Origin: Chitinophagaceae bacterium
Lineage (GTDB): Bacteria > Bacteroidota > Bacteroidia > Chitinophagales > Chitinophagaceae
Direction: 5' to 3'
Assembly (NCBI GenBank): GCA_013696395.1
Contig: JACCYQ010000128.1
Coordinates: 1-39,058, forward strand
DNA length: 39,058 nt
Shown here: in pieces, positions 1 through 39,058 of the stretch
Layout: every line of letters starts with the position of its first letter
How positions within the stretch are numbered: position 1 is the stretch's first letter
Position numbers and translations under genes: made by a program
The notes under the pieces: model-generated
Databases searched by the model: none
Told to the model about the DNA's origin: nothing
The model's input: the letters and a program-made list of their open reading frames with translations, nothing else

Positions 1-23
1 TTTTTTGTTTGATGACATGATGG

Positions 24-1562
24 TTATTTTAAACTGATCTCCTGATCATCATATTCCACCTGCAATTTCTTTAACTCCTTTTTCATTTGAATGATATTGG
101 GTAGCTGCGAAGGATCATCAATTAGATTGTGTTGTTCCGTGGGATCTTTTTCCAAATCATAAAACTCCCATTCATCAACCGTATAGAAATAAATAAGCTT
201 ATAACTTTCCCCGCGAATACCCAAATGCGGTATTACCGTATGGTCTTTTGAATACTCATAATAGTGGTAATAAAGATATTTTCTGGAAAGTTTGTCCTGT
301 TTTGTTGTCATGAGATTTTTAAGACTCACACCCTGCATCCATACCGGGGTTTTTACACCGCCAAAAGCCAGTATGGTTGGTGCAAAATCAATATTCTGTA
401 CAAGATTGGTATTAGTTGAATTTGCAGGTATGTATCCCGGCCAACGCGCCAGCAAAGGTGTTTGCATCGAAACATCATACATAAATCGCTTATCGAACCA
501 GCCGTTTTCACCTAAATAGAATCCCTGATCACTGGTATAGATAACCAATGTATTTTCTGCCAGGTTGTTTGCATCCAGGTAATCAAGCACCCGGCCGACA
601 TTTTCATCTATTACGGCTATACATGCCAGGTAGTCCTGCATATACCACTGGTATTTATATTTTAATAACTCTTTCCCCTGCGGTCGCAACGTCTTCAAAA
701 TCTTTCCCCGCTCTGCATAAATTTCTTGAAACCTTTCGCGAAGACTATCAGGTACCCGACGCATGATGGCATGGTAATAATTTATCTGCGAGGAATCTGG
801 TTTGTATTCCGGTATATCCATCAAATATTGCGGGTCCACTTTGAGGTCGCTGCATAACTGCATGTCAGGAAGAATGCTCATTGTCTGCATTCGCCATGCG
901 CTGCCGCGATCGGTTGTATCAGCAAAGAAGGTTGAAGGTTCGGGGAATGTTTTGGTATGAAATACTTCAAGCCATTTAAACGAGGGGAAAAAATACCGGT
1001 GTGGTGCTTTATGATGCAGCAGTAATGAAAAGGGTTTGTTTTTGTCACGCATATTCAACCAGTCAATCGCATCATCTGTTATGACATCAGTAGAATAACC
1101 TCTTTCTATGATTGTATCGCCATTCATTTTGATCATGCGGGTATCATAGTATTGTCCCATACCAGGCAAAATCCGCCAGTAATCAAACCCTGCAGGATAA
1201 GATCGTAAATGCCATTTACCAATTACCGCAGTTTGGTATCCTGCCTGTTGTAAAAGCTTTGGAAATGTATTTTTGCTTGAATCAAAAGCAGTAAAATTAT
1301 CCTTTATACCATTCTTATGCGAATGCTGCCCGGTAAGTAATGTTGCCCGGGCAGGGGCACAGATAGAATTCCCGACAAATGCTTTTGTAAAACGCATTCC
1401 TTCTTTGGCCAGTCTGTCAATATTAGGCGTTTGAATGAATTGTTTATTATAAGCACTTATTGCATCCGCATCATGATCATCACTCATGATGTAAATGATG
1501 TTGGGTCTTTGCTGTGCATGAAGCTGGAGTGAAATCAATAATAATGAAAACAGCAATCTCAT
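24..1562 (-). CDS. Secreted sulfatase of the formylglycine-dependent (S1) type
   Basis: This predicted 512-residue enzyme hydrolyses sulfate esters, probably in the periplasm or at the cell surface. The chosen start gives a signal peptide (MRLLFSLLLISLQLHAQ); the frame is open 29 codons further upstream, but that would bury the signal peptide. Metal-binding Asp residues lie in IIYIMSDDHD near residue 28. The sulfatase signature CAPAR starts at Cys68, the residue matured to formylglycine in this family, followed by TLLTG. GKWH lies further on, then a conserved TSDQGF segment. The C-terminal FYDLEKDPTEQHNL resembles the usual C-terminal subdomain. It lies 92 bp downstream of the FAD/Rieske gene on the same strand. 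An anaerobic-type maturase would be needed for Cys-type maturation in anaerobes, or FGE in aerobes; neither is in the window. Substrate cannot be told from sequence. Confidence 0.92.
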   Translation of the reverse strand: MRLLFSLLLISLQLHAQQRPNIIYIMSDDHDADAISAYNKQFIQTPNIDRLAKEGMRFTKAFVGNSICAPARATLLTGQHSHKNGIKDNFTAFDSSKNTFPKLLQQAGYQTAVIGKWHLRSYPAGFDYWRILPGMGQYYDTRMIKMNGDTIIERGYSTDVITDDAIDWLNMRDKNKPFSLLLHHKAPHRYFFPSFKWLEVFHTKTFPEPSTFFADTTDRGSAWRMQTMSILPDMQLCSDLKVDPQYLMDIPEYKPDSSQINYYHAIMRRVPDSLRERFQEIYAERGKILKTLRPQGKELLKYKYQWYMQDYLACIAVIDENVGRVLDYLDANNLAENTLVIYTSDQGFYLGENGWFDKRFMYDVSMQTPLLARWPGYIPANSTNTNLVQNIDFAPTILAFGGVKTPVWMQGVSLKNLMTTKQDKLSRKYLYYHYYEYSKDHTVIPHLGIRGESYKLIYFYTVDEWEFYDLEKDPTEQHNLIDDPSQLPNIIQMKKELKKLQVEYDDQEISLK

Positions 1563-1654
1563 GATAAGATTTATTCTCAAGATACGATCTAAAAAAGATC
1601 TGCTTAAAGAATGATTACTTAAGAGAACCAGGAAATAAGGAGCAAACAAACATA

Positions 1655-3181
1655 CTAAGATTCTTTTCTCAGATCGATCACTTCCATATCTTTCCTGGCT
1701 GGCGCTGTCAACACTTCTCCGTCAATGGAAAACCTTGAACCGTGGCAGGGGCAATCCCAGCTTTGTTCTGCATTGTTCCAGGCAACATTGCATTTAATAT
1801 GCGTGCAGGCAGCATTCAGCGCATGTAGTTCACCGTTATTATCTTTATAAATGGCCAGTGTGTGCCCATCATGTTTTACAACCCGGGCTTCGTTGTGCGC
1901 CAGGTCGGAAAATGAAGGAAGTTTTTCACCCGGTAATATTTTACCGATCAATTGCCCCAATACATCAGCTGATTCTTTTACAAAGTTGTTAAAACCCGCC
2001 ACCATTTTAATCCGCGACGGATCGAACAATTCTGCATATTCACCACTCATACCCGTTTCAATCATACCAGTTAAAATAATGGAAGACGCCACCCCTAATG
2101 TGATGCCGTTACCACTGAAACCAGTGGCTACAAAAACATTTTCTCCATTTCCAGGTAATTGCCCAATGTAAGGTAGCCCGTCTGTAGGTTCAAAATATTG
2201 AGATGACCATTTATAAGCTACTTCTTTTATATCATAATGACTCCTGCAGTAACTTTCCAGCCTTTTAAAACATGCCTCCGTATTTTCTTCATGTCCTGTT
2301 TTATGATCCCCACCACCCACAATTAAAAATTTTTCTTCATTGGTGATATGGGTTCTGAAATAATGGAAAGGATCCTGCATGTCATAAACCTGGGCCGCAG
2401 GATAATCCTCGTTGCTTAATTTTAACGCCAATGCATAGCTGCGGTATGGCGCACACCTGAAATGCAAAAGATTTACTCCGGGAGGAACATGTGTTGCATA
2501 AATTAAATTATACGCACTATATATATCCTCATTTATAGTTGCTTTTATAATTTCTCCATCATCAACCGATACTACCCGACTTTGCTGCAACAATATACCT
2601 CCCGCATCTTCAAATGCTTTGGCAAGGGCATAAATATATTTTGTTGGGTGAAAAGATGCCTGACCTTCAACAATCATTGCTTTTAAAAAAGGGAATGGCA
2701 CAGGTATATCTGTTACCCATCGTACTTGTAATCCTGCCCTATTGGAGGCTTCAAAAATTTCTTCCAATTCTTTTACCTGCTCTTCGTTTTCCGCATACAG
2801 ATAACCTGCCTGCTCAACAAAATCACAATCAATCTGGTATTCTTCTATATTTGATTTTATTAATTCAATGGATTCACGTGTTATTTGTGCAACTAACTGC
2901 GCAGAATCTTCCCCAAAATTTTTTTCTAAACGGTTATAATAATTGTCCAATAAAGTATTTAAATGAGCAGTTGTACCTCCCGTACTACCATATCCGATAA
3001 CGTGTGCTTCTGCCAGCAGGCATTTTTTACCAATTTTTTGTAGTTGAAGAGCCGTTGACAGGCCGGTAATTCCTCCTCCTACAATTAATACATCGAAAAC
3101 TGTGTTGGCCGGTAAAATATTCTTTATTTCGAAAGCGGGTATTTGCTGCCACAAACTTTGTTGAATTCCATCTCTTTTCAT
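1655..3181 (-). CDS. FAD-dependent oxidoreductase (DAO family) with C-terminal Rieske [2Fe-2S] domain
   Basis: The 508-residue protein joins two redox modules. The N-terminal part is a D-amino-acid-oxidase-like flavoprotein: the dinucleotide-binding loop VLIVGGGITGLS begins near residue 31, and the C-terminal FAD-contact segment VFVATGFSGNGITLG is present. The last ~80 residues are a Rieske domain with CTH at 459-461 and CPCHGS from 477, giving the two Cys and two His ligands. No signal peptide is seen, so it is probably cytoplasmic. FAD-Rieske fusions of this layout are common in bacteria, but their substrates are mostly unknown. The start ATG directly follows an AT-rich leader. It is upstream of the sulfatase and may be cotranscribed with it, though the 92 bp gap leaves this open. 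Confidence 0.9.
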   Translation of the reverse strand: MKRDGIQQSLWQQIPAFEIKNILPANTVFDVLIVGGGITGLSTALQLQKIGKKCLLAEAHVIGYGSTGGTTAHLNTLLDNYYNRLEKNFGEDSAQLVAQITRESIELIKSNIEEYQIDCDFVEQAGYLYAENEEQVKELEEIFEASNRAGLQVRWVTDIPVPFPFLKAMIVEGQASFHPTKYIYALAKAFEDAGGILLQQSRVVSVDDGEIIKATINEDIYSAYNLIYATHVPPGVNLLHFRCAPYRSYALALKLSNEDYPAAQVYDMQDPFHYFRTHITNEEKFLIVGGGDHKTGHEENTEACFKRLESYCRSHYDIKEVAYKWSSQYFEPTDGLPYIGQLPGNGENVFVATGFSGNGITLGVASSIILTGMIETGMSGEYAELFDPSRIKMVAGFNNFVKESADVLGQLIGKILPGEKLPSFSDLAHNEARVVKHDGHTLAIYKDNNGELHALNAACTHIKCNVAWNNAEQSWDCPCHGSRFSIDGEVLTAPARKDMEVIDLRKES

Positions 3182-3285
3182 AAATCCTGATTTATATATA
3201 GTTCAAAAAAACAATGCCTTAACAGGATGAGCCAAAAAACCAGATGGCACAAATTCTGATACAACTATTTGATAAAAAATATTGT

Positions 3286-3679
3286 ATGAAAAAGAAATGG
3301 ATAGCAGGATACCTGGGGATTTTTTCCTGCCTGGTGGTTGTGGCTCAACAAAAAGTTCCAGTCAATCTGATAGGGAAGTGGGAAAATATACAGAACAAGG
3401 AAATAAGGTCCGGCCTTGAATTCACAAAAAGTGATTCGGTTTTTTTATTTTTGACCAAGAAAAAAAATAGTCACGCAGGTACATATTGATGATACTAAAA
3501 ACCCGTTTTGGTTTGACTTTGTTATTGATGATGGAGCTGATCAAATAGCTGTTAAAAGCCTGTTGGTTTTAATGAATGATGATTTGTTGAAATGGCAGGT
3601 TTTTACCCAGGAAGCAAGGCCAGCTCATTTTACTGACAGATCTGGAGAATCTATGTTTCTAAGTAGACAAAAACCATAA
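3286..3679 (+). pseudogene. Small exported protein interrupted by a one-base shift in an A8 run
   Basis: The N-terminal part starts MKKKWIAGYLGIFSCLVVVAQQ, a signal peptide, and continues with NLIGKWEN, the kind of opening seen in small lipocalin-like exported proteins. It then reads into a stop at 3487-3489. From 3467 another frame (offset +1) continues ATA GTC ACG CAG GTA and stays open to a stop at 3677-3679 (ending MFLSRQKP). The two frames meet at eight consecutive A residues, 3460-3467. With seven A residues the gene would encode about 130 residues without interruption. An upstream ATG at 3244 is in frame but would displace the signal peptide. The cause could be a real disabling mutation, a homopolymer sequencing error, or transcriptional slippage. 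The family is not recognised. Confidence 0.7.
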
Positions 3680-3711
3680 TTACAGTATCCAGGTTTATAT
3701 CTTTGGCAATT

Positions 3712-4431
3712 ATGGGACAAAAAAAACTGCTCCGTTTTGCTGAAATAAAAACCTTCCCGAATGTGCTGCAGTTTCCTGAAAATATTAAAGGAAAATGGCA
3801 TGATCATTTTGAAAACAATCGTCCCATTACACTTGAATTGGCTTGCGGAAAAGGTGAATATGCGCTTGGTTTAGCATTGCGTTTTCCCCAAAAAAATTTT
3901 CTCGGTATTGATATTAAAGGGAATCGTTTATGGGTTGGTGCTAAAAAAGCCCTTGAACTTCAATTATCAAATGTGACCTTTCTCCGGATTCAAATTGACA
4001 AAATCACTGATTACTTTGAAGCGAATGAAGTTGAAGAAATATGGATCACGTTTCCAGATCCTCAACTTCGATTTTCTAAAATGAAAAAGAGGTTGACACA
4101 TCCACAATTCCTACGAAGGTTTCATCAAATTTTAAAACAAGGGGGATACATCCATTTAAAAACAGACAGTCCGGACTTATACCATTTTACCAAAGAAGTC
4201 TGCTCAATGTATCGTTGTTCAATACATACTGACTATAATGATCTGTACCAACAGGAAAATCTGACCGATGTATTAAAAATTAAAACCCATTATGAAAACC
4301 TGGATATTGCTCAAAGCAACCGCATACATTATATCTGTTTTTCGCTTCCAGAAGTTTTAGCAGGAAAAGAAATGGATTCACAATTGAAAATAATGCTGAA
4401 AGATGAATTTCGATCCGATGACAGAAGGTGA
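3712..4431 (+). CDS. trmB: tRNA (guanine-N7-)-methyltransferase
   Basis: This 239-residue enzyme transfers a methyl group from S-adenosylmethionine to N7 of G46 in the tRNA variable loop. The class I methyltransferase fold is visible: motif I is LELACGKGEYALGLA, followed by GIDIKGNRLWVGAKKAL, and the family signature WITFPDPQLRFSKMKKRL covers the tRNA-contact and catalytic region. The ATG at 3712 was chosen over an in-frame TTG three codons upstream. It begins a tight group with the next two genes: the DUF5522 frame starts before this gene ends. The product is expected to be cytoplasmic and housekeeping in nature. Confidence 0.93.
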   Translation: MGQKKLLRFAEIKTFPNVLQFPENIKGKWHDHFENNRPITLELACGKGEYALGLALRFPQKNFLGIDIKGNRLWVGAKKALELQLSNVTFLRIQIDKITDYFEANEVEEIWITFPDPQLRFSKMKKRLTHPQFLRRFHQILKQGGYIHLKTDSPDLYHFTKEVCSMYRCSIHTDYNDLYQQENLTDVLKIKTHYENLDIAQSNRIHYICFSLPEVLAGKEMDSQLKIMLKDEFRSDDRR

Positions 4432-4600
4432 GGATTATTACCTTGATGAAAATGGTTTGTTTGTTTTGACTGGCAGGTACCTTTTAAAGCGAGGTTATTG
4501 CTGTGGCAATGGTTGTATACATTGCCCTTATCATTACGAAAATGCACCAGAACCTAAAAAGACTTTTTTATTGAAAATAAAATCAGAAAAAAAATCATGA
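4403..4600 (+). CDS. DUF5522-like small cysteine-rich protein
   Basis: A 65-residue protein whose core is GYCCGNGCIHCPYHYENAP, a compact four-cysteine cluster typical of the Bacteroidota family recalled as DUF5522. The cysteine spacing suggests metal or Fe-S binding, but no function is established. The first possible ATG (4403) overlaps the end of trmB by 29 bases in another frame; a second ATG at 4418 (MTEGEDYY) would shorten the overlap to 14 bases and is equally plausible. The stop lies three bases before the start of the alkyltransferase-like gene, so translational coupling of all three genes is likely. There is no signal peptide, so a cytoplasmic protein is expected. Confidence 0.82.
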   Translation: MNFDPMTEGEDYYLDENGLFVLTGRYLLKRGYCCGNGCIHCPYHYENAPEPKKTFLLKIKSEKKS

Positions 4601-4603
4601 TCC

Positions 4604-4990
4604 ATGGCCAGGTCATCTACCAATACAAAAATAAATACTATAACGCCTGCGGGTAACCGGGAAAAAGATTTTTTCCAGTTAGTTTATGAGGTTGTGAGAC
4701 AAATACCTAAGGGCAGAGTGAGTTCTTATGGAGCTATTGCTGCTGTCCTTGGTACACGACTATCAGCCAGAATGGTAGGGTGGGCCATGAACGGAGCCCA
4801 CCACATAAAACCTAAAGTGCCGGCACACCGGGTGGTAAACAGAAACGGGATGTTGACTGGCAAATATCATTTCAAAACTCCGGATGAAATGAAGGAACTT
4901 CTGGAAAAAGAAGGAATTGGCGTTAAGGATGACCAGGTTGTCAATTTTATAGAAGTTTTCTGGGATCCCTCTAAAGAAGGGCTGCTGTAA
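4604..4990 (+). CDS. Alkyltransferase-like (ATL) DNA-binding protein, MGMT family without the active cysteine
   Basis: The 128-residue product matches the C-terminal DNA-binding domain of O6-alkylguanine-DNA alkyltransferases. The winged helix segment contains GRVSSYGAIA and SARMVGWAMNG, the region that carries the Tyr and the arginine finger used to flip the damaged base. In active enzymes the next motif is PCHR; here it is VPAHRVV, with Ala74 in place of the acceptor Cys. Known ATL proteins lacking this cysteine cannot remove alkyl groups; they bind O6-alkylguanine and recruit nucleotide excision repair. That role is inferred here. The gene is closely linked to trmB and the DUF5522 gene. 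Confidence 0.9.
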   Translation: MARSSTNTKINTITPAGNREKDFFQLVYEVVRQIPKGRVSSYGAIAAVLGTRLSARMVGWAMNGAHHIKPKVPAHRVVNRNGMLTGKYHFKTPDEMKELLEKEGIGVKDDQVVNFIEVFWDPSKEGLL

Positions 4991-5033
4991 CCACTTTAAA
5001 GCTGTTGAGTTGTTAAGATAATGTTCAAACATC

Positions 5034-5063
5034 TTGCATAGATCATAATAAATTGTACATTTA
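5034..5063 (+). promoter_or_regulatory. Candidate Bacteroidota-type promoter of the His/Cys-motif lipoprotein gene
   Basis: TTG at 5034-5036 is followed after 19 bases by TACATTTA at 5056-5063, a seven-of-eight match to the Bacteroidota -7 box TAnnTTTG. The expected transcript start would be about 25 bases before the ATG at 5092. This is a pattern match only. Confidence 0.4.
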
Positions 5064-5091
5064 TTGTCCTCATTCACTTAACCCCGTTTCA

Positions 5092-5742
5092 ATGAAAAGT
5101 TTACTATATATATTAATTGTAGCGTCCACGATATCTGCTTGTAATGCAAGTGGCGATAAAGGCAATAAAATTCCCGAACTTTCTTCCACATTATTACAAA
5201 ATTATCAACCGGATACTAACCGGCCTGTATCTTTAATTCCTGATTCTGTATTACCAATACAGCCAACTATAGGCAGTGGCACAAGTGCAAAATTAAATCC
5301 GGCACATGGTCAACCCGGTCATGATTGTGCAGTTGCAGTGGGAGCTCCTCTTAACAAGGCTGGAACATCTCAACCCGTATCACCAAACCCGATCAGTTCC
5401 CCTTCCATTTCTTTACCAGGCACAATTTCACAACTTTCTGCCCCAAATACCACACCCAATACTAAATCTTCAGATGGTAAGCTAAACCCGGCACATGGTC
5501 AACCTGGGCATCGATGTGACATTGCTGTAGGTCAACCGCTTAATGCACCTGCAAAAGCAACTACATCTGCACCTATTTCAACATCTACACCTGTTTCAAC
5601 AACCCCCACCAGTCCTTTTCCAGTTCAACCTGCAGAGGAACAACCGGCCAGTCCTTTTCCAGCTACCGCCAAATTAAATCCGGCACATGGACAGCCTGGG
5701 CATGATTGTAAAATTGCTGTGGGCCAACCTTTAAAGCAATAA
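5092..5742 (+). CDS. Lipoprotein with three LNPAHGQPGH(D/R)C repeats
   Basis: The 216-residue product starts MKSLLYILIVASTISAC, a lipoprotein signal peptide with the lipid-acceptor Cys17. The mature part is a low-complexity Pro/Ser/Thr-rich chain carrying three near-identical 22-residue blocks with core KLNPAHGQPGH(D/R)C followed by (A/D/K)(V/I)AVG(A/Q)PL(N/K). The last block ends one residue before the C-terminus. Two His and one Cys in each block suggest a metal-binding or thiol function. From memory, the same short motif recurs in other Bacteroidota exported proteins, without a proven role. An in-frame ATG 13 codons upstream would spoil the signal peptide and was not used. The gene converges on the end of the cytochrome oxidase cluster. 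Confidence 0.82.
   Translation: MKSLLYILIVASTISACNASGDKGNKIPELSSTLLQNYQPDTNRPVSLIPDSVLPIQPTIGSGTSAKLNPAHGQPGHDCAVAVGAPLNKAGTSQPVSPNPISSPSISLPGTISQLSAPNTTPNTKSSDGKLNPAHGQPGHRCDIAVGQPLNAPAKATTSAPISTSTPVSTTPTSPFPVQPAEEQPASPFPATAKLNPAHGQPGHDCKIAVGQPLKQ
5290..5736 (+). repeat. Three spaced copies of a 66-bp coding repeat (22-residue His/Cys block)
   Basis: Copies lie at 5290-5355, 5479-5544 and 5671-5736, all in the same frame of the lipoprotein gene. The peptide LNPAHGQPGH is identical in all three, while the DNA differs at several synonymous positions (for example AAATTAAAT, AAGCTAAAC, AAATTAAAT). The spacers between them are Pro/Ser/Thr-rich and unlike each other, which points to selection on the blocks rather than recent slippage. 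Confidence 0.9.
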
Positions 5743-5770
5743 AACTTACGAGGGATTATAGAACAGATTT

Positions 5771-6352
5771 TTAATAATATGGGCTGATCATTAAATAAAT
5801 GACAGGACCGGTTATAGCAACGTAGAACCAGATGGGCCATGTAATGCGGGCCAGTTTACGATGTTTTGACCACTCTCCAGTTAGTGCACGGTAAGAAGTG
5901 TATAGAATAAACGGTAAAATGATTGCTGCCAGTAATATATGCGTCAATAAAATAACAAAATAAATCATACGGGCATTACCAACTGCGGCCAGTTCCAACT
6001 CACTGACAATGCCATCACGATCAGCGTCGCCGAATAATGTACTGCCGGCAAATAAGTGATGTAATACATAACTAATTAAAAACAGGGCAGAGAGTACCAT
6101 GGCTGTCATCATAATTCGCTTATGCAACAGGTATTTCTTCCTCCTTACGGAAATTAAGCCTGCCAGTAATAATACGCTAACCGCCGAATTGATAAATGCA
6201 TTGAATGTGGCGAAAATATGAATATCGAATCCGGCATCAGGATTCCATTGTATGCGATCCAGTGCTACAATTGCGATGAAAACAATTATTGAAACAGAAA
6301 TGATAAAGTAGCGGGCCTTTGTATCATTTTTAACCAATACAGGTGATAACAT
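5771..6352 (-). CDS. DUF420 membrane protein, probable cytochrome oxidase assembly factor (CtaM-like)
   Basis: A 193-residue protein with about five membrane-spanning segments. The stretch HKRIMMTAMVLSALFLISYV and the following HHLF carry the conserved histidines typical of DUF420. Family members such as CtaM of Staphylococcus aureus are needed for maturation of heme-A-type terminal oxidases; that role is inferred here from the family and the position at the end of the oxidase cluster. It is unusual in having a short hydrophilic insert, FGDADRDGIVSELELAA, that looks like an acidic loop with an EF-hand-like pattern. It lies 30 bp downstream of the SCO1-type gene and is likely cotranscribed with it. 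No clear terminator was found in the 28 bp before the convergent lipoprotein gene. Confidence 0.88.
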   Translation of the reverse strand: MLSPVLVKNDTKARYFIISVSIIVFIAIVALDRIQWNPDAGFDIHIFATFNAFINSAVSVLLLAGLISVRRKKYLLHKRIMMTAMVLSALFLISYVLHHLFAGSTLFGDADRDGIVSELELAAVGNARMIYFVILLTHILLAAIILPFILYTSYRALTGEWSKHRKLARITWPIWFYVAITGPVIYLMISPYY

Positions 6353-6382
6353 AAATTAAAATATTTCAGTTACAGGTGAGCG

Positions 6383-7198
6383 TTAGTTAACAGGTCTGGC
6401 AGGTTTCCCTTTTCTTAAAAAATAGATCAGTAAAAATGCGCCCAATATGGCCAATAACATAGCAATTGCCATGATCTCGAGTTTTCCTTCAAAAAAACTT
6501 CTTCTTTTTGGATCTTTTTCCAGGTTCAGAAATATTATATCCGAAGACAGCTTTAACACTTCCGCAGTATCCAGGCCATGATAATATCCACGGATATTGC
6601 GGTTTCGATCGATCAATACAAAATAATCTGTGTGCAAAAAATTAGAATCAATTCCTTCACCGTCCACCAATCCAAGTTTCATATGATTCAAAGAAAGATC
6701 ATAGATTTCCTTTTTATCACCAGTAAGTAACCACCAGTTATTTGGATTAATCTGGAAACGGTCGGCCCATTTTTTTAGAGCGGCAACCGAATCTCTCTCC
6801 GGATCCACACTGAATGATAGGAATTGTACAAATCCAGCCTCCCTGTTACCCACTCTTTCACTATTATGAATTGACTCCTGCAATCGTTTCATATTTGTTG
6901 TTAACCTGGGACATATTGTAGGGCAACTGGTAAAAAAGAAATCCGCAACCACAACTTTCCCCTCCATATCATCCCATGAAACCTGTTGGCCTAATTGGTT
7001 GGTTAAATTAAAATCAGGGATCTTGTGCCAGATAGTATCATTCACCATTTTACCTTTCTCCTTTTTAGTGATCACTGTATCATAGATAAAATGACGGGGA
7101 GGATGAATATTTTTATTACTCAGACCCTTCATTAAAAAATATCCGGTTAAAGGCAATAAGAGGGCGATGCATATAGCTATGACTGCACTTTTGTTCAC
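6383..7198 (-). CDS. SCO1/SenC/PrrC-type copper chaperone for cytochrome oxidase
   Basis: This 271-residue membrane-anchored thioredoxin-fold protein should deliver copper to the CuA site of oxidase subunit II. An N-terminal anchor (VIAICIALLLPLTGYFLM) precedes the soluble domain. The copper-binding CxxxC is present as Cys92-Cys96 in FTSCPTICP, and the third ligand is His189 in NFLHTDYF. The C-terminus has an additional hydrophobic segment (IMAIAMLLAILGAFLLIYFL) followed by a basic tail, so the protein may span the membrane twice; most SCO proteins have only the N-terminal anchor. A terminator-like hairpin separates it from the oxidase subunit IV gene, so it may have some independent expression. 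Confidence 0.93.
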   Translation of the reverse strand: MNKSAVIAICIALLLPLTGYFLMKGLSNKNIHPPRHFIYDTVITKKEKGKMVNDTIWHKIPDFNLTNQLGQQVSWDDMEGKVVVADFFFTSCPTICPRLTTNMKRLQESIHNSERVGNREAGFVQFLSFSVDPERDSVAALKKWADRFQINPNNWWLLTGDKKEIYDLSLNHMKLGLVDGEGIDSNFLHTDYFVLIDRNRNIRGYYHGLDTAEVLKLSSDIIFLNLEKDPKRRSFFEGKLEIMAIAMLLAILGAFLLIYFLRKGKPARPVN

Positions 7199-7207
7199 GG
7201 TAGTAAT

Positions 7208-7244
7208 TTAAAAAAACCATCCACTTGTTTTAAGGGGATGGTTT
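7208..7244 (-). terminator. Rho-independent terminator-like hairpin between the subunit IV and SCO1 genes
   Basis: The arms AAACCATCC (7214-7222) and GGATGGTTT (7236-7244) are perfectly complementary. After one A/G mismatch the stem continues with CTT/AAG, leaving a five-base loop at 7227-7231. On the minus strand the hairpin is followed by a run of T residues (complement of the A run 7210-7216, part of which is in the stem). This is the only strong intrinsic terminator seen in the respiratory cluster. It sits 10 bases upstream of the SCO1 start codon, so it may act as an attenuator between the oxidase genes and the assembly genes. Confidence 0.75.
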
Positions 7245-7276
7245 GGTCAATAAGTTCAATACGAATAATTCCAAAA

Positions 7277-7729
7277 TCAATCCCTGGTAGTAGGTTTTAT
7301 AATAGTAGTTGTGTCCGAAGTTACCGGCTGTACTGTGGTTCTTTCTTTAAAGGAAGGATCAAATGTATTCCGGTAATTTTTCCAGGAAGAACCATCCCAT
7401 AAAAAAGCAGCGATAAACCAAATAAACAACATTAACGGAACCACTATGGTCATGATCATATTTCTAATTTCATCACCCAGGTGCATAAAAACCGCGACTA
7501 TATAAAAAGCTTTTGCAAGGGTGAGGATTACAATAATGCCTTTAATTAAAAGCACAACAAAATGGGAGTGTGAAAGGTTCATTGCATAAATCGTTAAACC
7601 TAATCCTAACTCAATTAGTGTAATAACTGATAGAATAATAGTTGTTCGTTTTACTTTCTTTTTAAAATCATCTGTGGATCCATGTTCCGGATGATAAGTT
7701 ATTTCCTGGTATTCTGATGATTGTTCCAT
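7277..7729 (-). CDS. Cytochrome c oxidase subunit IV (prokaryotic type)
   Basis: A 150-residue protein with three predicted membrane helices (TIILSVITLIELGLGLTIYA; the LLIKGIIVILTLAKAFYIVA segment; MIMTIVVPLMLFIWFIAAFL). The segment KAFYIVAVFMHLGDE is characteristic of bacterial oxidase subunit IV, a small stabilising subunit of aa3/caa3 oxidases in the cytoplasmic membrane. It has a longer than usual Thr-rich hydrophilic C-terminal tail. It follows the two subunit III genes in the usual Bacteroidota order, with 49 bp between stop and start. The terminator-like hairpin lies just downstream. Confidence 0.9.
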   Translation of the reverse strand: MEQSSEYQEITYHPEHGSTDDFKKKVKRTTIILSVITLIELGLGLTIYAMNLSHSHFVVLLIKGIIVILTLAKAFYIVAVFMHLGDEIRNMIMTIVVPLMLFIWFIAAFLWDGSSWKNYRNTFDPSFKERTTVQPVTSDTTTIIKPTTRD

Positions 7730-7778
7730 GTGCTATTTTTCAATGCGTTTAAATATTATGTCTTTATAACTTTTTTGA

Positions 7779-8525
7779 TCAAATCAGGTAAAAACATAAG
7801 AACACAAATACCCATACCAAGTCTACAAAGTGCCAGTACAAACCTGCCTTTTCAATCATCAGGTAATGGCCCCTTCTTTCAAACACGCCTTTTTGGGTCA
7901 TAATGAGTATGATAATATTAATAATAACTCCCGAAAACACATGGAAGCCATGAAATCCTGTAATGCCATAAAAAAATCCACCAAAAGCAACGGGGCCAGG
8001 TGTGGTTACCTGCACCCCTTCATGCATCATGCCAACAACAGGAGGACCCCAGGGATTGTGAGCAGTAGTTTGTCCCCACTTCTCAATCTGGCCATCTACT
8101 AAAACAGGCAAATCGCCCATAATCATATGTGTCCACTCCCAGGCCTGGCAGGCAAGAAAAGCGATACCACCAATAATTGTCCAGAAAAGCCATTTTATAA
8201 CTCCTTTTTTATCATTATGATGACCAGCATGTACAGCAAGTACCATAGTAACCGAACTAAGGATCAGGATAAAAGTCATCACACTAACAAAGGCAAGTGG
8301 CAGATTTGCATGTCCCATGCCTGGGAATGCATTAAATACTACGTTAGGATCGGGCCAGAAATTGGTAGAAAACCTAATGGTACCATAGGAAATCAGGAAT
8401 GCACCAAATGTAAAAGCATCACTCATTAAAAAATACCACATCATTACTTTTCCATACTCCAAATTAAAAGGGCTCTTACCTCCACTCCACCATTTAGTTT
8501 GTGTAGCTGTTGCAACTTGTGCCAT
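7779..8525 (-). CDS. coxC: Cytochrome c oxidase subunit III (longer paralogue)
   Basis: This 248-residue polytopic membrane protein is the second of two adjacent subunit III genes. Family features include KVMMWYFLMSDAFTFGAFL near the N-terminus, CQAWEWTHM in the middle, and the C-terminal FHGFHVFSGVI and YWHFVDLVWVFVFL helices. Subunit III does not hold metal centres but stabilises subunit I and keeps the proton path supplied. A loop of about 40 residues between the mid helices (DLPVLVDGQIEKWGQTT and onward) accounts for its extra length over the neighbouring copy. The tandem pair suggests that both subunits are part of one oxidase, or that each serves an alternative assembly; sequence alone does not decide. 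Confidence 0.92.
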   Translation of the reverse strand: MAQVATATQTKWWSGGKSPFNLEYGKVMMWYFLMSDAFTFGAFLISYGTIRFSTNFWPDPNVVFNAFPGMGHANLPLAFVSVMTFILILSSVTMVLAVHAGHHNDKKGVIKWLFWTIIGGIAFLACQAWEWTHMIMGDLPVLVDGQIEKWGQTTAHNPWGPPVVGMMHEGVQVTTPGPVAFGGFFYGITGFHGFHVFSGVIINIIILIMTQKGVFERRGHYLMIEKAGLYWHFVDLVWVFVFLCFYLI

Positions 8526-8565
8526 ATCAGTTGTTAAATTTTAAAAAATATACTTTACCGCTTTT

Positions 8566-9162
8566 CTATCCGATTAATATAAAAAAAATCATCAGGTATA
8601 TCCATAGTGCATCTACAAAATGCCAGTATGTTCCTGCTATTTCTATCGGAAGTGAACTATACGTTTTTGTTTTACCAATAAAAGCCTTAATAAATATGAT
8701 CAATAATGCTACAATACCACCCAATACATGTAAGGCATGAAAACCTGCAATTACATATATAAACTGTCCTGCCCCAGAGCCACTCAGCGTAATCCCACTG
8801 GCCCACATTTGTTGAAACCCCAGATATTGCAATACTATGAACAGGACACCTAAAGCAAAAGTAACGGCAATTAATAATCTGTATTTCTGCATTTCCCTGG
8901 CCTTAAAATTCCTAAGGCTTAACCGTATTGTGACACTGCTTAACAAAATTGCAATGGTTGAATACCAAAACAATTCGGGTATGCGGATCTCCTGCCAGGT
9001 GGCCTGGCCACTTTTTACCACATAAGCACTGGTGAGCCCTGCAAACATCATGATCATGCTACCAATGGCTACCCACATGGTAAATTTATGTGGATGTATT
9101 TTTTTTGATTTCTTTTCGCCTGCAACGGCGTCTGAATAATTTAATTTCACATCACTTATCAT
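8566..9162 (-). CDS. Cytochrome c oxidase subunit III (shorter paralogue)
   Basis: A 198-residue heme-copper oxidase subunit III with five predicted membrane helices. It begins with a hydrophilic basic stretch, then KFTMWVAIGSMIMMFAGLTS, and ends with the family signature FHALHVLGGIVAL followed by TYWHFVDALWIYLMIFFIL. It is the first of the two subunit III genes, immediately after ctaB (38 bp gap), and shares the HxxHV and YWHFVD(A/L)(L/V)W signatures with the longer paralogue. The short form corresponds to the five-helix type found in many bacterial oxidases. It is a membrane subunit of the same oxidase complex. Confidence 0.91.
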   Translation of the reverse strand: MISDVKLNYSDAVAGEKKSKKIHPHKFTMWVAIGSMIMMFAGLTSAYVVKSGQATWQEIRIPELFWYSTIAILLSSVTIRLSLRNFKAREMQKYRLLIAVTFALGVLFIVLQYLGFQQMWASGITLSGSGAGQFIYVIAGFHALHVLGGIVALLIIFIKAFIGKTKTYSSLPIEIAGTYWHFVDALWIYLMIFFILIG

Positions 9163-9200
9163 TTCACAAAATTTAAAAAATATAAAATTCCTTATGTGTT

Positions 9201-10106
9201 TTAGTATGAAGGAGATATTTTATCTGCTAATAAAGCCAGGAACACAACGGGTAAATAAATATAGCTACTAAACATTACTCTCCTTGCTGCCTTAATGCTC
9301 ATCTCGTTGTATAACCTGATACTTTGCCAGGTCATAAACAACCCAGCCAATATGACTATTAACATGGATATCCAACCACTCATTCCTACAAAATAGGGCA
9401 GGCATCCAACAGGTATCATCAATACTGAATACATGATGGTTTGAATAGCCGTTGATTTTGTAGGACCCTTTTCACTGGGGAGCAATTTAAAACCGGCATT
9501 GGTATAATCATTATGTGCTACCCACGCTATGGCCCAGAAATGAGGGAACTGCCATAGAAACTGTAACGCAAATAATACCCAACCTCCCAATGATAATTCA
9601 TCCGCACCTGCGGCCCAGCCAATTAAACAGGGCAATGCTCCCGGAAATGCACCAACCAGTACTGCAATAGAGTTTACTTTCTTTAATGGTGTATAAATGA
9701 AAGCATAAAGAAATAAACTAAAAGCAGCTAATAATGCTGATAATACATTAAAGAAAAATCCCAATATCAACACACCCGCAATACCCGTGATGATTGCAAA
9801 AGCCCAGCCTTCCTGTTCACTCATACGTCCTGCGGCAACTGGTCTTTTTGCAGTCCTTTTCATAATGGCATCCGATTGTTTTTCAACAACCTGGTTTATT
9901 GCATTTGCACTTCCTGTTACCAGCATACCACCAATGAAAAGTAAAAGAATTCTATACCAGTCAAAGACTACTTCTGGAACGAGCAGGTACGAAATGACAC
10001 TGGAAAAAACCACCATAATACTGAGTGATACTTTGATCAACAGCATGTAATCGTTTAGCTTACCCGATAATGTAAAAGAACTTTTTAACCTGTTTCCTTC
10101 ATCCAT
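9201..10106 (-). CDS. ctaB: Protoheme IX farnesyltransferase (heme O synthase)
   Basis: This 301-residue UbiA-family membrane enzyme attaches a farnesyl chain to heme B, giving heme O, the precursor of the heme A used by subunit I. The prenyl-diphosphate-binding region is visible as NAINQVVEKQSDAIMKRT followed by KRPVAAG; the second conserved loop is YTPLKKVN. The segment LQFLWQFPHFWAIAW and AHNDYTNAGFKLLP are typical of CtaB. About nine hydrophobic helices are predicted. It lies between coxA and the subunit III genes, as expected in Bacteroidota. The partner heme A synthase is not in this window and must be encoded elsewhere if the oxidase carries heme A. Confidence 0.95.
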   Translation of the reverse strand: MDEGNRLKSSFTLSGKLNDYMLLIKVSLSIMVVFSSVISYLLVPEVVFDWYRILLLFIGGMLVTGSANAINQVVEKQSDAIMKRTAKRPVAAGRMSEQEGWAFAIITGIAGVLILGFFFNVLSALLAAFSLFLYAFIYTPLKKVNSIAVLVGAFPGALPCLIGWAAGADELSLGGWVLFALQFLWQFPHFWAIAWVAHNDYTNAGFKLLPSEKGPTKSTAIQTIMYSVLMIPVGCLPYFVGMSGWISMLIVILAGLFMTWQSIRLYNEMSIKAARRVMFSSYIYLPVVFLALLADKISPSY

Positions 10107-10189
10107 CGCTCATAGTTAAAGTCGTAAAAAAATAAAACCCTTTTGCACAAGTCACGGCTTTACCATCAGCTTCTTTGGTATTTGATCCA

Positions 10190-12004
10190 TCAATGCTGAG
10201 ACTCATCTTCACCCACTTTTTCAGTTTGAGGGATGAATTCTCTGCCATCTTTACTATAATCATATGGCCACCTGTGGACTTCGGGAATCTCGCCGGTCCA
10301 GTTTCCGTGTCCCGGGTTGATAGGTGTAGTCCATTCTAAAGTATTTGCACCCCATGGATTGGTGGTAGTTAATTTGCGACCCTTAAACATGGAATAAAAA
10401 TAATTAAACACAAACATTAACTGGACGGCAAAAACAACGATGGAAACTATTGTAATGAATTTATTCAGTTCCGTAAATTGGTTAAAGGATGTCCATCCGC
10501 TAAGGTCAAGATATCGCCGGGGTACTCCAGCTAATCCCTCATAGTGCATAGGCCAGAATATAAGATAAGCGCCAGTGATGGTAACCCAAAAATGAATATA
10601 TCCAAGCGTATTATTCATGTAGCGCCCAAACATTTTTGGGAACCAATGGTAAATACCAGCTAACATACCAAACATAGATGACACACCCATAACGAGGTGG
10701 AAGTGAGCCACCACAAATTTGGTATCGTGCAGGTGAATGTCAATGGTTGAGTTACCTAAAAAAATACCTGTTAAACCACCTGAAATAAATACACTAACAA
10801 AACCAATAGCAAATAAAGTAGCCGGTGTAAACCGGATATTACCCCGCCAAATGGTAGTTAACCAGTTAAATACTTTTATAGCTGAAGGCACTGCAATTAA
10901 TAGTGTCAGTAATACAAACACCGAACCCAGGAATGGGTTAAGACCCGTTACAAACATATGATGTGCCCAAACCAGGAAGGCAAGAATGGTAATGGCAAAT
11001 AGAGAACCTATCATAGCCATATAGCCGAAAATGGGTTTTCTGGAATTTACACTGAGAATTTCAGATGTTAATCCCATAGCTGGTAAGGCGATAATATAAA
11101 CTTCAGGGTGACCGAGGAACCAAAACAAGTGCTGGTAAAGAATAGCGCTACCTCCTTCATTCGGCAAAATCTGACCATTTACATAAATATCACTCAAGTA
11201 AAAACTGGTTCCCAGGTGACGGTCAAATAACAATAGAATAAATCCTGATAATAAAACCGGGAATGATAGAACACCTAATACAGCTGTAAAGAACAAGGCC
11301 CAAATGGTTAATGGCATTCGAGTCATGCTCATTCCTTTAGTACGCATATTCAGGATGGTGGTAATGTAATTTAAACCACCCAGCAATGAAGAAACGACGA
11401 ATAATGCCATACTGATCAACCAAAGATCCATGCCTATTTTAGAACCTTCGGAAGCTTGACCTAATGCACTTAATGGTGGATAAACTGTCCATCCACCAGA
11501 TGCAGGGCCCGTTTGCACAAACAATGATGAAAGCATTACCACGCTGGCTGCAAAAAAGAACCAGTATGAAAGCATGTTCAGGAATGGTGATGCCATATCC
11601 CTTGCACCAATCTGGAGCGGAATTAGAAAATTGGCGAATGTTCCACTTAAACCTGCGGTTAATACAAAGAAAATCAGTACCGTTCCATGCATGGTAACCA
11701 GGGAATAATAGAATTCAGGTTGGATTCGTCCACCTTCTGCATTACGCCCAAAAAATGTTTCAAGGATTGGAAACGTTTCATCAGGATAACCTAATTGTAA
11801 GCGAAAAAGCACAGAAAATAAACCACCGATAATTGCCCAAATAATTCCTGTTGCAAGGAACTGTTTGGCAATCATTTTATGATCCTGGCTGAAAACATAT
11901 TTGGTAATAAAGGTTTCCTTATGATGGTGTACATGGTGTTCATCATGAAGATCAGCATGACTGGTTTCCGTACTGTGAATATTAGGGTTTACTTCGTTAC
12001 TCAT
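10190..12004 (-). CDS. coxA: Cytochrome c oxidase subunit I
   Basis: The 604-residue catalytic subunit contains the low-spin heme and the heme-CuB centre where oxygen is reduced. Visible ligands and channels: MHGTVLIFF (low-spin heme His), GHPEVYIIALP (CuB His, cross-linked Tyr and proton-path Glu), WAHHMFVTG (CuB histidines) and VAHFHLVMG (heme a3 and heme a histidines). Twelve or more membrane helices are present. The ATG at 12004 (MSNEVNPN) is preferred; an in-frame ATG at 12040 would overlap little but adds a 12-residue basic leader. The N-terminus is His-rich (HADLHDEHHVHHHKE), which might bind copper. It follows coxB with a 45 bp gap. Confidence 0.96.
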   Translation of the reverse strand: MSNEVNPNIHSTETSHADLHDEHHVHHHKETFITKYVFSQDHKMIAKQFLATGIIWAIIGGLFSVLFRLQLGYPDETFPILETFFGRNAEGGRIQPEFYYSLVTMHGTVLIFFVLTAGLSGTFANFLIPLQIGARDMASPFLNMLSYWFFFAASVVMLSSLFVQTGPASGGWTVYPPLSALGQASEGSKIGMDLWLISMALFVVSSLLGGLNYITTILNMRTKGMSMTRMPLTIWALFFTAVLGVLSFPVLLSGFILLLFDRHLGTSFYLSDIYVNGQILPNEGGSAILYQHLFWFLGHPEVYIIALPAMGLTSEILSVNSRKPIFGYMAMIGSLFAITILAFLVWAHHMFVTGLNPFLGSVFVLLTLLIAVPSAIKVFNWLTTIWRGNIRFTPATLFAIGFVSVFISGGLTGIFLGNSTIDIHLHDTKFVVAHFHLVMGVSSMFGMLAGIYHWFPKMFGRYMNNTLGYIHFWVTITGAYLIFWPMHYEGLAGVPRRYLDLSGWTSFNQFTELNKFITIVSIVVFAVQLMFVFNYFYSMFKGRKLTTTNPWGANTLEWTTPINPGHGNWTGEIPEVHRWPYDYSKDGREFIPQTEKVGEDESQH

Positions 12005-12049
12005 AATTATTTTTTTTAACTGACCGCTTGTGGCTGTCAAAAGAAATTT

Positions 12050-13114
12050 TTAATTCATTAATGTTGTTCCAGCAGCAGTTGGATTTACACTGGCTACTTT
12101 TACTGAATCTGTAATGGCAGGTGTATTAGCCGGATTTCTATCTGGGAAAGCCGCATAATACTGTGGCTGCTGGCTATACATCCACCTGTCAAATTCTTCT
12201 TGTGTAATAACTGTAATGGTACCCCTCATACTATAGTGACCTTTACCACACATCTGGTCACAGGATATTTCATAAACAAATTCTGCTCCCCATTTTTCTT
12301 TGGCCTGGGCAGTTGTAAATTTTGGCGTAAACCACATTGTAGTGGGAGTGCCTGGTACTGCATCCATTTTCATCCGGAAATGCGCAAGACCCACATCATG
12401 GATCACATCTTTTGCGTTGATGATCAACTTAACGGGCTTGTTTACTACAATCGGCATATCGCCCGTTACCACAATATCATCATGGTTAGCTGGATCATCC
12501 CATATCTGTCCCAACGGATTGGATTTGGCCTCATCTATTTCTTTAAAATATTTTTTGCCGAAAACACCATCTCTACCCGGATAGCGCATTTCCCATTTGA
12601 ACTGGCTACCGGTGATTTCAACAACTAATGCATTTTTTGGAGCATCGCCGGTAATTTTATACCAATAAAACAAACCAAAGCCCACTAAAACAGTTAGGGC
12701 AATAGCCGGTATAACCGTCCAGATCAATTCCAATTTATTGTTATGGGGAAAATAATATGATTTGCGGGTGTCTGATTCCTGGTATTTATAAGCAAACCAA
12801 AACAGTAATACCTGTGTAATGACGAATACAATACCAGTAAGGATGATGGTGATATAAAGCATCATATCAATCTTTTCACCATGATCTGAGGCTGATTCAC
12901 CTAACAATTTTCCTTTCAATGCTTCATTACAATAATATACCCCGATTAAGCCAACAATCAAAAAGATCAATAGCAAAAATCCATTTATCCGGTTCGACTG
13001 TTTTCTGGCCTTTTCTTCCCCCCTTAATATAGCCACATATTCACTGGCCTTTGCAATCTGAAATGTGATCACAAACCCAAGTATCAAAATTGCAATTATC
13101 AAAAAAGTTGACAT
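12050..13114 (-). CDS. coxB: Cytochrome c oxidase subunit II with CuA site
   Basis: The 354-residue subunit accepts electrons into its binuclear CuA centre. The CuA ligands are seen in DVIHDVGLAHFRMKMD (first His) and CDQMCGKGHYSMRG (two Cys, second His and Met). The residue between the two cysteines that is usually Glu is Gln here; that ligand acts through its backbone carbonyl. There appear to be four N-terminal hydrophobic helices rather than the two of the minimal family, the additional pair lying before residue 70. The C-terminus lacks any CxxCH, so this is not a caa3-type fusion; electrons must come from an Act heme domain or a separate cytochrome c. It is directly downstream of actF. 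Confidence 0.95.
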   Translation of the reverse strand: MSTFLIIAILILGFVITFQIAKASEYVAILRGEEKARKQSNRINGFLLLIFLIVGLIGVYYCNEALKGKLLGESASDHGEKIDMMLYITIILTGIVFVITQVLLFWFAYKYQESDTRKSYYFPHNNKLELIWTVIPAIALTVLVGFGLFYWYKITGDAPKNALVVEITGSQFKWEMRYPGRDGVFGKKYFKEIDEAKSNPLGQIWDDPANHDDIVVTGDMPIVVNKPVKLIINAKDVIHDVGLAHFRMKMDAVPGTPTTMWFTPKFTTAQAKEKWGAEFVYEISCDQMCGKGHYSMRGTITVITQEEFDRWMYSQQPQYYAAFPDRNPANTPAITDSVKVASVNPTAAGTTLMN

Positions 13115-13147
13115 ACGATATTCAGTTGTTAATGAATCAAATTATTT

Positions 13148-14395
13148 TTAAGTATGATGAATCAGGCTTTCTTTCAAAAAAGGATGATTTTTAGCTATCA
13201 ACGGTGCATTAGCTAAGGCCCTTGCTGTAAAAAACATGATCAATCCTACAAATCCCAACCCTATCCCCAGATCAGCCAACATCATAGGCACATGACTTAC
13301 ACTGGTTTCCGGATCTTTCATCGGACCGGGGAAAACCATTTGGTAAAAATCCATCCAATGCCCGAATAATATCAGGATACACATGAAAGTCAAGGTTCCA
13401 TAATTTCTTTTTGCGCCCCGGCTCATAAGAATTAATAAAGGCGCCAGGAAATTAATTATAACTGTTAACCAGAATATTCCATTCCATGCTCCTTCAACCC
13501 TGGGTTCAAAATATGTTGTTTCCTCAGGTATGTTTGCATACCATATCAACATGAATTGTGAGAACCACAGGTAGGTCCAGAAAACGGAAAATGCAAACAT
13601 AAATTTTCCCAGGTCATGCAAATGTTCCTCATTGGTAAATTCAAGATAACCCAGATTTTTAAGGTAAATAACAAAAATAGTTATCAGGGCAATGCCGGCA
13701 ACAAAGCTGCTGGCAAAAGTATACCAACTATACATGGTACTATACCAGTGAGCATCAATGCTCATCAACCATAACCAGGGAATAGAAGACATAACAGTGA
13801 GTGAAAAGAAAACAATAAAAATGGCGGCCCAAACTGTGTTGTCCCAAATATATTTTTTGGCGCCTGCATTGTCTAATGGCCTATCATCAATTTTGCGGGA
13901 CAACTGACGCAATTTTGCACCCAGCAAATTCCATCCTACCAGTGTAATTATAGTCCAGACAATAAAAAATCCTTTATTTAAAAATCCAGCTTTATGTAAT
14001 AATATTTTATCGTGTTTTACATGTTCCGTATCCGTCCAGTGGTAAATAGTGTGATTATCACTTAAAACAATAGCCAGTAAAATAATACCGGTTGTAATGC
14101 TTAATACAGGAACACAACTGGAGATAGCTTCCGAAACTCTTCTGAAAGACACTTGCCACCCTCCCCATGCTAGAGTAGTGGCAGCAATAAAAAACATAGC
14201 TGCATTAGTAACCAGTAAAAAATAAACACTGTTTTGAAGCAAGCTTGCCCAAAAACGGGCTTGCATACGATGATCGCCTGAAGCTCCATGCGTAATGAAA
14301 AGTATGATGATCGATAATAGTCCTACACCCATCAATCCCAGTGAAATTAGATTGAAGTTTTTTGTTTTTGAAAACTGTTCCCTTATTGCCATCAT
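13148..14395 (-). CDS. actF: Alternative complex III subunit ActF
   Basis: A 415-residue polytopic membrane protein of the quinol:cytochrome c oxidoreductase ActF family. About ten hydrophobic helices are visible, with conserved aromatic segments such as SSIPWLWLMSIDAHWYSTMY and FWTYLWFSQFMLIWYANIPE, plus GHWMDFYQMVFPGP near the C-terminus. In the complex, ActF pairs with ActC, to which it is structurally related, and may contribute to proton translocation; it has no cofactor motifs of its own. It comes between actE and coxB with 36 and 33 bp gaps, so it links the Act genes and oxidase genes in one transcription unit. A second ATG follows immediately, so the start is uncertain by one codon. 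Confidence 0.93.
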   Translation of the reverse strand: MMAIREQFSKTKNFNLISLGLMGVGLLSIIILFITHGASGDHRMQARFWASLLQNSVYFLLVTNAAMFFIAATTLAWGGWQVSFRRVSEAISSCVPVLSITTGIILLAIVLSDNHTIYHWTDTEHVKHDKILLHKAGFLNKGFFIVWTIITLVGWNLLGAKLRQLSRKIDDRPLDNAGAKKYIWDNTVWAAIFIVFFSLTVMSSIPWLWLMSIDAHWYSTMYSWYTFASSFVAGIALITIFVIYLKNLGYLEFTNEEHLHDLGKFMFAFSVFWTYLWFSQFMLIWYANIPEETTYFEPRVEGAWNGIFWLTVIINFLAPLLILMSRGAKRNYGTLTFMCILILFGHWMDFYQMVFPGPMKDPETSVSHVPMMLADLGIGLGFVGLIMFFTARALANAPLIAKNHPFLKESLIHHT

Positions 14396-14431
14396 GAATC
14401 GTTTAAAATTCGCTTAATAATTATTCCAAAA

Positions 14432-15112
14432 TTAATTGGTTGCTGGTGCAGCCATAGCTGCACTATCCGATGTTACCGTTCCATTTCCTGTTGCTGCAGC
14501 AGCGGTTGAATCAGTTGCTGCAGGCTTGCTTCCACTTTGAATTGAACGCATATATTTTACCAGCATCCAACGTTGTTTAGGATTAACCTGGTGAGCATAA
14601 CTGCCCATTAATCCTTTTCCATAAGTTATAACATGATACATTGTTCCATCAGAAAGACCTTTGGAATAATCATCCAACAGATTCCTGGGTGCTGCAGGAT
14701 AAGGTCCATCACCTCCCTTCCATAAAGGACCATTTCCATCGAGTTTAGAACCATGACACACCGCACAGTTTACCAGGTATAATCTTTCTGCTTCTTTATA
14801 ATATGTTTCATCCATTTCTGGTAATGGATCCTGAACCGAAGATGATTGAGCATAACCTGTTGTATCATTCGATATATAATAGGGTTCCATTTCGCCACGT
14901 GCAATGGTTCCTTCAACAGGCATCGTGTTATAAAAAATACCCTGCTTTTGCAGTTCGGCGATTTTTTCCGCCGACATGGTATAGGTTTCATACGCCCGAC
15001 TATAAGCCATATCCGGCATGTAAGCATTATTTCGTGTATCATCTCCGCCACCGCATCCGATTGCTACTATGCCCATTGTTATGATACCGGCAGCTATAAA
15101 ACTTTTCTTCAT
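14432..15112 (-). CDS. actE: Alternative complex III monoheme cytochrome c subunit ActE
   Basis: A 226-residue lipoprotein cytochrome. The signal peptide ends at Cys20 (VAIGCGGG), the expected lipid anchor. The heme c attachment motif is CAVCH at residues 116-120, and GLMGSYAHQVNPKQRWMLV carries a likely axial Met. The tail after about residue 195 is Ala/Thr/Ser-rich low-complexity sequence. ActE faces the periplasm and is one candidate exit point for electrons to the oxidase CuA. It follows actD with a 50 bp gap and precedes actF. Confidence 0.94.
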   Translation of the reverse strand: MKKSFIAAGIITMGIVAIGCGGGDDTRNNAYMPDMAYSRAYETYTMSAEKIAELQKQGIFYNTMPVEGTIARGEMEPYYISNDTTGYAQSSSVQDPLPEMDETYYKEAERLYLVNCAVCHGSKLDGNGPLWKGGDGPYPAAPRNLLDDYSKGLSDGTMYHVITYGKGLMGSYAHQVNPKQRWMLVKYMRSIQSGSKPAATDSTAAAATGNGTVTSDSAAMAAPATN

Positions 15113-15162
15113 TAGCTCTTATTATAATTATGGATCAAATTGGATTAATCCACTGTAAATAA

Positions 15163-15759
15163 TTAATGTATAATCTCAGGTTCTGTTTTTATAAGTGTGT
15201 GCCTGTCATCTTTATCATACCGGCCTAACCACCATTCCGTTTCCTTCATTTCCACTGTAATATCTTTTCCGCCCAATTGCGCTAAAAATGCGATGGCCTG
15301 TTCTTCATTTGTTTTAGTTGTGCATTCGATGGCCATTACAAAAAGATCGTCGGTTGAACGAAGCCTGAAATGATCTTTTTTTACAAATGGTGCCAGCTGG
15401 CATAGGTAACAAAAAGTGAGTACCATGCCAACTGCGGAAAACAAAACAGTCAACTCGAATGTAATGGGAATCCAGGCTGGTAAAGCAAAATGTGGTTTAC
15501 CCCCAATATTCATGGGCCAATCGGTAGTAAAAATCCAGGTCATGAATGCTAATGCAGTAGCCGTTCCCATTATAGCATATACAAAACCTGCAGTATGCAA
15601 ACTTGTATCTCTTAAACCCATTGCTTTATCCAGGCCATGTATAGGGAAAGGGGTATACACGTCATGGATTTTATATCCCGATTTACGTACTTGCCTGATA
15701 GCTGGAAATAAAATTTCCTCATCATCAAAACTGGTTACTATGAATTTTTTTACCGACAT
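15163..15759 (-). CDS. actD: Alternative complex III subunit ActD (DUF3341)
   Basis: This 198-residue membrane protein belongs to DUF3341. It has a soluble N-terminal part (FIVTSFDDEEILFPAI and VYTPFPIHGLDKAMGL, the latter a strong family signature), two membrane helices (about residues 58-80 and 97-120), and a soluble C-terminal part. It has no cofactor motif; in known complexes it is a peripheral stabilising subunit. It lies between actC and actE in the standard act gene order. Confidence 0.94.
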   Translation of the reverse strand: MSVKKFIVTSFDDEEILFPAIRQVRKSGYKIHDVYTPFPIHGLDKAMGLRDTSLHTAGFVYAIMGTATALAFMTWIFTTDWPMNIGGKPHFALPAWIPITFELTVLFSAVGMVLTFCYLCQLAPFVKKDHFRLRSTDDLFVMAIECTTKTNEEQAIAFLAQLGGKDITVEMKETEWWLGRYDKDDRHTLIKTEPEIIH

Positions 15760-15770
15760 AAATTTATTTT

Positions 15771-15785
15771 AAGCTTTCAGCTGTT
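15771..15785 (-). repeat. Short AGCTnAA tandem remnant in the actC-actD gap
   Basis: On the minus strand the gap reads AACAGCTGAAAGCTT, two consecutive AGCTnAA-type heptamers. A related three-copy run is found in the actB-actC gap. It may be a remnant of a dispersed intergenic repeat; no function can be assigned. Confidence 0.4.
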
Positions 15786-15822
15786 GGCATATTCCACAAG
15801 CCTAATTTTATTAAACAAGTAA

Positions 15823-17274
15823 TCAATGATGTTTATCAACATGATGATCCGCAAATTCTTCTACTGATACTTTTTCAATTTCATCCATATTTTCTTTGTA
15901 TGACTCACCGTTCTTCTTTAGTATATGTTTGATCTCTGCAATTGCAATTACCGGGAAGAATTTAGAGAAAAGGAAATAACAGGTGAAAAATAATCCAAAA
16001 GTTCCCAGGAAAAAACCCACTTCCCAAATGGTTGGTGTATAGTAAGTACTCCATGCGGATGGCAGATAATCGCGGTAAACTGATGTAACGATGATCACAA
16101 AACGCTCGAACCACATACCTATATTAACCAAAATGGAAAGAAAAAATGTTACATACAGATTTCTTCTCATTTTTCTAAACCAAAAAATTTGAGGAAATAC
16201 AACGTTACAACTCATCATTATGTAATATGCCCACCCATAAGGACTCAAAATATTAGCCCTGTTTTCAAAAAACGCAAACTCTTCGTATTGAACTGCACTA
16301 TACCAGGCCATGAATAATTCGGTGAGATAAGCAATACCAACAATAGACCCTGTGAGAATAATTACTTTATTCATTACCTCAATATGCTCAATAGTAATAT
16401 ACTCCTGCAGGTTCAATACTTTACGGGTAACCAGTAAAAGGGTTTGCACCATAGCAAATCCGGAGAAGATGGCACCCGCCACAAAGTAAGGTGGAAAAAT
16501 AGTTGTGTGCCAGCCCGGAACTACAGATGTGGCAAAGTCAAAGGATACGATGGTGTGCACTGAAAGTACCAGGGGTGTTGCCAATCCTGCTAATACCAAT
16601 GAAAGGCTTTCATGGCGTTGCCAGTGTTTGGTTGAACCCGTCCATCCGAAAGAAAGTACACCGTACATGTGCTTGCGCCATTTTTTACGGGCACGATCCC
16701 TTAGCGTAGCGAGGTCTGGTAATAACCCTGAATACCAGAAAAGCAATGAAACGGTAAAGTAGGTTGAGATAGCGAATACGTCCCATAACAGCGGTGAATT
16801 AAAATTCACCCACAATGGTCCGCGGGTATTGGGGTAAGGCATTACAAAGAAAGCCATCCACACCCGACCCATGTGCCAGATCGGAAACTGACCGGCACAC
16901 ATTACCGCAAAAATAGTCATAGCTTCAGCCGCACGGTTTACTCCCGTTCTCCAGCCCTGGCGGAAAAGTAATAAGATAGCGGAAATCAATGTTCCTGCGT
17001 GACCAATCCCTACCCACCATACGAAATTGGTAATATCCCAACCCCAACCAATTGTTTTATTAAGATTCCATTGACCTACTCCGTAAGTAACTTCCATATA
17101 CACGGAAAAAACTCCGAATAATAAAAGGATGACTGATATGCCAAAACCAATCCACCATAATAAACTAGGGGCAGCTTCTACAGGGCGGCATATATCTTCA
17201 GTAATCTGGTGATAGTCTTTATGTCCTTCTACCAGTGGAGGTCTTACCTGTGATTCGTATCTGAGTAAACTCAT
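15823..17274 (-). CDS. actC: Alternative complex III integral membrane subunit ActC (NrfD family)
   Basis: The 483-residue NrfD-family protein is the main quinol-binding membrane subunit of the complex. It has about ten helices; conserved stretches include NFVWWVGIGHAGTLISAIL, RAAEAMTIFAVMCAGQFPI and VLSVHTIVSFDFATSVVPGW, which are typical of ActC and its relatives. Quinol oxidation on the periplasmic side feeds electrons to ActB/ActA. The C-terminal tail is charged and His-rich. It follows actB, separated by an 82 bp gap that contains a short AGCTnAA repeat. Confidence 0.95.
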   Translation of the reverse strand: MSLLRYESQVRPPLVEGHKDYHQITEDICRPVEAAPSLLWWIGFGISVILLLFGVFSVYMEVTYGVGQWNLNKTIGWGWDITNFVWWVGIGHAGTLISAILLLFRQGWRTGVNRAAEAMTIFAVMCAGQFPIWHMGRVWMAFFVMPYPNTRGPLWVNFNSPLLWDVFAISTYFTVSLLFWYSGLLPDLATLRDRARKKWRKHMYGVLSFGWTGSTKHWQRHESLSLVLAGLATPLVLSVHTIVSFDFATSVVPGWHTTIFPPYFVAGAIFSGFAMVQTLLLVTRKVLNLQEYITIEHIEVMNKVIILTGSIVGIAYLTELFMAWYSAVQYEEFAFFENRANILSPYGWAYYIMMSCNVVFPQIFWFRKMRRNLYVTFFLSILVNIGMWFERFVIIVTSVYRDYLPSAWSTYYTPTIWEVGFFLGTFGLFFTCYFLFSKFFPVIAIAEIKHILKKNGESYKENMDEIEKVSVEEFADHHVDKHH

Positions 17275-17281
17275 ATTTTTT

Positions 17282-17306
17282 CAGCTTTGAGCTTTAGCTA
17301 AGTGCT
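17282..17306 (-). repeat. Short AGCTnAA tandem run in the actB-actC gap
   Basis: On the minus strand the gap contains TAGCTAAAGCTCAAAGCTG, three consecutive imperfect AGCTnAA units. The same unit occurs in the actC-actD gap. No hairpin with a T-run accompanies it, so a terminator role is not supported. Confidence 0.45.
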
Positions 17307-17356
17307 ACGAGCAATTATGTTTATTTTCTGTCAAAATTTTTATACTGCCATTACAA

Positions 17357-20300
17357 TTAATGAACTGCAGCGGGTGCATCATCAATTGCATGTGCCTCGA
17401 GATCATCGGTTGTAATGATCTGGTCTGTATTCCTGATCTTAGCCAGGTAAGTAACATTAGGCAATGTGTGAATTTGTTCTATCACATAAAATGTCCTTAA
17501 CTGGTTATCGGCTCTTACTTTGCTGATAGCACTTTCCTTATCATTCACATTACCAAAAGTGATAGCATTTGTAGGGCAAGCTGATTGGCAGGCAGATGCT
17601 ACATCATTATCCTTTAATTGCCTGTTTTCTTTTTTAGCAGTTAGCTTAGCTTCTTGTGTTCGTTGCACACAGAAGGAACACTTCTCCATCACACCCCGAC
17701 TACGTACCGTAACATCAGGGTTCAGTACCATCCTGGTTAAATCATCATTCATATTAAGTACAACCGCTTCTAAAACCTGGCGCTGGTTATCATCGAAACT
17801 ATCAGCACCCATATAATCAGCCCAGTTAAAACGGCGAACTTTATAAGGACAGTTATTAGCGCAGTAACGTGTACCAATGCAGCGGTTATAAATCATTTGG
17901 TTAATACCTTCCGAGCTATGCATGGTTGCTGCAACCGGGCAAACGTTTTCACAAGGTGCATTATCACAATGCTGACAAAGCATAGGTTGAAATACAACAG
18001 CTTGTAAATCATCGGGATTATCTTCCTTTGAAACAAAATAACGGTCAATGCGCAACCAATGCATATCATGGTAACGCATTACTTCTTTTTTACCCACTAC
18101 CGGTACATTATTCTCACTATGACATGCAACTACACATGCATTGCAGCCCATACAACTATTCATATCTATAGCCATTCCCCACTTGGGACCAGGGTAAGGA
18201 TAATCTGGATATAGGGTTCCTTCTGTTCTGTAATCGCCGGTTTGCGGAGCATAAGTAGAATGTAAATGCTCCCGCTCTTCTTTAAACTGTTTAGGATTTT
18301 TAAGAAATGTCGCCATCGTAGTTTCTTTAACTACTTCTGTGCGATTTTCATATGAATTATGTATCTGGGTTTGTGCAATTTTATACTCGCCTACTTTATT
18401 CTCCGAAACGGTAATACCGGGGTTATGGAAATCAATAGTAGTACCATTAAAAATGGCCAATTGATTTACATTTTTGCCAATTTTATCCAGGCCTACACCA
18501 ATATTATTACTGCGTCCATAACCTACAGCGATTGCAATGGTATTGGCATTCATCCCAGGAATTACAAGAACTGGCAAGTCCAGTTCCTGGTTATTATAAG
18601 TAAAGCGAAGAACGGGTTTTGAAGGAAAGTATTCATACTTACTGTCTTTCCCTACAAAAAGTCCCATTTCATTAGCTTTGGCAAGGGGGATCATAGCATA
18701 ATTATCCCAGGTTGCTTTGGTTACCGGGTCAGGAAGTTCAAGTAACCAGGGATTGGCACCACTTGCTGTATTATTAACTGCTACAGTCTGGTAAAGGACA
18801 ATTTCATACTTACCGGATTGTTTGTTAGTTGCAAGTCCGGATGCAGCTGCTGAGGTATTGGCACTATTAAAAGCACCGGCACCCAGGGAAGGAGTAACGG
18901 TTGCTATACCTATTGTATCAGTTAATGACTGTGATATACCAGGTAAAGCAGATTGACCATTTTCCAGTACTCCATCCTGCAAAGCTTTATTGAATGCTTG
19001 TTTGCCTAATTTCACTTCCCAATATGTTTTAAAAAAACTATCGTAATCATTAGTATTACCACTCCACTTCATTAATGATGTCTGGTAAGGTCGGGTTTTA
19101 AATACCGGATTTATGGTTGGTTGAATAAAACTGATATACCCGGATTTGGGTTCTGTATCGCCCCAGCTTTCAAGATAATGAGGAGCAGGAACAGCGAAAT
19201 GACACAGTTCTGTAGTTTCATCCAGTTTACTATTGAAAGAAACCGCCAGCCTCACTTTTTTCATTCCCTCTTTAAAACCCGCTGCATTATAAAAAGTATA
19301 AGCTGGGTTAGCGCCGTAAATAAATAATGCACCAACCTGTCCGGCATTCATTTGTGAAACCAGGTCAACGAGGTCTTTATCAATACCCTGGCGAATATTT
19401 AAAGTTTCAGACCAGTTAATGGATTTACCATAAGCACCGATCTGGTTATTAATTGCATTGACGATGGATTGAACATTTACATCATTACTGCCTGAAATTA
19501 CCAAACCACCATTGGCCTTAAGATCTGCAGCAACTTTTGCAATTCCTGCCTTCAGTTTTGCATCACTAATATTTGGAACAGATACTGCACCGCCCAATGC
19601 ACTTAATATTGCCATGGCAACTGCACCTGTTTCAGATGGACGGTGGGTAAATCTTTCATCTGCATTGGAACCTGTCTGGGTTAAATAGCTTTCAAACTGG
19701 TAATGTTTACTCATTGCCGGTTTTGCCTCATCAATTTTTCTGTTAACGACCCATTGTGATGCAAATTCTACCGGGTTCAGCCAGGTACCCAGGAAATCTG
19801 CCCCAAGACTTACAATCACCTTTGCATTTTCAAAATGGTAAGAAGGAATGGCCCTTCTTCCAAAGGATGCTTCATTGGCCAATAACATACCACTATATGA
19901 ATCAGCATCTGCCTGTACATGTCTGCTTCCAGGGTATTTTGCCAGGAATTCTGAAATAATTTGTTTAGTTGTTGGTGAAGTGATAGTTGTAGATAGAAAA
20001 ACCACCGGGGCCGTTCCGATCTTCGCTAATTCATCACCAATTAATTTATCAACTTGTGCATAGGTAGGGATTTCTTCAAATCGGCCTTCACTTACTTTTC
20101 TTTTTGGGTGAGGTAAACGAAATGAATCATATAAATCAAGCACTGATGCCTGTGCTCTTGCGGAAGTTCCTCCCTTAGTATAATTGCAAAGTTTATTGCC
20201 TTCTATTTTTATAGGACGACCATCTCTTACTTTGGCTATGATTGGTAAAACATCTCCATCCTGTACATAAGTAGTGGCATAATATTTTGCTACACCCGGT

Positions 20301-20548
20301 ACCAGGTTTTCAGGTTGATTGGCAAATGGTATTGCCTTTTGTACCGGTGCTTCACAACTGGCAGCCAATGAAGCAGCAGCTGTGGTAAAACCCAAATATT
20401 TCAAAAAGTCCCTGCGGGGGGCTTTAGCATCCAGCCAGCCCTGTTCATCGGTAGGAAGATCTTCCTGAAATTCATTTTGCGCTAATTTCTTAAAGCCTTC
20501 TGCATTGTTCAGTTCGCCAAAACTTTGCCAGTACTTTTTATCGCTCAT
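17357..20548 (-). CDS. actB: Alternative complex III iron-sulfur subunit ActB (molybdopterin-like and ferredoxin domains fused)
   Basis: This 1063-residue periplasmic subunit fuses a molybdopterin oxidoreductase-like domain (a form that in known ActB lacks the Mo cofactor) to a four-cluster ferredoxin domain. An internal twin-arginine motif, RRDFLKYLG, starts at residue 45 and is followed by a lipobox-like LAASC with Cys65. The cluster-binding cysteines are in CMGCNACVVACH (near residue 799), CQHCDNAPCENVCP (near 859), CIGTRYCANNCPY (near 892), CSFCVQRT (near 956) and CQSACPTN (near 990). Family knowledge predicts three [4Fe-4S] clusters and one [3Fe-4S] cluster. It passes electrons from quinol to the hemes. 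It is the second gene, 72 bp after actA. Confidence 0.95.
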   Translation of the reverse strand: MSDKKYWQSFGELNNAEGFKKLAQNEFQEDLPTDEQGWLDAKAPRRDFLKYLGFTTAAASLAASCEAPVQKAIPFANQPENLVPGVAKYYATTYVQDGDVLPIIAKVRDGRPIKIEGNKLCNYTKGGTSARAQASVLDLYDSFRLPHPKRKVSEGRFEEIPTYAQVDKLIGDELAKIGTAPVVFLSTTITSPTTKQIISEFLAKYPGSRHVQADADSYSGMLLANEASFGRRAIPSYHFENAKVIVSLGADFLGTWLNPVEFASQWVVNRKIDEAKPAMSKHYQFESYLTQTGSNADERFTHRPSETGAVAMAILSALGGAVSVPNISDAKLKAGIAKVAADLKANGGLVISGSNDVNVQSIVNAINNQIGAYGKSINWSETLNIRQGIDKDLVDLVSQMNAGQVGALFIYGANPAYTFYNAAGFKEGMKKVRLAVSFNSKLDETTELCHFAVPAPHYLESWGDTEPKSGYISFIQPTINPVFKTRPYQTSLMKWSGNTNDYDSFFKTYWEVKLGKQAFNKALQDGVLENGQSALPGISQSLTDTIGIATVTPSLGAGAFNSANTSAAASGLATNKQSGKYEIVLYQTVAVNNTASGANPWLLELPDPVTKATWDNYAMIPLAKANEMGLFVGKDSKYEYFPSKPVLRFTYNNQELDLPVLVIPGMNANTIAIAVGYGRSNNIGVGLDKIGKNVNQLAIFNGTTIDFHNPGITVSENKVGEYKIAQTQIHNSYENRTEVVKETTMATFLKNPKQFKEEREHLHSTYAPQTGDYRTEGTLYPDYPYPGPKWGMAIDMNSCMGCNACVVACHSENNVPVVGKKEVMRYHDMHWLRIDRYFVSKEDNPDDLQAVVFQPMLCQHCDNAPCENVCPVAATMHSSEGINQMIYNRCIGTRYCANNCPYKVRRFNWADYMGADSFDDNQRQVLEAVVLNMNDDLTRMVLNPDVTVRSRGVMEKCSFCVQRTQEAKLTAKKENRQLKDNDVASACQSACPTNAITFGNVNDKESAISKVRADNQLRTFYVIEQIHTLPNVTYLAKIRNTDQIITTDDLEAHAIDDAPAAVH

Positions 20549-20620
20549 TTATATCCGTTTGAAAATTGAAAAAAAATTGAACTTCACTTAATTGTATCAC
20601 CTCTTAAATTGAAATAAGGG

Positions 20621-21895
20621 TTAATAATGGCATTTCTGGCATTCAGTACCACCAATATCGCTAACAGTTACGCTATCCATTTTACCCGAAGCCAAATCAT
20701 TATGGAATTTTTCGTAAATACTATAAAACTTATTACCGGTACTATCGCCTTCATTATAAAAATTAACCTTGGTTTCCCTGTGACAGTTAACACACCATCC
20801 CATACTCAATTCTGAAAATTGAGAAACTACGTCCATATCCTGGATGGGACCATGACAGGTCTGGCATTGTACATTTCCTGCTTTTACGTGTTGAGAGTGA
20901 TTAAAGTAAACATGGTCAGGCAGGTTGTGGATCTTGATCCATTCCACTGGTTTTGCTTTAGCCGGATCCCAATCATTAGGCCTTGCAGGATCAAAACCAG
21001 CATATTTATATAGTTTGGCAATTTCAGCCGTTCCATCAACCTCCCTTCCATCCTCAGTATATAATTGGGGACCCTTCTCATAACTGCTGATAGCTTTATG
21101 GCAGTTCATACAGGTATTTACTGAAGGAATGGCTGCGTGTTTACTTTCCATGGCGCTGCCATGGCAATACAAACAACTGATCTGGTTAATGCCAGCATGA
21201 ACCTTATGAGAATAATAGATGGGCTGTTCAGGCATATATCCTTTATCGCGGCCCAGCTTAATAGCCCCTTTAGCCAAATAATAGCCGCCTACCACAAAGA
21301 ACACCATCGCAAACATGGCTATATAAATCTTATTACGATAAAATGGAACAGGATCTGGACGCCTGATATTTTCTTTATCGTCTGATAACTTTTTCAGATT
21401 GCTGTTCACTTGCATCAGTATCAGGGCAATGACGGCCAGGATCAGCGATAAAATACCAAAGAATATGGAATTGCGGTTTGAATTATCAGGTGCGCCCTCT
21501 GGTACAGGCCCTCCCGTTGGAGTTCCCCCAGGAGGAGGTGCGGTTGCTACATATTCCGCAATGGCGTCAATTTCCTCATTGGTTAATTGGGGAAATGCCT
21601 GCATAATGGTACCATATTGGTTCTTAAGCTGGCTGGCATAATCACTTGTAGCTAAATACGCAGCCGGATTGTGTACCCATTTATACAATTCTTCCCGGTC
21701 ACCCCAGGGACCGCGCTCCAGAAAACCTCTTAATGCGGGACCGGTTAAATTCTTATCCAGCGAATGACAGATCTGGCAATTAGTTTGATATAGTACTTTT
21801 CCATCCTGTGCTGCAATGTCAGTCGTTAAAAACAGGGCAACCAGCGTAAATAAAAAAAGACTTATCCTCTTAATGATTGGTTTACAAGGAAGCAT
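20621..21895 (-). CDS. actA: Alternative complex III multiheme cytochrome subunit ActA, six CxxCH motifs
   Basis: The 424-residue protein begins with a signal peptide (about residues 1-30), then a monoheme cytochrome c domain with CQICH at 40-44 and candidate axial Met98 in GTIMQAF. Two hydrophobic helices follow (about 144-161 and 189-208). The C-terminal part is the multiheme domain with CxxCH motifs beginning at Cys241, Cys262, Cys344, Cys368 and Cys419. ActA in the family is described as pentaheme, so the N-terminal domain adds a sixth heme here. An in-frame GTG two codons upstream (21901) is possible; the ATG at 21895 was preferred. It is the first gene of the respiratory cluster, behind a promoter-like sequence. 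Confidence 0.94.
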   Translation of the reverse strand: MLPCKPIIKRISLFLFTLVALFLTTDIAAQDGKVLYQTNCQICHSLDKNLTGPALRGFLERGPWGDREELYKWVHNPAAYLATSDYASQLKNQYGTIMQAFPQLTNEEIDAIAEYVATAPPPGGTPTGGPVPEGAPDNSNRNSIFFGILSLILAVIALILMQVNSNLKKLSDDKENIRRPDPVPFYRNKIYIAMFAMVFFVVGGYYLAKGAIKLGRDKGYMPEQPIYYSHKVHAGINQISCLYCHGSAMESKHAAIPSVNTCMNCHKAISSYEKGPQLYTEDGREVDGTAEIAKLYKYAGFDPARPNDWDPAKAKPVEWIKIHNLPDHVYFNHSQHVKAGNVQCQTCHGPIQDMDVVSQFSELSMGWCVNCHRETKVNFYNEGDSTGNKFYSIYEKFHNDLASGKMDSVTVSDIGGTECQKCHY

Positions 21896-21944
21896 AGACA
21901 CAAAAAATCTAAAAAGTGTAGATAAAAATCCTGATAATCGGCTG

Positions 21945-21977
21945 CAAAAATAAGCCAGTATATTAACAATATGTCAA
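21945..21977 (-). promoter_or_regulatory. Candidate promoter of the act-cox cluster
   Basis: Read on the minus strand, TTG (complement of 21975-21977) is followed after 22 bases by TATTTTTG (complement of 21945-21952), a full match to the Bacteroidota -7 consensus TAnnTTTG. It lies about 50 bases before the actA start codon, a plausible leader length. No other equally good match was seen in this divergent region. Confidence 0.55.
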
Positions 21978-22156
21978 CATTATAAAAAATTTTTTAAGCC
22001 TTAATGGGAGCGGGTTTCGGCAAATTTGTCGGTATATTTTCATTTTTTCTAAACCCTGATTGTCATATAAAAGTAAATATTCAAAAAAGTCATCATAAAA
22101 CGTCATTTCCCTCAATCTTAAAATTTTCGTGCACTTTTGCCCTGAAATATTGGTTA

Positions 22157-23056
22157 ATGATCAAACGATTGAAAGAAAAATGGCAGGTAAGCTTTGGGAG
22201 GCTGATCCTGATCCTCATGACTTTTGCCATTGGGGGTAGCTTGACCGGGATTATTGGTCGAAAGATCATGGATTTTACAGGAATAGATGTATGGTGGCTT
22301 TATTACCCTCTTTATATAATATTGATGACACTCATATGGCCTGCTATGGTTATTTTGATTAGCATCCCGTTTGGCCAGTTCCCGTTTTTTACCCAATACA
22401 TTAAAAAGATGTTTAGCAGGTTTAGTCCCAACAGGATATCCGCGAAATCTGGCCTTACAGCCGCGGCTAATGCAGGCTACCCTAAAAAAATTGCCATTTT
22501 CGCTTCAGGAACAGGCAGCAATTCCCAAAAAATCATAGACCATTTTAAACATTCCGGGGAGGTGGAGATTGCCTGCATTCTATATAATAAACCTACTGCG
22601 GGCGTTAAGCGAATTGCCGAAGAGGAAAATATTCCAGCTATTTTTCTGGAAAAGAAGGCATTTTTTGAATCTGATCAGTATTTAACTCTTCTAAAAGAGC
22701 TGGAAATTGACCTTGTTGTTCTTGCCGGTTTTCTTTGGAAAGTTCCAGATAGTTTTATCCACGCATTTCCCGGGGCTATAATAAATATTCACCCGGCACT
22801 TTTGCCCGATTATGGGGGAAAAGGTATGTATGGGAGTATCGTACACGAAGCAGTCATAAGAAACCAGGAAGCTTTCAGCGGTATTACCATTCACTTTGTA
22901 GATGAGCATTATGATAATGGGGATATTATTTTCCAGGCAAAATGCCCGGTTTTAAAAGATGATACACCTGAAACGCTGGCCCGGAGAATTCATTTACTGG
23001 AGCACGCTAATTATCCGGTGGTAATTGAAACCTTATTGAAACAATCCCGACTTTAG
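22157..23056 (+). CDS. purN: Membrane-domain fusion of phosphoribosylglycinamide formyltransferase
   Basis: The 299-residue frame has two parts. Residues 1-88 resemble a small two-helix Bacteroidota membrane protein (DUF6787-like, from memory), with TFAIGGSLTGIIGRKIMDF and WPAMVILISIPFGQFPFF. Residues about 110-299 are PurN, which formylates glycinamide ribonucleotide in purine synthesis: IAIFASGTGSNSQKII binds the substrate phosphate, NIHPALLPDYGGKGMYG carries the catalytic Asn and His, and HFVDEHYDNGDIIFQAK the catalytic Asp. The frame is uninterrupted, and no in-frame start codon occurs in the ~20-residue linker. The ATG at 22157 was chosen; the frame is open to 22004, but that leader is not protein-like. 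It is divergent from actA. Confidence 0.9.
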   Translation: MIKRLKEKWQVSFGRLILILMTFAIGGSLTGIIGRKIMDFTGIDVWWLYYPLYIILMTLIWPAMVILISIPFGQFPFFTQYIKKMFSRFSPNRISAKSGLTAAANAGYPKKIAIFASGTGSNSQKIIDHFKHSGEVEIACILYNKPTAGVKRIAEEENIPAIFLEKKAFFESDQYLTLLKELEIDLVVLAGFLWKVPDSFIHAFPGAIINIHPALLPDYGGKGMYGSIVHEAVIRNQEAFSGITIHFVDEHYDNGDIIFQAKCPVLKDDTPETLARRIHLLEHANYPVVIETLLKQSRL

Positions 23057-23083
23057 TTTAGCTTTCACATTTTCTTTTGTTAC

Positions 23084-23845
23084 TTGCCTACCACATTGAT
23101 TTCATCAACCAATATAAAAAAGCTATTCACCATTTTCTTCTTGTTGCTAAGTATGCAGTGGGTAAATGGCCAGTTTACACTAAAAGGTACTGTTTTCGAT
23201 AGTTCGCGGACTGTACCTGTACAATCTGTTTCTGTTCAATCAACCGGTGGCCGTGGATCTATTACGGATGCATTTGGAAAATACGAAATCCGGGTATCGG
23301 AAAATGATTCCATTTGGTTTTCCTATTTAAATAAACCTACTGTTAAATTCCCGGTTACAAAGATCATGGATCCCACAAGATTTGATATTGCCTTGCCCAA
23401 GAATATGGAAATTTTAAAGGAAATCACTATAAGACCACGCAATTACCGGTTGGATTCAATACAAAACAGGCTGGATTACGAAAAGGCTTTCGAATTTCAA
23501 AGACCTAACGTTGGTTCCATGACCAGTATCGGACCAATGGGTGCCGGTATCGACATTAATGAACTGATCCGTGTATTCCAATTCCGTAAAAACAACAGCA
23601 TGGTAAGGTTTAAAGAAAGATTATTAGAACAGGAAAGGGAAAAATACATTGATCATCGATTCAATAAAGCTTTGGTTAGAAGACTTACAAAGTTAGACAG
23701 TGCGGACCTTGAATTATTTATGGAACTCTTCAGACCTGCTTTTGAATTTTCAGTAGCCAGTACCGATTTCCAGTTTCAAACGTTTATCAAAGAATCTTAT
23801 GAAGTATTTTTGAGAGAATACATTCGCCAGCGAAAAAGTTTTTAA
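23084..23845 (+). CDS. Exported carboxypeptidase-regulatory-like domain protein
   Basis: A 253-residue exported protein. After a signal peptide ending near VNGQ, residues about 30-105 form a carboxypeptidase D regulatory-like beta domain (FTLKGTVFDSSRTVPVQSVS, then GSITDAFGKYEIRV), as found at the N-terminus of many Bacteroidota outer-membrane proteins. Here no TonB receptor follows; the rest is a charged helical region ending REYIRQRKSF. The function is unknown. The start is uncertain: TTG at 23084 gives a sensible signal peptide, another in-frame TTG lies at 23096, and no upstream ATG fits. It ends 11 bp before the next gene, with which it is probably cotranscribed. Confidence 0.75.
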   Translation: MPTTLISSTNIKKLFTIFFLLLSMQWVNGQFTLKGTVFDSSRTVPVQSVSVQSTGGRGSITDAFGKYEIRVSENDSIWFSYLNKPTVKFPVTKIMDPTRFDIALPKNMEILKEITIRPRNYRLDSIQNRLDYEKAFEFQRPNVGSMTSIGPMGAGIDINELIRVFQFRKNNSMVRFKERLLEQEREKYIDHRFNKALVRRLTKLDSADLELFMELFRPAFEFSVASTDFQFQTFIKESYEVFLREYIRQRKSF

Positions 23846-23856
23846 AATAAACTGTC

Positions 23857-24393
23857 ATGGATCAACTTAAGTTAGGAATCGGTACCCGACTGCAACATAC
23901 GCAACACGGACCTGGAGTAATTGTTGGTATCCGGTATGCCACTTATCTTATTTCATTTATCCATCAAGGAATTAAAGAAATTGAAAAAGATGATATACAT
24001 CTTGATGAGATTATTCCCGAAAATGTAACCGCAGAAGTAGAAACGCAGAGTGAGACAGAAAGATCGCTACTCAAAATTTTACGGTTATGGGGTGGTATAA
24101 GCGAAATAGTTCCTTTGGGTGATCGCTGGAAAAACGGTACCATGCTCTTGCAACCAGCCGATAAAAGTCAAAAGCCTAAAGAGATCCCCATTGATGTATT
24201 CTTTCATAAACTGGTAATGGCCCGTGACAGACTCAGGGTACTGGAACAACAGCTTAATGCGCATAAGGGTCTCAGTGATGAAGAAAAAGTAAACCTGCAG
24301 CAATATATAACACGCATTTATGGAACTCTTACAACCTTTAATGTTTTGTTTAAAAATAAAGAACATTGGTTTGTTGGCGAAAAGAGCGAGTGA
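23857..24393 (+). CDS. Conserved hypothetical protein with N-terminal SH3-like barrel
   Basis: This 178-residue cytoplasmic protein begins LGIGTRLQHTQHGPGVIVGI, a pattern of short strands with a GxGxV turn as in Tudor/CarD-like and UvrD C-terminal barrels that bind nucleic acids or other proteins. The middle contains GGISEIVPLGDRWKNGTMLL, and the C-terminal third is a helical coiled-coil-like region (RDRLRVLEQQLNAHKGLSDE). I do not recognise an assigned function; from memory similar proteins occur as uncharacterised genes in Bacteroidota. It has a normal ATG start and lies directly after the carboxypeptidase-regulatory-like gene. Confidence 0.75.
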   Translation: MDQLKLGIGTRLQHTQHGPGVIVGIRYATYLISFIHQGIKEIEKDDIHLDEIIPENVTAEVETQSETERSLLKILRLWGGISEIVPLGDRWKNGTMLLQPADKSQKPKEIPIDVFFHKLVMARDRLRVLEQQLNAHKGLSDEEKVNLQQYITRIYGTLTTFNVLFKNKEHWFVGEKSE

Positions 24394-24438
24394 AAATTAC
24401 TTATTAGGAGATTGCAGTTCCCGGGAATAAAGTAATTT
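24394..24438. other. AT-rich inverted repeat between two plus-strand genes
   Basis: Arms AAATTACTT (24394-24402) and AAGTAATTT (24430-24438) are perfect complements across a 27-base interior that includes CCCGGG. The stem begins right after the stop codon at 24391-24393. No T-run follows on the plus strand, so an intrinsic terminator is not well supported; the right arm also overlaps a promoter-like TAATTTAG. It could be an operator or simply chance in AT-rich sequence. Confidence 0.35.
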
Positions 24439-24440
24439 AG
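24412..24440 (+). promoter_or_regulatory. Weak candidate promoter of the TPR lipoprotein gene
   Basis: TTG at 24412-24414 is followed after 18 bases by TAATTTAG at 24433-24440, a seven-of-eight match to TAnnTTTG. The expected start of transcription would be close to, but upstream of, the ATG at 24459. Pattern match only. Confidence 0.28.
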
Positions 24441-24458
24441 ATTGCTAAACTTAACACC

Positions 24459-26024
24459 ATGCAATTTGCAAAATTTTTCCATTTTATCCTGGCCATTGTC
24501 CTTTTGGTTAGTTGTATTTCCAAAAATCAATCTTCAGTACAATTGGGTGAAATAAATTTTGAAGTTACCGGGCAAGCATCCGCACAGCCTGCATTTAAAC
24601 AAGGTTTATTGTACTTACATAGTTTTGAATATGAAGATGCTGCAGAAGCATTTCAACAGGCTCAGAAAATTGACCCTGGATTCGTAATTGCATATTGGGG
24701 GGAAGCCATGACTTACAATCATCCTTTATGGCGTGAACAGGATTTTGAAAAAGGAAACGCGGTTTTAAATCAATTGGCTGCGATTCCGGATGAAAGAATT
24801 GACCTGGCAAAAACTGATTTGGAAAAAGATTTTATAAGAGGCGTTAATATCCTCTATGGCACGGGAAATAAAACTAAAAGAGACAGTCTTTATGCTGCCT
24901 TTATGGAAACACTTTACCATAAATACCCCGGAAATAACGAAGTAGCATCATTTTACAGTTTATCACTGATTGGCAGGGCAGTTGACGGCATGCAGACCAA
25001 AATTTTTGAACAGGCTGCAGACATTGCTAAAGAGGTAATTGAAAGAAATCCCTTGCACCCGGGAGCCTTACATTATATTATTCATGCCTACGATAACCCT
25101 ACTCACGCTACATTGGCTTTAACTACCGCTGATAAATATGCGAAAGTTGCTCCTGATGCCGGCCATGCACTTCACATGCCCACGCATACATATCTGGCCT
25201 TAGGTATGTGGGATAAGGTTGTAAGCAGCAATATTGTTTCATGGGCTGCGGAGAAAGCGAGGAAAGAACGTAAAAAATTAAATAATGACGCACTGGGCTA
25301 TCACTCATATTATTGGTTACAATATGGCTACCTGCAACAAGGCAATGCAGATATGGCAAGAAAAATGGTTGATAGCATGCAAAAATTTTGCAATGAATTA
25401 CCCAGTACTGCAGCCAGGGCACACATGATATTTCTGAAAACAACATATCTGGCTGAAACCAATGACTACGACACTTCAATAACCATGATTTCATTTAATG
25501 AAAAGGATTTAAATATTCTGACCCGCTCCAGAAATCATTTTGTAAATGGCATGGCTGCATACCATCAAAAAAATGAAAAAGAATTGGATAAAATTATCCG
25601 GCAAATGGCAGGAGAACGATTGATAGAAAAAGAAAAAACCAATGGTAATGGAATTCGTGTTTGCGGCAGCATCAATCGCAGCATGCCAACTATATCAGAC
25701 CTGCAAAAAACGGAAGTAATGGAACTGCAATTAAAAGCTATGCAGGCCTGGATGAAAAAAGATGCAGTAACAACAGAAAAATATCTGATACAAGCCACAA
25801 CGATGGAAACATCCAGTACTTATGCATATGGTCCGCCCAATGTGGTAAAACCCTCTTATGAAATGTATGGTGAATGGTTATTAAAAATGAACAGGCCAAA
25901 AGAAGCTTTATTACAGTTCGAAAAATCACTTGAATCGGCACCAAATAAACTTCTTTCCATTAAAGGAAAGGAAACAGCTATAAGCCTTTTAAAAGAACCA
26001 GCAAAAGCAACTACAAAAAGTTGA
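24459..26024 (+). CDS. Tetratricopeptide-repeat lipoprotein with conserved His motifs
   Basis: The 521-residue protein begins with a lipoprotein signal peptide (FILAIVLLVSC, Cys19). TPR-like helical pairs are visible near the N-terminus (HSFEYEDAAEAFQQAQKIDP) and C-terminus (MNRPKEALLQFEKSLESAP). Between them are two His-rich segments characteristic of this TPR family: LHYIIHAYDNPTHA and AGHALHMPTHTYLALGMW. Their strict conservation in relatives (from memory) hints at a metal-binding or catalytic role, which is not proven. It is probably anchored to a membrane facing the periplasm. It precedes the acylase gene by 106 bp on the same strand, starting a run of exported proteins. Confidence 0.85.
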   Translation: MQFAKFFHFILAIVLLVSCISKNQSSVQLGEINFEVTGQASAQPAFKQGLLYLHSFEYEDAAEAFQQAQKIDPGFVIAYWGEAMTYNHPLWREQDFEKGNAVLNQLAAIPDERIDLAKTDLEKDFIRGVNILYGTGNKTKRDSLYAAFMETLYHKYPGNNEVASFYSLSLIGRAVDGMQTKIFEQAADIAKEVIERNPLHPGALHYIIHAYDNPTHATLALTTADKYAKVAPDAGHALHMPTHTYLALGMWDKVVSSNIVSWAAEKARKERKKLNNDALGYHSYYWLQYGYLQQGNADMARKMVDSMQKFCNELPSTAARAHMIFLKTTYLAETNDYDTSITMISFNEKDLNILTRSRNHFVNGMAAYHQKNEKELDKIIRQMAGERLIEKEKTNGNGIRVCGSINRSMPTISDLQKTEVMELQLKAMQAWMKKDAVTTEKYLIQATTMETSSTYAYGPPNVVKPSYEMYGEWLLKMNRPKEALLQFEKSLESAPNKLLSIKGKETAISLLKEPAKATTKS

Positions 26025-26130
26025 CAGATTAAAATTCTTCCATCAAAATAAATATGCACCTGGATTTAATCACCGTTCCTGTGTAATAAGGTTGTCCATA
26101 ATTGCATGGAATTAATATATAAATTTGGTG

Positions 26131-28299
26131 ATGAGATTTATTTTACTGTTTTTATTATTTCCATTTCAACTACTGTCCCAAACATACTCCCAACAAGATA
26201 TAAATCGCTGGGAAAATCAGGCTAAACAGGTTACGATCATCCGGGATAATTTCGGCATCCCGCATATCTATGGTAAAACTGATGCGGATGCAGTTTTTGG
26301 CTTACTCTATGCCCAGTGCGAAGATGATTTTAAAAGAGTAGAGATGAATTATATTGAAAAGCTGGGACGCCTGGCCGAAGTAAATGGCGAAAAAGATATT
26401 TACAACGACTTGATGATACGCCTGGTCATTGATTCTACCGATGCTATGACCGATTATGATAAAGCGCCGGCATGGTTAAAAAAATTACTGATAGCTTTTG
26501 CCGACGGTATAAATTATTACCTGCATCAAAATCCACAAACAAAACCTGCGCTGCTTTCCCGCTTCGAACCGTGGTATCCATTACTGTGGACCGATGGCAG
26601 TATCGGTGCTATCAGCACTGCAGATGTAAGCGTTGCTGAATTAAAAAAATTTTATACCGGTGATGAATTTTCAAAAGCTTTACCCAAACAAAAAGATGAA
26701 GAAATATTAACGGGATCAAATGGTTTTGCTTTTTCACCAAAGATCACAGCATCCGGAAATTCAATTTTATACATTAACCCGCACGTAACATTTTATTTTC
26801 GGCCCGAGGTGCACATGGTTAGTGAAGAAGGTTTAAATGCCTATGGGGCTGTAACCTGGGGACAGTTTTTTATTTACCAGGGATTTAATGAAAAACTGGG
26901 ATGGATGCATACATCGAGCGCTACTGACATTTCCGATGCTTATGCAGAAAAAATCAGTAAGGCAGCTAACGGTTACACATACCTGTATAATAACCAGCAA
27001 AAACCAGTTACAAATAAAAAAATCAGCCTGAAATATAAAAACGGGAATGATTTTCATACTAAAAACATTAATACATTATTTACACATCATGGACCCATTA
27101 TGGCTAAACGCAATGGTGACTGGATCAGTGTAAAAGCCAATAACCGGGATATGAATGGTCTGGTACAAAGCTGGCAACGCACCAAAGCAAACAGTTTTGA
27201 TGAATTTAAAAAAGTAATGGATCTGTTGGTAAACACTTCCAACAACACGGTATATGCAGATGCAGAAGGCAATATCGCTTATTGGCATGGAAACTTCATA
27301 CCAGTGAGGGACACAACATTCGATTGGTCAAAACCCGTTGATGGTTCTATTGCCGCCACGGAATGGAAAGGCTTACACCCGGTAAAAGAATCTGTTCATA
27401 TTTATAATCCTGAAAACGGATGGATACAAAATTGTAATTCAACGCCCTTCACTGCTGCCGGATCTTTTAGCCCCAAAAAAGAAAACTACCCTGCCTACAT
27501 GGCGCCAGATGGTGAAAATTTCAGAGGCATTAATGCGGTGGAGGTTTTAAGTAATAATAAAGACTACACCCTTGATAAAGTGATTGCTGCAGGCTATGAT
27601 CTAAAATTAGCCGCTTTTGAAATGTTGATCCCTACTCTGATCATTGCTGCTAAAAATAGTGATCAACAAAAAAATTCCATTAATGATTTATCCAAAGCCA
27701 TAGATATATTAAAGCAATGGAATTATAAAAGTGGCGAGCAATCAGTTGCCACTACGTTGGCCATTGAGTGGGGACAAAAATTATTACCTGCTATTTATGC
27801 ATCACCCGGAAATGACCAGGTTGAAAAAACCGTCAATTATATATTCGATGCCAGTCCAGCGCAACTGCTAAATCCACTCAAGGAAGTATTAAAGGATTTA
27901 AACAATAAGTATGGAAAATGGAATATTGCCTGGGGTGAGATCAATCGTTTTCAAAGAATATCAGGCGATGTGAATTTAAAATATGACGATGCACAACCAA
28001 GCCTGCCGGTTGGATTTGCATCTTCCACGTGGGGGATGCTGCCATCTTATAGCAGTCGATATTTTCCGGGAACAAAAAAACGTTATGGTGTTAATGGTAA
28101 CAGTTTTATTTGTGCCGTTGAATTTGGCAAAAAGATTAAAGCAAAATCATTATTAGCAGGTGGACAAAGCGGCGATCCCCAATCACCTCATTTTAATGAC
28201 CAGGCTTTGATGTATACGCAAGGAAAATTTAAAGATGTTCTCTTTTATAAAGATGATGTATTAAAAAACGCTGAGAAAACCTATCATCCCGGAGATTAA
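26131..28299 (+). CDS. Exported penicillin-acylase-family N-terminal nucleophile amidohydrolase
   Basis: A 722-residue S45-family enzyme that should cleave N-acyl amide bonds. A signal peptide ends near LLSQ. The alpha-chain region has DNFGIPHIYGKTDADAVFGL. The autocleavage and nucleophile site is TGSNGFAF with Ser196; processing before Ser would release the beta chain. Other conserved segments are LYINPHVTF and GFNEKLGWMHTSSATDISDA, which hold the oxyanion-hole Asn and substrate pocket. Homologues include penicillin acylases, acyl-homoserine-lactone acylases and aculeacin acylases; the actual substrate is unknown. The ATG at 26131 was chosen because it starts the signal peptide; in-frame TTG and GTG lie just upstream. 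It is followed by two other exported hydrolases. Confidence 0.92.
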   Translation: MRFILLFLLFPFQLLSQTYSQQDINRWENQAKQVTIIRDNFGIPHIYGKTDADAVFGLLYAQCEDDFKRVEMNYIEKLGRLAEVNGEKDIYNDLMIRLVIDSTDAMTDYDKAPAWLKKLLIAFADGINYYLHQNPQTKPALLSRFEPWYPLLWTDGSIGAISTADVSVAELKKFYTGDEFSKALPKQKDEEILTGSNGFAFSPKITASGNSILYINPHVTFYFRPEVHMVSEEGLNAYGAVTWGQFFIYQGFNEKLGWMHTSSATDISDAYAEKISKAANGYTYLYNNQQKPVTNKKISLKYKNGNDFHTKNINTLFTHHGPIMAKRNGDWISVKANNRDMNGLVQSWQRTKANSFDEFKKVMDLLVNTSNNTVYADAEGNIAYWHGNFIPVRDTTFDWSKPVDGSIAATEWKGLHPVKESVHIYNPENGWIQNCNSTPFTAAGSFSPKKENYPAYMAPDGENFRGINAVEVLSNNKDYTLDKVIAAGYDLKLAAFEMLIPTLIIAAKNSDQQKNSINDLSKAIDILKQWNYKSGEQSVATTLAIEWGQKLLPAIYASPGNDQVEKTVNYIFDASPAQLLNPLKEVLKDLNNKYGKWNIAWGEINRFQRISGDVNLKYDDAQPSLPVGFASSTWGMLPSYSSRYFPGTKKRYGVNGNSFICAVEFGKKIKAKSLLAGGQSGDPQSPHFNDQALMYTQGKFKDVLFYKDDVLKNAEKTYHPGD

Positions 28300-28333
28300 A
28301 TAATCATACTGGAATACAATTTATTATTATAAA

Positions 28334-29425
28334 ATGAAAACATTAGCTCTATTATTATTGTTGCCTACGATTGTATTTGCGCAAATACATACAACCGCAT
28401 CCTTTGACAGTATCATGAATAACCACAGTGCATTTAGCGGCGTTGTCCTGGTGGCAGAAAAAGGAGAGCCTGTTTATCATAAGGCGTTTGGCTATAGCGA
28501 TTACACAAAACAAAAACCTTTACAGGTTACTGATGTTTTTGAAATGGCGTCCGTTTCTAAACAATTTACGGCCATGATCATCATGATGCTACAGGAAAAA
28601 GGTGAATTAAACTACGATGACCTGATAGAAAAATACCTGGATATTCCATACAAGGGCATTACGATCAGGCATTTACTTACGCATACCAGTGGCTTACCCG
28701 ATTACCAGGAAATTATGGATACACATTGGGATAAATCAAAAGTAGCCGGCAACCCGGATATCCTCCTTTATCTGAATAAATATGCTCCACCAAAACTATT
28801 TGAACCGGGCACCCAATATAACTACAGCAATACAGGATACGTATTACTGGCAAGCATAGCCGAAAAAGCAAGCGGTAAAGATTTTATTAAACTTAGCCGA
28901 AAATGGATATTTAAACCCCTGAAAATGAAAAGCACGAATATCCGGACTCCCCGGCAAAAAGCGGCTACGAAAAATTTCACAGTTGGTCACCTCTGGAATG
29001 TTGAAGATCAATCATTCAAAAGAGCCGATGCTGATCCCTCATCTGACTATACCATTTGGTTGGGCAATCGAAAAGGTCCGGGGAGAGTTAGTTCAACTGC
29101 AGAAGATTTGTTGAAGTGGGACCGGACTTTAAAATCGGAAAGACTTGTAAAGCAAAGCACGCTGAACGCTGCATATCAACCAATGACACTAATAAATAAA
29201 GAACAAAGTTATTATGGATTTGGCTGGATGATAGATGCAGATTCAAAACATGGAAAAGCGGTCAGGCATACAGGAGATAATCCAGGGTATAAAACGCAAA
29301 TCGTACGTTATTTAGATGCAGAAAAAACCATCATCCTTTTAAGCAACAATGCATACCCCGGACTTGATCAAATGATAAATGAATTCACATCACTTATATT
29401 TAATCCTGCATTTTCATCAAAATAA
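28334..29425 (+). CDS. Exported beta-lactamase-fold serine hydrolase
   Basis: This 363-residue protein belongs to the class C beta-lactamase / D-alanyl-D-alanine carboxypeptidase-like family. The signal peptide ends at about IVFAQ. The catalytic SxxK is Ser73-Val-Ser-Lys76 in EMASVSKQFT, the YxN motif is Tyr164-Ser-Asn166 in YNYSNTGY, and the third motif is HTGDNPG near residue 311. Members include esterases, D-amino-acid amidases, peptidases and true beta-lactamases; context with an acylase and a D-aminoacylase suggests acting on D-amino-acid or peptidoglycan-derived substrates, which is inference. It lies 34 bp after the acylase gene and 88 bp before the deacylase gene, consistent with an operon. 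Confidence 0.92.
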   Translation: MKTLALLLLLPTIVFAQIHTTASFDSIMNNHSAFSGVVLVAEKGEPVYHKAFGYSDYTKQKPLQVTDVFEMASVSKQFTAMIIMMLQEKGELNYDDLIEKYLDIPYKGITIRHLLTHTSGLPDYQEIMDTHWDKSKVAGNPDILLYLNKYAPPKLFEPGTQYNYSNTGYVLLASIAEKASGKDFIKLSRKWIFKPLKMKSTNIRTPRQKAATKNFTVGHLWNVEDQSFKRADADPSSDYTIWLGNRKGPGRVSSTAEDLLKWDRTLKSERLVKQSTLNAAYQPMTLINKEQSYYGFGWMIDADSKHGKAVRHTGDNPGYKTQIVRYLDAEKTIILLSNNAYPGLDQMINEFTSLIFNPAFSSK

Positions 29426-29513
29426 ACAGTTGAAATAAACTTTGAAATACTTTGCAGCAGGCAGGTTGATTATTGATAACTTTTATTTGAATAAAAAAAA
29501 TAATAATAAACAA

Positions 29514-31109
29514 ATGAAAACCTTTTCTCTTTTCCTGGCTTTATTCCTTTCAATTTATTCTTCCGCCCAAACAGATGCAGATATTCTGATTAAAAATGGG
29601 CGGGTAATAGATGGTACTGGTAATTCCTGGTATTATGCTGATGTAGCTGTAAAAAATGGCAAAATCATTAAGATGGGAAAAAATCTTTCCCTCACTTCGA
29701 ACAAGACGATTGATGCAAAAGGCTTGGTTGTTGCACCAGGTTTTATTGATGTTCACGGGCATATTGAAGGCGGCATCATTACAACACCGGAAGCAGCGAA
29801 TTATATTTATGATGGTGTTACAACGGTTATTACAGGTAATTGCGGCGGTTCAGCTGCGGATATAAAAAGATTTTATTACAGGGTAGACAGTGTTCACTCA
29901 TCGATTAACGTGAGTACGCTGATAGGCCACAACACCATTCGTGAGCAAGTAATGAATGAAGATGATCGAAAACCTACTCCTGCAGAGCAGGCTCAAATGG
30001 AGGCTTTGGTAACCCAGGCCATGAAGGATGGTGCACTGGGTTTATCAACCGGGTTGATCTATATTCCCGGCACTTTTGCCGAAACGGAAGAAGTGGTTGG
30101 ACTTGCCAAAGCTGCTGCGCAACACAATGGTATTTATGCATCGCATATCCGCAATGAAGAAAATGAAGTAGTACCGGCAATTGAAGAAGCACTTCATATT
30201 GGTCGTTCGGCAAACATCCCTGTTCAGATCTCACATTTTAAAATTGGCGGTAAAGTGAATTGGGGAAATTCATCAACCACTATTGGTATGATAGAAAAAG
30301 CACGCAGCGAAGGCTGGGATGTAACGATTGATCAATACCCTTATACGGCAAGCAGTACAAACCTGGGTGTAAGGCTTCCTGACTGGGCATTTGCCGCTGG
30401 TAATGATTCATTGAGAGCCAGGTTGCACAATCCATCAATCCGCAAACAAATAAAAAAGGATATGCTGAAACAATTGGATCGATATGGTTTCAAAAATTAC
30501 AGCTATGCGGTGGTAGCCAGTTACCAGCCCGATTCAACTTTTAACGGGAAAAATATATCGGAGATCAATAAATTAATGGGCCGAAAGAGTAAAGCTCATT
30601 TTGAAGCGGAAACCATTATGGATATGATTGAAAAAGGAGGTGCTCAAATGGTTTACCATAGCATGAATGAAAAGGATGTGAAATACATCATGCAATATCC
30701 TTTTTCCATGTTTGGTGCCGATGCCGGTGTACCACAGCCTGGAAAAGGTATGCCGCATCCGCGGGGTTATGGAACCAATGCCAGGGTGCTGGGGAAATAT
30801 GTCCGCGATGAAAAAGTAATAGGTCTGGAAGAAGCCATCAGACGAATGAGCTCATTAGCTGCTCAAAAATTTGGATTAACCGATCGCGGATTATTAAAAG
30901 AAGGAATGGCTGCAGACATCGTGATCTTTGATGAAAAAACGGTTACGGACCTGGCCACTTTTGATAAACCGCATGCTTACTCCAGGGGTTTTAAATATGT
31001 GCTGGTGAATGGTATAATAACCGTGGAAGATGAAAAACATACAGGCGCCCGCGGCGGAACTGTTCTTCGTGGTTCCGCCTGGGTGCAACCGGCAAATACA
31101 ACAGAGTAA
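29514..31109 (+). CDS. Exported N-acyl-D-amino-acid deacylase-like amidohydrolase
   Basis: A 531-residue metal-dependent amidohydrolase. The ATG at 29514 starts a signal peptide (TFSLFLALFLSIYSSAQ); an in-frame TTG at 29442 would put 24 hydrophilic residues before it and was rejected. The metal-site residues match the D-aminoacylase family: His81 and His83 in GFIDVHGHIEGG, Cys110 in TGNCGG, His211 in YASHIRNE, His241 in ISHFKIGG and an Asp in MFGADAGV. Typical sites HPRGYG and EEAIRRMSSLAAQKFGL are near the C-terminus. The enzyme should remove acyl groups from N-acyl-D-amino acids or peptides in the periplasm. It is the last gene of the hydrolase run and converges on the SnoaL-like gene. Confidence 0.93.
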   Translation: MKTFSLFLALFLSIYSSAQTDADILIKNGRVIDGTGNSWYYADVAVKNGKIIKMGKNLSLTSNKTIDAKGLVVAPGFIDVHGHIEGGIITTPEAANYIYDGVTTVITGNCGGSAADIKRFYYRVDSVHSSINVSTLIGHNTIREQVMNEDDRKPTPAEQAQMEALVTQAMKDGALGLSTGLIYIPGTFAETEEVVGLAKAAAQHNGIYASHIRNEENEVVPAIEEALHIGRSANIPVQISHFKIGGKVNWGNSSTTIGMIEKARSEGWDVTIDQYPYTASSTNLGVRLPDWAFAAGNDSLRARLHNPSIRKQIKKDMLKQLDRYGFKNYSYAVVASYQPDSTFNGKNISEINKLMGRKSKAHFEAETIMDMIEKGGAQMVYHSMNEKDVKYIMQYPFSMFGADAGVPQPGKGMPHPRGYGTNARVLGKYVRDEKVIGLEEAIRRMSSLAAQKFGLTDRGLLKEGMAADIVIFDEKTVTDLATFDKPHAYSRGFKYVLVNGIITVEDEKHTGARGGTVLRGSAWVQPANTTE

Positions 31110-31117
31110 TTTTTATT

Positions 31118-31525
31118 TTATTGTAATTGTTTAAACATAACATCGCCCAACATATAGATTCTGGCTTCTGTGATCAATGACTCTTTCAAATTATAACTAA
31201 CGCATAGGGGCACCCGAACATCTTTTTGGGTGGCCGGTATGCCTGCAAATTCATTGATATGTTTGCCCACAAAAAAACCTTCCAATACTGCTTTTTCTTC
31301 GGTAATGAGCGAATGGGTCACTTCGGCTTTTGCATCAAAAGCTACATGATAAATGTAATAGAGCATTTCTCCAATTGCTTTTCGGCCCTGAGTTCTCTCT
31401 CCTGTACCCAGGTTAATAAACACGGCATCTTCCGCTATATATTGCACATCATGCGTTTTAAAATAAGCCTCCATGTTTTTCAAGGTGGTAGCTGATGGAG
31501 TTTTTTCAAGCATCGTAGTTGACAT
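31118..31525 (-). CDS. SnoaL/NTF2-like small protein
   Basis: The 135-residue protein has a SnoaL-like cone-shaped fold pattern: an N-terminal helix (TTLKNMEAYFKTHD), then DAVFINLGTGERTQGRKAIG and AFDAKAEVTHSLITEEKAV, matching the polyketide-cyclase-like / ester-cyclase group of NTF2-fold proteins. Such proteins have many roles and the sequence gives no substrate. No signal peptide is seen, so it is cytoplasmic. It lies 37 bp downstream of the DUF418 gene on the same strand. The stop codon is 8 bp from that of the convergent deacylase gene, with no clear hairpin between them. Confidence 0.82.
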   Translation of the reverse strand: MSTTMLEKTPSATTLKNMEAYFKTHDVQYIAEDAVFINLGTGERTQGRKAIGEMLYYIYHVAFDAKAEVTHSLITEEKAVLEGFFVGKHINEFAGIPATQKDVRVPLCVSYNLKESLITEARIYMLGDVMFKQLQ

Positions 31526-31562
31526 AAAAAAAAATTATGGTTAACAAATGTTTATCCGCTTT

Positions 31563-32960
31563 TCATTCAATTGTTTGTTTGTCTTCCGTAATAATAAAAT
31601 CACCTGCAGGAACTTTTAAAATAATAGTATCTGTTTCTTTTGTTATTGCAATGGGTTGTTTTTTCCAGTAGGTTAAACTACGCCACAACCATTCAAGCGG
31701 TCCAAAACGGAAATTTCTTAACCAGATATGGCTGTAAACAATCTGCAGAACCCATACTGCAGCAACTACATAATACATTTCATGTCTTTCCAACTTCCCA
31801 AACATGCCGAATCCAATACCATAAAAAAATAGCCCGCAGATAATAGATTGTCCCAGGTAGTTTGTAAATGCCATTTGACCTACAGGTTGAAAAATTTTAA
31901 ATAGCCAGTTAAACCATCCGGATTTATACATTACCATGATAAGACCAAAAATTCCCATGGCTCTTATGCTTCTTGAAAGTTCATAATACTCAAACTGAAC
32001 ATTCTTAACATAGTCAAAATAATTAAACTGGTAGTTGATCATGGGTTGAAGCCTGAAATAAGATATAGTGAGCCCCAGTCCTAAGCCGATCAACATCATT
32101 CCAGCATAAATTTTTAGAGAACCGCCGCCGGTCAACAGCCCATTTTTAAAAAAAGCCATGCCAATAAACATGAATAATAGAATATCCCAAATGCCAAAAT
32201 AAGTAAAGTTCACCTCAGATCGGAAACTCCGTTCGCTTTGATACTCATACAGATTGGCATAACTGCCCGTCATCATCATCTTGCTATTATTCATTTCCTT
32301 TAGTTTACCATCAATGCTTGATTTCTCTTTATAAGTTGTCATTGCACCAAGCCTTTCCTTTTGCAGGTCTGTTAATTTTACAGTGGTAGTATCTAGTTTT
32401 GCTATAGCCTCACCCCGTGCAATGGTGCGCTTATCCATATAAAAATCACGATTCTCCCTAACCGTCTGAAACACAAGACAAATAAAAGCCGCAATTAATA
32501 ATGATTTAGGAGAAAGTCTGTGAAAAGCAAAAAGGATCATACCGCATAGTGCATATTGAAACAGGATATCCCAGAACCAAAGCAATACAAATGCATTTAT
32601 AAGGCCGAATACCAATAACCACAATTGTCTTCTGAAAAAGTATTCAGCAGCCTTTATTCCACTTACTCGTTTTTGCTGCCTGGTAAGAAATAAAATTACA
32701 CCCGCACCAAACAGCATGGAAAAAAGTGCACGTTGGCTTCCTTCCAAAGACCATTCAATAAAATACCAGGTTTTATAATTAACTCCTGCTTCATTGAGTA
32801 CGGAGGGATCGTGATAAACAGGATCCGGCAATGCAAACCCCGGAATATTCATTAATAATATACCCAGAATAGCAATGCCTCTAAGACTGTCCAGAATTAC
32901 TATCCGTTCGGTGTTAGGGGTAGGTTCAGCAAGTGAATCAACACCCAATTGATTTACCAT
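31563..32960 (-). CDS. DUF418 family membrane protein (YeiB-like)
   Basis: A 465-residue polytopic membrane protein. The N-terminus has the family signature RIVILDSLRGIAILGILLMN, related to acyltransferase-3-like heparan N-acetyltransferase proteins, and the C-terminal DUF418 domain shows QMAFTNYLGQSIICGLFFYG and RFGPLEWLWRSLTYWKKQP. About ten hydrophobic segments are present. A hydrophilic loop between about residues 180 and 230 carries charged helix. DUF418 proteins are thought to be membrane acyl-transfer proteins, but their substrates are unproven. It is divergent from the GAF-array gene and upstream of the SnoaL-like gene. Confidence 0.91.
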   Translation of the reverse strand: MVNQLGVDSLAEPTPNTERIVILDSLRGIAILGILLMNIPGFALPDPVYHDPSVLNEAGVNYKTWYFIEWSLEGSQRALFSMLFGAGVILFLTRQQKRVSGIKAAEYFFRRQLWLLVFGLINAFVLLWFWDILFQYALCGMILFAFHRLSPKSLLIAAFICLVFQTVRENRDFYMDKRTIARGEAIAKLDTTTVKLTDLQKERLGAMTTYKEKSSIDGKLKEMNNSKMMMTGSYANLYEYQSERSFRSEVNFTYFGIWDILLFMFIGMAFFKNGLLTGGGSLKIYAGMMLIGLGLGLTISYFRLQPMINYQFNYFDYVKNVQFEYYELSRSIRAMGIFGLIMVMYKSGWFNWLFKIFQPVGQMAFTNYLGQSIICGLFFYGIGFGMFGKLERHEMYYVVAAVWVLQIVYSHIWLRNFRFGPLEWLWRSLTYWKKQPIAITKETDTIILKVPAGDFIITEDKQTIE

Positions 32961-33264
32961 TGAATTAATTTTTTAAATTTAATATGGTATTCGGGGTACC
33001 TGCTTTAAGAGGGAGAATTTTATTAAATGTAAACTTTTTTATAAAAAACAAAGATGTTATTCTAGTTTGTTTTTGGATAACAGGCCTTTGTTTCATGAAT
33101 ATGTTATGCGAAATATACCTATCTTATAAACATGGAATGCCTTATATTTAGGATCAAATTTTTTACTACTATCCTTACTCCTCAGGTTCATACACGAAGA
33201 CATATTTAATTTCCATTCTGACCAGAAAAGCCTTATTGTTTTCAATAATAATTGAACAACTGCC
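32961..33264. other. 304-bp divergent intergenic region
   Basis: This AT-rich stretch should hold the promoters of the DUF418 gene (minus) and of the GAF-array gene (plus). No small gene was recognised. I found no TTG-spaced TAnnTTTG on either strand that I would call; the nearest is TATATTTA at 33143-33150 without a suitable upstream TTG. The most structured element is an inverted repeat immediately before the GAF-array start codon. Confidence 0.6.
33241..33256. other. Inverted repeat just before the GAF-array start codon
   Basis: TTCAAT and ATTGAA arms flank a four-base AATA centre, ending eight bases before the ATG at 33265. Outer bases (TTG before, CAAC after) extend the match with a small bulge. 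In the leader RNA this would fold near the start codon; as DNA it could be an operator. Chance occurrence in AT-rich sequence cannot be excluded. Confidence 0.35.
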
Positions 33265-36200
33265 ATGAGTAACAACGAAGATCGGATTGCAGACCTTGAA
33301 CTTGCGCTTGCAGAAAAATCAGCCCAACTTGACCAGCGTACGGAAGAACTCGCGGTAATTAACAGCGTGCAGAATGGCCTGGCCAAAAAGATGGATATCC
33401 AGTCTATTTATGAATTAGTGGGTGAAAAGATCCGCCATATTTTTAATGCACAGATCATTGATATTGTTACCTACGATGCTGAAACTAATTTATTAGAAGA
33501 TCGGTATGCTTATGAAAAAGGCGATCGCACCCTGGTAGGCACCTGGGAGCCTGCCGGCTTCAGGGAACTGGTTATTAAAACCGGGCAATTATTATTAATA
33601 AATGAGGACCTGGAAGAAAGAAGTCAGCAGTTTAAGAGTGCAGTTATTCATGGGTCTTTACCAAAATCTGTGGTATTTGTTCCGTTAAAATCAGGCAATG
33701 AAGTAAAAGGGATGATCAGTCTCCAGGATCTTGATAAAGAACATGCTTTTTCGGAGAATGATGTAAACCTGCTAACTACACTGGCTAATAGTATGAGTGT
33801 AGCACTGGAAAATGCCAGGTTGTTTGACGAAACAAATAGTTTACTGAAGCAAACCGAACAACGTACCGCTGAACTGGCTGTAATCAACAGCGTACAGGAA
33901 GGACTAGCACGTGAACTCGATATCCAGGCCATTTATGAATTGGTTGGTGAAAAAATGAGGGAAATATTCAGCGCCCAGGTCATTGACATTGCTACTTATG
34001 ATAAAAGAACAAACCTGATAGAGGATCGCTATTCCTTTGAAAAGGGGGACAGGTCACTGCTGGGACCCAGAGAACCACAGGGATTTAGAAAATACGTGAT
34101 TGAATCCCGCCAAGGACAGGTAATAAATGAGGATATAAAAAACAGAATGCTTGAATATGATAATAAAGTGCTGCTGGGGGAAGAATCAAAGTCTGTACTT
34201 TTTGTACCCCTGATCTCCGGAGGCGAAGTGAAAGGCATTATCAGTTTACAGGATCTTGATAAAGAACATGCTTTTTCCGATTCGGATGTAAGTCTGATGA
34301 CCACGCTTGCTAACAGCATGAGTGTAGCGCTGGAGAATGCAAGGCTGTTTGATGAAACCAACAGCCTCTTAAAACAAACCGAACAAAGAACCGCAGAACT
34401 CGCTGTAATAAACAGCGTACAGGAAGGGCTTGCCCGTGAACTGGATATCAAGGCCATTTATAACCTGGTGGGTGAAAAAATGCGGGAGATCTTCAATGCA
34501 CAGGTTATCGATATTGTAACCTACGATAAAAAAACAAACCTCATCGAAGACCGATATTCTTTTGAGAAAGGAGACAGATCATTAGTAGGTCCCAGGGAAC
34601 CGAAAGGCTTTAGAGAACATGTGATAAAAACAGCCCAGCCCCTGGTAATTAATAAAGATGTTGAAGGGAAACGTTCTACTTATGATAATACGGTTGTCGT
34701 TGGCGAAGCAGCCAAATCACTGGTACTGGTTCCAATGATTGCCAGCGGATCGGTTAATGGCGTCATCAGTTTGCAGAATGTGGATGAAGAAAATGCATTT
34801 TCTGAACCGGATATAAACCTCTTAACTACACTGGCCAATAGTATGAGCGTGGCACTGGAAAGTGCACGTCACTTCAATGAAACTATCAGCCTCTTAAAAC
34901 AAACCGAACAAAGAACCGCTGAACTGGCCGTCATCAATAGTGTACAGGAAGGGCTTGCCCGTGAAATGGATATTCAGGGTATTTATGAATTGGTAGGAGA
35001 AAAAATGCGGGAGATCTTCAATGCACAGGTCATTGATATTGTAACATACGAAAGAAAATCAAACCTGATTGAAGACCGCTATGCCTATGAAAAAGGTGAC
35101 CGTTCTATGCTGGGACCCAGGGAACCCAAAGGCTTTCGTAAACATGTGATTGAAACAGGCGAAATGCTTTTGCATAATGAAGGTGTAGAAGAAGCAAGCG
35201 TTCAGTATGGTAATGAATTATTGATTGGGGACATGGCTAAATCACAGGTATTTTTTCCACTAACTTCCAGTGGAAAAGTGGCAGGGATCATAAGCCTGCA
35301 AAATTTGGATTATGAAAATGCATTTACCGATTCGGATATCAGTTTGTTAACCACACTGGCCAATAGTATGAGTGTGGCATTGGAAAGTGCACGCCTGTTT
35401 GATGAAACTACAAACCTGCTAAAACAAACCGAACAACGCACTGCAGAATTAGGGGTGATTAACAGCGTGCAGGAAGGACTGGCCCGCGAACTGGACATCC
35501 AGGCCATTTATGAATTGGTAGGTGAAAAGATCCGCGAAATTTTCAATGCACAAGTCATAGATATTGTCACTTACGATAAGAGAACGGATCTTATTGAAGA
35601 TCGTTATGCCTACGAAAAGGGTGACACCACTATACTGGGTCCTAGAAAACCAAAAGGATTTCGCAAACATTTAATAGAAACCGGCCAACTAATTATTATC
35701 AATAAAGATTATGAGGAAAAAAGTATTACCTATAATAATACGGTTCTGATCGGAGATCATCCAAAATCGATCGTCCTAGTCCCGATGAAATCAGGTAACA
35801 ATTTAACCGGCATTATCAGTTTACAAAACCTGGATAAGGAAGATGCTTTTTCTGATTCAGATATCAGCCTTTTGACTACCCTTGCAAACAGTATGAGTGT
35901 TGCTTTAGAAAATGCACGTCTGTTTGATGAAACCAACCGCCTCCTTAAAGAAACCGAACAACGCAATGCGGAATTGGCTGTTATCAATAGTGTGCAGGAA
36001 AGCCTGGTTGCAAAAATGGATATACAAGGCATTTATGAATTAGTAGGAGAAAAAATAAGAGAAATATTCAATGCCCAGGTCATTGACATTGTTACCTATG
36101 ATCCCGTTAAAAACCTGGTAGAAGATCAATATTCATACGAAAAAGGAGACCGCACATTACTGGGCCCAAGAGCTCCCAAAGGCTTTCGGAAACATGTAAT

Positions 36201-39058
36201 TCATACCCGGCAAACATTGGTCATCAATGATCATGCAGATGAAATGGCTGTTGAATTCAACAATGAAATAATGATCGGGGAAAAACCTAAATCAATTGTT
36301 TTAGTGCCGCTCATTGCCGGCGGCGATCTTACCGGAATTATCAGTTTACAAAACGTAGATAAAGAACATGCCTTTCCCGAATCTGATGTCAAGCTACTTA
36401 CAACGTTAGCCAATAGCATGAGTGTAGCTTTGGAGAATGCAAGACTTTTTGATGAAACCAGCCGGCTGTTAAAAGAAACCGAACAAAGAACCGCGGAACT
36501 GGCGGTGATCAATAGCGTGCAGGAGGGCCTTGCACACGAATTGGATATTCAATCTATATATGATTTAGTGGGTGATCGAATCCGCGACCTGTTCAAAGCA
36601 CAAGGAGTTATTATTGCAAACCTTGACCCCGAAAAAGGTCTGGAACATTTTAAATATGCTATGGAAAACGGAAAGCGTTTTCAGTTACAGCCCCGGCCAC
36701 TTGATAAATTGCGCCAGCACCTGATCCGAACCAGGCAAAAGATTGTTATCAATAAAAACTTTGAAGAAGCCTTTTCCAATTTTGGAATGAAAGTGGCCCC
36801 TGGAACAGAACTTCCTCAATCGGCTGTTTATGTACCATTGATCATTGGTGATAAGATAACCAGTTATGTAAGCCTGCAAAATGTGGATGAAGAAAATGCA
36901 TTCAGTGAATCAGACGTACGCTTATTGGAAACTTTATCCAACAGCATGAGCGTTGCATTAGAGAATGCACGCTTATTTGATGAAACCAATCGCTTATTGA
37001 AAGAAACCGAACAAAGAACGGCAGAACTCGCCGTTATCAACAGTGTGCAGGAAGGTCTGGCAAAAGAACTGGATATGCAGGCCATCTATGACCTGGTAGG
37101 TGAAAGGATCGGTCAGCTATTTGTAAATGCACAGGCTATTATCATTGCGAACCTTGACCTGGAAAGTAAAGTGGAAACTTTCAATTATACTATTGAACAT
37201 GGAAATAGATTTTATCCTGAATCCCGGCCATTTGATAAATTAAGAAAACACCTGGTACAGACAAAACAAAAAGTGGTTATAAATAATGCTGGAGAATCTT
37301 TTGTTTGGTTTGGAAATAAAACGGTAGCAGGAACAAAACCGATGCAATCCGGCGCATTTGTCCCATTGATTATTGGCAATAAAATTACCAGTTATATCAG
37401 TCTGCAAAATGTTGACAAAGAAGATGCTTTCAGCGATTCTGATATCCGCTTACTTGAAACACTTGCCAATAGTATGAGCGTTGCTTTGGAAAATGCAAGA
37501 CTCTTTGATGAAACAAACCGCTTATTAAAAGAGACCGAGCAAAGGACTGCTGAACTCGCGGTGATTAATGGTGTCCAGGATGGCCTGGCTCGTGAACTGG
37601 ATATGCAGGCTATCTATAACCTGGTAGGTGATCGTTTGTGCATGTTGTTTCCTGATACCCAAACATTGGTTATCCGCACTTTCGATCAAAAAACCATGAT
37701 GGAAGATTTTCAATATGCCATTGAAAAAGGTGAACGTATGCAGGTTGAGCCAAGGCCTTTAATCTGGGCAAATAAACTTCTTGTAAAAACAAAACAATCC
37801 CTTCTCATTAATGAGAATTACGAGGAAATTTCCAGGAAGTATGGAGGAACGGGCGTTACCAAAGGTCAGCCACCTAAATCCGCTGTTTTTGTTCCTATGA
37901 TCGTAGGCGATGTAGTTAAAGGATCCATCAGCCTGCAAAATGTAGACAAAGAAGATGCATTTACAGATTCAGACCTTCGCTTATTAACTACATTATGTAA
38001 CAGTATGAGTGTGGCGCTGGAAAATGCCCGCCTCTTTGATGAAACCACACACTTGTTAAAAGAAACGGAACAACGTACTGCCGAACTTGCTGTGATAAAT
38101 AGTGTGCAGGATGGCCTGGTTAGAGAAATGGATATCAATGCTATCTACGAACTGGTTGGTGAAAGATTGTGTAACCTGTTTAATACACAAACAGTTTTGA
38201 TCAGAACTTTTGACCATGAAAATGAACTTGAGCATTGGCGTTATGTTATTGAAAAAGGAGAAAGGCATTACAGTGAGCCACGCCCTTTAATCTGGGCTAA
38301 TAAGCACCTGATTGAAAATCGTAAGCCTGTCATCATCAATGAAAATTACCTGGAAACATCCACAAAATATGGCGGCTCGGGCGTTTCAATGGGCTTACCA
38401 CCTAAATCCGGGGTGTTTGTTCCTATGATTGTTGGTGATGTAGTAAGAGGTTCTGTGAGTCTGCAGAATGTGGAAATGGAAAATGCGTTCAGTGAATCAG
38501 ACATGCGCCTGTTAACCACCATTACCAACAGCATGAGTGTGGCATTGGAAAATGCTCGGCTATTTGATGAAACCACGCACCTGCTGAAAGAAACAGAGCA
38601 ACACAAAGCTGAATTAGCAGTAATTAATAGTGTTCAGGAAGGACTGGTTCGTGAAATGGATATGAAAGCCATTTATGAATTGGTTGGAAACCGCATTTGC
38701 GAATTATTTGATACTCAAACTGTATTGATCAGGACTTTTAATCATAAAGCTCGAAATGAAGAATGGCAATTTGTTATAGAAAAAGGAGAACGTTTATATA
38801 GCAAGCCGCGTCCTTTTAATTGGGCAAACCAGCTTCTGATTAAAACAAAACAATCTCTAATTATTAACGAAAACTATTTAGACATTGCCAAAGAACATGG
38901 AGGAACTGGTGTTACAAAAGGATTACCTCCGAAATCTGCCGTATTTGTCCCCATGATTGTGGGTGATGTGGTTAGGGGTTCAGTGAGCTTGCAGAATGTA
39001 GAAAAAGAAAATGCTTTTAGTGAAGCAGATCTGCGGTTACTCACAACGCTTACCAACA
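33265..39058 (+). CDS. Giant tandem-GAF-domain protein (3' end beyond the window)
   Basis: From the ATG at 33265 a single frame stays open for 1931 codons to the window edge. There is no signal peptide or membrane helix, so this part is cytoplasmic. A short N-terminal coiled-coil-like helix (EDRIADLELALAEKSAQLDQ) leads into the first linker. At least eleven GAF units follow, each about 175-177 residues: a helix such as AVINSVQEGLARELDIQAIY, the GAF sheet region, and FSDSDISLLTTLANSMSVAL, then the linker helix ENARLFDETNRLLKETEQ. GAF domains bind small ligands or cofactors or mediate dimerisation; here no cofactor cysteine or cyclic-nucleotide NKFDE pattern was found. An output domain (histidine kinase, cyclase, phosphatase or other) is expected downstream but is not visible. 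Expression signals are unclear. Confidence 0.93.
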   Translation, partial: MSNNEDRIADLELALAEKSAQLDQRTEELAVINSVQNGLAKKMDIQSIYELVGEKIRHIFNAQIIDIVTYDAETNLLEDRYAYEKGDRTLVGTWEPAGFRELVIKTGQLLLINEDLEERSQQFKSAVIHGSLPKSVVFVPLKSGNEVKGMISLQDLDKEHAFSENDVNLLTTLANSMSVALENARLFDETNSLLKQTEQRTAELAVINSVQEGLARELDIQAIYELVGEKMREIFSAQVIDIATYDKRTNLIEDRYSFEKGDRSLLGPREPQGFRKYVIESRQGQVINEDIKNRMLEYDNKVLLGEESKSVLFVPLISGGEVKGIISLQDLDKEHAFSDSDVSLMTTLANSMSVALENARLFDETNSLLKQTEQRTAELAVINSVQEGLARELDIKAIYNLVGEKMREIFNAQVIDIVTYDKKTNLIEDRYSFEKGDRSLVGPREPKGFREHVIKTAQPLVINKDVEGKRSTYDNTVVVGEAAKSLVLVPMIASGSVNGVISLQNVDEENAFSEPDINLLTTLANSMSVALESARHFNETISLLKQTEQRTAELAVINSVQEGLAREMDIQGIYELVGEKMREIFNAQVIDIVTYERKSNLIEDRYAYEKGDRSMLGPREPKGFRKHVIETGEMLLHNEGVEEASVQYGNELLIGDMAKSQVFFPLTSSGKVAGIISLQNLDYENAFTDSDISLLTTLANSMSVALESARLFDETTNLLKQTEQRTAELGVINSVQEGLARELDIQAIYELVGEKIREIFNAQVIDIVTYDKRTDLIEDRYAYEKGDTTILGPRKPKGFRKHLIETGQLIIINKDYEEKSITYNNTVLIGDHPKSIVLVPMKSGNNLTGIISLQNLDKEDAFSDSDISLLTTLANSMSVALENARLFDETNRLLKETEQRNAELAVINSVQESLVAKMDIQGIYELVGEKIREIFNAQVIDIVTYDPVKNLVEDQYSYEKGDRTLLGPRAPKGFRKHVIHTRQTLVINDHADEMAVEFNNEIMIGEKPKSIVLVPLIAGGDLTGIISLQNVDKEHAFPESDVKLLTTLANSMSVALENARLFDETSRLLKETEQRTAELAVINSVQEGLAHELDIQSIYDLVGDRIRDLFKAQGVIIANLDPEKGLEHFKYAMENGKRFQLQPRPLDKLRQHLIRTRQKIVINKNFEEAFSNFGMKVAPGTELPQSAVYVPLIIGDKITSYVSLQNVDEENAFSESDVRLLETLSNSMSVALENARLFDETNRLLKETEQRTAELAVINSVQEGLAKELDMQAIYDLVGERIGQLFVNAQAIIIANLDLESKVETFNYTIEHGNRFYPESRPFDKLRKHLVQTKQKVVINNAGESFVWFGNKTVAGTKPMQSGAFVPLIIGNKITSYISLQNVDKEDAFSDSDIRLLETLANSMSVALENARLFDETNRLLKETEQRTAELAVINGVQDGLARELDMQAIYNLVGDRLCMLFPDTQTLVIRTFDQKTMMEDFQYAIEKGERMQVEPRPLIWANKLLVKTKQSLLINENYEEISRKYGGTGVTKGQPPKSAVFVPMIVGDVVKGSISLQNVDKEDAFTDSDLRLLTTLCNSMSVALENARLFDETTHLLKETEQRTAELAVINSVQDGLVREMDINAIYELVGERLCNLFNTQTVLIRTFDHENELEHWRYVIEKGERHYSEPRPLIWANKHLIENRKPVIINENYLETSTKYGGSGVSMGLPPKSGVFVPMIVGDVVRGSVSLQNVEMENAFSESDMRLLTTITNSMSVALENARLFDETTHLLKETEQHKAELAVINSVQEGLVREMDMKAIYELVGNRICELFDTQTVLIRTFNHKARNEEWQFVIEKGERLYSKPRPFNWANQLLIKTKQSLIINENYLDIAKEHGGTGVTKGLPPKSAVFVPMIVGDVVRGSVSLQNVEKENAFSEADLRLLTTLTN
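33361..39058 (+). repeat. Tandem array of eleven ~525-531 bp coding repeats (GAF units, last one partial)
   Basis: Measured from each N(S/G)VQ codon, units begin at 33361, 33886, 34411, 34936, 35461, 35986, 36511, 37039, 37567, 38098 and 38626. The first six periods are exactly 525 bp; later ones are 528, 528, 531 and 528 bp, all keeping frame. The protein units are similar while the DNA differs at many synonymous sites, so this is an old array under selection. Units 1-6, 7-8 and 9-11 form three sequence classes (VTYD, IANLD and IRTFD after the first GAF strand). Unit 11 is cut by the window end. Confidence 0.95.

What the first reader, a model, noticed from the sequence alone, without database searches (positions are those of the whole stretch)
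33265..39058. Giant cytoplasmic protein with at least eleven tandem GAF domains and no output domain yet
The sequence shows one uninterrupted frame of at least 1931 codons made of near-regular GAF units. Ordinary signalling proteins carry one to a few GAF domains. A stack this long, joined by a nearly invariant helix with the ENARLFDET...LLK(Q/E)TEQRTAELAVINSVQ pattern, could be a rigid rod that transmits or integrates a signal over a long distance, a multi-ligand sensor, or a scaffold. Inference: the effector lies past the window edge.
Basis: partly seen in the sequence, partly recalled or inferred. Interest (0 to 1): 0.75.

Follow-up and report, generated by a model that had tools for sequence, protein, structure and literature searches.

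The report
Giant twelve-GAF hybrid histidine kinase
This bacterium encodes one very long sensor protein made of twelve near-regular sensor (GAF) units on an apparently continuous helical spine that ends in a histidine kinase and sits beside a nucleotide-cyclase gene, so it probably adds up many internal signals into one cyclic-nucleotide response; the parts are ordinary, but the length and strict regularity are not.

Summary
The open frame 33265-39058 carries ten complete GAF units and nearly all of an eleventh, and runs off the contig. Another contig of the same genome starts with the window's last 127 bases; joined in frame, the protein is 2609 aa: 12 GAF domains, HisKA, HATPase_c, a receiver and a conserved pseudo-receiver. 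'No output domain' is therefore only a contig edge. Directly downstream lie a lone receiver, a GAF-class III cyclase, an HD protein and a Cap15-like membrane protein. The kinase-cyclase pairing recurs in Bacteroidota, Chloroflexota, Betaproteobacteria and others: 30 of 36 complete GAF-array hybrid kinases, against 1 of 8 arrays on kinases without a receiver. Of 431 inter-GAF linkers, 428 are exactly 44 or 37 residues, one heptad apart, while GAF cores vary from 123 to 142; the last GAF-to-histidine distance is mostly 41 or 34. AlphaFold gives unbroken 53-residue linker helices and one 78-residue helix into the kinase. I read it as a dimeric coiled-coil spine integrating many GAF inputs, with cyclic-nucleotide output. 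Ligands are unknown; bilin and canonical cNMP-binding motifs are absent. It is an extreme new variant of hybrid histidine kinases; the longest published GAF series I found has seven.

The parts
33265..39058 (+). Giant hybrid histidine kinase gene, first 1931 codons; continues on contig C59 (L009 1-2163) to 2609 aa
33406..33798 (+). GAF1 core (group A)
33931..34323 (+). GAF2 core (group A)
34456..34848 (+). GAF3 core (group A)
34981..35373 (+). GAF4 core (group A)
35506..35898 (+). GAF5 core (group A)
36031..36423 (+). GAF6 core (group A)
36556..36951 (+). GAF7 core (group B)
37084..37479 (+). GAF8 core (group B)
37612..38010 (+). GAF9 core (group C)
38143..38538 (+). GAF10 core (group C)
38671..39058 (+). 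GAF11 core (group C), cut 8 bases short by the contig end
33799..33930 (+). First 44-residue inter-GAF helical linker; the other ten linkers between GAF cores, including the one across the contig join, have the same length
38932..39058 (+). 127 bases shared exactly with the start of contig C59, at the end of GAF11 and start of the next linker; assembly junction

Best explanation
The gene encodes a soluble hybrid histidine kinase with twelve GAF input domains. Two copies probably pair side by side, so that the helices leaving each GAF form one long parallel coiled coil that runs unbroken into the kinase's dimerisation helix. Each GAF can bind a small molecule or partner and nudge helix twist or register; the shifts add along the spine and set the kinase/phosphatase balance. 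Phosphate passes to the attached receiver and to the lone receiver encoded next door, and the adjacent GAF-class III cyclase is the likely output, making a cyclic nucleotide that may be handled by the HD protein and the Cap15-like membrane protein of the same gene row. Shown: domain order, linker lengths, predicted helices, conserved neighbourhood. Inferred: dimerisation, ligand binding by most GAFs, phosphotransfer to the lone receiver, control of the cyclase, and the nature of its product.
For: Full architecture. H-box SHELRTP, DTGIG and receiver ILLDIMMP present. 428 of 431 linkers are 44 or 37 aa, whereas GAF cores vary from 123 to 142 aa; last core to phospho-His is 41 (26 proteins) or 34 (12). 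AlphaFold: 53-residue linker helices and a 78-residue helix 202-279 from GAF12 into the kinase, holding H258. Structural neighbours are dimeric tandem-GAF proteins such as PDE2A, CyaB2 and PDE5/6, and phytochromes. A cyclase follows 30 of 36 complete hybrid kinases with room downstream and 16 of 16 with the pseudo-receiver tail. Heptad-dependent linkers control real histidine kinases and diguanylate cyclases (PMC6798134, PMC9587094).
Against: No ligand is known for any unit; the canonical cNMP motif is absent from all 498 units tested. The models are single chains with low pTM (0.49 and 0.35), so neither the dimer nor the overall shape is shown. Six of 36 hybrid kinases lack a detected cyclase next door. 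In the cyclase, the usual substrate lysine is glutamine, so its product is unsure.
Confidence: 0.6

Rival explanations
1. Spacer: most GAF units bind nothing; they are packing modules on a rigid rod that places a distal sensor, partner or N-terminus far from the kinase, and only one or two GAFs sense.
For: The linker helix is far better conserved than many GAF positions; the kinase-proximal GAF is the one position kept across arrays, last units matching last units in 45 of 50 cases; some relatives carry an N-terminal propeller with a Y_Y_Y domain, a distal sensor.
Against: Unit types are shared between species on supported branches, so units have kept distinct identities; this protein has no distal sensor domain.
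Confidence: 0.25
2. Non-adaptive expansion: near-identical linkers promote recombination, so unit number drifts and most units are tolerated passengers.
For: Unit number varies from 3 to 15 among complete relatives; some arrays show recent local duplication (L036, and L052 units 5-8).
Against: In this protein none of 12 units has its closest relative in the same protein; linker length holds to the heptad across phyla; frames stay open over thousands of codons.
Confidence: 0.12
3. The unit number is an assembly artefact.
For: The contig ends inside the array, and several relatives' contigs also end inside arrays.
Against: Units differ from each other by 28% or more; uninterrupted arrays lie inside long contigs of an isolate genome (Flavisolibacter ginsengisoli DSM 18119) and of a 4-contig genome (G163).
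Confidence: 0.03

Closest known systems
PtxD and other multi-GAF cyanobacteriochromes (PMC5812497, PMC6696110)
   Same: Many tandem GAFs in one receptor; up to seven GAFs, at least six of them sensing in PtxD.
   Different: No bilin cysteine here: GAF1-8 and GAF12 hold no cysteine at all; 12 units here and up to 15 in relatives; histidine kinase with a cyclase gene row.
Tandem-GAF cyclic-nucleotide proteins (Anabaena CyaB2, PDE2/5/6)
   Same: Closest solved structures: GAF-helix-GAF; CyaB2 also links GAFs to a class III cyclase.
   Different: Only two GAFs; NKFDE motif absent here (0 of 498 units); here cyclase and GAF array are separate proteins, bridged by a kinase.
Hybrid histidine kinases with receivers (TorS/BarA type by NCBIfam score)
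   Same: HisKA, HATPase_c and receiver in order.
   Different: No specific NCBIfam model shown reaches its cut-off; giant GAF input; degenerate second receiver.
Signalling helix (S-helix), PMC1592074
   Same: Helical linker between signalling domains, with a Q-R-T/N-A-E-L core resembling the ERT signature.
   Different: Repeated eleven times in one protein; longer helix; the E of ERT is Q.

Membership tests
Hybrid histidine kinase | Phospho-accepting His in HisKA, ATP-binding HATPase_c, and a receiver with acceptor Asp in one chain | tested here: met
   SHELRTP, DTGIG, ILLDIMMP; Pfam above cut-offs
Hybrid histidine kinase | Autophosphorylation and phosphotransfer | not testable with these tools
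   needs purified protein
Cyanobacteriochrome | Bilin-binding cysteine in GAF domains | tested here: not met
   No Cys in GAF1-8 and 12; no Cys column above 30% in 497 cores
cNMP-binding tandem GAF (PDE/CyaB2) | NKFDE motif | tested here: not met
   0 of 498 units
Signalling helix | ERT signature in a parallel coiled coil between signalling domains | tested here: inconclusive
   Position suits; motif is mostly QR(T/N); no dimer modelled
Class III nucleotide cyclase (downstream gene) | Metal Asp pair, transition-state Asn/Arg, substrate Lys | tested here: inconclusive
   FADI, GDAIM and DTVNTASR present; substrate Lys is Gln
Pycsar / CBASS defence | Cyclase plus cognate effector giving phage defence | tested here: inconclusive
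   Cap15-like 2TM protein and PycC-model hits; PycTM after the cyclase in L096; no CD-NTase identified beside it; function not testable here

The most novel reading that the evidence does not exclude
The locus is a phosphorelay-gated cyclic-nucleotide effector pathway: a modular GAF-array kinase surveys the cell state and switches a non-standard class III cyclase whose product triggers a membrane effector of the Cap15/PycTM kind, so that a Pycsar- or CBASS-like response is under two-component control with an exchangeable multi-unit sensor.
Probability: 0.12. Interest if true: 0.82.

Novelty: new variant of a known kind. Interest (0 to 1): 0.58.

Why it matters
It shows how far modular input to one kinase can be extended, and offers a natural test of the coiled-coil register model: many linkers per chain, nearly all at one of two lengths a heptad apart. 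The recurring kinase-cyclase gene row in several phyla points to a widespread route from many GAF inputs to a cyclic nucleotide that I did not find described, with membrane effectors of immune type in some copies. Cultured species such as Flavisolibacter ginsengisoli carry it, so it can be tested.

Tried and rejected
Assembly artefact: rejected (units diverged, intact relatives). Bilin photoreceptor and canonical cNMP-binding GAF: motifs absent. Recent duplication within this protein: rejected, as its units group with other species' units. Whole-gene transfer between phyla: not shown; the Bacteroidota kinases form one clade, though the same array type sits on two kinase types (hybrid SHELRTP and receiver-less AHEIKNP). 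Crossing-over at linkers: weak support only (the two halves of a core agree on their closest foreign unit in 175 of 497; neighbours across a linker share a partner protein in 80 of 423). One linker rule for all multi-GAF proteins: a distant array (G047) has mostly 47/48 and 54/55, also about 7 apart but with another offset. Literature searches for giant GAF arrays found nothing beyond seven GAFs. Promoter and terminator scan of the gene row was near the shuffled background.

Full report
What is there. The frame 33265-39058 is open for 1931 codons and runs into the window's end. The window is the end of contig C21 of a genome of 234 contigs, 84% complete. Pfam finds eleven GAF_2 stretches. Units recur every 175-177 residues in three groups: 1-6, 7-8 and 9-11.

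Past the edge. Contig C59 starts with the last 127 bases of C21, exactly. The joined frame gives 2609 residues: a twelfth, divergent GAF, then HisKA, HATPase_c and a receiver, then an 84-residue tail that reads as a pseudo-receiver with Asn in place of the acceptor Asp. That tail, ending in FLVYQ or close to it, is kept in 16 proteins, so it is no truncation artefact. The join keeps the frame and the 44-residue linker. Units 10 and 11 are closest to penultimate or near-penultimate units of other arrays and unit 12 to last units, which also supports it. A break in the assembly still allows a missing copy.

Neighbourhood. On C59 the kinase is followed, with gaps of about 20-45 bases, by a lone receiver (126 aa), a GAF-class III cyclase (559 aa), an HD protein (196 aa) and a protein with the Cap15 cyclic-dinucleotide receptor domain (210 aa). 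A scan of one genome for each of 84,980 species found 220 related stretches; 69 loci were kept and read. The array kinase is followed by a class III cyclase, either fused to a receiver (about 350 aa) or as receiver plus GAF-cyclase (about 560 aa), in 30 of 36 complete hybrid kinases with at least 1.5 kb of sequence downstream; arrays on kinases without a receiver have it in 1 of 8. The cyclase was not part of the query. The HD protein recurs after the cyclase in Bacteroidota and Chloroflexota loci; other followers are a second Cap15-like protein (L050), a PycTM protein (L096) and a cNMP-binding SpoIIE phosphatase (L081). Many followers are unrelated, so these are hints only.

The spine. With a GAF-core model that excludes the linker, 378 linkers are 44 residues, 50 are 37, and three differ (11, 55, 55), out of 431; GAF cores range from 123 to 142 residues. 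The distance from last core to the phospho-His is 41 or 34 in 38 proteins. Loci were seeded with two linker motifs, so some bias to this type is built in, but each protein brings many unselected linkers. AlphaFold of three units (110-row alignment, pLDDT 87.5, pTM 0.49) gives single 53-residue helices; of the C-terminal 720 residues (pLDDT 77, pTM 0.35) it gives one helix, 202-279, from GAF12 into HisKA. Register-dependent coiled-coil linkers are established for LOV and phytochrome receptors, and regularly spaced GAF/PAS series have been argued to integrate signals that way (PMC6798134, PMC9587094).

Evolution. In a tree of 498 units only 67 have their nearest relative in the same protein (shuffled mean 7), and none of the window's twelve does. 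Several window units fall in supported groups with units of other species at other positions, for example units 1, 3, 8 and 10. Last units match last units in 45 of 50 cases. Unit types are thus older than this array, and arrays look like mixtures from a shared stock with a fixed kinase-side unit. The array is rare in the family: 8 of 149 genomes, 8 of 95 genera. Some relatives put a propeller and Y_Y_Y domain in front of the array, and one has TPRs and PAS domains; the window's copy has none.

Ligands. There is no cysteine in GAF1-8 and 12, and no NKFDE motif in any unit. Ligands are unknown. The partner cyclase keeps metal and transition-state residues but has Gln where adenylate cyclases have the substrate Lys (residue roles from general knowledge of class III cyclases), as do most partners of this type, so I do not name the product.

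Judgement. Architecture and output domain: near certain. Cyclase as output: likely, by conserved neighbourhood. Multi-input integration along a coiled-coil spine: the best reading, unproven.

Noticed in passing
contig C59 (L009) 4303-4893 and 4937-5569: HD protein and Cap15-like 2TM membrane protein closely follow the cyclase (gaps of 19 and 43 bases); PADLOC calls the second a 2TM effector (82.5 bits).
   Followed up: partly
L009 2604-4283 and partner cyclases in related loci: Class III cyclases with NQ(Y/F/M)xGD: Gln in place of the substrate lysine in most partners, Lys in a second type.
   Followed up: partly
L096 3814-4398; L081 8727-10064: PycTM (Pycsar effector) and a cNMP-binding SpoIIE phosphatase directly after receiver-cyclase genes beside GAF-array kinases.
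   Followed up: partly
L036, L051 (also L044, L082, L089): The same GAF arrays end in a receiver-less kinase; in L036 and L051 it has an AHEIKNP box instead of SHELRTP: output-module exchange.
   Followed up: partly
L055 2767-14371: Two adjacent giant GAF-array kinases in tandem (Pelomonas sp. V22), followed by one receiver-cyclase.
   Followed up: no
L083 15432-18083: A second class III cyclase fused to an FGE-sulfatase domain and a hydrolase, directly after the operon cyclase.
   Followed up: no
window 10190-21901: Ordinary respiratory cluster on the minus strand: cytochrome c, Fe-S protein, NrfD, cytochrome oxidase subunits I and II.
   Followed up: no
G047 C316 and C475 (L028, L115, L127): A separate, distant multi-GAF protein type with linkers of 54/55 and 47/48, again about one heptad apart.
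   Followed up: partly
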